Source: Gammaproteobacteria bacterium | Lineage (GTDB): Bacteria > Pseudomonadota > Gammaproteobacteria > Steroidobacterales > Foliamicaceae | Direction of reading: 5' to 3' | DNA length: 52,940 bases | NCBI GenBank assembly: GCA_028821145.1 | Contig: JAPPHC010000024.1 | Location: forward strand, 1 to 52,940 | Shown here: piece by piece, positions 1 to 52,940 of the stretch | Numbering within the stretch: the stretch's first letter is position 1 | Layout: the number at the start of each line of letters is the position of its first letter | Notes under the pieces: generated by a model | Seen by the model: only the letters and a program-made list of their open reading frames with translations | Database searches by the model: none | Told to the model about the DNA's origin: nothing | Made by a program: the position numbers and the translations under genes

Positions 1-2
1 GC

Positions 3-68
3 CACCGCCCCGGCGACGCCGCCCCCATGGCCGTAGTCCGCCTCGTAGAAGACGCCACCCCCGAATAA
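3..68 (+). CDS. C-terminal fragment of an unidentified protein (partial)
   Basis: The third frame is open from the window edge to a TAA at 66-68 and reads roughly HRPGDAAPMAVVRLVEDATPE. It may be the tail of a gene that begins outside the window. Only about 21 residues are visible and no family can be recognised. A T-run at about 159-164 follows, but I see no convincing stem in front of it. The stretch 69-171 otherwise shows nothing I can assign. Confidence 0.3.
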   Translation, partial: HRPGDAAPMAVVRLVEDATPE

Positions 69-171
69 CCCCCCGTCCGCCTGGCAACGGAGAGCCATCT
101 GGCTGGTGACCCGCGCCGGCCAGCGACAGTCAGATAGAGGACCGCTCTGAAAGCTTGTTTTTTCTAGCCCG

Positions 172-1803
172 TCATCCGTAACCCGCCTCCCGGCACAGTC
201 CTTCAATGGCGATGTCATAGTCCATTCGCTCTCCGCGCCAGCGACACCGGGCCGTGTAGGCGTCGATGGTCAGGCTGCGCGCCCGATTGAACGCTTCAAG
301 CTGCTCCGCGCCGCTGGCTGCGGAGGCGTTTCCGGACTTTGCGCAAGTGTTTCCGCGGAAACATCTCTCATGCTCTTTCCCCGCCGGTGGGATCACCCGT
401 CCGTCCGGGCGCGTGAACCGGATCTCGCCCTCGTCCACGCGAACGCCGTAACCCCCTTCATGCACCAGCCGGTGATGAAACGAACACAGGGTCACCAGGT
501 TGTCCAGAGCCGTCTCCCCGCCGTCGGCCCAATGCTTGATATGGTGTGCCTGCACATAGCGGGAACGATCGCAGCCCGGAAAGCGGCAGCCGCCGTCGCG
601 AACGCGCAATGCACGCCGGATGGCGGGCGGCACCGCCCGTGTCCGGCGGCCGACCGCCAGCGGTTCGCCCCTCGCACCTTCCACCACGCCCACCAGGGCG
701 CCGTCGCAGCCCAACCGCCTTGCCGTCTCCACCGCCACACTGCGGCCGTTGTCCAATTCCGCACCGCTGCTCTCGGGCACATCACACAGCGCGTCGTGGG
801 CAATGTGCACAACGACCTCGTCAGCGCCTGCGCTGGAACGTGAACCGCCCCCGGCCAGAAACCGCTGGACGATGTGCTCCAGCGCGTCCACGCGCCGCTG
901 ACCGGCGCTGCGGGGAGATGTTTCCGCGGAAACACTCTCAGGCGCCGCATCCCAGCACGGAGGCAGCATGGGCCGCGGCCGTGGCTGCGCAGATGTTTCC
1001 GCGGAAACACCGGCGGGAACCGCATCCGCCTCGCCCATCCCAGCATCCTTTGTCGTATCCGCTGGCGCGCCGCTCTCCGCTTCTCCGTCACTCTCCGCGT
1101 CTCCGTCCCGTTCGTCGAGTTGCGCGTGGGCCGCTTCCAGCGCCTTGCGCAGCAACTCGCCCGCCTCGGGCGTCAAACGGGCCTCGATCCGTACGCTGCC
1201 GTCTGAGTCCTGACGCCAGTCCAGGTAGCGCCGCTCGTGCATCGCTTCGGCCTCATCACGCTCGAGATACCGCTGGACCCGCCGGAAACCCCGCACCGTG
1301 CGCTCGACATGCGCCGCCGTTCCGTTCAAGGCAATGTGCAGCAAGGTGTCTTCCGTCTCTGCCGTGGCCACCCGCGTGAGCGCACGCACCTTCGAATAGG
1401 ACAGACGGCCTTCGCCGAATGCCGCGGAGATCTTCGGCAGCGATTCCAGGGCCCGGGCCGTGCGCACCTTTTCTCTCGCCGCTACCGCGCCGATGCCGCA
1501 TTGCCAGTTCAGCCACTGGGCGCAACTCGCCATGCCGTGCTGGGCCCAGCCCTCCCTGCGGTCGAACTCCGCAACGAGGGTCAGAAAGTGCGCGGTGGCC
1601 GCGTTGATGTGGCCCCACAACTGGGTGATCTCCGCCTCCAGGGCATCGAGCGCGGCATCTTCCCGCTGCCGCTCGGCCATGCGCACATCGGGGTCCGGAT
1701 GGGCAAACTGTGCAGCGCCGGCAGCGGGAGGCTCAAAAGCGCTTGCCGGGGGTAACTCGGCGTCGCGAACAGGGGCGTGGGAGGGAGTGTATTGAAGGTC
1801 CAT
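172..1803 (-). CDS. DUF222 / HNH endonuclease (13E12-repeat family)
   Basis: 543 residues. The N-terminal half (about 50-240) is the helical DUF222 region. The C-terminal half has an HNH nuclease domain at about 398-451: the zinc-type cysteines in GGCRFPGC, then QAHHIKHWADGG, DNLVTLCSFHH. Such proteins are predicted DNases with poorly known roles, often multicopy. I chose ATG 1803 over TTG 1821 because GGAG lies 7 nt upstream of the ATG. A good promoter lies just upstream. Between the domains (about 235-310) is a low-complexity acidic linker. Three identical 16-bp palindromes lie inside the gene, read in two different frames: VSAETS at about 266 and 291, CFRGNT at about 481. This argues that they are kept or inserted as DNA, not for the peptide. 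Confidence 0.85.
   Translation of the reverse strand: MDLQYTPSHAPVRDAELPPASAFEPPAAGAAQFAHPDPDVRMAERQREDAALDALEAEITQLWGHINAATAHFLTLVAEFDRREGWAQHGMASCAQWLNWQCGIGAVAAREKVRTARALESLPKISAAFGEGRLSYSKVRALTRVATAETEDTLLHIALNGTAAHVERTVRGFRRVQRYLERDEAEAMHERRYLDWRQDSDGSVRIEARLTPEAGELLRKALEAAHAQLDERDGDAESDGEAESGAPADTTKDAGMGEADAVPAGVSAETSAQPRPRPMLPPCWDAAPESVSAETSPRSAGQRRVDALEHIVQRFLAGGGSRSSAGADEVVVHIAHDALCDVPESSGAELDNGRSVAVETARRLGCDGALVGVVEGARGEPLAVGRRTRAVPPAIRRALRVRDGGCRFPGCDRSRYVQAHHIKHWADGGETALDNLVTLCSFHHRLVHEGGYGVRVDEGEIRFTRPDGRVIPPAGKEHERCFRGNTCAKSGNASAASGAEQLEAFNRARSLTIDAYTARCRWRGERMDYDIAIEGLCREAGYG
348..363. repeat. 16-bp palindrome TGTTTCCGCGGAAACA, copy 1
   Basis: Perfect dyad. It lies near the 3' end of the HNH gene and is read there as Cys-Phe-Arg-Gly-Asn-(Thr), a different frame from the other two copies. 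A half-site-like GTTTCCGG occurs about 20 bp to its left (from 328). Confidence 0.9.
919..934. repeat. 16-bp palindrome TGTTTCCGCGGAAACA, copy 2
   Basis: Identical to copies 1 and 3, within the linker-coding part of the HNH gene, read as Val-Ser-Ala-Glu-Thr. It lies 75 bp from copy 3. Confidence 0.9.
994..1009. repeat. 16-bp palindrome TGTTTCCGCGGAAACA, copy 3
   Basis: Identical palindrome, read in the same frame as copy 2. The outer half-sites TGTTTC/GAAACA match those of the known parS consensus, but the centre is CCGCGG instead of CACGTG. Confidence 0.9.
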
Positions 1804-1838
1804 TTCGAGGCTCCGTGTCAATCCGTTGAAGTACCCGA

Positions 1839-1867
1839 ACTATAGCATGAATCACCAATGGAATCAA
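1839..1867 (-). promoter_or_regulatory. Sigma-70 type promoter of the HNH gene
   Basis: On the minus strand TTGATT (1867-1862), a 17-bp spacer and TATAGT (1844-1839). The predicted start would leave a leader of about 30 nt before the ATG at 1803. Both hexamers are close to consensus in an otherwise GC-rich setting. Confidence 0.6.
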
Positions 1868-2016
1868 GGCATTACACTACTTTTTCTTGCTCGATTCGTG
1901 CCCAATAATGCCGCGCTTCCGCACCCGGACGGACTGCGAGTAGCCAACTGGGTTTAGCTCTCTGCCGCGGGCCGTGTGGCATGATGCGCGCAGCTTTCAG
2001 AAGGAGCAGGTAGGCC

Positions 2017-3375
2017 ATGCCAGAGAACACTTCCGCCCGGCGATGGAGTTCGGGGCGCACTTTCCTGCTTGCGTCGATCGGCGGCGCGATCGGGCTGGGG
2101 AATATCTGGCGTTTCCCCTACATCATGGGAGAGAACGGCGGCGGGGCCTTCGTGTTCGTTTACCTGGTCGCCGCGTTCCTGGTGGCGGTGCCCATCCTGT
2201 CGGTGGAAGTCGCGATCGGCCGCCACGGGCGCGCCAGTCCCTTTACCGCCATGGCCGCGGTGTCCACCGAGAGCGGCCGCTGGGCCGCCTGGGGGCTGGT
2301 GGGCGGCATGGGCCTCCTGACCGGCTACCTGATCATGAGCTTCTACAGCGTGATCGCCGGCAGCACCATCGACTACCTGTTCCTGGCGGCGCGCGGCGCC
2401 TTCAAGGGGCTGACCCGGGAAACCGCCGAGGCGCTGAACGCCGGGCTCAACGACAACCCGCTGCGCCTGGGCGCCTGGCACACGTTGTTCATGATTGCGA
2501 GCTGCATGATCGTGGGCCGGAACGTTCGCCGCGGCATCGAGGCGGCGGTGCGGCTCCTGATGCCGTTGCTTTTCCTCCTTCTGCTGGCGGTGATCGCCTA
2601 TGCGCTGATCGAAGGGGACGCCGCCGCCGGCCTCAACTTCATGTTCGATTTCCGCTTCGAGCAACTCACGGCCGCTTCGGCGCTGGAGGCCATCAGCCAC
2701 GCCTTCTTCTCGATCGGCGTGGCCATGGGGCTGATGATGATGTACGGGGCGTTCGCGCCGCGCGAGGTGTCGCTTCCGCAGACCTGCGTGGGCATCACGA
2801 TCGCCGACACGGGCGTCGCGGTGCTGGCCGGCATCGCGATCTTCCCGCTGGTGTTCGCCAACGGGCTGGAGCCCGGCTCCGGACCCTCGCTGGTGTTCCT
2901 GACTCTGCCGATCGCATTCGGCGGCATGCCGGGCGGGACCTTCTTCGGCTCGATCTTCTTCCTGCTGCTGGGGTTCGCGGCGCTGACCTCGGCCATCGCG
3001 CTGATGGAAGCCGCGGTGACGCTGGTGCAGGAACGCCTGCAGCTCGGCCGCTGGGCGGCGACCCTGTCGGTGGGCGTGACGCTCTGGGGGCTGGGCTGGC
3101 TGACGGTACTGTCGTTCGGCGAAGGCGCCGAATGGAACGTGATCGCGGGCAAGAACCCGTTCGAGCTGATCGACTACCTCACGGCCACGATCATGATGCC
3201 GCTGGGCGGCGCGCTGATGGCGTTGTTCGCCGGCTGGCGCATGAATCGCGCGCTCCTGCTCGGCGAACTGGGCTGGCAGCCGGGCGCGCTGTTCTTCGTG
3301 TGGCTGTGGCTGCTCCGAGTCGTCGCCCCCGCCGCCATCCTCATCATCATGTACAACGCCCTGTTCGGCGGCTGA
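2017..3375 (+). CDS. Sodium-dependent transporter, neurotransmitter:sodium symporter (SNF) family
   Basis: 452 residues with about 11 hydrophobic segments, the usual size of bacterial LeuT-like proteins. The unwound first membrane helix with its sodium/substrate motif is clear: GGAIGLGNIWRFPYIMGENG at about residues 20-39. It should import an amino acid or similar solute with Na+ across the inner membrane. The substrate cannot be read from the sequence. The ATG has an AGGAGC ribosome binding site about 8 nt upstream. It stands alone and converges with the hydrolase gene that ends 30 nt downstream. A second long reading frame over the same bases is a GC-bias shadow. Confidence 0.9.
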   Translation: MPENTSARRWSSGRTFLLASIGGAIGLGNIWRFPYIMGENGGGAFVFVYLVAAFLVAVPILSVEVAIGRHGRASPFTAMAAVSTESGRWAAWGLVGGMGLLTGYLIMSFYSVIAGSTIDYLFLAARGAFKGLTRETAEALNAGLNDNPLRLGAWHTLFMIASCMIVGRNVRRGIEAAVRLLMPLLFLLLLAVIAYALIEGDAAAGLNFMFDFRFEQLTAASALEAISHAFFSIGVAMGLMMMYGAFAPREVSLPQTCVGITIADTGVAVLAGIAIFPLVFANGLEPGSGPSLVFLTLPIAFGGMPGGTFFGSIFFLLLGFAALTSAIALMEAAVTLVQERLQLGRWAATLSVGVTLWGLGWLTVLSFGEGAEWNVIAGKNPFELIDYLTATIMMPLGGALMALFAGWRMNRALLLGELGWQPGALFFVWLWLLRVVAPAAILIIMYNALFGG

Positions 3376-3405
3376 AGCCGGGGTAGGCCGGGCTGACCCG
3401 ACCGG

Positions 3406-4659
3406 CTATTCCTGCGCGGCGAGGCGTTTGGCGGCCTGGCGGCGGTGGTAGCCGATCCAGCTTCGGGCGTTGAAGTTCTTTTCGTTGCGGCCGAGTTCGG
3501 TCAGCAGCGACACGCGCACGGCCAGCGCGCCCGGATGGTTCGGGTCCATCGCCAGCGCCGCGTCGGCCATGTTCAGGCTCAGTATCAGGTCGCCTTCGTC
3601 CTCCAGCTCCTCGGCCCGCCTCACGACCGCGTCCACGCCGCCCGCCAGCTCTACCAGCTCACGGATCTTCACGTCCGGCGACTCCGAAAGCAGCGTGGCC
3701 GGCTCGCCGTCGAACCAGCCCGCGTAGCCGTGGTAGATGCCGCGCACGCTCCAGGCCACGCCGCCATACGATTCGTCGATCTCGAACCGCTCCGGCAGCT
3801 TGACTTCGTTCATCACGGTAAAGACGTCCTTGCCCTCGTTGAGTCCGCGCACGGTCGCGTCATGGACGTACTCGATCGCGTCGCGATAATCGCCAAGCTT
3901 CGACTGGATCTCTTCGGTGCCCACCAGCGGCGGCGCGTGCGCCACCAGCACCAGTTCCGGGTCCAGCGCGAGCACGATGTCGATGGAATTGACGTAGTCC
4001 AGCGCGAAACGGGGCGGGGCGCCCCTCAGCGCGGCGATGTTCGGGAAACTGCTGTAGTAGTTGTCGCCGATGAACGCCGCCTTCAGCTCCGGGATCCACA
4101 CGGTCGCGTGGTCCCAGGTTTCGCCCGGCGTGTGCATCATCTTGAACGTCAGCCCGCCGAACTCGAATTCGTACTTGTCGTCGAACAGGATCGTGGTCGG
4201 GATCTCCGCGGCGAAATTGCCCTTCGACTTCACCTCCCTCGGCGGAGCGAGGAACTGGCCTTCGTTCCGGTACTGAAAGAAGCCCGCGAGCCTTTCGCGA
4301 TAGTGCATGTATTCCACGAACCGCCGCTGCGCGATCACCTCGGTGCCTTCTTCCTTCCACAGGTGCACGCCGCCCACGTGGTCCTCGTGCGCGTGCGTAA
4401 GAAGGATGTACTTCACCGGCGCCGAACTCATCCCGCGCAGAACCTCGTAGTGGCGCGGCGCGGAATCGCGCGTGGTCGTGTCGATGACCACGTTCCCTTC
4501 GGGGGTGACGACCAGGAAGGTGCGGCTCATGTCGGTGGCCATGTAGATCTGGTCGGTGACCTTGACGCCCTTGACGGTGCGCGCCATCGCGTCCCCGCCG
4601 GCCAGAACGAAAAGCGCCAGCACGAGACCACCGCAAAGCTTCGGCAACGGTGTGTTCAT
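3406..4659 (-). CDS. Exported metallo-beta-lactamase-fold hydrolase with alkyl-sulfatase-type dimerization domain
   Basis: 417 residues. An N-terminal signal peptide (LVLALFVLAGGDAMA, about 11-26) points to the periplasm. The metal motif THAHEDH is at 88-94; further ligands are likely in HTPGETWDH and FIGDN. The C-terminal third (about 280-410) resembles the helical dimerization domain of SdsA/BDS1-type alkyl sulfatases. It lacks their usual large size (about 650 residues) and sterol-carrier C-terminus, so the substrate is open. The frame extends upstream to 5058, but the ATG at 4659 starts the signal peptide and avoids overlapping the divergent efflux operon. Confidence 0.8.
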   Translation of the reverse strand: MNTPLPKLCGGLVLALFVLAGGDAMARTVKGVKVTDQIYMATDMSRTFLVVTPEGNVVIDTTTRDSAPRHYEVLRGMSSAPVKYILLTHAHEDHVGGVHLWKEEGTEVIAQRRFVEYMHYRERLAGFFQYRNEGQFLAPPREVKSKGNFAAEIPTTILFDDKYEFEFGGLTFKMMHTPGETWDHATVWIPELKAAFIGDNYYSSFPNIAALRGAPPRFALDYVNSIDIVLALDPELVLVAHAPPLVGTEEIQSKLGDYRDAIEYVHDATVRGLNEGKDVFTVMNEVKLPERFEIDESYGGVAWSVRGIYHGYAGWFDGEPATLLSESPDVKIRELVELAGGVDAVVRRAEELEDEGDLILSLNMADAALAMDPNHPGALAVRVSLLTELGRNEKNFNARSWIGYHRRQAAKRLAAQE

Positions 4660-4798
4660 GGCGTGTTCTCCGGTTCGCCGCAAGGCTTCTATCGTATAGT
4701 AAGATACCGGCGGGGAAGGCGTCCGGTTTCGGCGGGGCGCTACAATTGGGGGAGGTGAAATCCGCTGACGCGGAAAACCCGAATTGCTTTCTCGCACC

Positions 4799-5911
4799 AT
4801 GTCACTTCCCCGGTCCCCAACCGCCGCCCGACTCAGCACCGCCATCGCCGCCACCGGCGCGCTCGCGATGCTGCTTGCGGGCTGCGGCAGCGACGACTCG
4901 GCCGGCAACGCCATGCGCCGCGGCGGCGGGGCCGCGCCGGTGCTCACCGAGACCGTGAGCCTGGGCGCCGTAACCGACGAATACATCGCGCTGGCCACGG
5001 CCCGGGCCAACGAGGCCATCGACGTCACGCCGCGCATTTCCAGCGTGGTGTCGGCCATCCACTTCGACGAAGGCCAGGCCGTGCAGATGGACGAAGTGCT
5101 GGTGGAGCTCGACAGCCGCGAGATCCGCGCCGACCTCGACCTGGCCGAAGCGAACCTGCGCGAGCGCCGCAGCCGCTACGGGCGGCTGGAAACGCTGGCC
5201 GCCAGCCAGGTGGTCTCCGAAGTCGAGCTGGAGGAAATCCAGGCGCAGTTGCAGGTGGCCGAAGCCCAGGTCAACTCGGCCCGCGCCCGTCTTGAGGACA
5301 CCGTCATCCGCGCGCCGTTCTCCGGGACCGTGGGCCTGAGAAGGATCAGCATCGGCGGGCTGGTGCAGCCCAACACCGTCATTACCACGCTGGACGACAT
5401 CGGCGTGATGAAGCTGGAGTTCTCGGTGCCGGAGGAATACCTCGCGGTGGTGCGCGAGGGCCTGGACATCGAAGCCAGCGGCGCGGCCTTCCCGGGCCGC
5501 ATGTTCGACGGCGCCGTCATCAGCGTGGACAGCCGGATCGACCCCATGACCCGCTCGCTGGCGGTCGTGGCGGAGCTGCCCAACGAGGACCGCGCCCTGA
5601 AACCCGGCATGTTCCTGCAGGTCGTGATCGCGCGGCGCCGCGAGGACGTCGTCCTGGCGGCCGAAGCCGCGCTGGTCCCGCGCCAGGGCCGCCAGTACGT
5701 GTTCGTCGTGGACGACGGGCGCGCGCTGGAGCGTGAAGTGAAGCTGGGCTCGCGCACTCCCGGCGCGGTGGAGATCGTCAACGGTCTTGAGGCGGGCGAA
5801 GAGATCGTGACCCAGGGCGTGCAGCGACTGCGCGACGGGCTGCCCGTGCGGATGGCCAACGCGCCGTCCCGGTCCGGGGCGCCGGGAGCGGCGGCCTCGC
5901 AACCGCAATGA
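4799..5911 (+). CDS. RND efflux periplasmic adaptor (membrane fusion protein)
   Basis: 370 residues from the ATG at 4799; a TTG at 4784 would add five. The N-terminus is a lipoprotein signal, with LLAG followed by Cys at residue 29. A short beta/lipoyl strand, a helical hairpin (LDLAEANLRERRSRYGRLET and the following helix) and the barrel-like VRAPFSGTVG-type segment (here IRAPFSGTVG) are typical of AcrA/MexE/MdtA-like adaptors. It links the inner-membrane pump encoded next to an outer-membrane channel; no TolC homologue lies in this operon. Its stop overlaps the pump's start (ATGA), so the two are translationally coupled. Confidence 0.9.
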   Translation: MSLPRSPTAARLSTAIAATGALAMLLAGCGSDDSAGNAMRRGGGAAPVLTETVSLGAVTDEYIALATARANEAIDVTPRISSVVSAIHFDEGQAVQMDEVLVELDSREIRADLDLAEANLRERRSRYGRLETLAASQVVSEVELEEIQAQLQVAEAQVNSARARLEDTVIRAPFSGTVGLRRISIGGLVQPNTVITTLDDIGVMKLEFSVPEEYLAVVREGLDIEASGAAFPGRMFDGAVISVDSRIDPMTRSLAVVAELPNEDRALKPGMFLQVVIARRREDVVLAAEAALVPRQGRQYVFVVDDGRALEREVKLGSRTPGAVEIVNGLEAGEEIVTQGVQRLRDGLPVRMANAPSRSGAPGAAASQPQ

Positions 5912-8900
5912 TCATTTCCGATATTTCCGTTCGCCGGCCGGTGCTGGCCGCGGTGATCAGCCTGGTGCTGTTCATCCTGGGCCTGCTGGCGCTCAGCACG
6001 CTGTCGGTGCGCGAGTATCCCGACGTGCAGCCGCCGGTGGTGTCCATCGACACGCGCTACACCGGCGCGTCGGGCGACGTGATCGAGCGCCGCATCACCC
6101 AGGTGCTCGAAGACGAGGTGGCCGGCCTGGAAGGCATGGTGAAGATGACCTCGCGCAGCCAGGACGAGCGCTCCAGCATCACGATGGAATTCGACCTCGA
6201 CCGCGATATCGACGGCGCCGCCAACGACGTGCGCGAGCGCGTCTCGCGGGTGCTGCGCGCCCTCCCGCAGGAGGCCGATCCGCCGCAGATCACCAAGCAG
6301 GACAACATGATGGACGCCACGATGTACGTGGACGTGTCCAGCGACACCCGCTCGGTGATGGACGTGACCGACTACGCCGAACGCAATCTCGTGGACCGCC
6401 TGGGCGTGGTGGACGGCGTGGCCTCGATACGCCTGAGCGGCGGCCGCCGCCCGGCCATGCGCGTGTGGCTGGACCGCGACGCCCTGGCGGCCCGCGGGCT
6501 TACCGTGCAGGACGTGGAGAACACGCTGCGGCGCGAGAACGTGGAGCTGCCGGCTGGCCGCATCGAGTCGGTGGACCGCGAATTCACGCTGCGCGCGGTG
6601 ACCCGCCTGGACACGCCCGAGGACTTCGGCGCGCTGGTGATCGGGCGCGGCGCATCGGGGCGCTTCGTGCGCCTCAACGAAGTGGCGGACGTGCGCCTGG
6701 AGCCGGAGGACACGCGTTCCATCGCCCGCTCCAACAAGCAGGCCGGCGTGAGCCTGGGGATCGTGCCGCAGGCCCAGGCCAACATCGTGGCCGTCAACCA
6801 GGCCGTGATCGAAGAAGTCGACCGCCTGCAGTCGTCGCTTCCCGACGACATCAACCTGGACGTGAACGTGGACTTCTCCGAATTCGTGGGCAAGTCCATG
6901 GTCGAAGTGATCAAGGCGCTGTTCATCGCCCTGGGCGTGGTGCTCATGGTGATGCTTGTGTTCCTCAACTCCTGGCGCGCCACCATCATTCCCGGACTCA
7001 CGATCCCGGTGTCCATCATCGCCGCGGCGATGGTCATGGCGGTGCTGGGCTACACGATCAACACGCTCACGCTGCTGGCGGCGGTGCTGGCCATCGGCCT
7101 GGTGGTGGACGACGCCGTCGTGGTGCTGGAGAACATCGTGCGCCACCGCGAGCAGGGCAGCCCGCCGCTGCTGGCGGCCATCGACGGCAGCCGCCAGATC
7201 GGCTTCGCCGTCATCGCCACCACCGTGGTGCTGGTTTCCGTTTTCCTGCCGGTGGCCCTGGCGCCCGGGCGCATCGGCGTCATCTTCGGCGAGTTCGGCA
7301 TCACGCTGGCGGCCGCCGTGGCGTTCTCCTCCGTGGTGGCGCTGACGCTGGTACCGATGCTGTGCTCGCGCATGATGCGCTCCCAGGAGAAGGTGACCGC
7401 CTCGACCCGCGGGCGCAAGCGCGGCAACGTCTTCCGCGCCCTGGCCGGCGGCTACCGCAGGGGCATGACCCGCGCCCTGCGCGCGCCCTGGCTGGCGATC
7501 GTGCTGGTCGTGGCCGTTTCCGGCGTCGGCTGGTACCTTTTCGACCAACTCGACCAGGAATACACGCCCACCGAGGACCGCGGCATGATCATCATGATGG
7601 TGCGCGGCCCCGAAGGCGCCAGCCTGGAATACATGGACGATCAGCTCGGCCAGATCGAAGACATCGTGATGCCCTGGGTCGAACGGGGCGAAGTCAGGCG
7701 GATCATCCTGCGCACCGGAAGCTGGGGCGCCGGCGGCGACGTGAACTCGGCGTTCATCTACTCGCCGCTCGAGTCGCGCTCCGACCGCGAGTTCTCCTCG
7801 CCGGAGATCGCCGGCATGCTGCGCGGCCCGCTGGCGGCCATGCCGGGCGTGAACGCTTTCGTGTTCCTGCCGCCCAGCCTGAACATGGGCGGGGGCCAGC
7901 CGCTGCAGGTGGTGCTGCGCGGCAACGAGTACGACCAGATTGCCGAATGGCGCGACCGGATCATGGCCCGGGTGCGCGAGAACCCGGGCATCGCCAACAT
8001 GAACTCGGATTACTACGAGACCAAGCCGGAGATCAAGGTGACCGTGGACCGCGCCCGCGCCACCGATCTCGGCGTGTCTCTGCGCGACGTGGGCGAGACG
8101 CTGCAGACCATGCTCGGTTCGCGCCGCGTCACCACCTTCATCGACCGCGGCGAGGAATACAACGTGGTCCTTCAGGCCTCCGAAGAGGACCGGGTCACGC
8201 CGCAGGACCTCAACAACATCTATGTACGGTCCATCTCCAGCGGACTGGTGCCGCTGGCCAGCCTGGTGCGCCTGGAGGAGAGCTCCGGCCCGCGCCAGCT
8301 TTCGCGCTTCAACCGCCGCCGCGCCATCAAGCTGTCCGGGAACGTCATGCCCGGCTACTCGCTGGGCGAGGCGCTGGAATACATCGAGACGGTGATCGAC
8401 GAGGAAATCGACGACGAGTCCTTGAGCGTGCAATACGACGGCGAGTCGCGCGAGTACAAGGAGTCGGGCGGGCAGATCTACTTCAGTTTCCTGCTGGCGC
8501 TGCTGATCTGCTTCCTGGTGCTGGCGGCGCAGTTCGAGAGTTTCATCCATCCATTCATCATCCTGCTCACCGTGCCGCTGGCTCTGACCGGCGGCATGCT
8601 CGGGCTGAACGTGTCCGGAGGCACGCTCAACGTGTTCAGCCTTACCGGCTGCATCATGCTCATTGGCCTCGCGGCCAAGAACGGCATATTGATCGTGGAG
8701 TTCTCCAACCAGCTACGCGACCGCGGCCTGTCGGTGGTGCAGGCGGTGCTGGAAGGCGCCACCACGCGCCTGCGCCCGGTGCTGATGACCAGCATGTGCA
8801 CCATCGGCGGCTCGATCCCGCTGATCGTGGGCGCCGGGGCCGGCACCGAAGCCCGCCGCTCGATCGGCGTGGTGGTGCTGTTCGGCGTGCTGATCTCGGT

Positions 8901-9036
8901 GATCCTCACGCTGTACGTGGTGCCGTGCTTCTACGCCATGCTGGCCGGCCGCACCCGCCCGATCAACGCCGTGACGCGCGCCGTGCAGGCGCTGCGCAAG
9001 CGCCACCCCACCACCACCGCCGCCTCCACCCCCTAG
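5908..9036 (+). CDS. RND multidrug efflux transporter, inner-membrane permease
   Basis: 1042 residues, the normal size of AcrB/MexB/MexF-type hydrophobe/amphiphile exporters. The N-terminal helix (VLAAVISLVLFILGLLAL), two large periplasmic loops and two membrane bundles are visible. The proton-relay residues are present: paired Asp in LVVDDAVVVLENIVRHRE (fourth helix) and the Lys of GLAAKNGILIVEF (tenth helix). It uses the proton gradient to export drugs, lipids or toxic metabolites; the substrate is not predictable. It overlaps the adaptor by 4 nt. The rplY start follows 22 nt later, and I see no terminator between them. Confidence 0.93.
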   Translation: MIISDISVRRPVLAAVISLVLFILGLLALSTLSVREYPDVQPPVVSIDTRYTGASGDVIERRITQVLEDEVAGLEGMVKMTSRSQDERSSITMEFDLDRDIDGAANDVRERVSRVLRALPQEADPPQITKQDNMMDATMYVDVSSDTRSVMDVTDYAERNLVDRLGVVDGVASIRLSGGRRPAMRVWLDRDALAARGLTVQDVENTLRRENVELPAGRIESVDREFTLRAVTRLDTPEDFGALVIGRGASGRFVRLNEVADVRLEPEDTRSIARSNKQAGVSLGIVPQAQANIVAVNQAVIEEVDRLQSSLPDDINLDVNVDFSEFVGKSMVEVIKALFIALGVVLMVMLVFLNSWRATIIPGLTIPVSIIAAAMVMAVLGYTINTLTLLAAVLAIGLVVDDAVVVLENIVRHREQGSPPLLAAIDGSRQIGFAVIATTVVLVSVFLPVALAPGRIGVIFGEFGITLAAAVAFSSVVALTLVPMLCSRMMRSQEKVTASTRGRKRGNVFRALAGGYRRGMTRALRAPWLAIVLVVAVSGVGWYLFDQLDQEYTPTEDRGMIIMMVRGPEGASLEYMDDQLGQIEDIVMPWVERGEVRRIILRTGSWGAGGDVNSAFIYSPLESRSDREFSSPEIAGMLRGPLAAMPGVNAFVFLPPSLNMGGGQPLQVVLRGNEYDQIAEWRDRIMARVRENPGIANMNSDYYETKPEIKVTVDRARATDLGVSLRDVGETLQTMLGSRRVTTFIDRGEEYNVVLQASEEDRVTPQDLNNIYVRSISSGLVPLASLVRLEESSGPRQLSRFNRRRAIKLSGNVMPGYSLGEALEYIETVIDEEIDDESLSVQYDGESREYKESGGQIYFSFLLALLICFLVLAAQFESFIHPFIILLTVPLALTGGMLGLNVSGGTLNVFSLTGCIMLIGLAAKNGILIVEFSNQLRDRGLSVVQAVLEGATTRLRPVLMTSMCTIGGSIPLIVGAGAGTEARRSIGVVVLFGVLISVILTLYVVPCFYAMLAGRTRPINAVTRAVQALRKRHPTTTAASTP

Positions 9037-9058
9037 TTACAGTACAATCCCGCGCGCC

Positions 9059-9748
9059 ATGGCCACCATGATCGATCTCGAAGGCGAGCTCCGCGAAGGC
9101 AGCGGCAAGCGTTCCGCGCGCCGCGCCCGCCGCGAAGGAAAAGCGCCGGCGGTGCTGTACGGCGCCGGGCGCCCCGCGCGCATGCTGTCGTTCCCGTCGG
9201 AGATCCTGAACCGGCGGCTCGAGGACCCCACTTTCCGCTCGCGGGTGCTGAACATCCGCGTGGGCGACAAGTCGCAGCCGGCCATCGTCAAGGACGTGCA
9301 GCGCCATCCGTCGCGCAACGCGGTGCTGCACATCGACCTGCAGCGGATCCGCGACGAGGAGACCATCCGCATGGCCGTGCCCATCAGCCTGCTCAACGTC
9401 GAGGCGTCGCCGGGCGTAAAGATGGGCGGCAGCGTTTCGCACCTGCTGAACGAGCTGCACATCATCTGCCTGCCGAAGGACCTGCCGGAGCAGATCGAAG
9501 TGGACCTGGGCGAGGTGGAGCTGGACGAAATGCTGCACCTGTCCGACCTCGACATTCCGGAAGGCGTGGCGGTGAACGAGCGCGTTCACGGCGACACCGA
9601 CCACCCGGTGGTTTCCATCGCCCTGCGCCGCGTCGCCGAGGTGGACGAACCGGACGAAGACGAAGAGCTGCTCGACGAAGAGGCCGAGGCCGCCGAAGCC
9701 GAGGGCGAAGAGGCGCCGGCCGAAGAGGACTCCTCTGGAGAGGGCTGA
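9059..9748 (+). CDS. rplY: 50S ribosomal protein L25 / general stress protein Ctc
   Basis: 229 residues: an N-terminal L25 barrel (IDLEGELREGSGKRSARRAR..., ending near FPSEILNRRL) followed by the TL5/CTC C-terminal domain (about 95-190) and a strongly acidic tail. It binds 5S rRNA in the large subunit. Two ATGs (9059, 9068) are possible starts. The order rplY-pth-ychF is a classic bacterial arrangement. A TACAAT hexamer sits at 9044-9049 but lacks a good -35. The 3' end overlaps pth if pth starts at the CTG at 9735. Confidence 0.93.
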   Translation: MATMIDLEGELREGSGKRSARRARREGKAPAVLYGAGRPARMLSFPSEILNRRLEDPTFRSRVLNIRVGDKSQPAIVKDVQRHPSRNAVLHIDLQRIRDEETIRMAVPISLLNVEASPGVKMGGSVSHLLNELHIICLPKDLPEQIEVDLGEVELDEMLHLSDLDIPEGVAVNERVHGDTDHPVVSIALRRVAEVDEPDEDEELLDEEAEAAEAEGEEAPAEEDSSGEG

Positions 9749-10370
9749 AGCCCCGCCCGAACTGGTCTTCGGCCTGGGCAATCCGGGCCCCGATCACGCT
9801 CACGACCGGCACAACGCCGGCTTCCGTTTCATCGACCTGCTGGCAGCGCGCCACAAGGCGCCGGCTTTCTCCGGCGACAAGCGCGCGCAGGCCGCCGCCG
9901 CCCGCATCGACATCGAAGGCGCGCGCGTGATGCTGATCAAGCCGCTGGCCTGGATGAACTCGAGCGGCCAGGTCGTGCGCGGCGTCCTCGACTACTTCAA
10001 GCTGGCGCCGTCCGCCGCCCTCATCGTTCACGACGACCTCGACCTGCCGCCCGGCACGGCTCGGCTCAAGTCCGGCGGCGGCCACGGCGGCCACAACGGC
10101 CTGCGCGACGTGATCCGCCACTGCGGCCCCGACTTCCAGCGCCTGCGCCTGGGAGTAGGGCACCCCGGCGACAAGGACCGCGTTACTCCTTATGTACTGT
10201 CGAAACCCACGGCCGCCGAGAGCAAAGCAATCGAAGAAGCCATGCAGGACGCCCTCGAAGCCTTCGACACCCTGTATATAAAAGGAATGCAGGCCGCGAT
10301 GACCCAACTCCACACGGGAAAGGAAGCCGAGGACGCCCCCGGGAGGGAGGACGTCTCGTCCTCCCCGTGA
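9735..10370 (+). CDS. pth: Peptidyl-tRNA hydrolase, probably with a non-AUG start
   Basis: The protein is clear: FGLGNPGPDHAHDRHNAGFR (substrate Asn and the catalytic His in DRHNAGF), WMNSSG, HDDLDLPPG and GGHGGHNGLRD. It releases tRNA from stalled peptidyl-tRNA. The conserved N-terminus begins at about 9762, but between 9660 and 9927 I find no in-frame ATG, GTG or TTG. CTG at 9735 (AGAGGA just upstream) gives 211 residues; CTG at 9762 is an alternative. The in-frame GTG/ATG pair at 9927/9930 would remove the first quarter, including the active-site His, and is unlikely. The C-terminal tail (APGREDVSSSP) is encoded by a hairpin repeat. The stop overlaps the ychF GTG. Confidence 0.85.
   Translation: MERAEAPPELVFGLGNPGPDHAHDRHNAGFRFIDLLAARHKAPAFSGDKRAQAAAARIDIEGARVMLIKPLAWMNSSGQVVRGVLDYFKLAPSAALIVHDDLDLPPGTARLKSGGGHGGHNGLRDVIRHCGPDFQRLRLGVGHPGDKDRVTPYVLSKPTAAESKAIEEAMQDALEAFDTLYIKGMQAAMTQLHTGKEAEDAPGREDVSSSP
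10341..10366 (+). repeat. Hairpin repeat, subtype 1, inside the 3' end of pth
   Basis: GGGAGGAC - GTCTC - GTCCTCCC stem-loop preceded by GGGA. It supplies the last codons of pth and ends just before the ychF start codon, so its folding could affect translation of the downstream gene. Confidence 0.75.
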
Positions 10371-11398
10371 AAGCCGCGATCATCGGACTGCCCAACGTCG
10401 GCAAGTCCACGCTCTTCAACGCCCTGGCCGCCGCCGAAGTCCCCACCGAGAACCGGCCCTTCTGCACGATCGATCCGAACGTCGCGCGGGTGCCCATCCC
10501 CGATCCGCGGCTGGACGCCGTGGCCGAGGCATCCGGCATGCAGCAAAAGGTCCATGCCACGCTCGAACTCGTTGACGTGGCCGGCCTGGTGAAGGGCGCG
10601 TCGCGCGGCGAAGGGCTGGGCAACCGCTTTCTCGCCCAGGTGCGCGAGGCCGACGCCGCAGTGCACGCGCTGCGCTGCTTCGAATCCGGGGCCGTCACGC
10701 ACGTGTCGGGCGCCGTCGATCCGGTCGATGACGCCGATACCGTGAACACAGAACTGGCGCTCGCGGACCTCGCAACCATAGAGCGCGCCCTAGATTCCGC
10801 CCGCCGCCGCGCCAAGTCCGGCCACCCCGACCTGAAAAAGCGCGTCGAAGAACTCGAGGCCCTCCACGAACACCTGGCTGAGGGAACCTGGGAGGGAGGA
10901 CGTCCCGTCCTCCCACTCCTCACCGCGATGCCCACGCTCTACGCCCTCAACGTCGCCGAAGAACACCTCGCAACGGGCGGTCCCGCCGATCTCGCGGAAA
11001 AATATGCCGCACGACACGGCAAACCCGCCGTCCGCGTCACCGCGCAGCTCGAATCCGAGCTCGCCGCGATGCCGCAGGAAGAGCAGCAGGACCTGCGCCA
11101 GGGACTCGGCCTCCCGCACGAAACCCTGCAGCGCTTCATGCAGGCGCTGCGCACCCTTCTGGACCTCAACACTTTCTTCACCGCGGGCCCGTCCGAGGCA
11201 CGCGCCTGGCTGGTCCCGAACGGCGCCACCGCCCACTACGCCGCGGGCCGCGTACACACCGATTTTCAGCAGCGTTTCGTGCGCGCCGAAGTCACCCCCT
11301 GGCGCGAATTCACCCGCAGCCCGCAGCCGCAACCCGACCTGAAGGGCCGCGACTACGAGGTGAGGGACGGCGACGTGCTGCGATTCCGGGCAGGCTGA
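10367..11398 (+). CDS. ychF: Redox-regulated ATPase YchF (Obg-type P-loop protein)
   Basis: 343 residues; E. coli YchF has 363. The P-loop GLPNVGKST is at about 6-14 and the switch DVAGLVKGAS at about 67-76. The C-terminal TGS-type domain contains LNTFFTAGPSEARAW and AAGRVHTDFQQRFVRAE, both diagnostic. YchF is an ATPase linked to ribosome and stress physiology. The GTG start overlaps the pth stop (GTGA). An internal hairpin repeat codes for residues GTWEGGRPVLPL in the coiled-coil region between the helical arm and the nucleotide-binding core. The repeat is tolerated in frame, replacing the family's usual linker. Confidence 0.92.
   Translation: MKAAIIGLPNVGKSTLFNALAAAEVPTENRPFCTIDPNVARVPIPDPRLDAVAEASGMQQKVHATLELVDVAGLVKGASRGEGLGNRFLAQVREADAAVHALRCFESGAVTHVSGAVDPVDDADTVNTELALADLATIERALDSARRRAKSGHPDLKKRVEELEALHEHLAEGTWEGGRPVLPLLTAMPTLYALNVAEEHLATGGPADLAEKYAARHGKPAVRVTAQLESELAAMPQEEQQDLRQGLGLPHETLQRFMQALRTLLDLNTFFTAGPSEARAWLVPNGATAHYAAGRVHTDFQQRFVRAEVTPWREFTRSPQPQPDLKGRDYEVRDGDVLRFRAG
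10887..10914 (+). repeat. Hairpin repeat, subtype 1, inside ychF
   Basis: CCTGGGAGGGAGGACGTCCC followed by GTCCTCCC. The stem GGGAGGAC/GTCCTCCC with loop GTCCC is perfect. It is read in frame as part of the YchF coiled-coil linker. Confidence 0.85.
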
Positions 11399-11758
11399 AA
11401 CTTTTGAAAAAATGAATGACTTGCGCGCGTTCTTTCGTGTAGAATCGTGCCAACGAGACCAAATGATCCTGGATTTCCTTATGGGATTCCGGCGATCGGG
11501 GGGGAAGATGCAACACTCACTAGGCCACGGCCGGTTAGTCGGGTGAAGCGGCAAACCGGTGTGATCGATTTGGGGGCCCCGTTCCGGGGAAGTGTGGATT
11601 CACTCATAGATTCGCCTATACATCGGAAAGGGGTCTGCCCTATAATTCGCCCGATGGCTTGCTTGACAGGTCACGGAGTTATACTATTGCGTCATTCCGC
11701 CCGGGAGGGCTCGACCACATTTCAACCAATTGAACTTGCTCGGTAAGGAGGCAGGCTC
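11399..11758 (+). promoter_or_regulatory. 360-nt leader of giant surface protein A with candidate promoters
   Basis: No convincing gene lies here. The best promoter-like site is ATGACT (11416-11421), an 18-bp spacer and TAGAAT (11440-11445). A TATAAT at 11641-11646 lacks a good -35, and a perfect TTGACA at 11663-11668 lacks a well-spaced -10. The stretch ends in a strong ribosome binding site, AAGGAGG, 7 nt before the ATG at 11759. The length and lower GC of this leader suggest regulated expression of protein A. Confidence 0.4.
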
Positions 11759-14700
11759 ATGTCTAAGTCAGGAACCGTAATTCAACTCTTGCAGGATCGC
11801 CTTGAAGGGGCGATACGCCGGCGTCGGGAAAACCCATCGCGTGCGGATATTCTTATCCTGCCCGCGCTGGCGCTCGCGCTGGACGCCTGCGGAGGCGGCG
11901 GGTCGCAAAGGCCGACTCCTCCTCCTCCACCACCGCCCCCGCCGCCGCCTCCTCCTCCGCCGCCTCCTCCGGCTGCGACGATCATGGTGGACGCCGAGGG
12001 TTCGGTGGACGAGAACGACGACGGCGCCACGATTGCCGCGGTAACGACCGAGAACTCCACCGAAGTTACGGTCGATGACGACCGCTTCGAGGTCGCAGAC
12101 GGCAACCTCAAATTGAAGGACGGCACCAGCCTCGACTTCGAGGCCGACACCTCACCGATCGAGGTCACCCTTACGGCCGTTTCCGAAGGCGACGACGCCA
12201 CCGCGACAGTGAGCGTGTCCATTAACGACGTTAATGAAGCTCCTTCCATAGACGTGCGCGACGGCGAAGAGGTTCCCGGACACGCCGGCGTGATCTCGAA
12301 TCTGACCATCGACGAGAACGTCATGCGGGCCGACGCACCGCCTCTGGCCCTGATCGAGGTGATGGATCCGGACGCCGCCGATGCGGACATGCTCACCGGC
12401 GATGCTGGCGTGGCAGCCACTTCGGTGAGCGACGATCGCTTTGCGGTGATCCTCGATCCCGAGAACGGCCTGTGGCTGCATCTGGCCGAAGGCGCCAGCC
12501 TCGACCATGAGGCCGAGAGCGAAATCACAGTGACTGTTACCTATACGGACAGCGCCGGCAACACCGCCAGCCAGGACGTCACCGTGATGGTCGCGGACGT
12601 GAACGAATCCCCGGTCGCGGTCGGCATGGTGGACACCGTCACGACGGAGTCCGGAAAGGCCATTGATGTCGAGCTTGACCTGGCCGCCCTGTTCAACGAC
12701 CCGGACGCCGGCGATGCGGACCTACGGTACGAACTGAGCGGCAACCCTTCGTGGCTTTCATTGACGACTGACGGCCGTCTGCGCGGCGAGCCTCCCATCA
12801 CGGGTGCTGAGAGCGCCGCGGCGCACATGGTCACTATCACCGCTACCGATAGCGGCGGAGAAGCGGGGAGTGTCAGCTTCTACGTGATCGTGGACGACGG
12901 CAACGACGAAGTCACCGGCATCAATCTGCTCGACGATAACGGGAACTCCATCGTCGAAGTTGAGGTGGATGAGAGCGACGCCTCCGGCAAGGTGTTTGGC
13001 GAGATTACGGTAGACGACATCGACCATCCCATGCATCCCAACGGCATGCACCAGGTGACCGTAAGCGACCGCCGTTTCGAGATCAGGGAGGTTGACGGCA
13101 AGATGTGGCTGGCGCTGAAGCAGGGCATGTCGCTGGATTACGAAGACGACAACGGCGCCGTGACGGTTCGGGTGACGGCCGTGGACATGAACGGCGAGTT
13201 GAATGACCCGCGCACGGCCGAGAGGACAGGGGAGAAATACAAGGGAACGTCCGAGACCGTTTCATTCACGGTGGTTATCACCGACGAGAACGACGCGCCC
13301 CAGGCCCAGACCATTGGCAACTGGTGGGTCACGGTCGATGACGATCTTGAGGCCAATCAGGTGAGCCAAGGCTCCTGGCTGAAGTTTCAGCTGGAAACCG
13401 AGGACGACGGCGACACGTTTCCCGCCTTCAGGGACCCCGATGGCGATACGCTGACCTATTCCATATCGGGCCCGTCGTGGCTTGAGATTGACGAGGACGA
13501 CGGCACGATCACCAACGCCGATGACGCGGTCCCTCAGCGTGGCGTCTATCGCGTGACCGTGACGGCTACCGACCCCGACGGCGCGTCGGGGTCGGTCACC
13601 TTCAACCTGAACGTGGCCTTGTCCGGCCCGGGCGGTAATTACACCGACGACAACGAGGAGCCCTCCATCAGGGTGACCTCGGAGCCGGGCTACCGGGAGG
13701 GTTCGAACGAGGTGCGGGTGGCCACGTTCACGGTCACCGACCGCGACCAGGACATTCCGGATCATCAGTTCGCCATCTCGAAGGTGGAAATCATCAGCGT
13801 GGTGAACGGCGCGGATGCCGATGGCGCCACTGACGACCGCGATGCGACGTTACGCGACCACGACAGCGACCCTGCGACCCCAGATCGGCTTTGGGTTTCG
13901 GACGCCGCAGACACCGCTCTTGATGGTGCAACAGGCACTCGCGATTCCGCATACGAAGGCTACGCGGGGGCGTTCCGGCTGTCCGACCCGATCAAGAGCG
14001 GCAATACGTGGACCTACCACATCTACGCCCGCGACACGGATAGTCATCCGTTCGTCAGCACGCTTACGCAACTCAACCATGAGGTACTGGACGAGATCGA
14101 GATCACGGTCCGGGTCACCGACGGCGTTGGAGCGACGGATGAAGAGACGATCGATATCGATATCGATGACGTGAACGAAGTGCCGAGCGCTCTAAGATCC
14201 AGTGCAACCAGCACTGCCAGCACTGCTATCAACCTTACTCCTACGACTCTGGGCGTAAACCAGACGGAAGAAAGCAAGGTCGTGCTGTACATCAAGCTGT
14301 TCGACGTGTGGTCCGACGACCGGGACGATGACGACGATCTGAGCTATGGCGCATCCACCTCCGGGTCCTGGATAAAGGTCAGGCACATAGGCGAATGGGG
14401 GGACATCAAGGACGGTCCGGACGGCGATGCGAACACTGCCGACGACCTGGCTTGGAATCCCACCGATACCGCCGCCACCGATGATGCCGCCGGTATCGAC
14501 AACCGTCTTATCGGCACAGCCGGCGATCCGGCCGACGGCGACGTGGTGGCCATCGTGGAGATCGACCGCACCACGCGGGATAGCCAGGGCGACCGTGGCA
14601 GCCTCACGCTCACCGCGCGCGATGATGACAGCGGCAATGGCAGCCGGACGTATAACATCAATCCGGCGGACCAGAATGTAGTGATCGGTGACGGCGCTGT

Positions 14701-17089
14701 GCGGCTTTCTGGCAGCCCCAGGGAGGACGGCACCTTAACGGCCAGCTTCAATGACAACCGGGATCCCGATCTGGGTGGCAGCGCTTCTCCGGCGCTGGTG
14801 CTGTACAGCTGGTACAGGGTGACGGGCGACAATGGCACGCCCGATGACCCGGACGACGATCCTGAAACCCTGATCGCGGTCACCACGGGCAATCAATACA
14901 AGCCTACGCAAACCGATGTGGGCAATAAGATCAAGGTAAGCGTGTCGTACTACGAAGTCTTCGGTGGCCGCATCACCGGCGACGATGGTGGCCAGTACGT
15001 CGCTACAGGCGGGCTCACCGGAATTGATACCGGCGGACTGGAAACTGCTGGACTGGGCGCGACGTCGGGAGGTTCGGCCAGGACTTCGCGGGACGTGTCC
15101 AACACGCCCGACGACGGCCGAGCGGCATTCACCATCACGGCCGATACGGATACATTGCGCGCCGAAGTCTATATTAGGGACGGCGACTATCCGACCGCCG
15201 GTAACCGGCTCGACACCAAGGGCGACGACAGCCTCATAACGAAGTGGCAGTGGCAGGTGTCCGACAACGGGCGCGGCGGCTGGGAAGACGTCGAGGAGGC
15301 CGACACGGACGCGAGCACGCCCGATGTCAACGAGGCGCTCCAGGACAACATCCTCACGCTGCCCAACGGCGACGGCAAGTATTACCGCGTGGTTGTAAGC
15401 TACCTTGAGACCCAGGGCGACACCTCCGCGAATGCGCCGATGGAGGAGATCGCCAGCCAGGCCATCCGCATCGGGAACGTGGACAACAACGCCCTTCCGG
15501 TCAGCGGCGCCGTGCCCACGATCAGCGGAAGCGCCAATCCGGGCGGCACGCTGATCGTCAACGGCTCCGGCATCTCGTCGGTGCAATGGCAGAAGAGGGA
15601 GTTCAACGATACTACCGACACCGAAAGTTACTGGGCGGACATCCCCGGCGCCACCGGCACCAGCCTCAGCCTAACCTCGGCGCACGCGGGCGATGTGCTT
15701 CGGGCGGTGGTCACCTACTCGAGCAGCACGGGCGCCACGCTGGTGGTGCTGGCCGACGGGGATACCGTCACCGCTGATGTTCAGCCGGAAGTGACGGTGG
15801 GGGGAACGGTTGCGACCGTTCGTCCGGTTGCGGTGAAAACCGAGGATGATCCTTACTGGATCGAAACCAGCGTGTCCGGGACGGGGCACGCCCGCTGGGC
15901 GCATATCAATACTGCCGATACCGCCGGGCAAACCGTTTCGCTCATGCACACGGTTCCGCTGGCCAGCCTCTTCCAGGACACGGACACGCCATCCTTTCTG
16001 CTGAGATTCACCGCTGCGGGTGACACCACTACGGGCTTGGACGCGGACGAAGTGGCCGGTAGCACCGGAACTTACGAGTTCGCGAACGACCATAACCTAC
16101 TGGTGCTTGAGCTCGGGAACGGAAAGCTGACCTACGTGAGCGACAAGCTGCGGGGCCACGACGGCACAGGCGGGGACGCCGGTGACGGCCTGGGCAACTG
16201 GCTGACGCTGGACATCACGGCTAACGATCAATTCGGCGCGTCGACCGGCGCCAGTCAAGGCACCGGCGAAGTGCGCGTCCGGATCAACGTGGCGCCAACG
16301 GACATTGACATCGAGCATCCAGATGCGACTGGCAATGATGCCAGTGTCGACGGACGTCTTGTCGTTGCCCGTGGTACTACGGATACCGACGGCACAGTCA
16401 CGGTTGTCAGTACGGACGCCGCCGCGATCGACAGAGTCCACCTGAACGAAAACGTCAGAGCGACGGGCCAGGAGGTTCTGGCTGTTCTCGACGTTCAGGA
16501 CGAGAACCACGCCAGGCACTCGTTCGGCACGCACGAGATTACCGTCAGCGACGACCGCTTCGAGATTACGAACACCGGCGACAGCGTCATCCGTGACGGC
16601 GACGGCGACGGCAGCACCTGGCAATTGCGGCTGAAGCCCGGCGCCTCGTTCGACTTCGAAGCTGACGACCAGGACGGCGATCGGTTCAACGGCATAACGG
16701 AGTTCAAGATCACGCTCATGGCCACCGACGGCGGCGGACTGAGCACGCCCGAGCCGCATCCCGAGTCCTTTCAGTACATCTATCTGGCAACCTGGCTGTA
16801 TCAGCCGATCACGCTGACCGTCCGTATCATCAACGACCCGGACGACGACGCGAGCCGTCCCTTGCCCAGCAACGTGCCCGGCCTGAAGGACGACGAGACC
16901 ACGGATCCGGACGACGAAAGGGAAGACGATACTACGGACGGCGATGTTGACGGCGGTCGCCAGCCTCCGCCTCCGGGAATGTCGCTCGGCATTATCGAGG
17001 ACTTTGTCGACAACATGATGGACTACGGCGATCAAGACCTGCTCGAAGATTTTCTCCTCACAATCGACGACGGGCTTGATATCGTTTAA
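11759..17089 (+). CDS. Giant cadherin-like repeat surface protein A
   Basis: 1776 residues, very acidic. The N-terminus has a basic stretch (RRRR at 20-23), a hydrophobic run (ILILPALALALDAC, 31-44; a weak lipobox) and Gly-Gly-Gly-Gly, then 18 prolines (54-71). Cadherin-like segments follow, each ending in the calcium-site signature: DVNEAP 157, DVNESP 280, DENDAP 509, DVNEVP about 802. The C-terminus carries a low-complexity Asp/Pro stretch, then a conserved block ending LEDFLLTIDDGLDIV. An acidic residue plus hydrophobics at the very end resembles signals used by PrtD-type type I exporters, one of which is encoded 11 kb downstream. Likely a calcium-stiffened adhesin. It is homologous over its whole length to protein B in opposite orientation. 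Function is inferred from domains only. Confidence 0.75.
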   Translation: MSKSGTVIQLLQDRLEGAIRRRRENPSRADILILPALALALDACGGGGSQRPTPPPPPPPPPPPPPPPPPPAATIMVDAEGSVDENDDGATIAAVTTENSTEVTVDDDRFEVADGNLKLKDGTSLDFEADTSPIEVTLTAVSEGDDATATVSVSINDVNEAPSIDVRDGEEVPGHAGVISNLTIDENVMRADAPPLALIEVMDPDAADADMLTGDAGVAATSVSDDRFAVILDPENGLWLHLAEGASLDHEAESEITVTVTYTDSAGNTASQDVTVMVADVNESPVAVGMVDTVTTESGKAIDVELDLAALFNDPDAGDADLRYELSGNPSWLSLTTDGRLRGEPPITGAESAAAHMVTITATDSGGEAGSVSFYVIVDDGNDEVTGINLLDDNGNSIVEVEVDESDASGKVFGEITVDDIDHPMHPNGMHQVTVSDRRFEIREVDGKMWLALKQGMSLDYEDDNGAVTVRVTAVDMNGELNDPRTAERTGEKYKGTSETVSFTVVITDENDAPQAQTIGNWWVTVDDDLEANQVSQGSWLKFQLETEDDGDTFPAFRDPDGDTLTYSISGPSWLEIDEDDGTITNADDAVPQRGVYRVTVTATDPDGASGSVTFNLNVALSGPGGNYTDDNEEPSIRVTSEPGYREGSNEVRVATFTVTDRDQDIPDHQFAISKVEIISVVNGADADGATDDRDATLRDHDSDPATPDRLWVSDAADTALDGATGTRDSAYEGYAGAFRLSDPIKSGNTWTYHIYARDTDSHPFVSTLTQLNHEVLDEIEITVRVTDGVGATDEETIDIDIDDVNEVPSALRSSATSTASTAINLTPTTLGVNQTEESKVVLYIKLFDVWSDDRDDDDDLSYGASTSGSWIKVRHIGEWGDIKDGPDGDANTADDLAWNPTDTAATDDAAGIDNRLIGTAGDPADGDVVAIVEIDRTTRDSQGDRGSLTLTARDDDSGNGSRTYNINPADQNVVIGDGAVRLSGSPREDGTLTASFNDNRDPDLGGSASPALVLYSWYRVTGDNGTPDDPDDDPETLIAVTTGNQYKPTQTDVGNKIKVSVSYYEVFGGRITGDDGGQYVATGGLTGIDTGGLETAGLGATSGGSARTSRDVSNTPDDGRAAFTITADTDTLRAEVYIRDGDYPTAGNRLDTKGDDSLITKWQWQVSDNGRGGWEDVEEADTDASTPDVNEALQDNILTLPNGDGKYYRVVVSYLETQGDTSANAPMEEIASQAIRIGNVDNNALPVSGAVPTISGSANPGGTLIVNGSGISSVQWQKREFNDTTDTESYWADIPGATGTSLSLTSAHAGDVLRAVVTYSSSTGATLVVLADGDTVTADVQPEVTVGGTVATVRPVAVKTEDDPYWIETSVSGTGHARWAHINTADTAGQTVSLMHTVPLASLFQDTDTPSFLLRFTAAGDTTTGLDADEVAGSTGTYEFANDHNLLVLELGNGKLTYVSDKLRGHDGTGGDAGDGLGNWLTLDITANDQFGASTGASQGTGEVRVRINVAPTDIDIEHPDATGNDASVDGRLVVARGTTDTDGTVTVVSTDAAAIDRVHLNENVRATGQEVLAVLDVQDENHARHSFGTHEITVSDDRFEITNTGDSVIRDGDGDGSTWQLRLKPGASFDFEADDQDGDRFNGITEFKITLMATDGGGLSTPEPHPESFQYIYLATWLYQPITLTVRIINDPDDDASRPLPSNVPGLKDDETTDPDDEREDDTTDGDVDGGRQPPPPGMSLGIIEDFVDNMMDYGDQDLLEDFLLTIDDGLDIV

Positions 17090-17146
17090 TCCACCCCCGC
17101 AACTTTACGTTGCAGCGAGGCGGGCCAAAAGCCCGCCTCGTTTTTT
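17027..17146 (+). repeat. Left arm of the 120-bp inverted repeat (3' end of A plus terminator)
   Basis: The first 57 bp (17027-17083) match the reverse complement of 17697-17753 exactly. The rest, including stop codon, a GCAAC/GTTGC mini-hairpin and the terminator stem, differs at only a few positions, mostly in loops. Confidence 0.9.
17116..17146 (+). terminator. Intrinsic terminator of gene A
   Basis: CGAGGCGGGC (17116-17125), loop CAAAA, GCCCGCCTCG (17131-17140), then six T. A perfect 10-bp stem, 27 nt after the stop codon of A. Confidence 0.92.
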
Positions 17147-17171
17147 GTACGCCCCTCGCCAACTTATTTCG

Positions 17172-17201
17172 TTGACTCCGCAGGCGCGCGTGCGCTATAA
17201 C
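17172..17201 (+). promoter_or_regulatory. Promoter of the first DUF1640 gene
   Basis: TTGACT (17172-17177), an 18-bp spacer and TATAAC (17196-17201). The same layout (TTGACA, 18 bp, TATAAA) precedes the paralogue at 27315. Confidence 0.7.
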
Positions 17202-17259
17202 CACGATCGGAAGGAACGGCCCGCCTTGCCGCTCCAGGGAATTCGTAAGGAGTACGAAA

Positions 17260-17592
17260 ATGGCGCAATTGTTATTCGATGCAGTCTCGGCGACCCGGCG
17301 CCTGAAGGACGCAGGGTTCGCTGCTAAGCAGGCGGAGGCGGTAGTGCAGAACGTGACCCAGGCAAACAGTCTGACTCTGCAGATGGTTCAGAACCTGGCC
17401 GACCTCAAGGCCCACGTGACCGAAAACATGGTCACAAGAGCCTACCTTGCCGAAACGCTAAGTCAGTACGACCTCAAGAACATGGTCACCAAAGCGGATT
17501 TTGAAAAGGAATTCGCGCGGCTATACCGCAATCTTTTGTTCGGTACTCTGGGCTGTGTGACCCTGATCATCGCCGCCATAAGATCTCTCTGA
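17260..17592 (+). CDS. Small DUF1640 / CCDC90-like coiled-coil membrane protein
   Basis: 110 residues. The N-terminus LLFDAVSATRRLKDAGFAAKQAEAVV is the DUF1640 signature (Phe-Asp, helix, Gly-Phe, Gln-Ala-Glu-Ala). A coiled coil follows (about 35-90), with LKAHVTENMVT and LKNMVTKADFEKEF as degenerate repeats. A single C-terminal membrane helix (LLFGTLGCVTLIIAAI) ends the protein. Bacterial members have no established role; mitochondrial relatives (MCUR1/CCDC90) scaffold membrane complexes. TAAGGAG lies 7 nt before the ATG. The gene sits between the convergent giant genes A and B, inside their inverted repeat, with its own promoter. A paralogue stands upstream of the type I secretion operon. 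Confidence 0.8.
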   Translation: MAQLLFDAVSATRRLKDAGFAAKQAEAVVQNVTQANSLTLQMVQNLADLKAHVTENMVTRAYLAETLSQYDLKNMVTKADFEKEFARLYRNLLFGTLGCVTLIIAAIRSL

Positions 17593-17631
17593 ACTACAGC
17601 GTGCTCGCCCGTCTCGACGCTATCCTGGCGT

Positions 17632-17664
17632 AAAAAAAACGAGGCGGGCATGAAGCCCGCCTCG
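17632..17664 (-). terminator. Intrinsic terminator of gene B
   Basis: On the minus strand CGAGGCGGGC (17664-17655), loop TTCAT, GCCCGCCTCG (17649-17640), then eight T (17639-17632). The stem is identical to that of gene A; only the loop differs. On the plus strand it lacks a T-run for the DUF1640 gene but could still stall polymerase. Confidence 0.9.
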
Positions 17665-17753
17665 CTGCAACATAAAGTTGCGGGGGTGGATTACAGGATA
17701 TCAAGCCCGTCGTCGATTGTGAGGAGAAAATCTTCGAGCAGGTCTTGATCGCC
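17632..17753 (-). repeat. Right arm of the 120-bp inverted repeat (3' end of B plus terminator)
   Basis: Partner of 17027-17146. Exact identity covers 17697-17753. Together the arms flank 485 bp holding the DUF1640 gene, so recombination between them would flip that gene. Confidence 0.9.
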
Positions 17754-20700
17754 TTGATCCATGTTGTCGATGAAGTCCTCGATGATTCCACCGAGCGACA
17801 TTCCCGGAGGCGGAGTCCCGCCGCCGCCGTCGGTGTCGTCATCACCGCCGTCCGTCTGGTCGTTGTTGTCGTCATCGTCGGCGTCGTCCTTCAGTCCGGG
17901 TGTTTCCGGGCCCCTCGGTATCGGTCGATTGTCCCTTGCGTCGTCCTCGATCGTGACAATCAACTGGATGGGCCGATGCAACGCAATCGCGGGGAGTCCC
18001 TCGAACAGCCAACTGGGTGAGTTTGGCACAGGCGTGCTCAGCCCACCGCCATCGGTGGCGGTGAATGTGAGCACGATTTGAACGCCATTGCTCGGGTTGC
18101 CGTCCATATCATCCGCTTCGTAGTCGAATGTCGCGCCTCTAACAACATGCAATTCCCAGGTGCTTCCATCGCTGTCTGGATCCCGCACGTCATCGTCGCC
18201 ACCTGTCTTCCTGATCACGAAACGATCGTCGCCGGAAACGGTGACCTCGTGGGTGCCGAACCCGTGGCGAACAGCATTCTCGTCCTGCACGTCAATTACG
18301 GCCAGCACTTCTCTGCCCGTATGCTCGACATTCTCCATAATGGAGATCTCCGGAAGATTGGTCGTGCCATACGCGGTTCGGTACAGAACCTCGCCGTTGG
18401 TAGCAGAAGTATCAGCCTGGAGTGCGATTGGGGCATTGTTGGCATCATTATTGTCGTCAGGATCAGTGCTAGTCGCTTCCGCATCCTGCCGGAACGTAAT
18501 GGTCGTAGGCGCCACGTTGATCCGCAGGCTCACCTCAGCAGAGTCCCCCGCTCCCGCGTTGGTACTACCGCTCAAAGTGTCGTTCGACGTTATGTTCAGC
18601 TTCAGCACATTACCCGCGCCGTCGTCGGCGTTGCCATCATGGCCCCGATACTTGTCGCTCAGGTAAGTAAGCTTTCCGCTTCTGGCATCGAAAACCAGCA
18701 CGCCGCCGCCATTGGCATCAGTTTGTTGATACACATACGTAGTACCGGTTGGGGTTGGAGTGGCTACCAACTCGACATCGGGATCGCCGGGCCGTTCCAG
18801 ATTCGTCGCCGTAAAGCGCAGGAGGAAGCTCGGAGTGTCAGGATCCTGGAAGAGACTGGTCAGCGGAACCGTATCCTCGATCGTTGCGTTGTGGTTCGCG
18901 CGTGATACGGCAAGGAAGCCGTGTCCCGTTCCCCCAACGCTGCCCTCGATTTCGTAATCGCTCTCCCGGACCGGACGTTGGTCTGAGGGGGTCCCCCCAA
19001 TCACATTACCAGTAGTGTCGGCGTTAGTAACATCGACAGTCGTTACCGCCGTCACGCCCGGATTGTCCGGATCCCGGCTCATGTACGAAACCACCGCGCG
19101 AATATTTTCCCCGGCATGCGCCTGGGTCAGGCGCAGATCACCGGTGGCGCCGGGAATATCTACCCAATTGCCGCTCTCCTGTATCTGCCACTGCACCGAG
19201 AACGTCGTGTTCGGAACTTCCACGCTCAACGTGCCGCCCGGATTGGGGCTTCCGTTAATTATGGCCGTGGCAAGCGGCGGAGCGCCCGTGGCGTCGCGAA
19301 CATCCGACACCTGGATCGGATCGCTGACGACCCTTTCCCTGGCCGCATTGTCGCCGGTATCAGCGTCATAGGTGGCTACCGCACGGTAGTACATCCCTTC
19401 GCCGTCATCCAGACTCAATGTCGTCACGCCGGTCGCGGCGTCGAAGGTGACATCATCGTCATCTACCGCTGTCCAGCCGCCGCGTCCATTCGTGGAGACT
19501 TCGAAGGAAATGATCGCGTCATCGGGAATACCATCAGGAGTGGTATCGGTAGGATCCTCATTATCAACAAGATCAGTCGGATCAGGCACCACCGTGCCTC
19601 CAGAAGCAGGAACGAAGGGATAGTCGCCGTCCACAATACGCAGATCGGTGTTCGCGACCGTCAGGGTGTCCGAATTGGCGAGGATGGTGATATCCGCTGT
19701 CCCGCGATCCGGCGTGTTGCTGACCGCCCGTGAAGTGGTCGCCACGTTGATAGCAGGAGAATCCGCGGTAACAGTCGGAGTTGCAGTAAATGCCGTTCCT
19801 ACGAGTTGGCCTCGCAACGAGACACTCTCAGCATCCTGCGAGCCATCATTGGTTGAGGACGTAATGGGAACGTCGTAGTAGTTGACGACCACCCGGATCT
19901 CGTGGCCGACATCCCCCTGGACCGGAGTGTAGGTATTGCTGGTGCCATGAGCTCTTACGACGACGGTGTCGTCCGACAAGTCATCCGCATCGCTGCCGTC
20001 ATCTGTCACCCTGTACCAGGTGTATAACACCAGTGCAGGCTCGGCGCTGCCGGCCAGATCGGGATCCCTGTTGTCGTTGAAGTTCGCCGTTAGCCTGCTG
20101 CCTTCCCGGACGCTGCCGCTAAGAGTGACGGCGCCTTCCTCAATGGCAACGTTCTCATCGATGATCGAAACGTTGTATGTTCTTTCGCCCGTTTCGCCTC
20201 TGCCGCGATCATCGGTGGCTGACAGCGTAAAGCTGCCGCGATCGCCTTGGTTGTTGCGTTCCGTACGGTCGATCGCGACGATGACCACCATTTGATCCGG
20301 CTCAGTTCCAGTGCCGGGCTCATCGTTGTTGGTGCCAATGATCACCGTATCGTATGTGGTCTGGTCACCGGCTGGGCCAATGGCGACTGTCGTGCCATCA
20401 CTAGTAGGCCAGGGAATGTTGTCGTCAGTCTCGGCTGCATTACCATCCCGACCAGGCGCGATGTCGCTCCAGTCGGCCGGCCCGCGCCAGATGTCGACCC
20501 ACGAACCCGAAGTTTCAGCATCGAATTCCAACTGGTTGTCGCTGTCCGAATCGTCAGTCCAGAGATCTCCCAGTTTGATGTACAACAACTTGACGTTGGT
20601 TGCGTCCTGCTCAACTCGTAAGTCGGTACTCTGGACAAGCGCTGTTGTGTCAGTGCTACTTGCCGCCGGTGCCCTCGGTGCTTCATCCGTGTCCGCAATC

Positions 20701-23063
20701 CCAAAATCGAACTGTGCATCGTCATCTTCCAATGTCGTGACGCCGTCCGAGATCTCGAGCGTGACTTCGATTTCATCCACCGACTCGTAGTTCAGCAACC
20801 GGGTCGTGTCGATATACGGACTGGGGTTCGTGTCGACAGCTTCAAGGTGGAAGGTCCAGCCGATGCTGCTCGGGGTCGGATCGGACAACTGCAACGCCGC
20901 GGCGTAGCCGGGGCCACCCGTAGTCGCGTCGCCGTCGTCATTGGTCCAGAGGCGCATCGGCGTTGCCCGCTGGCCGTCAGAATTAAGACCATCGTTCGCG
21001 GTTGTATCGCCACCGGTACCTGAATCGTCGCCATCGTGGTCCACCAACGTCACGTTGTTCGGGTCTGTGATTCTGGGTCCTGTGGGGTTAGCCGGATCCG
21101 GAATGCCGTCCGGATTCGTAATGGCCTTGATTCTCACCGTCTTCAGCGCGAATTGGTGATCGGGAATGTTCTGGTCTTCATCTTCTACCCGGAACGTGAG
21201 AACCCTCCGTTCACCCGAACCCTCGCGGTACTCCGGCCTGGAGGTAAGAACATTGAGATCAGGACCTTCGTTATCCTTCGTAAGGGTGCCGTCGTCCGCC
21301 GCATCGGACCAGGCCACGTTCAGATTGAAGGACTTGGATGCCGATTGGCCGTCCTCATCGGTGGCCGTAACGGTGACGCGATAGACGCCCCGGACGGGCT
21401 TCACGTCCTTAACGTTAGTGATATGGCCCGTTTCCTCGTCGATCTGCAGCCAGGAGGGTCCGGATATGGAATAGGTCAGGCTGTCGCCCGCTCTAAGGTC
21501 CTGGTCCGTAAAGGCCGGGAACCTGTCTCCATCGTCCTGGTTTTCCAGCTCAAAGCTCACCCAATCGCCGTCATCGATGTCCCCGGCGTCGAGACTGTCG
21601 TCTATGGTGGCCCACCAGTTGCCGATCGTGCCGCCTCGCGGCGCGTCGTTCACGTCGTTGATGACGACGGCGAACGTAACCGGATCAGACCGGAATCCTT
21701 CGTAATCGCCGTCCTCGTCCCTTTCGCCGTTTCTGTCTATGGCGCGGAGCGTCACCAATACTTCGCCGCTCTCCCTTTCGCGATCCAGGGATTCCCCTTC
21801 CTTCAGCGCCAGCCACTTGCGGCCGTCCTCGTGCCTGATCTCGAAACGGTCGTCATCCACGGTGATCAGGTGCTGGCCATAGGGATGATGCGGACTGTCG
21901 ATATCGTCCACCACGATCTCGCCCAGCACCACGCCGGAAGCGTCGCCTTCGGTTACCTCAACTTCGATGACGGACTGGCCGTCGTCGATCAGGTTGATGC
22001 CGGTGGGCCTGTCGTTGCCGTCGTCCACGACCACGTAGAAGCTCACGGTCGCCGTCTCGCCGCCGTTGTCGGTGGCGGTAATGGTGACCATGTGCTCGGC
22101 AGCGCTTTCGGCGCCAGTCGTGGGCGGCGTGCCCTGCAGGATGCCGGTCATGGAACCGTCGTCACCGTGTCGGGTGACCAGTTCCAGCCAGTCCGGTCCG
22201 CCGCTCAGCGTCCAACTGTCGATCGTGTCGCTCCCCTCAGGGTCGCTGAACAGTGACATGAGATCGACCTCATGGCTCAGCGCCTTACCGGCTTCCGCGG
22301 CAACGTTGCCGACTTCGCCGACCGCGACCGGAGCTTCGTTCACGTCGGTGACCATCACGGTTACGTCCTGACTGGCCGTGTTGCCGGCGCTGTCCGTATA
22401 GGTAACGGTGACCGTGATTTCGCTGCCGGCCTCATGATCGAGGCTGGCGCCGGCCGCGAGATGCAGCCACAGACCGTCCTCGGGGTCGAGGATCACCGCA
22501 AAGCGGTCGTCACTCACCGAGGTAGCGGCCACGCCGGCGTCGCCGGTGAGCATGTCCGCATCGGCAGCGTCAGGGTCCATCACCTCAATAAGGGCCAGGG
22601 GTGGAGCGTCGTCGCGTGTGGCGTTCTCGGCGATAGTCAGGCTCGAGATCACGCCCGGATGTCCGGGGACCTCCTCGCCGTCGCGCACGTCGATGGAGGG
22701 GTCCTCGTTCACGTCGTTGACCGTGATGCTCACCGTAGCCGTGGCGTCGTCGCCATCGGAGACGGCGGTAAGGGTGACCTCGATCATTCCGCCTTCGACG
22801 TTCTCGAAGTCGAGGCTCATGCCGTCCTTCAGTTTCAGGTTCCCGTCGGCGACTTCGAAGTAGTCGTTGTCAACCGTAACTTCGGTTGAGTTCTCGGTCG
22901 TTACCGCGGCAATGGTTGCGCCGTCGTCGTTCTCATCCACCGAGGCTTCAGCGTCCACCATGATCGTCGCTGCCGGAGGAGGTGGCGGCGGCGGAGGCGG
23001 CGGCGGAGGGGGCGGTGGTGGAGGAGGAGGAGATGTCGGCCAATTAGTATCAATTAGTTTCAT
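17691..23063 (-). CDS. Giant cadherin-like repeat protein B, 5'-truncated paralogue of A
   Basis: 1790 residues from ATG 23063. From the 19-proline tract onward the order of segments matches A: first cadherin-like unit ending DVNEDP, second ending DVNEAP, later DVNDAP, then Ig-like/strand-rich parts and the C-terminal block ending LTIDDGLDIL. The first two units and the last block are about 85-100% identical to A at DNA level; the middle has drifted much further. The N-terminal hydrophobic segment and GGGG of A are missing. Homology stops at GGCCGAC (23041-23035), and the residues before the prolines (MKLIDTNWPTS) come from AT-rich foreign DNA. No Shine-Dalgarno sequence precedes the ATG and the frame is open upstream without a better start. 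B may be silent, a donor for recombination, or a secreted form if export needs only the C-terminus. Confidence 0.7.
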   Translation of the reverse strand: MKLIDTNWPTSPPPPPPPPPPPPPPPPPPPAATIMVDAEASVDENDDGATIAAVTTENSTEVTVDNDYFEVADGNLKLKDGMSLDFENVEGGMIEVTLTAVSDGDDATATVSITVNDVNEDPSIDVRDGEEVPGHPGVISSLTIAENATRDDAPPLALIEVMDPDAADADMLTGDAGVAATSVSDDRFAVILDPEDGLWLHLAAGASLDHEAGSEITVTVTYTDSAGNTASQDVTVMVTDVNEAPVAVGEVGNVAAEAGKALSHEVDLMSLFSDPEGSDTIDSWTLSGGPDWLELVTRHGDDGSMTGILQGTPPTTGAESAAEHMVTITATDNGGETATVSFYVVVDDGNDRPTGINLIDDGQSVIEVEVTEGDASGVVLGEIVVDDIDSPHHPYGQHLITVDDDRFEIRHEDGRKWLALKEGESLDRERESGEVLVTLRAIDRNGERDEDGDYEGFRSDPVTFAVVINDVNDAPRGGTIGNWWATIDDSLDAGDIDDGDWVSFELENQDDGDRFPAFTDQDLRAGDSLTYSISGPSWLQIDEETGHITNVKDVKPVRGVYRVTVTATDEDGQSASKSFNLNVAWSDAADDGTLTKDNEGPDLNVLTSRPEYREGSGERRVLTFRVEDEDQNIPDHQFALKTVRIKAITNPDGIPDPANPTGPRITDPNNVTLVDHDGDDSGTGGDTTANDGLNSDGQRATPMRLWTNDDGDATTGGPGYAAALQLSDPTPSSIGWTFHLEAVDTNPSPYIDTTRLLNYESVDEIEVTLEISDGVTTLEDDDAQFDFGIADTDEAPRAPAASSTDTTALVQSTDLRVEQDATNVKLLYIKLGDLWTDDSDSDNQLEFDAETSGSWVDIWRGPADWSDIAPGRDGNAAETDDNIPWPTSDGTTVAIGPAGDQTTYDTVIIGTNNDEPGTGTEPDQMVVIVAIDRTERNNQGDRGSFTLSATDDRGRGETGERTYNVSIIDENVAIEEGAVTLSGSVREGSRLTANFNDNRDPDLAGSAEPALVLYTWYRVTDDGSDADDLSDDTVVVRAHGTSNTYTPVQGDVGHEIRVVVNYYDVPITSSTNDGSQDAESVSLRGQLVGTAFTATPTVTADSPAINVATTSRAVSNTPDRGTADITILANSDTLTVANTDLRIVDGDYPFVPASGGTVVPDPTDLVDNEDPTDTTPDGIPDDAIISFEVSTNGRGGWTAVDDDDVTFDAATGVTTLSLDDGEGMYYRAVATYDADTGDNAARERVVSDPIQVSDVRDATGAPPLATAIINGSPNPGGTLSVEVPNTTFSVQWQIQESGNWVDIPGATGDLRLTQAHAGENIRAVVSYMSRDPDNPGVTAVTTVDVTNADTTGNVIGGTPSDQRPVRESDYEIEGSVGGTGHGFLAVSRANHNATIEDTVPLTSLFQDPDTPSFLLRFTATNLERPGDPDVELVATPTPTGTTYVYQQTDANGGGVLVFDARSGKLTYLSDKYRGHDGNADDGAGNVLKLNITSNDTLSGSTNAGAGDSAEVSLRINVAPTTITFRQDAEATSTDPDDNNDANNAPIALQADTSATNGEVLYRTAYGTTNLPEISIMENVEHTGREVLAVIDVQDENAVRHGFGTHEVTVSGDDRFVIRKTGGDDDVRDPDSDGSTWELHVVRGATFDYEADDMDGNPSNGVQIVLTFTATDGGGLSTPVPNSPSWLFEGLPAIALHRPIQLIVTIEDDARDNRPIPRGPETPGLKDDADDDDNNDQTDGGDDDTDGGGGTPPPGMSLGGIIEDFIDNMDQGDQDLLEDFLLTIDDGLDIL

Positions 23064-23090
23064 AAAGTGCCATAAAGAACTATAAGACGC
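23041..23090 (+). repeat. AT-rich 10-bp phased repeats beside the integrase gene
   Basis: Five consecutive 10-mers: CAATTAGTAT, CAATTAGTTT, CATAAAGTGC, CATAAAGAAC, TATAAGACGC. Repeats spaced at one helical turn in an AT-rich island, 100 bp upstream of a tyrosine integrase and exactly at the break of gene B, resemble integrase arm-binding sites of an attachment region. A core site cannot be defined from one end. Confidence 0.45.
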
Positions 23091-23185
23091 TGATATAATT
23101 GAATAATGCCGATTCCGGGGTTTCTTAAGGCCCCTTTTGGTGTCAGACAGTCCTTCGATTTCTGTAATAGCGGAAGTGATAATTC

Positions 23186-24370
23186 ATGAAACGGCCGAAC
23201 CGGCTTTCGACGACGTTCGTGAATAAGATCAGCCGGCCCGGCCGGTATGGCGATGGCCGGGGCGGTTTCGGGCTGAGTCTCCTGGTCAAGCCGAAACGCG
23301 CGGGCGGACTGTCCAAGACCTGGTCGCAGCGGGTGATGCTGTCAGGCAGGGCCCTCAATATCGGGCTGGGCGCCTATCCGATCGTGACGCTGGCGGAAGC
23401 CCGCGAGCGGGCGCTGAACAACCGCCGCGCGATCGCGAAAGGCGAGGATCCGCGCAGAAAGCCGCGCTTTGTTCCCACGTTTGCGGATGCGCTGGAAGAG
23501 ACCATCCGGATTCAGTCCCAGGCATGGAAGGAGGGAGGCAAGAGCGAACGCCAGTGGCGTTCGAGCATGCGCAATTACGCGCTGTCTCAATTGGGGAAGT
23601 TGCCGGTCGATTCGATTGAGCCGCGGGACGTGATGAACGTGTTGCTGCCCATCTGGAGCACAAAGCCGGAATCGGCGCGGCGCATTCGCCAGCGCATCGG
23701 CGCGGTAATGAAGTGGGCGGTCGCGCAGGGCTACCGTACCGACAATCCCGCGGGAGACGCGCTCGGGGCGGCGCTGCCGAAGATCTCGAACGCCCAGACG
23801 CACTACCGCGCCCTTCCTTACGGCCAGGTTGCCGCTGCCCTGCACAAGGCCAGGGCCGCGAACGCCTACCCGGCGAAGGTGCTTTGCCTCGAGTTTCTTA
23901 CCCTTTGCGCGGTGCGTAACAGCGAAGCCCGGCTTGCGCTGTGGGATGAAGTCGACGAGGAGAGTGCCACCTGGACAATACCGGCCGGGAGGATGAAGGC
24001 CAATCGCGAGCATCGCGTGCCCTTGTCGAGCCGGGCGCTCGAGGTGCTGGCGCAGGCGCGGGAGTTGCGGGACCACACGGGGTATTTGTTTCCGTCCTCA
24101 CGGGGCCGCCCCATGGGTGAAAACACCCTTGCCAGGTTCTGCCGCGAACTGAACCTGGGCTGCGTTCCGCACGGCATGCGCAGCAGTTTCCGGGACTGGT
24201 CCGCCGAGTGTACGGACGCTCCGCGCGAGGTCTGCGAAATCGCGCTCGCGCACGTCAATTCGGACCGCGTGGAGCGGGCCTACCGGCGCACCGATCTCTT
24301 CGAGCGCCGGCGGACGCTGATGGAGCAATGGGCGCTGTTTCTGAACGGCCCGGCCGGCGCTGACTCCTAG
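23186..24370 (+). CDS. P4-type tyrosine integrase
   Basis: 394 residues, full length. The N-terminal DUF4102-like domain (about 1-95: LGAYPIVTLAEARERALNNR, KGEDPRRK) precedes a SAM-like core-binding domain and the catalytic domain. Visible catalytic elements: Arg in LCAVRNSEARLALWDEVD, HRVPLS, the HGMRSSFRDW box, HVNSDRVERAYRR with the nucleophilic Tyr in AYRRTDLF. Such enzymes insert and excise genomic islands, often at tRNA genes; no tRNA is visible here. Its stop codon overlaps that of the kinase gene on the other strand (shared CTAG). With the AlpA-like gene 2.4 kb away it marks this part as mobile or once mobile. Confidence 0.9.
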   Translation: MKRPNRLSTTFVNKISRPGRYGDGRGGFGLSLLVKPKRAGGLSKTWSQRVMLSGRALNIGLGAYPIVTLAEARERALNNRRAIAKGEDPRRKPRFVPTFADALEETIRIQSQAWKEGGKSERQWRSSMRNYALSQLGKLPVDSIEPRDVMNVLLPIWSTKPESARRIRQRIGAVMKWAVAQGYRTDNPAGDALGAALPKISNAQTHYRALPYGQVAAALHKARAANAYPAKVLCLEFLTLCAVRNSEARLALWDEVDEESATWTIPAGRMKANREHRVPLSSRALEVLAQARELRDHTGYLFPSSRGRPMGENTLARFCRELNLGCVPHGMRSSFRDWSAECTDAPREVCEIALAHVNSDRVERAYRRTDLFERRRTLMEQWALFLNGPAGADS

Positions 24371-26727
24371 TTCCGGCGGCCTGCCGGTACGGGCATGCGG
24401 TAGCCGACTCCGCGTTCGCTGAAGATCCAGGCAGGATCCTCGGCGCTGTCGCCGAGCTTGCGGCGCAGGTTCCTGACGATCACGCGCACCCGGTTCACGT
24501 CGGCATCGTCGCCCCGTCCCCAGACGCGGTGCAGGAGCGTATTGTGGCGGACTACCCGGCCTGCCTGGCGGGAGAGCAGGGCCAGGAGTCCGTATTCGGT
24601 GGGCGTAAGCGCAACGGGGCGCCCGGACACGGTGACCTTGCGTGACTCGTAATTGATGGCGAGCCGGCCATGCACGAACGGCTTTGGGTCGTCGTTCCGG
24701 CGCAGCGCCGCCCGTACGCGCGCCACCAGCTCGGCTCGCGAGAAGGGCTTTCCGATGTAGTCCACGGCGCCCGCTTCGAACGCGCGCACGATGGTCTCGT
24801 CACGGCCGTAGCCGGAGATGAAGATGACCGGCAGGTCGGAAAGCCCCGGAACCCGGCGTAGCAGTTCGATGACGTCGGCCGTAGGCAGGACCAGGTCGAG
24901 CAGCGCGAGATGCGGCCGCTGGATGCGAACGATGCGGCCGAGGTCCTGCGGTGTTCCTGTAACCAGCGGTTCGAAGCCGGCGTCCGCCAGAGCGTCGCGG
25001 GCAAAACGCAGCGTGCGCGGGTCGTCGTCAAGTACCAGTATGCGCCGGGGTTCCGCGGTTCCTGCGTCCCGCGAGTGGGAAACCGGCGTGTCGGGAGCGT
25101 GCGCCTCGGCCTCCGCCCCGGCCTGTGCCGGGACGGTGAAGGTGACGGTCGTGCCCCGGCCGGGGCCATCGCTCTCGGCTCGAATGCGTCCGCCGTGTGC
25201 CTCGACCAGGCCTCGGCAGATTGCCAGTCCAAGACCGTGTCGCGCCGTGCCGCCGGTGACGCGCTTGCGGAACAGGTGCGGCAGCAATTCCCGGGCGATG
25301 CCGCTGCCGTCGTCGGCGACCGAGACGGCGACGTGCGCGCCGTCGCTTGCGGCGGTGATGCGGATGGGGGCCGATTCGGGCGCGTGCCGGGCGGCATTGG
25401 CAAGCAGGTTGTCGAGCACCTGCGCGACGCGCCGCCGGTCCGCCATGACCAGGGGCAGGCCGGCCGGAAGGTCCACGACGATTCCGTGGCGGCCGCCGCC
25501 CGCCAGGAAGGCGGAGCGGGCGCGCTCCACCAGGTCGGCCACCCTGGACGGCTCCGGAAAGACCGACAGCGTGCCCGAGTCGATGCGGCCGGCGTCGAGG
25601 AGGTCGCTCACGATGTGCCGCATGTGTCTGGCCTGCTCGGCGATGATGCGGAAGAATTCCCGCATCTCCGCCTGGTCGAGGTCCGAAATGTCCTCGAGCA
25701 ACGTGTCCGCCGATCCCTTGATGGCGGCCAGGGGTGCGCGCAGCTCGTGGCTGACCAGCTCCAGGAACTCCGCGCGCATGCGCTCGATCTCGTCTAGAGG
25801 CGCTAGGTCCTGCATGGCCACGACGACTGACGCGCCGCGGCCGTCTTCCGCCTCGATCGGGGTGACGTTGATGAGAATGCGGACGCTGCGCCCATCCGGG
25901 ACGGAGAGAACCACTTCCTCTGAGCGCACGGTTTCGGAGTTCATGAACCGCTCCTCGTGCGGCAGGTCGGCGGGCGATATCTCGCGGCCGTCGCTGCGCC
26001 GGAAGGACAGCACCTCCAGGACATCCTCGACGTTGCGGCCGGGTGTGCGAAGGGTCTCGACGATGCGCCGCGCCTCGCGGTTTACCGACAATACCTGGCC
26101 GGTGTTCGCGTCGAACACGGCCACGCCGACCGGCGAGGTCTCGACCAGCGCCTCCAGATCGGCCCTGGCGCGGCGTTCGCTGCGATGCGCGCGGGCGTTG
26201 GCGATCGAGACCGCCGCCTGGGCCGCGAACACCATGAGGAGTTCCTCGTCAGCCTCGGTGAACTCCCCGCCGCCCGTCTTCTCGTAGAGGAAGAAGTTGC
26301 CCACGCTGACGCCGCGATGGAGCATCGGCGTGCACTGGAAGGCGGTGGCGGAGATCGGCGGCGCCGGCAGTCCGAGCGCGCGCACGTATTCTGCGGAGTT
26401 GGCGTGGCGCAGCGGCGCCCGCAGCTCCCTGAAGTGCTCGAAAAGGCCCAAGTTGCCGGGCCAGGCCAGAAGCTCGCGCTGATTTTCGGGTGCGAAGCCC
26501 GAGAAATAGGCGTCGCTGGGGGCGCCCGTCTCGTCCACGGTGGCAATGATTCCCACGCGCGCGCCGGTCAGGGCGCGGGAGCTGTCGATGATCTCGCGCA
26601 GCACGGTATCGAGGTCCAGGCTCGCGCCGATGCGCAGCATGGCGTCCGTGAGCGACGAGTCGCGGCCGTACCCTTCATTTTGGGTATTTCTACATGAAAC
26701 TGACATGATAAGAACCATTTTATACAT
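24367..26727 (-). CDS. Single-chain two-component system: GAF-PAS-histidine kinase-receiver-winged-helix protein
   Basis: 786 residues. GAF domain about 28-180, PAS about 190-310, HisKA with phospho-acceptor His327 (VSHELRAPL), ATPase with N-box LDNLLANAARH (about 438) and G-boxes ADDGSGI and HGLGLAI, then a receiver (562-680) with acidic pocket DDD, Asp611 and Lys660, then an OmpR-type winged helix (686-784: LTPTEYGLLALL, VRVIVRNLRRKLG, RGVGYRMP). A sensor and its DNA-binding output on one chain are uncommon, because most hybrids end with the receiver. There is no membrane segment, so it should sense a cytoplasmic cue through GAF/PAS. The start is uncertain: ATG 26727, 26706 or 26640. It is divergent from the AlpA-like gene (29 nt apart). 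Confidence 0.88.
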   Translation of the reverse strand: MYKMVLIMSVSCRNTQNEGYGRDSSLTDAMLRIGASLDLDTVLREIIDSSRALTGARVGIIATVDETGAPSDAYFSGFAPENQRELLAWPGNLGLFEHFRELRAPLRHANSAEYVRALGLPAPPISATAFQCTPMLHRGVSVGNFFLYEKTGGGEFTEADEELLMVFAAQAAVSIANARAHRSERRARADLEALVETSPVGVAVFDANTGQVLSVNREARRIVETLRTPGRNVEDVLEVLSFRRSDGREISPADLPHEERFMNSETVRSEEVVLSVPDGRSVRILINVTPIEAEDGRGASVVVAMQDLAPLDEIERMRAEFLELVSHELRAPLAAIKGSADTLLEDISDLDQAEMREFFRIIAEQARHMRHIVSDLLDAGRIDSGTLSVFPEPSRVADLVERARSAFLAGGGRHGIVVDLPAGLPLVMADRRRVAQVLDNLLANAARHAPESAPIRITAASDGAHVAVSVADDGSGIARELLPHLFRKRVTGGTARHGLGLAICRGLVEAHGGRIRAESDGPGRGTTVTFTVPAQAGAEAEAHAPDTPVSHSRDAGTAEPRRILVLDDDPRTLRFARDALADAGFEPLVTGTPQDLGRIVRIQRPHLALLDLVLPTADVIELLRRVPGLSDLPVIFISGYGRDETIVRAFEAGAVDYIGKPFSRAELVARVRAALRRNDDPKPFVHGRLAINYESRKVTVSGRPVALTPTEYGLLALLSRQAGRVVRHNTLLHRVWGRGDDADVNRVRVIVRNLRRKLGDSAEDPAWIFSERGVGYRMPVPAGRRN

Positions 26728-26756
26728 ATAAAGCTAACGGTACAGCAGGCAAAATC

Positions 26757-26975
26757 ATGTTCATGGATCAGGAGCGCATGCTCGGCCTGCGGTCGGTGGT
26801 ATTGAGGACGGGCCTCAGCAAGAGCACCTTGTATCGCCTCATCAAGCAGGGCAGCTTTCCGCCGCCTCTGCAGTTGGCGCCAAGGGCCGTTCGATGGCGC
26901 TCCGACGAGGTCGATGAGTGGCTGTCGAACCGCCCCCGCAGCTGCGGACCCACCACCTTCCGCGAAGTCAACTAA
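26757..26975 (+). CDS. AlpA-family helix-turn-helix regulator
   Basis: 72 residues: MLGLRSVVLRTGLSKSTLYR (helix-turn-helix), LIKQGSFPPPLQL, RAVRWRSDEVDEWLSNRP. This is the MerR-like excisionase/AlpA fold of phage and island regulators. AlpA-type proteins often activate a cognate P4-type integrase gene, and one lies 2.4 kb upstream. ATG 26757 or 26763 could start it. It shares a short divergent promoter region with the kinase fusion, so each could control the other. Confidence 0.85.
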   Translation: MFMDQERMLGLRSVVLRTGLSKSTLYRLIKQGSFPPPLQLAPRAVRWRSDEVDEWLSNRPRSCGPTTFREVN

Positions 26976-27155
26976 CCCCCTCAGCCCTGAAATCGATATC
27001 AATATAAAGCGTCGACCAGACATCATCAGCGAATTGATGCTCCTTATCGCGACGGTATTCGGGCTGTGGATGTTGATCGCCTTGTTCGGATGCGAAGGCC
27101 GGCCGTTCGGGTAAAGCCCGCGTCAAGTTGGGTATCTAATCCCCTAAATTCATCC

Positions 27156-27200
27156 CCTGGGAACGAGGGCCTCCCTGGGAGGGAGGGCGTCCCGCCCTCC
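27156..27200 (+). repeat. Hairpin repeat, subtype 1, full copy preceded by a half copy
   Basis: Half copy CCTGGGAACGAGGGC (27156-27170), then a full copy 27174-27200 with stem GGAGGGC/GCCCTCC and loop GTCCC. The stem base pair change relative to the ychF copy (A-T to G-C) is compensated. Confidence 0.85.
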
Positions 27201-27222
27201 TCTGGGCCCGAGGATTTCCTGA

Positions 27223-27252
27223 TTGACAGCCCGCGCCGCCGGGGGTTATAAA
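27223..27252 (+). promoter_or_regulatory. Promoter of the second DUF1640 gene
   Basis: TTGACA (27223-27228), an 18-bp spacer and TATAAA (27247-27252). The leader that follows has GGAAG...CTTCC and CCAGGGA, like the leader of the gene at 17260. Confidence 0.75.
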
Positions 27253-27314
27253 GTGTTCCAGCATCAAGGAAGAACGACAGGCGTCCTTCCAGGGAGTTTT
27301 CAAGGAGGAATGAG

Positions 27315-27875
27315 ATGCCTCAGGTTTTATTCGATACCCATGCAGCGGCAAGGAAACTGGAAAAGGCCGGCCATACGGCGCAACAGGCCGAGGCAGTGGT
27401 GGAAGTCGTGAGTGAAGCTACGGAATTCGGTGCGCGGATGCAGCACGATCTGGAGCGCATCAAGTATGTGGTGGAAAACCACATGGCCACGAAGGACGAC
27501 CTCGCCGAACATCGGGCGGCCACGCAGAACGACATCGCGGAACTTCGGATGGCCACGAAGGAGGACATCGCCGAGCTCCGGATGTCCACGAAGGAAGATA
27601 TTGCCGAACTTCGCACGGAAATTCGCACGGAATTCGCGAAAATACCGCAGATGGTTCGCGAGGGTGTGAGGCAGGAGACCCCGGTGGTACAGCTGCGGTC
27701 GGCGATGGCCGCCGGTTCGTTAACGTTCTCCCTGGGCGGGTTTGCCGTGATGGTGTTCACGAATGAACGCCTTGCCGCGATGGCGCTGGAGCACGGGTCC
27801 GTCATAGGGCTGATGATGATTATGGCGGGCTCGGCGGTCATGATGTTCCTTGCCTTGGCGGGCAGATCCGGATAG
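27315..27875 (+). CDS. DUF1640 / CCDC90-like coiled-coil membrane protein
   Basis: 186 residues. The N-terminal signature VLFDTHAAARKLEKAGHTAQQAEAVVEVV matches the protein at 17260. A long coiled coil follows, with four tandem 11-residue units of the type MATKEDIAELR, then a basic/acidic stretch and two C-terminal membrane segments (about 132-152 and 160-182). AAGGAGG sits 6 nt before the ATG. It lies 145 nt upstream of the type I secretion operon. Function unknown; the second copy next to the giant surface proteins suggests a shared role in surface-protein export or envelope organisation, which is inference only. Confidence 0.83.
   Translation: MPQVLFDTHAAARKLEKAGHTAQQAEAVVEVVSEATEFGARMQHDLERIKYVVENHMATKDDLAEHRAATQNDIAELRMATKEDIAELRMSTKEDIAELRTEIRTEFAKIPQMVREGVRQETPVVQLRSAMAAGSLTFSLGGFAVMVFTNERLAAMALEHGSVIGLMMIMAGSAVMMFLALAGRSG
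27483..27614 (+). repeat. Four in-frame 33-bp tandem repeats in the coiled coil
   Basis: Units encode MATKDDLAEHR, AATQNDIAELR, MATKEDIAELR and MSTKEDIAELR. An 11-residue period fits a right-handed or hendecad coiled coil. Copy number may vary between strains. Confidence 0.9.
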
Positions 27876-28020
27876 GGCCGCAGGGCCGCAAGTCGTCGCT
27901 GCTCCTTGCGCCTGCTTGAATCGCAGTAGCGCAGCCCCATATCTCCGCTAGAATCCTTACCGTCGGCCCCGCGCGACAGCCCGGCGCCGCCTTTTCAAGT
28001 CTCTATGGGAGAAACGCTGG

Positions 28021-28284
28021 ATGAGCGATACCAAAATCTTTGTTGACGGTCTGATGGCCGCGGTGCTGCGAGACGGCGTCGTACGGCTGGAGTTCGGGGA
28101 ATTCGAGGCCGAGGCCGAAGGCGGCGACGACGCGCCGCCCAAGATGATCCCCAAGACCCGGATCGCCATGCCCTGGCCCGGCTTTCTCCGCACCCTGCGC
28201 ATGATGCAGGAAGTGAACGAGCGCCTGAAACAGGAAGTCGAGAAGCAGCGGGCCGCCCAGGCCAACGGCGGCACCGCCACCTGA
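28021..28284 (+). CDS. Small conserved-looking protein leading the type I secretion operon
   Basis: 87 residues, soluble. The first half looks beta-rich (KIFVDGLMAAVLRDGVVRLEF) and the second half is an amphipathic helix (FLRTLRMMQEVNERLKQEVE). I do not recognise the family. GGGAGAA lies about 10 nt before the ATG. It is followed 63 nt later by the ABC exporter gene, with a hairpin repeat in the gap, so it is probably co-transcribed and may be an accessory factor or regulator of secretion. Confidence 0.65.
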   Translation: MSDTKIFVDGLMAAVLRDGVVRLEFGEFEAEAEGGDDAPPKMIPKTRIAMPWPGFLRTLRMMQEVNERLKQEVEKQRAAQANGGTAT

Positions 28285-28310
28285 CCTGGGAGTGGGGGCG
28301 TCCCGCCCTC
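28285..28310 (+). repeat. Hairpin repeat, subtype 1
   Basis: CCTGGGAGTGGGGGCGTCCC then GCCCTC; stem GGGC/GCCC is kept. It starts right at the stop codon of the 87-residue gene and precedes the exporter gene. Confidence 0.75.
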
Positions 28311-28347
28311 GGAAGGGTAGGATTTTCTCCTTCCCCCCTGAACTAAC

Positions 28348-30138
28348 GTGAGCAAGCAGCCCGAAAAATCCAACGACGCGGAACGTCCCGCAACGCCGCT
28401 TCGCGCCGCGCTGAGCAAATACCGCGGCGGCTTTATCGCCATCGCGGTGTTCAGTTCGCTGGTCAACATCCTGATGCTGGTCTCGCCGGTGTACATGCTG
28501 CAGATGTACGACCGCGTGCTCACCAGCGCCAGCGCGGAAACGCTGCTGATGCTCACGCTCATCGCCGTGTTCCTGCTGGCCTGCTTCGGCCTGCTCGAAT
28601 GGGTGCGCCAGCGCCTGATGCAGCGCATCGGCCTGGCGCTCGGTCTGAACATGGCCAACGACGTGCTCACCAGCGCCTTCCGCAGCAACCTGGCCAGCCA
28701 GGGGCAGGCCGCCAGCCAGCCGGTGCGGGACATCGACAACATCCGCCAGTTCATGGGCAGCCCCACGATATTTGCGTTCTTCGACATTCCCTGGACGCCC
28801 ATATTCACCGCCGTCATATTCATGTTCCACCCGCTGATGGGCGCGGTGGCCGTGTTCGGCGCAGTCGTGATATTCACGCTGGGCATCCTCGCGGAGTTTC
28901 GTTCCCGCCTGCCCATGCGGGCCGCGGCCATGGAGGGACTTCAGTCGCATCAGCTCCTGGAGTCCTCGATGCGCAACTCCGATGCGCTGAAGGCCATGGG
29001 CATGTTCGACGGCCTGATCGGCCGATGGCAGGGGCGGCACCGCCGTTCGGCGTCGTTCCAATCGGCCGCCTCGGGACGCCTGAGCGTCCTGCTTTCCGCC
29101 ACCAAGGCGTTCCGCTTCTCGGTGCAGGTGGGCATGCTCGGCACCGGCGCCTACCTGGTGCTGGCCGGCGACCTTACCCCCGGCATGATGATCGCCGGCT
29201 CCATCATCATGGGCCGGGCGCTGGCGCCGATCGAGCAGGGCATCGGCGCCTGGCGCGGTTTCGTGGGCGCCCGGCAGGCCTGGCGGCGCGTCAACGCGCT
29301 GCTGGAGAATTTCGGCGACGAAGACCGGGGTCCCGGAACGGAACTGCCGCGTCCGGAAGGCAAGGTCGAGGTCGAAGACGTCACGGTCGTGCCTCCGGGG
29401 GCTGAAGTACCGGTGGTGAAGGGCGTCAATCTCACGCTTCAGCCGGGCAGCATTACCGGGCTGATCGGCCCCAGCGGCAGCGGCAAGTCGTCGCTGGCCA
29501 GCGTGATGATGGGCGTGTGGCAGCCGGTGGAAGGCGCGGTGCGGCTCGACGGCGCGGAGATCGATGGCTGGCCGGACCACCTGCGCCTCAAGCACTTCGG
29601 CTACCTCCCGCAGACCGTGGAACTCTTCGACGGCACCGTGGCCGAGAACATATCGCGCCTGGAGGAGCCGGACGACGAAGGCGTGATCGGCGCCGCCCAG
29701 CGCGCCGGCTGCCACGAGGTGATCATGCGCCTGGCGAAGAACTACACGACGCCGATCGGCGCCGGCGGCCGCGGACTTTCCGCCGGCCAGCGCCAGCGCG
29801 TGGCTCTGGCCCGGGCTCTGTACGGCGATCCGGCTTACGTGGTGCTGGACGAGCCGGACTCCAACCTCGACAGCGAGGGGCAGGAAGTGCTGGGCAAGGT
29901 GCTGGAAGCCCTGAAGGAAAACCGCATTACAACTGTGCTGATCACCCACAACGTGCGCCTGCTGAGGCGCGTGGACCAGATCGGCGTGATGCAGGAGGGC
30001 CAGATCGTGAACTTCGGTCCGCGTGACGAGGTGCTGGGGCAGTTCGGCGCCGCGAAACCCCGCGCCGCTCCACCCGCACAGGCTCCCGCGGCCCCCGCCG
30101 CCCCGGCGCGGCCAATACAGGTGAAATACACGCAATGA
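28348..30138 (+). CDS. Type I secretion ABC exporter, PrtD type
   Basis: 596 residues, GTG start. About six membrane helices (25-300) precede one nucleotide-binding domain: Walker A GPSGSGKS 374-381, signature LSAGQ 477-481, Walker B VVLDEPD with Asp501/Glu502, and the switch His in LITHN. There is no N-terminal C39 peptidase or C39-like domain, which places it with PrtD/AprD exporters of unprocessed proteins with C-terminal signals. The C-terminus is a Pro/Ala-rich tail. It overlaps the adaptor start (ATGA). Likely substrates are the giant proteins A and/or B, but none is encoded within the operon itself. Confidence 0.92.
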   Translation: MSKQPEKSNDAERPATPLRAALSKYRGGFIAIAVFSSLVNILMLVSPVYMLQMYDRVLTSASAETLLMLTLIAVFLLACFGLLEWVRQRLMQRIGLALGLNMANDVLTSAFRSNLASQGQAASQPVRDIDNIRQFMGSPTIFAFFDIPWTPIFTAVIFMFHPLMGAVAVFGAVVIFTLGILAEFRSRLPMRAAAMEGLQSHQLLESSMRNSDALKAMGMFDGLIGRWQGRHRRSASFQSAASGRLSVLLSATKAFRFSVQVGMLGTGAYLVLAGDLTPGMMIAGSIIMGRALAPIEQGIGAWRGFVGARQAWRRVNALLENFGDEDRGPGTELPRPEGKVEVEDVTVVPPGAEVPVVKGVNLTLQPGSITGLIGPSGSGKSSLASVMMGVWQPVEGAVRLDGAEIDGWPDHLRLKHFGYLPQTVELFDGTVAENISRLEEPDDEGVIGAAQRAGCHEVIMRLAKNYTTPIGAGGRGLSAGQRQRVALARALYGDPAYVVLDEPDSNLDSEGQEVLGKVLEALKENRITTVLITHNVRLLRRVDQIGVMQEGQIVNFGPRDEVLGQFGAAKPRAAPPAQAPAAPAAPARPIQVKYTQ

Positions 30139-31526
30139 ACATTCAAGTGCAGTCGGCGCCCGACAACTGGCGAACCAGGGTGCTGGCGTTTCTGACGCGC
30201 TACCTGGAGACGCCGCCGAAGATCGAGGACAACGAGTCGATCGATCCGCTCAAGGACCGCGCGATGTGGATCGGCGGGACCGTCGTGAGCGTGGCCCTGG
30301 GCGCCTTCATCCTGTGGGGTTCGCTGGCCCCGCTGGCGCAGGGCGTGGTGGCCATGGGCCTGGTGGAGGTGGACGGCGAGAACAAGACCGTCCAGCACCT
30401 GGAAGGGGGCATCGTCAAGATCCTGCACGTGCGCGAAGGCGACAATGTGGCCGCTGGCGAGCCGCTGCTGGAACTCGACGACACCAAGCCGCGGGCCGAG
30501 CAGGAATTGCTCGAAGCCCGCTACTACAGCGCGCTGGCCCAGATCGACCGGCTCAATGCCGAACTGTATGGCCGCGAGGAAGTGGTTTTCTCTTCGGAAT
30601 TCGAGAACCTGCGGGGCGACCCCAGGATCGAGGAAATCATCCAGGCGCAGATCGACCTGTTCAAGGAGCGCCGAGGGCAGCACGCCGGTGAAATCGAAAT
30701 CCTCAATGGCAGGGTGGAGCAGCTCGGCGAACAGGTGAACGGGCTGACGGCCCGCCGCGACGCCGCGCAGCAGGAGCAGGAGTTGCTGGAGAAGGACGTG
30801 GCCGCGTTGGCCAGTCTGGCCGAACGCCAGCTCGTTTCGGAGGACCAATTGACCCAGCGGCGTCTGAACCTGGCGCAGACGCGCGGCCAGGTGGGGCAGA
30901 TCATCGCCGAAATCGCCGAGGCGCAACTGTCCATCGGCGAGACCCGCCAGCGGATCATCCAGTTGCAGAACGATTACCGCACGGATCTTTCCACCAATCT
31001 GACCGAATCGCAGAACCTCTACTTCGAGACCGGCGACCGCCTGTTCGCGGTGCGCGACCAGGTGGCCCGCACCCGTATCGTGGCGCCCCTGGAAGGCAAG
31101 GTGATCAACATGCAGGTGCACACCGTGGGCGGCGTGGTGCCCCCCGCGCAGCCGATCATGAACATCGTGCCGGAGGACGACAAGCTGATCGTCGAGGCCA
31201 AGGTCATGCCCACCGACAGGGACAACGTGAACGTCGGACAGGAGGCGCGCCTGCGGATCACGCCGCTGAACCAGCGGGCGACGCCCGAATTGCTCGGCGA
31301 AGTCGTGCTCGTTTCCGCCGACATCCTGACCGACGAGGACATCCAGCAGCAGTATTACATCGCGCGCATCAGCATTCCCGACTCGGAGTACGTCAAGCTG
31401 GGCGACAAGGACATCCGGCCCGGGTTCCCTGTGGAAGTGACCTTCAGCGGAGGCAAGCGCACGATGATCCAATACCTGGCGGAGCCCCTGTTCGGCACCC
31501 TCCGCCGAGCCATGAAAGAAGAATGA
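30135..31526 (+). CDS. HlyD-family type I secretion adaptor
   Basis: 463 residues: a cytoplasmic N-terminus, one membrane helix (about 42-62, SVALGAFILWGSLAPLAQG), a lipoyl half (VQHLEGGIVKILHVREGD), a long coiled coil (about 115-300), the second lipoyl half (RIVAPLEGKVINMQVHTVGG) and a beta-barrel end. It spans the periplasm between the ABC exporter and the TolC-like channel. It overlaps both neighbours by 4 nt, so the three proteins are made together. Confidence 0.92.
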   Translation: MNIQVQSAPDNWRTRVLAFLTRYLETPPKIEDNESIDPLKDRAMWIGGTVVSVALGAFILWGSLAPLAQGVVAMGLVEVDGENKTVQHLEGGIVKILHVREGDNVAAGEPLLELDDTKPRAEQELLEARYYSALAQIDRLNAELYGREEVVFSSEFENLRGDPRIEEIIQAQIDLFKERRGQHAGEIEILNGRVEQLGEQVNGLTARRDAAQQEQELLEKDVAALASLAERQLVSEDQLTQRRLNLAQTRGQVGQIIAEIAEAQLSIGETRQRIIQLQNDYRTDLSTNLTESQNLYFETGDRLFAVRDQVARTRIVAPLEGKVINMQVHTVGGVVPPAQPIMNIVPEDDKLIVEAKVMPTDRDNVNVGQEARLRITPLNQRATPELLGEVVLVSADILTDEDIQQQYYIARISIPDSEYVKLGDKDIRPGFPVEVTFSGGKRTMIQYLAEPLFGTLRRAMKEE

Positions 31527-32860
31527 CCACTTTCCGTAACACCTGGGAGCGAGGGCATGACCCTCGCGGCGCTCCCGCCATCCTCATACTCGTTGCCTGC
31601 ATCCTCCTCGCAGCCCCCGCCGCTCACGCCCAGCAGAACGTGGCCGGCGACGCCCCCTACACGCTGAACGAGGCGCTCCGCGACGCACTCGAACGCGACC
31701 CCCGCATCCGCGCCGCCGGCAGCCGCGTGCAGGAAGCCGGCGAGGAGTTCGCCGAGGCACGCGCCCTGCGTTTCCCCACCGTCAACCTGACCGGGGGCCG
31801 GGGCTACGGCTACAACCGCAACGAGGCCCGCAGCCTCGGCATCTACGAGGGCGATTCGCGGACTTCGGGCCTGCAGGTCACGCAGACGATCTATTCCTTC
31901 GGCCGCATCGGCGCACGCGAGCGCGAGGCCCGCGCGATGATTGCGGCCTCCGGCTTCGATGCCGAAGACGTCCGCCAGTCGGTGCAGCGTGACGCGGCGG
32001 TGGCCTACGCCGAGCAGATCTACACCCGCAGGATTCTCAACCGCCGTATCGAGTTCGAGAACCTGGTTGCCGAGCAGGAGACGTCGGTCCGCGAGCAGCT
32101 GGAGCTGGGCAGGTCCGACCAGACGCAGGTGCACGAAGTGCTGCGCTACCTGCACCAGGCCCGCGCGGAGCGGATCGAGGCGGACACGGCCTACCGCCGT
32201 GCGCAATACGAACTGGCGCGCCTGACCGGCGCGATCCGTGAAAACCTCGATGCCGAAGGCCTGGGCATGCTGGAGCAGGTGCAGCCCGAGACGCTGGACG
32301 CAGCCAAAAATCGCGGCCTGGACGGCGCGCCAATTGCCGGCAAGGCCCGTCAGAACCTCGTTGTGGCGCGCAGCCGGATGGAATTTCAGCGCTCCGAACT
32401 CTGGCCCCAGCTTGAACTGAAGCTCGGCGGCTCCGATGGCTACGTGGGCGAAATCAAGACCCGCGACGCCGACGCGCAACTGATGCTGCGCATGCCGATA
32501 TTCGAGGGCGGCCGGAAGTTCGCCAGGCTGCGCAAGTCCCGCTACGCGATGGAAGCGGCCGAATACGACATGGACGCCGACCTGGAGCAGCTCGAACTGA
32601 ACATCATCGTGTCCTGGAACCTCGTCAACGGCCTGGCGCAGGCCTGCGAGGAACTGGAGCTCTCGCTCGAGGACGCAGGCGAGATCGTGTCGATCGTCGA
32701 GGAGAAGCTGCTGGTGGGGCGGGGCACCGTGCTCGACCAGCTCGAGGCCGAGGAGATCGTGGCCCAGACCGACGTCACCCTGCTTGAGAAACGCATGGAA
32801 CTCGCCCAGGCTCGCATCGGCCTCCTACGCACCCTCGGCGCCCTCCGTCCGGCCCTGTAA
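31523..32860 (+). CDS. TolC-family outer-membrane channel of the type I system
   Basis: 445 residues with two outer-membrane-efflux repeats. Typical features: YTLNEALRDALERDPRIRAA at the start of the mature protein, TQTIYSFGRIGARE, a second-half LRMPIFEGGRKFARLRKSRY. The signal peptide runs to about residue 37 (VACILLAAPAAHAQ). Its first part, TWERGHDPRGAPA, is encoded by a subtype 2 hairpin repeat, giving an unusually long polar n-region. The ATG overlaps the adaptor stop. Together the operon makes a complete exporter. Confidence 0.9.
   Translation: MTTFRNTWERGHDPRGAPAILILVACILLAAPAAHAQQNVAGDAPYTLNEALRDALERDPRIRAAGSRVQEAGEEFAEARALRFPTVNLTGGRGYGYNRNEARSLGIYEGDSRTSGLQVTQTIYSFGRIGAREREARAMIAASGFDAEDVRQSVQRDAAVAYAEQIYTRRILNRRIEFENLVAEQETSVREQLELGRSDQTQVHEVLRYLHQARAERIEADTAYRRAQYELARLTGAIRENLDAEGLGMLEQVQPETLDAAKNRGLDGAPIAGKARQNLVVARSRMEFQRSELWPQLELKLGGSDGYVGEIKTRDADAQLMLRMPIFEGGRKFARLRKSRYAMEAAEYDMDADLEQLELNIIVSWNLVNGLAQACEELELSLEDAGEIVSIVEEKLLVGRGTVLDQLEAEEIVAQTDVTLLEKRMELAQARIGLLRTLGALRPAL
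31542..31577 (+). repeat. Hairpin repeat, subtype 2, inside the signal peptide of the TolC-like gene
   Basis: CCTGGGAGCGAGGGCATGAC continues CCTCGCGGCGCTCCCG. Stem GCGAGGG/CCCTCGC around CATGA. It is translated as part of the signal peptide n-region and may influence translation. Confidence 0.8.
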
Positions 32861-32864
32861 CCCA

Positions 32865-32892
32865 CCTGGGTGGGAGGACGTCCCGTCCTCCC
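32865..32892 (+). repeat. Hairpin repeat, subtype 1, after the secretion operon
   Basis: CCTGGGTGGGAGGACGTCCC then GTCCTCCC: a perfect GGGAGGAC/GTCCTCCC stem. It lies between two convergent genes and could act as a transcription barrier, though it has no T-run. Confidence 0.85.
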
Positions 32893-33440
32893 TATAGCTT
32901 TCGGATCGCGTCCCCGACGCCCACTCGACCCGACTGCACGACCTTCGCATTGATGCCCCGAAGGCAGTGCGCCTTCCCGCGCCTCGAGTTCACGAACTTC
33001 ATCGCTTCCAACCCGAACCGGGCCGTGAACTTCTTGCAGCCAGTGTGCGGAATCGCAGTGACCTCGATGATGGCCGAACCCATGGCAAGCCGCGTGCCGG
33101 CGGGAAGGTTCTCCCTGGAAAGGTCGAGGTCGACGAAAAACTGATCGCCCGCGAGCGCCCAGCGTTCCCTGGACCTTGCCACGAGCGAAATGACCCGCGC
33201 GTTCATGATATTGAGCTGCATGTCCGGATGTGCCGATCCATCGGCCGTCATCCGGCTCCCGCGCGACCGCCAGTTGTCTCCGACGAGTCCCTCGGCCACG
33301 TCCAGCTCGCCTGAATCCAACACTTCCCGCTGGTTGGTGTCCGGTCGGCGAACGATCATCGAGACGACCCCGTCGTCTTTGGGAGACGCGAGGATTTCCG
33401 GCAGCCCCGCTTCGAGTTCGTCTATGTCCAGAAAAAGCAT
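32892..33440 (-). CDS. MOSC-domain protein
   Basis: 182 residues spanning one MOSC domain. Recognisable parts: a glycine-rich GLVGDNWRSRG strand, HPDMQLNIMNARVISLVA, the conserved Cys of the sulfur-carrier site in PHTGCKKFTARFG, and a C-terminal barrel segment with RGINAKVVQSGRVGVGD. MOSC proteins handle sulfur or bind molybdenum cofactor in detoxifying reductases. No reductase partner is adjacent; moaC and mobA lie 9 kb away. The C-terminal codons border a hairpin repeat. Confidence 0.85.
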   Translation of the reverse strand: MLFLDIDELEAGLPEILASPKDDGVVSMIVRRPDTNQREVLDSGELDVAEGLVGDNWRSRGSRMTADGSAHPDMQLNIMNARVISLVARSRERWALAGDQFFVDLDLSRENLPAGTRLAMGSAIIEVTAIPHTGCKKFTARFGLEAMKFVNSRRGKAHCLRGINAKVVQSGRVGVGDAIRKL

Positions 33441-33444
33441 GATC

Positions 33445-34248
33445 CTATTCGTAAGTTTCCAGCAACTCCGCCGTGTGCGCGGTGGTCCAGCATGGGTTGT
33501 ACGAATACCCCCGGATCACTTCCACGGGCTTCAGCGGCAACAGTTCCTCGTTGTCCGAGTAGCCGTACTCGACGCTGCCTTCCCCGGAGAAGACGTTGAT
33601 CGCGCGCGTGTTGCTGATCCGGTTGCGGATCAACTGCTTCGTGGCCGGCACGCTGGGGCTCATGGCCGGGTAGTAGCGCACCGAGTAGAGCCAGCCGAAC
33701 TTCGGCGCGGCTTCGTCGTCCTCGCGCTTCTCCAGGCGCACCGACAGGTCCACGATGCGGTAGCTCTCGCGGTCCACGACGCCACGCAGGTTCGAGCCCA
33801 CGCCCAGCGGCCTGATCACGGGATGGTTGGGCGGGACATGCGTCAGGTGGATGCGGGCGATCTTCTTCGGCCAGCCCATGAAGTTGCCGAAGGTCATCGA
33901 CCAGTCCTTCGACACCCACATCGCGTTCATGAAGGTGCCGGGCTCGCCCTTGTACGAGCAGCGCAGACCCACGACGCCCTCGGTGTAGCGGGTGCGCTCG
34001 GGGTTGTCATAGACCAGTTCCGGGTTGTCGCCCGGCACGCACACCAGCTCATCGACGATCGCGAACGCGCGGCCGGTGGGGTCCGGCTCCAGCGGCGCCG
34101 GCAGGTAGCGCGCCACCTGTTCGACGTCGGCGCGGTAGTCCACGAACAGGAAATGCCCGCCGTAATGGTGCGGCGTGGGCGTGACCAGCGCGGCCTTGCC
34201 CTCCGGAGAGAGGGGGTTGCTGTAGCCCTTGAGGTTCAGTCTTGTCAT
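33445..34248 (-). CDS. Acetoacetate decarboxylase-family protein
   Basis: 267 residues. The paired lysines in FMGWPKKIARIHL correspond to the Schiff-base Lys and its neighbour in acetoacetate decarboxylase. Other family elements are GHFLFVDYRADVEQVARYLP and MNAMWVSKDWSM. Members decarboxylate or otherwise act on small keto acids. The long open frame extends to 34692, but ATG 34248 begins the conserved sequence and follows a GGGGGAA. It lies 44 nt downstream of the CoA transferase gene on the same strand, suggesting a shared catabolic role, with a hairpin repeat in the gap. Confidence 0.85.
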   Translation of the reverse strand: MTRLNLKGYSNPLSPEGKAALVTPTPHHYGGHFLFVDYRADVEQVARYLPAPLEPDPTGRAFAIVDELVCVPGDNPELVYDNPERTRYTEGVVGLRCSYKGEPGTFMNAMWVSKDWSMTFGNFMGWPKKIARIHLTHVPPNHPVIRPLGVGSNLRGVVDRESYRIVDLSVRLEKREDDEAAPKFGWLYSVRYYPAMSPSVPATKQLIRNRISNTRAINVFSGEGSVEYGYSDNEELLPLKPVEVIRGYSYNPCWTTAHTAELLETYE

Positions 34249-34260
34249 TGCGTTCCCCCG

Positions 34261-34292
34261 GACGCCGTGAGGCTCATGCCTTCGCTCCCGGG
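34261..34292 (-). repeat. Hairpin repeat, subtype 2, between two catabolic genes
   Basis: On the minus strand CCCGGGAGCGAAGGCATGAG continues CCTCACGGCGTC. It aligns with the copy at 31542, including the ATGA loop; the stem is imperfect. Just upstream of the decarboxylase ribosome binding site. Confidence 0.7.
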
Positions 34293-35447
34293 CTAGGTAT
34301 CCGCTAATTCGGCGAGGATTTCCTCGGCGTGCTGGCCGGCCGTGGGCACGTCGCGGAACAGCGTCGGGCGGCTGCCGCCCACCGACACGGGCAGCGTCGG
34401 CAGGGACGCCTTTTCGCCGGCGTTTTCGCCGTCGGGAACGGTGACTTCGAGCAGCCCGCCGGAAGCGGTCAGGTGGGCGTCGTCGAACAGGTCCTCGGGG
34501 CGGGTGATGGGCGCGAACGGCAGGCCCGCCTGCGCGCATCGCTCCATGAGTTCCGCCGGCGTCATGGCCGCGAAGGTTTCCTTGATCTTCGGGATGAACT
34601 CGTCGCGGCGCGCCACCCGCCCGGAGTTCGTCTTGAGGTTTTCGTCGCTGCCCAGCTCGTGCAGTTCGAAGGCTTCGCAGAAGCGCACCCACTGCACGTC
34701 GCTCACCACGCCCACGAAGATCTGCTCGCCCGTCTTCGTGGCGAACACCTCGTAGATGGCCCAGGCCGACACGCGCGCGGGCATCGGCGTTGCCGCGGTG
34801 CCGGTGACGGCCTTTTGCGCCATGTGCTGGCCCACCAGGAACACCGCGCTCTCGTAGAGCGTGGCCACGACCTCGCAGCCGCGCCCGGTGCGCTCGCGTT
34901 CGTTAAGCGCCGCCAGCACGCCCAGCGCGCCGAACATCCCGCCCTGCACGTCGATCACCGAAGCGCCGGCGCGCAGCGGGCGGCCCGGCGGCCCGGTCAT
35001 GTAGGCCAGCCCGCCCATCATCTGCGCCACTTCGTCCAGCGCCGCGCGGTTCTCGTACGGGCCGGCCTGAAAGCCCTTCTCGGTGCAGTAGATGAGGCGC
35101 GGATTGCGTTTCGACAGCGTCTCGTAATCCAGCCCCAGGCGCTGCATCGCGCCGGGCCGGAAGTTCTGGATCAGCACGTCGGAGCGGTCGGCGAGCCTGA
35201 GCGCCGTGTCCATGCCCTCCGGCGACTTGAGATTGAGGCAGATGCTCCGCTTGTTGCGGTTGTACATCGGGAAATAACCCGCGCCCGAGCCCGGAAGCCT
35301 GCGGGTCGGATCGCCGCCCGGCGGCTCCACCTTGATCACGTCCGCCCCCAGGTCCGCCAGCACCAGCCCGCAGGCCGGCCCCATCACCATGTGCGTCAGT
35401 TCCAGGACCTTCAGCCCCGCCAGCGGCCTGCATTCACCCGTATTCAC
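34293..35447 (-). CDS. CaiB/BaiF (class III) CoA transferase
   Basis: 384 residues from a GTG at 35447, which directly precedes the family's start (RPLAGLKVLELTHMVMGPACG). Typical features: LADLGADVIKVEPPGGDPTR, NRNKRSICLNLKSPEG, IQNFRPGAMQRLGLDYE, and the Asp in ENRAALDEVAQMMGG expected to carry the covalent CoA intermediate. Such enzymes move CoA between carboxylic acids; the substrate is not readable. The frame continues upstream to 35627 without family similarity. Confidence 0.9.
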   Translation of the reverse strand: MNTGECRPLAGLKVLELTHMVMGPACGLVLADLGADVIKVEPPGGDPTRRLPGSGAGYFPMYNRNKRSICLNLKSPEGMDTALRLADRSDVLIQNFRPGAMQRLGLDYETLSKRNPRLIYCTEKGFQAGPYENRAALDEVAQMMGGLAYMTGPPGRPLRAGASVIDVQGGMFGALGVLAALNERERTGRGCEVVATLYESAVFLVGQHMAQKAVTGTAATPMPARVSAWAIYEVFATKTGEQIFVGVVSDVQWVRFCEAFELHELGSDENLKTNSGRVARRDEFIPKIKETFAAMTPAELMERCAQAGLPFAPITRPEDLFDDAHLTASGGLLEVTVPDGENAGEKASLPTLPVSVGGSRPTLFRDVPTAGQHAEEILAELADT

Positions 35448-35645
35448 AGCCCGGCAGCGTACCGCGTTTCCCTCCGCCCGCGCAACCACCTGCCGCCGAC
35501 TCCCCCCGATCGATCGCGCGTGATAGGCTTGCCCTGCCACGGGGAAGAGAACACACGGTGCATTCATGCATACGCGTGCGCGTCCTTGAGACCACGGCAT
35601 ATCGCCCGCCCCGCTCTTTCCACTCACTTCTCAAGGAACTTCACT

Positions 35646-36065
35646 ATGAAACAAATGATGATTGCCGTGGCTCTGCTTTCATTGATTCTTGCTGCTTGCG
35701 ACGATGCGCGGCTAGCTTCCAATAATTTGTCGAGAGCGGCGGATAATTTTGAAATCGATCGACGCATCGTGTTCTACAACGGCATTACCGATACCTATAT
35801 GCTCACCATCGAAGGCCGATGCGCGATAACAGATGAACAGAAACAACTGGAAGTGACCTGCAAGATTGGCGAAGACGCCTACAACAAGCATTTTTTGGGA
35901 CTGTCCGACAACGTAACGTATTTCGCGGAGCAATTGGAAACTGCGGACGTCAGCGCATACCACCACCGGATTGTGTTCAAGCCCCAGGCCATTATTCCCG
36001 ATTTCGACTTCCGCGGCAGCGCCGAAGAACTGCTCGAAAACGCTTCGGAATTGAATCAGCGATAG
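35646..36065 (+). CDS. Phage-type beta-sandwich lipoprotein
   Basis: 139 residues. Lipoprotein signal LLSLILAAC with Cys at residue 18. The body (LSRAADNFEIDRRIVFYNGITDTYMLTIEGRC ... HRIVFKPQAIIPDFDF) resembles the small lipoproteins found in many lambdoid and related prophages. AAGGAA lies about 8 nt before the ATG. Base composition is clearly more AT-rich than its neighbours, a sign of transfer. No other phage structural genes are near; it looks like a cargo gene left in a small islet. Confidence 0.75.
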   Translation: MKQMMIAVALLSLILAACDDARLASNNLSRAADNFEIDRRIVFYNGITDTYMLTIEGRCAITDEQKQLEVTCKIGEDAYNKHFLGLSDNVTYFAEQLETADVSAYHHRIVFKPQAIIPDFDFRGSAEELLENASELNQR

Positions 36066-36088
36066 TCTCTCAAACCTGGCAGCAGCGC

Positions 36089-36481
36089 GTGCTTGGAATC
36101 CTCTTCGACCAGCCGAAGCGCAGCTTCCACGTCAACAAGACGCTTGGCTTTGCCAATTCCATCCGAGAGGCGCTTCAACCCTGCAGGGTCAAAATTGATT
36201 TCGCATTCATCTACGGATCGGTCGCAAAGGGAATGGATACCGCCACAAGCGACATTGACCTGCTGGCCGTATCGGATCACCTGCATTCATTTGAATTAAA
36301 CGTGCCTCTGTTCCCCGCAATGCATGACCTGGGGCGGCAAATTGAACTGCACCATTACACCCGGCGCGAGTTTTCCTCGCGCAATCGATCCAGCGACTGC
36401 TTCCTAAGGCGGGTGCTGGACGGCCCCACGATTTTTGTCGTGGGGTCTATGGAAACCGTGCATGAAATCTGCCGAACTTGA
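36089..36481 (+). pseudogene. MNT nucleotidyltransferase-domain protein with the DNA-binding part deleted
   Basis: 130 residues, GTG start. The core GSVAKGMDTATSDIDLL holds the nucleotidyltransferase Gly-Ser and Asp-x-Asp signature. Known relatives start with QQRVLGLLFGQP...SFY, continue through a winged helix of about 55-60 residues, then reach the KTxGLADxLREAL segment. Here the piece LGILFDQPKRSFHVN is joined directly to KTLGFANSIREAL, so the winged helix appears cleanly deleted in frame. The frame is also open upstream of the GTG with matching residues (TWQQR). Probably the decayed antitoxin/regulator half of a MNT-HEPN pair; it could still be translated. Confidence 0.6.
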
Positions 36482-36581
36482 TAATCTCGTCAAGACCGGA
36501 CATCTGGTCGAAACCCTGTTGCAGGCCACCGACCGATTAGGCAAATGCCTGCAGGAGTTGGAGCGGGACCGGGAGCAGTAG
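36462..36581 (+). pseudogene. Remnant of a HEPN-like partner (39 codons)
   Basis: ATG at 36462, overlapping the MNT gene end by 20 nt, and TAG at 36579-36581. The start MKSAELDNLVKTGHLVE resembles the first residues of small HEPN proteins that follow such nucleotidyltransferase genes; the rest (DRLGKCLQELERDREQ) is helical but far too short for a HEPN domain. Consistent with a degraded toxin gene. Confidence 0.4.
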
Positions 36582-36629
36582 CTCCGCCTGAATCTCATTC
36601 ACAGCGGGCGATGATTAGGGAAGCGAGGG

Positions 36630-37235
36630 TCAGGCCCAGGGGCGGGCGGTGCGGTCGGATTTTTCGAAGGCTTCGATGGCGGCGGCGTGTTCGCTGAGGG
36701 TGAGGGCGATGGGGTCGAGGCCCTTGAGGATCATCTCGCGTTCGCGGGGCTTCATCGAGAAGGGCAGGGCCCGGTCGCCGACGCGCTGGACTTCGCAGGC
36801 GCCAAGATCGACCGTCAGGCGGAGTTCCCGGCGTTCGGCCTCGGCGCCGATGGCGTCCACTTGTTCTTCCGGCAGGACCACGGCCACGATGCCGTTCTGC
36901 GCGCAGTTGGCCTGGAAGATTTCGCCGAAGCTCGGTGCGATGATTGCGCCTATGCCCCAGTCGGCCAGCGCCCAGACGGCGTGCTCGCGCGACGAGCCGC
37001 AGCCGAAGTTGTCGCCGGAAATCAGTATCTTCGCTTCCCGGTAACGGTTCCGGTTCAGCACGAAGTCGGGCGCCTCCTCGCGCGTCGCGAGATCGGCGTA
37101 GCGCCAGTTGGCGAACAATCCTTCTCCCAGGCCCTCGCGCGACACACGCTTCATCTCGCGGCTCGGAATGATCGCGTCCGTATCCACGTTGCGCCGCATC
37201 ATGGGCGCCGCTACTCCGGCAACAATGCCCCTCAC
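36630..37235 (-). CDS. leuD: 3-isopropylmalate dehydratase small subunit
   Basis: 201 residues, standard size. Signature segments: RRNVDTDAIIPSREMKR near the start, GDNFGCGSSREHAVWALADWGIGAIIAPSFGEIF, NCAQNGI. With LeuC it isomerises 2- to 3-isopropylmalate in leucine synthesis. It begins 13 nt after leuC ends, in the order tesB-leuC-leuD. No leuB or leuA follows inside the window. Confidence 0.95.
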   Translation of the reverse strand: MRGIVAGVAAPMMRRNVDTDAIIPSREMKRVSREGLGEGLFANWRYADLATREEAPDFVLNRNRYREAKILISGDNFGCGSSREHAVWALADWGIGAIIAPSFGEIFQANCAQNGIVAVVLPEEQVDAIGAEAERRELRLTVDLGACEVQRVGDRALPFSMKPREREMILKGLDPIALTLSEHAAAIEAFEKSDRTARPWA

Positions 37236-37248
37236 GTTCCGCGCCCCA

Positions 37249-38652
37249 TCAGCTCAGTTTGCGCGGGTCCGTCAGGCGGCCCGCGACGGCGGAGGCGGCC
37301 ACGGTGGCGGGGCTGGCCAGGTGGGTGCGGGCGCCGGGGCCCTGGCGGTTCTCGAAATTGCGGTTGGTGCTGGACACGGTGCGCATCCCGCCGAATCCGT
37401 CGCCGCCGGCGTAGAAGCACATCGAGCAGCCGGACTCGTGCCACTCGAAGCCGGCGTTCTCGAACACCCGGTGAAGGCCCTCGGCTTCGGCTGCGGCGCG
37501 CACCGCCATGGAGCCGGGAACGCAGATGGCCTTGACGCCCTCGGCCACGCGCCGGCCGTCGAGGAGCTTGGCCGCCGCCCGGAGATCGGACAGGCGCGCG
37601 TTGGTGCACGAGCCGATGAAGGCCGCGCCGATCGCCAATTCATCCATCTTCTGGCCCGGCGCCAGGTCCATGTAGTCGAGCGCCCGGCGCATGGCCTCGC
37701 GCCGCCCGGCGTCGCCGTCCGGTTCGGGCACCAGTGCGTCAATGCCGGTCGAGTGCTCGGGGCTGGTGCCCCAGCTCACCTGCGGCGCCATGCCTTCGCA
37801 GTCCAGTTCCAGTTCGCGGTCGAACTCCGCCCCTTCGTCCGTCGTCAGCTCGCGCCAGGCCGCCAGCGCCTGGTCCCAAAGCGCGCCGCGCGGGGAAAAC
37901 TCGCGCTCGTTCACGTAATCGAACACGTCCTCGTTCGGCGCCACCATGCCGGTCCAGGCGCCGAACTCGATGGCCATGTTGCATAGCGTCATACGGCCTT
38001 CCACGCCCAGCGCGTCGATCGCTTCGCCCGCGAACTCCACCGCGCAGCCCAGGCCGCCCGTGGCGGAGTGCTTCGCGATCACCGCCAGGATCAGGTCCTT
38101 GGCCGTGACCGCCGGGTCCGGGCGGCCGACAAAGTTAACCCGCATCGACAAGGGCTTCTCCACCCGGAGCGTGCCCGTGGCCAGCGCGTGCTCGGCCTGG
38201 GTGGTGCCGATGCCCCAGGCCAGCGCGCCCAATCCGCCCACCGTGCAGGTGTGGCTGTCGGGGCATACCAGGGTCAGGCCGGGCAGGGCGATGCCGAGTT
38301 CCGGCGAGATGACGTGCACGATGCCCTGGCTGGGGTCGTCGATGTCGAACAGCCGGATGCCGGCCTCGCGCGCCGCCTCGCGCGTGGCGGTGATGAACTC
38401 GGCGCCGCCGGGCATGCGCGTCAGCCCGGGCCGTCCGGGCTTGGTATCGACGATGTGGTCCATGACGCAGAAGGCGCGCCGGGGATGGCGTATCGTCCGC
38501 CCGGCCTTCTCCAGCGCCTGCAGGGCCAGCGTGCCGGTGCGCTCGTGCAGGAATATCCGGTCGATGGCGATCAGCGACTGCCCGTCGTCGGTGCGCGCCA
38601 CCTCGTGGGCGGCCCAGAGTTTCTCGAACAGCGTGCGCGGCGTCGCGCTCAC
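37249..38652 (-). CDS. leuC: 3-isopropylmalate dehydratase large subunit
   Basis: 467 residues from a GTG at 38652 that overlaps the tesB stop. The start VSATPRTLFEKLWAAHEV fits the family (usual MxxTLxDKLWxxHxV). Iron-sulfur ligands: Cys in IGSCTNARLSDL and the pair in SGCSMCFYAGG. The substrate loop VCPDSHTCTVGGLGALAWGIG is intact. Forms the aconitase-type enzyme with LeuD. Confidence 0.95.
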   Translation of the reverse strand: MSATPRTLFEKLWAAHEVARTDDGQSLIAIDRIFLHERTGTLALQALEKAGRTIRHPRRAFCVMDHIVDTKPGRPGLTRMPGGAEFITATREAAREAGIRLFDIDDPSQGIVHVISPELGIALPGLTLVCPDSHTCTVGGLGALAWGIGTTQAEHALATGTLRVEKPLSMRVNFVGRPDPAVTAKDLILAVIAKHSATGGLGCAVEFAGEAIDALGVEGRMTLCNMAIEFGAWTGMVAPNEDVFDYVNEREFSPRGALWDQALAAWRELTTDEGAEFDRELELDCEGMAPQVSWGTSPEHSTGIDALVPEPDGDAGRREAMRRALDYMDLAPGQKMDELAIGAAFIGSCTNARLSDLRAAAKLLDGRRVAEGVKAICVPGSMAVRAAAEAEGLHRVFENAGFEWHESGCSMCFYAGGDGFGGMRTVSSTNRNFENRQGPGARTHLASPATVAASAVAGRLTDPRKLS

Positions 38653-39536
38653 GCGGACGCACTCCTGCGGACCCGGAACAGGCCTTCCTGGGCCATGGTC
38701 GCGACCCGCGTGCCGTTGCGCGCGTACACCGACGCCCTGGCGAAGCCCCGCGCTCCGCCGGCCCGCGGGCTGTGCAGGTCGTACAGCATCCAATCGTCCA
38801 CCCGCACCGGGCAATGGAACCACATCGCGTGGTCGAGGCTGGCGAGCTGAAAGCCGGTGGGGGGCAGAACATGCGGGAAAGTCACCGTGCCGATCAGACC
38901 CATGTCGGACGCAAAGGCCAGGAACGCCTGGTGCGCTTCGATGTCGTCCGGCAGGCGCGCCGAGGTGCGCATCCACACCATCTGGCGGGGCTCGCGGGCG
39001 CCCGTGCCCAGCGTGTGCTTCGGGTCCACCGGCCGGAAGTCGAGCGCCTGGGTCAGCCGGAGCAGTTTGAAATAGCGGCGCGGCATCCAGTCCGCTTCAC
39101 TCGAAGTCAACTCGCGCAGGTCCTTGAGTTCCTCGGGCGGCGGCGCGTCCGGCATCGGGTCCTGGTGCTCGGGACCCTCCTGGCGCGCCTGAAACGAAGC
39201 GGTCATGTTGAAGATCTGCCGGCCGTGCTGAACGGCCACCACCCGGCGGTTGGAGAAACTGCCGCCGTCGCGGGCGTGGTCCACTTCGTAGACGATCGGC
39301 GCGCCGGTGTCGCCCTCGCGCAGGAAGTAGGCGTGCAGCGAATGCGCCACGCGCCCTTCCACGGTGCGCAGGGCGGCGTACAGCGCCTGCCCCAGCACCT
39401 GGCCGCCGAATACCCGGCCGGTGCCGAAGTCGCGGCTCTGGCCGCGGAAAATGTTCTGCTCCAGCGGCTCGAGTTCGAGCTGATCGATCAGCTCCTTCAG
39501 GGCGTCCACACCCATGGCGTCGGATCGGGTGTCCAT
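38649..39536 (-). CDS. tesB: Acyl-CoA thioesterase II
   Basis: 295 residues with two hot-dog folds. Conserved parts: NIFRGQSRDFGTGRVFGGQV, ARDGGSFSNRRVVAVQHGR, and the second half SLDHAMWFHCPVRVDDWMLY followed by SPRAGGARGFARASVY. It hydrolyses medium/long acyl-CoA. ATG 39536 or 39515 could start it. Its TGA overlaps the leuC GTG, which couples a lipid enzyme to leucine genes. Confidence 0.92.
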   Translation of the reverse strand: MDTRSDAMGVDALKELIDQLELEPLEQNIFRGQSRDFGTGRVFGGQVLGQALYAALRTVEGRVAHSLHAYFLREGDTGAPIVYEVDHARDGGSFSNRRVVAVQHGRQIFNMTASFQARQEGPEHQDPMPDAPPPEELKDLRELTSSEADWMPRRYFKLLRLTQALDFRPVDPKHTLGTGAREPRQMVWMRTSARLPDDIEAHQAFLAFASDMGLIGTVTFPHVLPPTGFQLASLDHAMWFHCPVRVDDWMLYDLHSPRAGGARGFARASVYARNGTRVATMAQEGLFRVRRSASA

Positions 39537-39609
39537 AGGGTAAAGCGTACAACATCGGCGAAAAAAGAATGCCGTAAGATAGACCGCTCGCGTTGGGAGA
39601 GGCTGGGGT

Positions 39610-40356
39610 ATGGCCAGACACGGCAGGATGTCGGTAACGCTCGCCAGGATAGGCGTATGGATCTGGGCGGTGGGCGCCGTGGTCGTGGCGGCCAGCATCG
39701 GCGGATACCGGCTGCAGATACTTTCCCTGATACCGGCCTTCATCGGCTACGTCGCCAGCGTTGCGATCATGGCCGTGGCGACGCTGTTCCTGCTGGTAGG
39801 GATGATCGGCGGGCGCGGCCGGATGGGCGGCTGGGGGTTCAACGCCACCTGCTGGATCGCGCTGGTCCTGACCGTCGGAATGACCCTCAACAACCTGCTG
39901 TGGCTGCGCCAGGGCCAGGTGTCCCCGCCGATTCACGACATCACGACCGACATGGTGAACCCGCCCGAGTTCGTGGACATCCTGCCGCTTCGCGCCGGGG
40001 CGCCCAATCCGCCGGAATACGCGGGAAGCCAGGTCGCCGAACAGCAGCTTGCGGCGTACCCCGAGATAGAACCGCTTGAACTGGACGTGTCGCCGGCCGA
40101 GGCGATGGCGCTTGCGGAAAGCGCCGCGCGGGCAATGGAGTGGGAGCTGATCACGGTGGCGCCGGGCGAGGGACGCCTGGAGGCCGTCGCCACCACCGCC
40201 TGGTTCGGCTTCAAGGACGACATCGTGGTTCGCATCGTCGAGTCCGGCGACGGGTCGCTGGTGGATGTGCGCTCCAAGTCGCGGCTGGGCCTTTCCGACG
40301 TCGGGACCAACGCCCGCCGCATCCGGGCGTTCATGGCGCAAATGAAGCCGAACTAG
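39610..40356 (+). CDS. DUF1499 membrane protein
   Basis: 248 residues. Three N-terminal membrane helices (about 10-32, 40-64, 74-96), then a soluble DUF1499 domain (about 110-245) with AMEWELITVAPGEGRLEAVATTAWFGFKDDIVVRI and SKSRLGLSDVGTNARRIRAF. Function unknown; often near lipid or photosynthesis-related genes in other bacteria. Divergent from tesB (73 nt apart) and followed 37 nt later by an NTF2-like gene. Confidence 0.85.
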   Translation: MARHGRMSVTLARIGVWIWAVGAVVVAASIGGYRLQILSLIPAFIGYVASVAIMAVATLFLLVGMIGGRGRMGGWGFNATCWIALVLTVGMTLNNLLWLRQGQVSPPIHDITTDMVNPPEFVDILPLRAGAPNPPEYAGSQVAEQQLAAYPEIEPLELDVSPAEAMALAESAARAMEWELITVAPGEGRLEAVATTAWFGFKDDIVVRIVESGDGSLVDVRSKSRLGLSDVGTNARRIRAFMAQMKPN

Positions 40357-40393
40357 CCCGCATGGCGCGCCCTCAATCGCGCACCAGGCTGAA

Positions 40394-40840
40394 ATGAAAG
40401 ACCGGTCCGCGTATGTCGATTTTATTGAGCGCCGCTATTTCGGAGGCGTGTCCGCCGGCGACCTCGAAGGCGTGCTGGATTGCTTCGCCGCCGACGCCGA
40501 GGTTCTGATACGCCACGGCGACAATCCCGAACGGCGCTACTCCCCGTCACCGGGTCCCGGGCAGGAGCCGCTGCCGAGCTTCTTCGAGCACCTGTGCGGG
40601 AACTACGACTGCTGGTTCGGCGAGTTCCGCCACACGATCGACGTGGAGGGGCAGCGCGCGGCCAGCCGCTTTGTCGTGCGGCTGACGCCGAAGCCAGGCG
40701 GGCTCTATGCGGACCACCCGGTGCAGCAGTTGCTGAACTCGAACTTCTTCGAGTTCGCCGATGGGCGGATCACGTTCATGATGATCAACTACTCGAACGC
40801 GGCGGGACCGGACACGCCCACGGGGTATCCGCGGGGCTGA
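40394..40840 (+). CDS. NTF2-like / SnoaL-fold protein
   Basis: 148 residues. IERRYFGGVSAGDLEGVLDCFAADAEVLI is the opening helix-strand of an NTF2-like barrel. The ending (LLNSNFFEFADGRITFMMINYSN) is the closing sheet. Such proteins are small hydratases, isomerases or binding proteins. The residues do not identify a substrate. Convergent with the MaoC gene 4 nt downstream. Confidence 0.75.
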   Translation: MKDRSAYVDFIERRYFGGVSAGDLEGVLDCFAADAEVLIRHGDNPERRYSPSPGPGQEPLPSFFEHLCGNYDCWFGEFRHTIDVEGQRAASRFVVRLTPKPGGLYADHPVQQLLNSNFFEFADGRITFMMINYSNAAGPDTPTGYPRG

Positions 40841-40844
40841 GGCG

Positions 40845-41303
40845 TCAGATCATGTAGAGGGCGAGGGTCTCGGCGGTGCAGGCCGGCTTTTTCTGGCCCT
40901 CGATCTCGACCCTGTGCCGGCAGGTCATCTGTATGCCGCCGAGGCGGACCCGGGCCTTGAGCACCGTGGTGCGCACCCGCACGCGGCTCGGACACACCAC
41001 CATGTTCGAAAAGCGCACCTTGTTCAGCCCCCAGTTGATCGCCCGCTTGAGCGTGGGCATCCGCACGAACTCCTCGGTGGCGCCCGGGATCAGCGACAGC
41101 GTCAGGTAGCCGTGGGCAATGGTGGCGCCGGTGTCGAGCTCCCGCGCCGCCCGGTCGGGATCGACGTGGATCCACTGGTAGTCCTCGGTGGCTTTCGCAA
41201 AGCGGTCGATCCGCTCCTGGTCCACCACGATCCAGTCGGACACGCCCACCTCGACGCCTTCCAGCGCCCTTGCGTCTTCGATCGATCGGACCTCGTGAGC
41301 CAA
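40845..41303 (-). CDS. MaoC-family (R)-specific hydratase-like protein
   Basis: 152 residues, single hot-dog fold. The catalytic motif ATEDYQWIHVDPDRAA and the following GATIAHGYLTLSLIPG are those of MaoC/Nodulation-N dehydratases acting on enoyl-CoA. Its start lies 34 nt after the folE stop, on the same strand, so it may be the last gene of the moaC-mobA-folE transcript. Confidence 0.88.
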   Translation of the reverse strand: MAHEVRSIEDARALEGVEVGVSDWIVVDQERIDRFAKATEDYQWIHVDPDRAARELDTGATIAHGYLTLSLIPGATEEFVRMPTLKRAINWGLNKVRFSNMVVCPSRVRVRTTVLKARVRLGGIQMTCRHRVEIEGQKKPACTAETLALYMI

Positions 41304-41337
41304 GTGATATTCCGCGGCACTTCCCAGCCGCGTATTA

Positions 41338-41928
41338 TCACCGCCCGCGGTCGATCATTGCCAGGAATTCGGCCCTTGCGCGGGCGTCGTCGCGGAAAAT
41401 GCCCAGCATCTGGCTGGTCACCATGTTCACGTTGCGCTTTTCGATGCCGCGCGTGGTCATGCACTCGTGTGCGCCCTCGACCACCACCGCCACGCCGCGC
41501 GGCTCCAGAACGTTGGAAATGCACTCGGCGATCTGCGCCGTGAGCTTCTCCTGCACCTGCAGGCGGCGCGCGTAGGCGTCCACCACCCGCGCCAGCTTGC
41601 TGATGCCCACCACCTTGTCGCGCGGCAGGTAGGCTACGTGGGCCTTGCCGATGATCGGCGCGATGTGATGCTCGCAGTGCGAGTTGAAGTCGATGTGGGT
41701 CAGCGCCACGATCTCGTCGTAGCCGTTCACTTCCTTGAACGTTCGCGCGAGGAAGTCGTACGGGTCCACGGCGTAACCGCTGAACCATTCCTCGAAGGCG
41801 CGCACGACACGCTTGGGCGTGTCCACCAGGCCCTCGCGCTCGACGTCGTCGCCGGTCCAGCCCAGCAGAACGCGCACCGCCCGCTCGGCCTCGCTGCGCG
41901 TCGGCTTGTTGCTGTCGTTCTCGCTCAT
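41338..41928 (-). CDS. folE: GTP cyclohydrolase I
   Basis: 196 residues. Zinc and active-site signature [28 protein letters not shown] and [17 protein letters not shown] are complete. It converts GTP to dihydroneopterin triphosphate for folate/tetrahydrobiopterin. Its ATG overlaps the mobA stop (ATGA), linking two GTP-consuming pterin pathways. Confidence 0.95.
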
Positions 41929-42521
41929 GGGGTCGTGGCTCCGCTGCGCGTATGTCTGCGCAGATCGTCGGGACTATTGATGTTCGTAATGTGCATCGGA
42001 ATCAGTTTCAGCGGCCGGCTTTCCAGGTAAGCGCGCGGCGAGGGGCCGGTTCCGCCGGCCGTTTCCTTCGCCAGGCCCGCAAGGGTAGCGGGTTCGTAGA
42101 TCGCGCACAATGGCTGCACCACCCCGGTGGCCGGATCGCAACAGGCGGTGGCGGCGGCGTTCGGGTCGCGTTCGGCCACCAGGCGCTCGAGGTCGGCGGC
42201 GTTAAGGGAGGGCTGATCGCAGGCCAGCGCCAGCCAGGCCCGCCCGGGCGCCGCGGCGTGCGCCGCCTCCAGGCCGGCCGCCGGCCCCTGGCCGGGATGG
42301 CGGTCGAGAAGGCAGCGGTAGCGCGAGCGCAGCGCGTCGGACGCCTGGTCGGGGCGCACCGACACCCACACGTCGTCGAGGACCGATTCCAGCAGCCGGA
42401 CCGCGCGTTCCAGCAGGCTCACGCCGCCGATCTCGGCGGCGGCCTTGTCGCTTCCGAATCGCGTGCTCAGGCCCCCCGCCAGCACCACGCCGGAAATCGG
42501 CGCGTCAGCCGGCGCCGTCAT
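41925..42521 (-). CDS. mobA: Molybdenum cofactor guanylyltransferase
   Basis: 198 residues. Nucleotide-binding start [23 protein letters not shown] and [14 protein letters not shown] with the metal-binding Asp. It attaches GMP to molybdopterin. It overlaps moaC by 17 nt and folE by 4 nt. Works with MoaC of this cluster; a target enzyme may be serviced by the XdhC protein at 50.4-51.4 kb. Confidence 0.92.
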
Positions 42522-42981
42522 CGCGGTAGTCGCTCTTGCCGCCGGTCTTCCTGACCAGCCGCGCCGCCCTGATCTCGATGCCGTGCGAAGCCGACTTCAG
42601 CATGTCGTAGACGGTCAGCGCGGCAACCGTGGCGCCGGTGAGCGCCTCCATTTCCGCGCCGGTCTTGCCGGTGACCTTGACCGCGCACTCGATCTCGATC
42701 TCGTTGCCCTTGAGCTCCAGCCCGATCCGGCAGCCCTCGAGCTTGAGCGGATGGCAGAAGGGGATCAGCTCGTGGGTGCGCTTGGCCGCCTGGGTGCCGG
42801 CAATGATCGCGGTCTGGAACACCGGCCCCTTGTGGGTGTTGATTTCGCCGTTTTCGGCCTGTGCGGCGGCCTCGGCGGGCAGCACGACGAGCGCGCGGGC
42901 CGTGGCCGTGCGCTCGGTCACGGCCTTGTCGGCCACGTCCACCATGCCGGGGCGCCGCTTTGAATCGATGTGCGTGAGCAT
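42505..42981 (-). CDS. moaC: Cyclic pyranopterin monophosphate synthase
   Basis: 158 residues from ATG 42981; ATG 43008 would add nine. The start MLTHIDSKRRPGMVDVADKAVTERTA, the substrate site LIPFCHPLKLEG, and MEALTGATVAALTVYDMLKS with the catalytic Lys, then GGKSDY, are complete. Catalyses the second step of molybdopterin synthesis. moaA is not in the window. Divergent from pdhA, 63 nt away. Confidence 0.93.
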   Translation of the reverse strand: MLTHIDSKRRPGMVDVADKAVTERTATARALVVLPAEAAAQAENGEINTHKGPVFQTAIIAGTQAAKRTHELIPFCHPLKLEGCRIGLELKGNEIEIECAVKVTGKTGAEMEALTGATVAALTVYDMLKSASHGIEIRAARLVRKTGGKSDYRDDGAG

Positions 42982-43044
42982 CGATTGAGAATTATAGAGT
43001 TTGGCCATCCGCGATATACTTTGCTCCCCGAATTGAGTAGTCAG

Positions 43045-44124
43045 ATGCCCGTAGTAGCGAAGTTTGAAATTACGTATACGCAGTTCTTAGACGAGCACGG
43101 TAAAGCGCAGCAAGAATTGCCCGAATTTGCCGCCGACGCGGACGAAATGGCGCGCATGTATCGCTTCATGCACCTGACCCGGGTGTTCGACCGGCGCTGC
43201 ATCAACCTGCAGCGCACCGGCCAGGTCAACACCATCGCCTCCAGCCACGGCCACGAGGCCGCCCACATCGGGCTGGCCGCCGCCATGCGGCCCGAAGACG
43301 TGCTGGCCCCTTCGTATCGCGAACACGGCGCGGTGATCTGGCGGGGCGTGCGCATGAGCCAGTTGCTGGCCGTGTGGGGCGGCGACGAGCGCGGCCACGA
43401 CTGGGACGGCGCCAGGCGCGATTTTCCGTACTGCGTGCCGATCGCCACTCAGTGCCTGCACGCCGCCGGCGCCGCGCTGGCCCTGAAGATGCGCGGCGAA
43501 GAGGCCTGCGCGGTGGCAATGTGCGGCGACGGCGCCACGTCCGAAGGCGCGTTCTACGAGGCCCTGAACGCCGCCGGCGCCATGAAACTGCCGGTGGTCT
43601 TCTGGGTCACCAACAACCGCTACGCCATCTCCATGCCAGTGGAAGGCCAGACCGGCGCCGAGACGCTGGCGCAGAAGGCGATCGCCGTGGGCATTCACGG
43701 CGAACAGGTGGACGGCAACGACCTGATCGCGGTGCGCAACGCCGCCGAAACCGCTTTGCGGCGGGCCCGTTCCGGGGGCGGCGCCTCGCTGGTCGAGGCC
43801 CTGAGCTACCGGCTGGGGGACCACACGACGGCCGACGACGCCACCCGCTACCGCCCGGACGAGGAGGTCGAGCAGGCCGCGAGGCGCGCTCCGCTTCACC
43901 GGATGAAGCGCTTCATGCAGGAGCGCTTCGGCTGGACCGACGAGCAGGAAGAAGCGCTGATCGGGGAGCTGGAAGCCGAGGTCGAGAGGGAGGTCGAGGC
44001 CTACCTGGCGACGCCTAAGCCGAATATCGAGGACATCTTCGAGCACCAGTTCGCCAACATGCCGGCCGCGCTCAAGGCCCAGCGGGAAATCGCCCGCCGC
44101 TATCCCGTCCCGGACCACGGCTGA
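43045..44124 (+). CDS. pdhA: Pyruvate/2-oxoacid dehydrogenase E1 alpha subunit
   Basis: 359 residues from ATG 43045. Thiamine diphosphate motif GDGATSEGAFYEALNAAGAM ... NN is at about 176-207, and GHEAAHIG, APSYREHG and YRLGDHTTADDATRYR are typical of E1 alpha. The substrate could be pyruvate or a branched 2-oxo acid. It overlaps pdhB by one nucleotide. The open frame upstream to 42970 has no family similarity. Confidence 0.88.
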   Translation: MPVVAKFEITYTQFLDEHGKAQQELPEFAADADEMARMYRFMHLTRVFDRRCINLQRTGQVNTIASSHGHEAAHIGLAAAMRPEDVLAPSYREHGAVIWRGVRMSQLLAVWGGDERGHDWDGARRDFPYCVPIATQCLHAAGAALALKMRGEEACAVAMCGDGATSEGAFYEALNAAGAMKLPVVFWVTNNRYAISMPVEGQTGAETLAQKAIAVGIHGEQVDGNDLIAVRNAAETALRRARSGGGASLVEALSYRLGDHTTADDATRYRPDEEVEQAARRAPLHRMKRFMQERFGWTDEQEEALIGELEAEVEREVEAYLATPKPNIEDIFEHQFANMPAALKAQREIARRYPVPDHG

Positions 44125-45101
44125 TGGCCAACCTGACGCTGGTAGAAGCCGTTAACCAGGCGCTGGCCTGGGAGATGGCCCACGACGACAGCGTGGTCGT
44201 TTTCGGCGAGGACGTGGGCGTGAACGGCGGCGTGTTCCGCGCCACCGTGGGCCTGCAGGAAAAATTCGGCGCCGAGCGGGTTTTCGACACGCCGCTGGCG
44301 GAAGCGATGATTGCCGGCCTGTCCGTGGGCATGGCCACGCAAGGGTTCAAGCCGGTCCCGGAAATCCAGTTCATGGGCTTCATCTACCCGGCGCTCGACC
44401 AGATCATCAGCCACGCCAGCCGGATGCGCAACCGCACCCGCGGGCGGCTGACCTGCCCGATGGTGCTGCGCGCGCCGTTCGGCACCGGCATCCGCGCACC
44501 CGAGCACCATTCCGAGAGCACCGAGGCGCTGTTTGCGCACATGCCCGGCGTGCGGGTCGTGATCCCGTCGTCGCCGGTGCGCGCCTACGGCCTGCTGCTG
44601 TCGGCGATCCGCGATCCGGACCCGGTGGTGTTCCTGGAGCCCAAGCGGATTTACCGCGCCTTCCGCCAGGAGGTGCCGGACAACGGCGAGGGCCTGCCGC
44701 TGGACAAGGCCTTCGTGACCCGTCCGGGGACCGACGTGACCCTGATCAGCTGGGGCGCGTCGGCGCTGGAGAACTGGAACGCGGCCGGCGAACTGGCCGA
44801 CGAGGGCATCGACTGCGAGGTGGTGGACCTGGCCACTGTAAGCCCCATCGACAAGGACACCATCCTGGAGTCGGTGTCGCGCACCGGTCGCGCGGTCATC
44901 GTTCACGAGGCCGCGGTGAGCGGCGGCCTGGGCGGGGAAGTGGCCGCGATCCTGGCTTCGGAAGGCCTCTACAGCCTGGAGGCGCCGGTGATCCGGGTGG
45001 GCGGCTACGATGCCGTGCCGCCGCTGGCGCGGATGGAATACGGCTATATTCCCGGCGTTCAGCGGATCAAGGACGCCGTGCACGAGTGCATGGAGAGTTG
45101 A
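44124..45101 (+). CDS. pdhB: Pyruvate/2-oxoacid dehydrogenase E1 beta subunit
   Basis: 325 residues. LVEAVNQALAWEMAHDDSVVVFGEDVG, TPLAEAMIAGLSVGMA, EIQFMGFIYPALDQI and HHSESTEALFAHMPG are all E1 beta. Together with PdhA it makes the decarboxylating heterotetramer. Same operon; 26 nt before the E2 gene. Confidence 0.93.
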   Translation: MANLTLVEAVNQALAWEMAHDDSVVVFGEDVGVNGGVFRATVGLQEKFGAERVFDTPLAEAMIAGLSVGMATQGFKPVPEIQFMGFIYPALDQIISHASRMRNRTRGRLTCPMVLRAPFGTGIRAPEHHSESTEALFAHMPGVRVVIPSSPVRAYGLLLSAIRDPDPVVFLEPKRIYRAFRQEVPDNGEGLPLDKAFVTRPGTDVTLISWGASALENWNAAGELADEGIDCEVVDLATVSPIDKDTILESVSRTGRAVIVHEAAVSGGLGGEVAAILASEGLYSLEAPVIRVGGYDAVPPLARMEYGYIPGVQRIKDAVHECMES

Positions 45102-45127
45102 TCGGCCGCTAAACCCGGAAGATTGGA

Positions 45128-46378
45128 ATGAGAGAGTTCAAATTACCTGATCTAGGCGAGGGTTTGACCGAAGCCGAGATCGTGGAGTGGCATGTCGCCG
45201 CCAATGACGAGATCAAGCTGAATCAGCCGCTGGTTTCGGTGGAGACCGACAAGGCCGTGGTGGAGGTGCCGTCGCCGGTTACGGGCCGCGTGATCTCGGT
45301 GCACGGCGAGGCCGGCGACGTGATCCCCGTGGGCGACGTGCTGGCCCGCTTCGACGTTCCGGGCGGCGACGCCCCTTCGAGCGAGGACGCCTCGTCTTCC
45401 CCCGCGAAAGAGGACGCCCCCGCCTCCGGAGCCGACGGCAAGGACGAAGCCCCCGGCGTGGTGGGCGAGCTGCCCGCCAGCGCCATGGTGATGAGCGACA
45501 CGACCGGGTCGGCCGCCGCGGCGCGCGGGAAACAGCGGGTCAAGGCCGCGCCTTCGGTGCGCGCCCTGGCCCGCGAACTGGGCGTGGACCTGACGCTGAT
45601 CGAGGGCTCCGGCCCGGGCGGCCGGATCACGGCCAGGGACGTTGCCGGCGCCGCCGAAGCCGCCCGCGACGCGACCCCGTCCTCCCCGGCGCCCACGGCA
45701 TCCCGCGCTCAAACCGGCGACGCAGGCCCCACGCCCGCCTCCGCCACCGAAGAAAAACTCACCGGCCCGCGGCGCGCCATGTTCCACAGCATGACCGCAT
45801 CGCACAGCGAGGTGGCGCTGTGCACGGTGATGGACGACGCCGACATCCACGACTGGGAGTCGCCGCGCGACTTCACGCCGCGGCTGATCCGCGCGATGGT
45901 GGCCGGGGCCCGCGCCGAACCGCGGCTCAACGGCACCTTCAGCGCCGGGACCGGCATGCTGTCCATGTCCGAAGACGTGCACATGGGCCTGGCCATGGAA
46001 ACGCCGCACGGCCTGATCGTGGCCACCATCTTCAATGCAGGCAAGCTCAGCCTCGATGAACTGCGCGGCGAAGTGGCGCGGCTTAAGAAGGCCGGCGCCG
46101 AGCGCACGCTCAAGCCCGGGGAGGTGCGCGGCTACACGATCACGCTGTCGAACATCGCCGGCGGGTCGTCGCGCTACGCCACGCCGCTGATGGTTCCGCC
46201 CACCGTTGGCATCCTCGGAAGCGGCGCGGCCCGCGAGGAAGTCGTGGCCGTGAACGGCGAGATCGCGATCCGCCGCGTGCTGCCGCTGTCGCTCACCTTC
46301 GATCACCGCTGCGTGGCCGGCGCCGACGCGTCCCGATTCCTGGGCGCGGTGGTGGCCGACCTCAAGCTGGCCTCGTGA
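45128..46378 (+). CDS. Dihydrolipoamide acyltransferase (E2) with altered active-site motif
   Basis: 416 residues. One lipoyl domain (1-78, lipoyl Lys in VETDKAVVEV), a linker (80-135), a peripheral-subunit-binding domain (AAPSVRALARELGVDL, about 140-175), an Ala/Pro linker, then the catalytic domain (about 200-416). The catalytic His is kept, but the family's DHRxxDG reads DHRCVAG, with Ala replacing the Asp. Activity may be altered, or this subgroup may not need the Asp. Part of the first linker comes from sequence similar to the hairpin repeats. No E3 gene follows, so E3 must come from elsewhere. AACCCGGAAG lies upstream of the ATG. Confidence 0.88.
   Translation: MREFKLPDLGEGLTEAEIVEWHVAANDEIKLNQPLVSVETDKAVVEVPSPVTGRVISVHGEAGDVIPVGDVLARFDVPGGDAPSSEDASSSPAKEDAPASGADGKDEAPGVVGELPASAMVMSDTTGSAAAARGKQRVKAAPSVRALARELGVDLTLIEGSGPGGRITARDVAGAAEAARDATPSSPAPTASRAQTGDAGPTPASATEEKLTGPRRAMFHSMTASHSEVALCTVMDDADIHDWESPRDFTPRLIRAMVAGARAEPRLNGTFSAGTGMLSMSEDVHMGLAMETPHGLIVATIFNAGKLSLDELRGEVARLKKAGAERTLKPGEVRGYTITLSNIAGGSSRYATPLMVPPTVGILGSGAAREEVVAVNGEIAIRRVLPLSLTFDHRCVAGADASRFLGAVVADLKLAS
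45379..45403 (+). repeat. Possible degenerate hairpin repeat in the E2 linker
   Basis: GAGCGAGGACGCCTCGTCTT resembles the pth copy (GGAGGACGTCTCGTCCTC) and encodes a similar peptide (SEDASSSP versus REDVSSSP). The stem is imperfect. Confidence 0.35.
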
Positions 46379-47079
46379 ATTCCTCGTATGGCCGGCTGAT
46401 CCTGTGCCGGCACGGCGAGAGCCTCTGGAACCGCGAAAACCGCTTTACCGGCTGGACCGACGTTGATCTGAGTCCCGCGGGCGAGGAAGAGGCCTGCCGC
46501 GCCGGGCGCCTGCTTCGCCAGGAGGGCCTGGCCCCCGACCTGGCCCATACCTCGGTGCTGACCCGCGCCGTGCGAACGCTTTCGCTGATGCTGGCGGAGC
46601 TGGACGCAAGCGGCATCAAGGTCCACCAAAGCTGGCGTCTGAACGAACGCCATTACGGTGCGCTGCAGGGCCTGAACAAGGCCGAGACGATGGCAAAGCA
46701 CGGCGAGGCGCAGGTGAAGATCTGGCGGCGCTCCTACGCCACGCCGCCGCCGGTGCTGGCGCCGGACGACCCGCGCCACCCGCGCCACGACCCGCGCTAT
46801 GCCGACCTGGACGCGCCGCCGGCCGCCGAGTCGCTGAAGGACACGCTGGTCCGGGTGCAGCCGTATTGGGAAAGCCGCATCGCGCCGGACGTCGAGGCCG
46901 GGCGCTGCACGCTGGTGTCCGCGCACGGCAACAGCCTGCGGGCGCTCGTGAAGCTGTTGGAGAATATCTCCGATGACGACATCGTCAGGCTGGAGATCCC
47001 CACCGGGGCGCCGCTCCTGTACGAATTCGGCCCGGGCTTTACGGCCCGGCCGCGGCGCTACGTGGGAGAAGGGCAGTGA
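46375..47079 (+). CDS. gpmA: 2,3-bisphosphoglycerate-dependent phosphoglycerate mutase
   Basis: 234 residues, GTG start overlapping the E2 stop. Phospho-His motif LCRHGESLWNRENRFTGWTD, ERHYGALQGLNK and the second His in SAHGNSLRALVK are intact. Interconverts 3- and 2-phosphoglycerate. A Pro-rich insert (ATPPPVLAPDDPRHP) is the usual mobile loop. Operon with the dehydrogenase genes. Confidence 0.93.
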   Translation: MNSSYGRLILCRHGESLWNRENRFTGWTDVDLSPAGEEEACRAGRLLRQEGLAPDLAHTSVLTRAVRTLSLMLAELDASGIKVHQSWRLNERHYGALQGLNKAETMAKHGEAQVKIWRRSYATPPPVLAPDDPRHPRHDPRYADLDAPPAAESLKDTLVRVQPYWESRIAPDVEAGRCTLVSAHGNSLRALVKLLENISDDDIVRLEIPTGAPLLYEFGPGFTARPRRYVGEGQ

Positions 47080-47609
47080 TCTACGATCTGGGTGACCGCA
47101 AACCGCGCTCCAAGGCGCTGTTCGTCGCCCCCGACGCGGCCGTGATCGGCAGCGTGGAGCTGGGCGAGGACTCGAGCGTGTGGTACGGCGCCGTGCTGCG
47201 CGGCGATACCGAGCCGATCCGCATCGGCGCGCGCAGCAACATCCAGGACGGCACCGTGGTGCATACGGACGACGACTTTCCGACCACCATCGGCGACGAC
47301 GTGACCGTGGGGCACAACGTGATCCTGCACGGCTGCACGATCGAGGACGGCTGCACCATCGGCATGGGCGCGATCCTGCTGAACGGCTCGCGGGTCGGCG
47401 CCGGGAGCCTGGTGGCCGCCGGCGCCCTATTGCCGGAAGGCCGCGAGTATCCCTCCGACAGCCTGATCATGGGCGTGCCCGCCCGCGCCGTGCGCGAACT
47501 CACCGAGGACGAACGCAAGCGGGTGGCGGAAGGCTCCGAAGTCTACGTCCTCCGCGCCCGCGAGCACCGCGACCACCTTCAAGCCCGTATAGTGGGGGAG
47601 GGACAATGA
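47076..47609 (+). CDS. Gamma carbonic anhydrase-family protein
   Basis: 177 residues, GTG start overlapping the gpmA stop. Left-handed beta-helix hexapeptides throughout (SVELGEDSSVWYGAVLRGD...). The zinc ligands are VVHTDD and the pair in VGHNVILHGC. YrdA/CaiE-type proteins; many show weak or no carbonic anhydrase activity. Overlaps the dioxygenase start (ATGA). Confidence 0.9.
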   Translation: MIYDLGDRKPRSKALFVAPDAAVIGSVELGEDSSVWYGAVLRGDTEPIRIGARSNIQDGTVVHTDDDFPTTIGDDVTVGHNVILHGCTIEDGCTIGMGAILLNGSRVGAGSLVAAGALLPEGREYPSDSLIMGVPARAVRELTEDERKRVAEGSEVYVLRAREHRDHLQARIVGEGQ

Positions 47610-48466
47610 CGGACTACAAGCAGATTCGGGTGACGCCGATCGCCAGCGCGCTCGGCGCCGAAGTGTCCGGGGTCGATCTTTCGGCGCCGCTCGACGCCCA
47701 GACGTTCGAAGAAATCAAGCGCGCCTGGCTCGACCATCTCGTCCTGTTCTTCAGGGACCAGAACCTTGAGCCGGACGCACAAAAGCGATTCGGCGAGTAT
47801 TTCGGCGAACTCAAGAATGAATTCATGCTCTTCGGCGCCGCGCCGAAGGACATCGATCCGTACGTGCTGACTCCCGAAACCGGCAAGACGCCCTTTGCGC
47901 CGCGAACGGAACTCCTCCATATCGACCACTCCTACGCCGAGATTCCCAGCAAGGCGACGCTTCTTCAGGCCAATATCTGCCCCGAGTCGGGCGGGGACAC
48001 GATCTGGGTGAGCTGCTATGCGGCTTATGAGGCGCTGTCCGCGTCCATGCAGGCGTTTCTGGAGGGCTTGACCGGCTACTTCCCGCCGATGGACCGCGAC
48101 CGGGTTCACGAGATGGTCACGAAGGGGCCCGACAACGCGCGGCCGATGTTCATTCGGGACCCGGCAGCGGAGCATCCGCTGGTTCACGTTCATCCGGAGA
48201 CCGGAAGGAAGGCCCTGTTCGTTGATTTTCTGCGCATGTGGTCGATCCGGGAACTGGAGCCCGAAGAGAGCGGCGCCCTGATCGGCTTTCTGGCCAATCA
48301 TTGCGCCAGGCCGGAATTCCAGTGCCGGTTTCACTGGGAGCAGGGCTCGCTCGCCATCTGGGACAATCGTTGCACGCTGCATCAACTGGTCGATGATGAA
48401 TTGCCGGGCCGGCGCGTGATGCAGACGGTACGCGTCGAAGGCACGGAGCGTCCGACACTGAACTGA
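47606..48466 (+). CDS. TauD/TfdA-family Fe(II)/2-oxoglutarate dioxygenase
   Basis: 286 residues. Opening [20 protein letters not shown] is typical. Iron ligands: His and Asp of LLHIDHSY and the distal His in [13 protein letters not shown], with Arg of [11 protein letters not shown] for 2-oxoglutarate. It hydroxylates a small organic substrate (sulfonate, aryloxyacid or other); not assignable. The longer frame from 47180 is noise. Last gene coupled to the pdh operon. Confidence 0.9.
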
Positions 48467-48498
48467 AGGCATGGAGCAAAATCGGGAGGGGACCCGCC

Positions 48499-49155
48499 AT
48501 GAACGAGAAAGCCAAATTCGAGGGCTACTACAAGGACGCCAAGAGCAGGGAGAACCTGGCCTGGCATCATGCCGAGCCCACGCGCTTCATTCCATTCGTG
48601 CACGAGTCGCGCGCACAGCCCGGCACCGCGCTGGATCTGGGCTGTGGAGCGGGCGTCGATACCGTCGCGCTGGCCAAGCTGGGCTGGACGGTCAAGGGCG
48701 TCGACTTCATGGAGCAGGCCATCGGCATGTCCACGGAGTTGGCCGAACAGGAAGGCGTGGAAGTGGAGTACATCCTGACGGACGTACTGGAGTGGGAATC
48801 CAGCGAACAGTTCGACCTCCTGGTCGATTCCGGCCTCATGCACAACATGCCCAGGGACAGGCTTCAGGACTACAAGGGCCGCATCCTCCGCTGGCTTAAG
48901 GAGGACGGCGACTTCATCCTGGCCCACTGGGAAAGCCGCGGCGATCACGACCGGCTCTTCGGCGGGCCCAGGCGCTCCAGCAAACAGCAGCTGATCGATT
49001 TCATGGCGCCGGAAATGTCGCCGGTGGATCGCTTCGACCGCAAGGAAGTGCGCTTCTGCCGCAACTGCGCCGGCAAGACCTGCGACAACAACGGCCAGTA
49101 TTGCCGGGGCGTGGGGCCGGAAGTGTCCGTCGCCTACCTGTGGTTCCGGAGATAG
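48499..49155 (+). CDS. SAM-dependent methyltransferase with a Cys-rich C-terminus
   Basis: 218 residues. Rossmann motif [19 protein letters not shown] and acidic loop [11 protein letters not shown]. After the catalytic core, [19 protein letters not shown] gives four cysteines spaced C-x2-C-x4-C-x6-C, a possible metal or metalloid site. Similar to thiopurine/tellurite-type small-molecule methyltransferases; the substrate is unknown. GGGAGGGGACC lies just upstream. It overlaps the MFS gene by 16 nt if that starts at 49140. Confidence 0.8.
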
Positions 49156-50456
49156 CGCCCGCCCCCAGAAAACTCGGCCCGGTCCTGCTGTCGCCGGGCA
49201 TCGGCTACGGCAATGCCGCCGCGAGCATCTATGCGAGCCTGACGTCGGTCAGCCTGCTCATCTACCTGGGTTTCGTTCAGCCCTATCTCCTGACGGAAGT
49301 TCTCCGAATTCCGCTGGAGAACCAGGGATCGGTCACGGGCCGTCTCGCTTCCCTGCAGGAAGTGATCGTGATCGTTTTCATGTGCTTCGTCGGCGCGCTG
49401 TCCGACCAGTGGGGGCGGCGTCTCGTCTATGTGGCGGGCTTTGTCTTTATCGGCGCCGGATATTTTCTCTATCCGCTCGCGGATACGATCGCCCAGCTCA
49501 CCATCTTCCGAATCGCGTTTGCCGTGGGCGCCGCATGCATTCCGGTCATGCTGTCGGCCATCCTCATCGATTACAGCCAGCCGGCCTCGCGCGGCAAGTG
49601 GATCGGGATTTCCAACACGGTCGGCAGTATCGGAATCATGTTCATGACTCTGGTCATGGTGCGCGTGCCGTCTTGGCTGGAAGGCAGGGGGCTGGCGGGC
49701 GAACTCGCGGGCAGATACACATTCTGGGTCGCTTCCGGCCTGTGTTTTCTGGCGGCAACGATTCTTCTGCTGGGATTGAAGGGCAGGCGGTTCGACACCG
49801 GCGAGACCAAACCCAACCCGTTCTCCACGGTCCTTGCGGGCCTCAAGGCGGTCGCGGGGAACCGCAAACTGGCGTTTGCCTGCGGTACCGCCTTCGTCGG
49901 CCGGGGCGACCTGGTGATCTTCGGCGCCTTCATCCCGCTGTGGGCAACACAACTCGGCCTGCAGGCGGGACTCAGCACGGGCGAGGCTCTTGGGCGGGCA
50001 GGGATTCTGTTGTTCGTGCACCAGATCACGATCACGCTTGCCGCCTATGTCTCCGGTCATTTCATTGACCGATTCGACAAGGTAAGGGTGCTTGGCGTGT
50101 CCTTCGCCATGGCGGCAATCGGTTACTTCGGCATCTGGCTGATCGCCGATCCCTTCGGCATTGCGATCGTCGGCGCAATCGTCATCCTGGCGCTGGGAGA
50201 AGTGACGATTACCGTTGCCGGCAATGCGCTGGTGGGCGAGGAGGCGCCCGGCGTGTCGCGCGGGGCGGTGCTGGGTGTGTTCGGCGTGCTGGGCGCGATC
50301 GGAATAGCGGTTGCCACTTTTGTCGGCGGCGAGATTTTCGATGCCGTCGGCAGGACAGCGCCATTCCTGATGATGGTGCTGTTCAATTCGATGATCGTCG
50401 TCTGGGCGGCCTACCTCTTCGTCACCCAACGCGCCCTCCGGCGTGCTGGGCGGTGA
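49140..50456 (+). CDS. MFS transporter
   Basis: 438 residues from a GTG at 49140 (a TTG at 49101 is possible). Twelve hydrophobic segments; the loop 2-3 motif [14 protein letters not shown] is the MFS signature, and [13 protein letters not shown] is its second-half echo. It may export a product of the methyltransferase with which it overlaps. The end overlaps the XdhC gene on the other strand by about 35 bp. Confidence 0.85.
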
Positions 50457-51417
50457 GTTCGGCCATGATGGAGAGGGCGATTGAGGCCGGGTCGTTGGCG
50501 CCGATGTCCAGGCCTACGGGCCCGCGCAGCTTGTCGTTGAGGTCGCCGGCGCCGTCGCCGAGTTCGCGCAGCAGGCGCTCGCGCCGCGCCTTCGGGCCCA
50601 GCACGCCCACCCAGGGAATCGGCCGGTCGGCCAGCGCGGCCAGGTAGGCGCGGTCCGACGCCAGGTGGTGGCTCATCACCACGCAGGCGTCCCAGGGATC
50701 CAGGTCCAGGTGCTGAGCAACATTCTCGGGCCTTAGTTCATGTACCGACTCGGCCGCGCCCAGGTCGCCGCGCTGAAGATACGAGCGGCGGTGGTCGCAG
50801 ACGGTGACCCGCCAACCCAGGCGCTCGGCGAACTCCACCAGCGGAACGGCGTCCACGCCGGCGCCCAGCACCAACAGCCTGGGAATCGGCGCGAGCGGAT
50901 ACACCAGCACCTTGCGAGCCGGGTTTTCGAGCGTGTGGAGGCCGTCGGGATGCTCGGCGGGCACCTCCTCGTCCAGGAACGTGGCGCCCACCGGCGCCTC
51001 GTCGCCCTCCACGACGACCGCGCAGCGCGATGCCTCGGAGCGCATCGCCAGCTCCGCCATCCGCGCCAACGGCGCCCAGGGATCGTCGCCGCCCGGCGAC
51101 AACGGCTGCAGCAGCACCTTGAGCATGCCGTCGCAGCCCACGCCGGTCCCGAACAGGATGTCGTGCTCGCCGCGCATGTCGTAGCAGACCGAGCGCGCCT
51201 CGCCCGACTCCAGCACGGAAGCGGCGTGTTCGGCCAGGTCGCCCTCCAGGCAACCGCCGCTCACCAGGCCCTGGTAGTTGCCCTCGCCGTCGATCAGCAC
51301 CCGCGAACCGGACTTGGAGTAGGTCGATCCGGCGGTTTCGTACACGGTGCCGAGGACCAGGCGGTCGCCGGTTTGCTTCCAGGCGGTAAACGTCTCGATA
51401 AGGTGCTTAAGCGCCAT
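50422..51417 (-). CDS. XdhC/CoxI-family molybdoenzyme maturation protein
   Basis: 331 residues. N-terminal XdhC domain (GTVYETAGSTYSKSGSRVLI, SGGCLEGDLAEHA) and a C-terminal Rossmann part (RLLVLGAGVDAVPLVEFAERLGW, DAVVMSHH-like VVMSHHLASD). It binds molybdenum cofactor and helps sulfurate xanthine-dehydrogenase-type enzymes. No such enzyme is adjacent. The hairpin repeat lies just upstream of its ATG. Confidence 0.88.
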   Translation of the reverse strand: MALKHLIETFTAWKQTGDRLVLGTVYETAGSTYSKSGSRVLIDGEGNYQGLVSGGCLEGDLAEHAASVLESGEARSVCYDMRGEHDILFGTGVGCDGMLKVLLQPLSPGGDDPWAPLARMAELAMRSEASRCAVVVEGDEAPVGATFLDEEVPAEHPDGLHTLENPARKVLVYPLAPIPRLLVLGAGVDAVPLVEFAERLGWRVTVCDHRRSYLQRGDLGAAESVHELRPENVAQHLDLDPWDACVVMSHHLASDRAYLAALADRPIPWVGVLGPKARRERLLRELGDGAGDLNDKLRGPVGLDIGANDPASIALSIMAELTAQHAGGRVG

Positions 51418-51437
51418 TTCCGGCTCCTGGAGGGCGA

Positions 51438-51487
51438 GACGCCGCGAGAGTCATGCTCTCGCACCCAGGGTAGCCCTCTCTCCCAGG
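51438..51487 (-). repeat. Hairpin repeat, subtype 2, with a half copy; supplies the end of the kinase gene
   Basis: On the minus strand a half copy CCTGGGAGAGAGGGC (51487-51473) is followed by CCTGGGTGCGAGAGCATGAC (from 51469), continuing TCTCGCGGCGTC. Stem GCGAGAG/CTCTCGC with loop CATGA is compensated relative to the copy at 31542. It encodes the last residues and TGA stop of the kinase. Confidence 0.8.
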
Positions 51488-52515
51488 AGGGTGGGGCGGA
51501 CGGAGAAGAGGGATTCGGCGAGGCGGAGCTGGCCGCGCGCGCGCACGAGGTTGTGTTCGGCGCGCGAGGCGAAACGCTGCGGGTCCCAGCCGAAGTAGCG
51601 GTCGTTGAGGATGTCGGCGGTGAAGCGGGTGGTCAGTTCCAGCGTGATCCAGAGCGTGGCGTCCACCAGACTGGACCGCTCCTCCTCGGTGATGAAGGTG
51701 GCCACGTCCAGGTAGCCGGACCGGGCCGCCTCGAACAGTTCGACGGAAAACTCCGTTTCCTCGCTGTCCTCGCCGATCGGATTGCACCACGAGCGAAACG
51801 CGTCGCCCAGTTCGCAGGGCAGGCTCAGGCGTCCCAGCGAGTCCAGGTCCACCATCGCCAGGCCCTCGCCTTCGGGCGAGAACAGCATGTTGTTGATCTT
51901 GGGGTCGCCGTGGACCACGCGCGGCGGCGTCCCGGGCATGGGCGGCAGTTGCGCCAGCAGCTCAAGCGTCCGGCGCTGCAGTCCTTCGGCTTCCGCGTGC
52001 AGGGGATGGCTGCGATGCCCGGCCAGCGCCCGGTCCAGCTCCGCGATACGCCGGTCCGGCTCATGAATCGGACGGCGCCTGCTGGCGAAGGGCCGGTCGA
52101 AATCCACCAGCGCCATGTGAAAGCGGGCAAGAAGGGCGCCGGCCTGCTCGGCCTGGCCGGTGTTCTCGAGCCGGTTGTGGAATTCTCCGTCGAGCCAGGT
52201 TAGCAGTCGCCAGACGCCGCCGTCCCGCTCCACGTAGAGTTGGCCGCCCGAAGCGCGCACCAGCCGCGGCGTGGCCAGGCCCCGGGCGGCGATATGGGCC
52301 GTTACGGCCTCGATGTCCTGGTGGATTTCCGGGCCCAGGATCGGGCTCAGGCGCTGCAGCGCGTAACTTGCGCCATTCTCGCCCGTCATCCGCCAGGTGC
52401 GGTTGATCAGCCCGTGGTTCATGTACTCCAGCGATTCGGCGCGCAGTCCCCAGGCGCCGAGCACACTTTCGGCGGCAGCGGTGTCGCTGAGATCGAACGG
52501 AGCGGTCTTGGGCAT
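51451..52515 (-). CDS. Small-molecule kinase of the aminoglycoside phosphotransferase family (NahK-like)
   Basis: 354 residues from ATG 52515. YALQRLSP (ATP-binding Lys position occupied by Gln), the catalytic loop VVHGDPKINNMLF (202-212) and the metal-binding MVDLDSLG (221-228) resemble N-acetylhexosamine 1-kinase and related sugar or alcohol kinases. The missing lysine in the N-lobe strand is notable, though NahK-type enzymes vary there. The last codons and stop come from a hairpin repeat, suggesting the original C-terminus was replaced. Its start is divergent from the receptor gene. Confidence 0.8.
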   Translation of the reverse strand: MPKTAPFDLSDTAAAESVLGAWGLRAESLEYMNHGLINRTWRMTGENGASYALQRLSPILGPEIHQDIEAVTAHIAARGLATPRLVRASGGQLYVERDGGVWRLLTWLDGEFHNRLENTGQAEQAGALLARFHMALVDFDRPFASRRRPIHEPDRRIAELDRALAGHRSHPLHAEAEGLQRRTLELLAQLPPMPGTPPRVVHGDPKINNMLFSPEGEGLAMVDLDSLGRLSLPCELGDAFRSWCNPIGEDSEETEFSVELFEAARSGYLDVATFITEEERSSLVDATLWITLELTTRFTADILNDRYFGWDPQRFASRAEHNLVRARGQLRLAESLFSVRPTLLGERATLGARA

Positions 52516-52645
52516 CGGTTGTTTTCCCCCCGGGGGCGATTTTGCACGAACCTTCAATGTACATATACTGAGCCGGCGTGGGGACGGTGAATTCCCTGTG
52601 TCCTGCGGGATTCACTGCATTTGTCAACTTCCAGGGGGATAGAAC

Positions 52646-52940
52646 ATGACAATTCGTGTCTGCTTGCGCCGGTTCGCCGGCGTTGCTGCCGTGTGCGCCG
52701 CAGCCCTGATGGGCATTCAGGATCTGGCCGCTCAGCAGTTCGAGGAAATCGTGGTCACCGCGCGTAAACGCGACGAGTCGGTGCTGGAGATTCCGGTGGC
52801 CGTATCGGCCTACAGCCAGGAGGACCTCGACGCCCTTGGCATGAACACGCTGGAGCAGCTCGCCTCGGTGACGCCGGGCTTTGTCTTCCAGACCATCGGC
52901 GCCGGCGGGTTCGGCGGCCGCTACAACCCCGCCATTCGCT
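52646..52940 (+). CDS. TonB-dependent receptor (N-terminus, runs off the window)
   Basis: 98 codons are visible. A signal peptide (CLRRFAGVAAVCAAALMGIQ, cleaved near LAAQ) is followed by the plug-domain start EEIVVTARKRDESVLEIPVA, VSAYSQEDLDALGMNTLEQL and VTPGF. It imports siderophores, vitamins or glycans across the outer membrane using TonB. AGGGGGA lies about 7 nt before the ATG. No separate TonB box can be told from this stretch. Confidence 0.92.
   Translation, partial: MTIRVCLRRFAGVAAVCAAALMGIQDLAAQQFEEIVVTARKRDESVLEIPVAVSAYSQEDLDALGMNTLEQLASVTPGFVFQTIGAGGFGGRYNPAIR

Follow-up and report, generated by a model that had tools for sequence, protein, structure and literature searches.

A candidate leader-body switch of a giant surface protein by DNA inversion beside a phage-type integrase in an uncultured gammaproteobacterial group

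The sapA S-layer locus of Campylobacter fetus combines opposed homologous genes with conserved 5' ends, a single promoter and PrtDEF-type secretion genes, and is varied by inversion, with the promoter and secretion genes lying inside the invertible segment and the recombination being RecA-dependent. In the shufflon, the tyrosine recombinase Rci stands beside an array of alternative gene ends that are joined to a constant part; the sites are short repeats and the segments are short. For the vsa locus of Mycoplasma pulmonis, the excerpt of the paper cited here describes a site-specific inversion that brings the promoter, the ribosome site and an initial coding segment of 714 nt in front of silent 3' parts, the gene for the tyrosine recombinase HvsR lying near by (PMC2268961). 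The same excerpt describes, for the vpma locus of Mycoplasma agalactiae, a single promoter, several silent surface genes and an adjacent tyrosine recombinase, Xer1, with putative recombination sites before the start codons (-1 to -72) and whole genes being switched (PMC2268961).

The locus reported here lies in the window, by which we mean the whole stretch of 52,940 nt that was analysed. We consider it likely that a giant surface protein is switched there between bodies joined to one leader, by DNA inversion, probably through a neighbouring integrase, together with homologous exchange. Its nearest described relative would be vsa and, as far as the excerpt allows the comparison, the locus would, like vsa, link promoter, ribosome site and a 5' coding segment to a silent 3' segment, and it likewise has a recombinase gene close by. 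The present locus differs from vsa as excerpted in its gammaproteobacterial MAG group, in its P4-type integrase with an arm-binding domain, in its 5-kb bodies, in its polyproline junction, spaced arm-like sites and adjoining type I secretion genes, and in that its inversion is a prediction. With vpma, on the same footing, it shares one promoter, several silent genes and a neighbouring tyrosine recombinase, but here the junction is intragenic and follows a constant leader. Conserved 5' ends, opposed homologues, a single promoter and secretion genes recur as in sapA, although the promoter and secretion genes here are outside the segment and an integrase is present; with the shufflon it has in common a tyrosine recombinase beside alternative gene parts for one constant part, the alternatives here being entire protein bodies of about 1700 aa. 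We thus offer it as a proposal that the locus works like vsa and sap and may belong with them. No published description of this locus was found by title or abstract start among the matches listed. The features of the two genes are as follows:

11617..11646, + strand: sigma-70-like promoter match (10/12 matches, spacer 18), upstream of the leader
11663..11685, + strand: TTGACA...TATACT block, a possible promoter element, read by eye and with non-canonical spacing
11745..11751, + strand: Shine-Dalgarno AAGGAGG of the expressed gene, followed by ATG
11759-17089, + strand: gene A, ORF of 1776 aa
11759..11926, + strand: constant leader, aa 1-56, with a basic stretch and hydrophobic LILPALALALDACGGGG, lipobox-like
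11917..11971, + strand: polyproline linker of A
11972..17089, + strand: body cassette A in the expressed position, with cadherin-like/He_PIG domains
16946..17089, + strand: conserved C-terminus of A, a putative type I secretion signal judged by conservation between A, B and relatives
17114..17142, + strand: terminator of A
17260..17592, + strand: 110-aa gene within the predicted invertible segment, with relatives at this locus in other genomes
17638..17666, - strand: terminator of B
17691-23063, - strand: gene B, ORF of 1790 aa
17691..17831, - strand: conserved C-terminus of B
17691..22973, - strand: body cassette B in the predicted silent position
22974..23030, - strand: polyproline tract of B

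The first-pass annotation had described A and B as two giant homologous convergent genes, alike at their ends and different in the middle. Both open reading frames exist, the genes are convergent paralogues with similar ends and a drifted middle, and the profile of identity along them, which that annotation had proposed as a check, is not flat. In a codon alignment, A and B share 80-87% of their nucleotides over some 240 codons starting at the polyproline; the subsequent windows, as far as codon 1747 of A, are at 40-79% (mostly 50-70%), and the final, short window is at 92%, with 86% at third positions; the block of aa 80-240 is 86-90% identical at the amino acid level. By Pfam, cadherin-like and He_PIG domains are found in both bodies, and the 110-aa gene between them has no Pfam match. 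The terminators of A and B are near copies and, with the 3' end, fall in an inverted arm of 141 nt at 91%. Two further inverted arms, of 504 nt at 84% and 227 nt at 88%, would suit a real switch in which the inverted 5' kilobases recombine through the general, RecA-type homologous machinery, as at the C. fetus sap locus, with the integrase incidental or just a helper. We regard this alternative as unlikely, and it should be considered that the longest exact match between A and B near the 5' end is just 29 nt.

That only A has leader signals, also claimed at first pass, was borne out. A has the AAGGAGG, a hydrophobic LILPALALALDAC segment in its leader and the sigma-70-like match, one of 2 sites found by the pattern scan of the leader region (shuffles gave a mean of 0.4), and the same kind of scan over 22950-23300 gave no match for B. 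The expression site thus consists of a promoter, by pattern match only, and a constant 5' part, and B is a homologous gene without them whose in-frame ATG (23063) has no obvious ribosome site; as A/B homology starts at GGCCGAC, this listed ATG falls in non-homologous DNA. The reading of B as an independently expressed gene was rejected on the lack of a promoter match and of an obvious ribosome site, and on the stop codons that stand immediately before the polyproline in three cassettes of relatives (G001-2, G001-3 and G005C20m). The leader is present in all nine same-genus genomes and its region is conserved in the relatives, where the TTGACA...TATACT block is kept with small changes; this block is absent at the second leader of G006 (C10, locus L050), which has a different upstream sequence.

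In the mechanism that we propose, a single invariable expression site, made up of promoter, ribosome site and a leader of 56 residues (11617-11926), would be connected through the polyproline linker with one of several bodies of 5 kb, and the remaining bodies, having no leader, would be silent. As the leader-side and the integrase-side bodies face each other, recombination between their junctions would invert about 11.1 kb, and the leader would be fused in frame to the other body. Indeed, an in-silico inversion of the window between 11910-11916 and 23035-23041 flips 11118 bp, yields an open leader-B frame of 1833 aa and leaves the body of A behind the integrase-side flank. The integrase (23186-24370) would be the most likely enzyme and would bind arm-type sites near its own start, with the cut presumably at or near GGCCGAC/polyproline. 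As a second process, the bodies would be shuffled further by homologous exchange within their first kilobase.

A tblastn search of the fetched contigs with the window genes revealed a recurring order in the genus: ychF and the promoter-leader, then the cassettes, then the integrase and the type I secretion genes. The complete locus lies on one contig only in the window and in G001; five genomes (G002, G003, G005, G006 and G007) have the ychF-leader half and the integrase-transporter half on separate contigs, and G008 has ychF and the leader alone. In G004, the locus is on one contig and has a single leader-body gene, with no integrase orthologue and no arm motif; the lone cassette there (G004:C1:1601498-1610422, loci L008 and L029) has a longer open frame of 2979 aa with many cadherin-like units. 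In G001 there are three bodies: the first follows the leader, the second is silent and direct, and the third is silent, inverted and adjoins the integrase. Contig G005:C20 also has three, of which two are truncated at contig ends, and on G007:C15 two bodies face each other from both contig ends. The cassettes without a leader retain long open frames, which argues against another alternative, namely that there is no present switching and that the locus is a surface gene that was duplicated and kept alike through gene conversion, with a leftover phage integrase and contigs broken by the low complexity of the polyproline. We find that alternative unlikely as well.

Several other observations were made at these loci. 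Relatives of two small genes of the window, 17260-17592 and 27315-27875 (the latter CCDC90-like by Pfam), recur at the locus in several genomes. On G005:C20, orphan conserved C-termini with terminator-like sequence stand without bodies at 5931, 6631 and 22082 (loci L026 and L027) and are possibly scars of deleted cassettes. On G005:C28 (L064), the integrase-side junction is directly fused to a cassette C-terminus, which may be what a deletion between two proline-rich stretches would leave; this junction and the second leader of G006 are thus additional copies of pieces of the system at other places. The secretion genes of the window are as follows:

28348..30138, + strand: type I secretion ABC transporter, PrtD subfamily (672 bits, cut-off 510)
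30135..31526, + strand: type I secretion HlyD-family adaptor (353 bits, cut-off 209)
31523..32860, + strand: outer membrane efflux (TolC-like) protein (Pfam OEP above its cut-off, TIGR01844 below its cut-off)

With PrtD/HlyD/TolC-type genes adjoining and a conserved C-terminus, the giant surface protein of A and B is probably type I-secreted. It should be noted that the hydrophobic, cysteine-bearing leader looks like a lipoprotein signal, whereas the adjoining transporter suggests type I export, and the export and surface location of the A and B proteins should be read as predictions.

Evidence that bodies change place comes from comparing the window with G001. The body of A, which stands behind the leader in the window, is 80% identical to the silent, inverted, integrase-side cassette of G001, and that of B is 68% identical to the middle silent cassette of G001, while the remaining pairs among the five bodies of the window and G001 are at 46-53%; the expressed body of G001 is 63% identical to one of the G005 bodies. 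In the tree of the middle region, these three pairs (A with G001 integrase-side, B with G001 middle, and G001 expressed with G005) are each supported at 100/100. Orthologous bodies thus occupy exchanged positions in these two relatives, the arrangement that the first-pass annotation had suggested looking for, and this counts against a locus that does not switch. The 5' ends of the bodies are mosaic. In the tree of aa 80-240, the AU test rejects a clade of A and its G001 orthologue (p 1.6e-50, for clades that were picked after viewing the identity profile), the expressed and integrase-side bodies of G001 pair at 100/100, and two G005 bodies pair that do not pair mid-gene. For a clade of A, B and G001-2, there is neither support nor rejection (p 0.49). 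As the 5' and middle trees conflict, bodies swap 5' parts within G001 and G005, the genomes in which such blocks are clearest; exchange in the A gene of the window is the weaker case, as the rejection of A with its orthologue may reflect replacement in G001 alone. Mosaic blocks of this kind are what a RecA-type switch would leave. They need crossovers past the polyproline and so are not products of an enzyme that cuts at one site.

The integrase gene starts 145 bp past the junction of B and is divergent from B:

23186..24370, + strand: P4-type tyrosine integrase, with Arm-DNA-bind_3, Phage_int_M and Phage_integrase domains

The three domains (PF13356, PF22022 and PF00589) are all above the Pfam cut-offs, and we take this set to be that of the P4 type. 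The R, K, HxxR, H and Y residues, which we take to be the catalytic residues, are retained in all eight orthologues, and pairwise dN/dS among these is 0.12-0.28; the integrase is thus under purifying selection and has an intact active site, which is not what one would expect of a phage leftover at a locus that no longer switches. The eight orthologues (that of the window and seven at 67-91% identity to it) are found in 7 of the 9 same-genus genomes; the best match in G004 is at 45%, G008 has no integrase match, and the integrase of G003 faces no cassette. Among 246 genomes of the order, the same 7 alone matched at E<=1e-95, two more distant genes of G003 and G006 passing as well, and none of the 237 order genomes outside the genus did. 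Other integrases of the genus, at 45-53% and in 7 loci (a set that leaves out L064, an orthologue, and L071, a partial match at 49%), do not stand beside a polyproline tract of at least 7 codons within the fetched flanks. In IMG/VR, 12 loci have relatives of the integrase at 32-40%, and there is no relative of the leader or of the body of A. An integrated phage or genomic island was rejected, as no tRNA and no phage structural label are found and the same neighbours recur in relatives: the window has no tRNA or tmRNA gene, and PHROGs searches of six window proteins gave, the integrase aside, no structural, packaging or lysis label and several families of unknown function. A hybrid histidine kinase with a response regulator and a DNA-binding domain (24367-26727) adjoins the integrase in the window and in G006 and may regulate the locus; its relative at 52-53% in G002 and G007 lies near the secretion genes instead.

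The sites found at the junctions of the window are as follows:

11910..11916, + strand: GGCCGAC on the leader side, probable crossover region, common to the junction of B
23035..23041, - strand: GGCCGAC on the silent side, probable crossover region
23083..23097, - strand: TATATCAGNNNCTTA box, lying 84 nt away from the arm-like motif
23164..23181, - strand: arm-like motif TATCACTTCCGCTATTAC, the sole match in the genome assembly of the window

The word shared before the polyproline by the leader and integrase sides of the window is GGCCGAC, a length of 7 that is reached by 52 of 2000 letter shuffles; in G006 the shared word is of 8 nt (8/2000 shuffles), in G007 of 8 nt (11/2000) and in G002 of 14 nt (0/2000). 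One conserved crossover word was rejected as a general feature, as the leader and silent sides share such a word in G000, G006, G002 and G007 and lack it in G001, G003 and G005, and as the leader-side word GGCCKACTCCNCC is common, with 22 matches in the nine genomes and a similar number for its reversed control, and is not special genome-wide. In G001, G003 and G005, the leader and silent sites have no notable shared word before the polyproline, and the crossover core is thus undefined there, an absence that would fit general recombination between the 5' kilobases.

Upstream of the silent junctions stands the arm motif TATYACTTNNGSTATYRC, with 10 matches in the nine genomes of the genus, all 10 at silent or integrase junctions; as the motif was derived from the junction sequences themselves, matches there are partly by construction and the weight rests on its absence elsewhere. 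The reversed motif has no match in the nine genomes, and the motif itself has 3 matches in the 237 other genomes of the order (the reversed control has 4 in all 246). Two of the junctions with the motif, G001:C36:24023 and G005:C20:12771, have no integrase gene, which is difficult to reconcile with a homogenised duplicate lying by chance beside an old integrase, and the latter site was found by the search, outside the junctions previously inspected. The motif occurs in 6 of the 9 genomes and the integrase in those 6 and G003, where near matches (16/18) are found at two junctions. That integrase and arm motif stand together at the silent junction and are distributed over almost the same set of genomes speaks against general recombination as the sole route. 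In favor of a locus that has stopped switching, the junctions G005:C36, which continues into other sequence, and G003:C24 look degenerate.

A TATATCAGNNNCTTA-like box is found at 7 of the 11 junctions examined, with the nearer arm 84 nt away in 6 of them and 95 nt in the seventh, although it should be considered that the junctions are related to one another and are not independent observations; the TATATCAG box is missing at the other four (G002, G007 and two of G003). When searched genome-wide with one mismatch, the longer form of the box gave 6 matches, all 6 at these junctions. A second arm, with 15 to 18 of 18 matches, lies 80 nt from the first in G001-3, G005C20m, G005C36 and G003C17, 78 nt in G005C28 and 123 nt in G007. 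Such fixed spacing suggests a protein-DNA complex like that of a phage attachment site. Taken with the integrase, the regularly spaced sites at the silent junction of the window and its relatives point to site-specific recombination at the leader/polyproline junction, although present-day inversion, the integrase as its agent and the exact cut site should be regarded as predictions.

Contigs of the relatives break at this locus. Leaders are at a contig end in 7 of 10 cases (G002, G003, G005, G006 twice, G007 and G008), and a contig end lies at most 325 nt upstream of 4 of the 8 integrases (G002, G005:C36, G006 and G007). The breaks were downgraded as proof of inversion, as GC-rich low-complexity tracts could cause them: polyproline tracts are difficult for assemblers, runs of polyC occur at or near contig starts as well, as one would expect without switching, and the contig of G008 stops inside the leader, before the junction. 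The breaks are thus merely supportive of mixed orientations.

An 11-kb inversion by homologous recombination, giving two forms of one surface protein, had been put forward at first pass. The part in which the body of B comes to lie behind the signals of A is supported, given the inverted orthologue in G001, the in-frame fusion and the recombinant 5' parts; the plain homologous route is at best half the story, given the integrase and the spaced sites. Alternative bodies are also present as claimed, but the three cassettes in G001 and on G005:C20 exceed two forms and make this a cassette repertoire and not merely a two-state flip. A more speculative extension of the leader-body switch, to which we give limited credence, is an integron-like platform, in which a domesticated phage integrase would serve one leader-bearing attachment site, mobile bodies with their own arm-plus-polyproline sites would be inverted, excised as circles or recaptured, and lineages would exchange their outward-facing proteins.

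If the leader-body switch is true, an uncultured group of Gammaproteobacteria varies a giant surface protein by programmed inversion, with an integrase recruited from phage-type elements, which would also account for several assemblies of the genus breaking at this locus. Judging by their record names, the relatives presumably derive from sponge metagenomes, and if they do come from sponges, existing reads would allow tests of surface variation in symbionts of animals.
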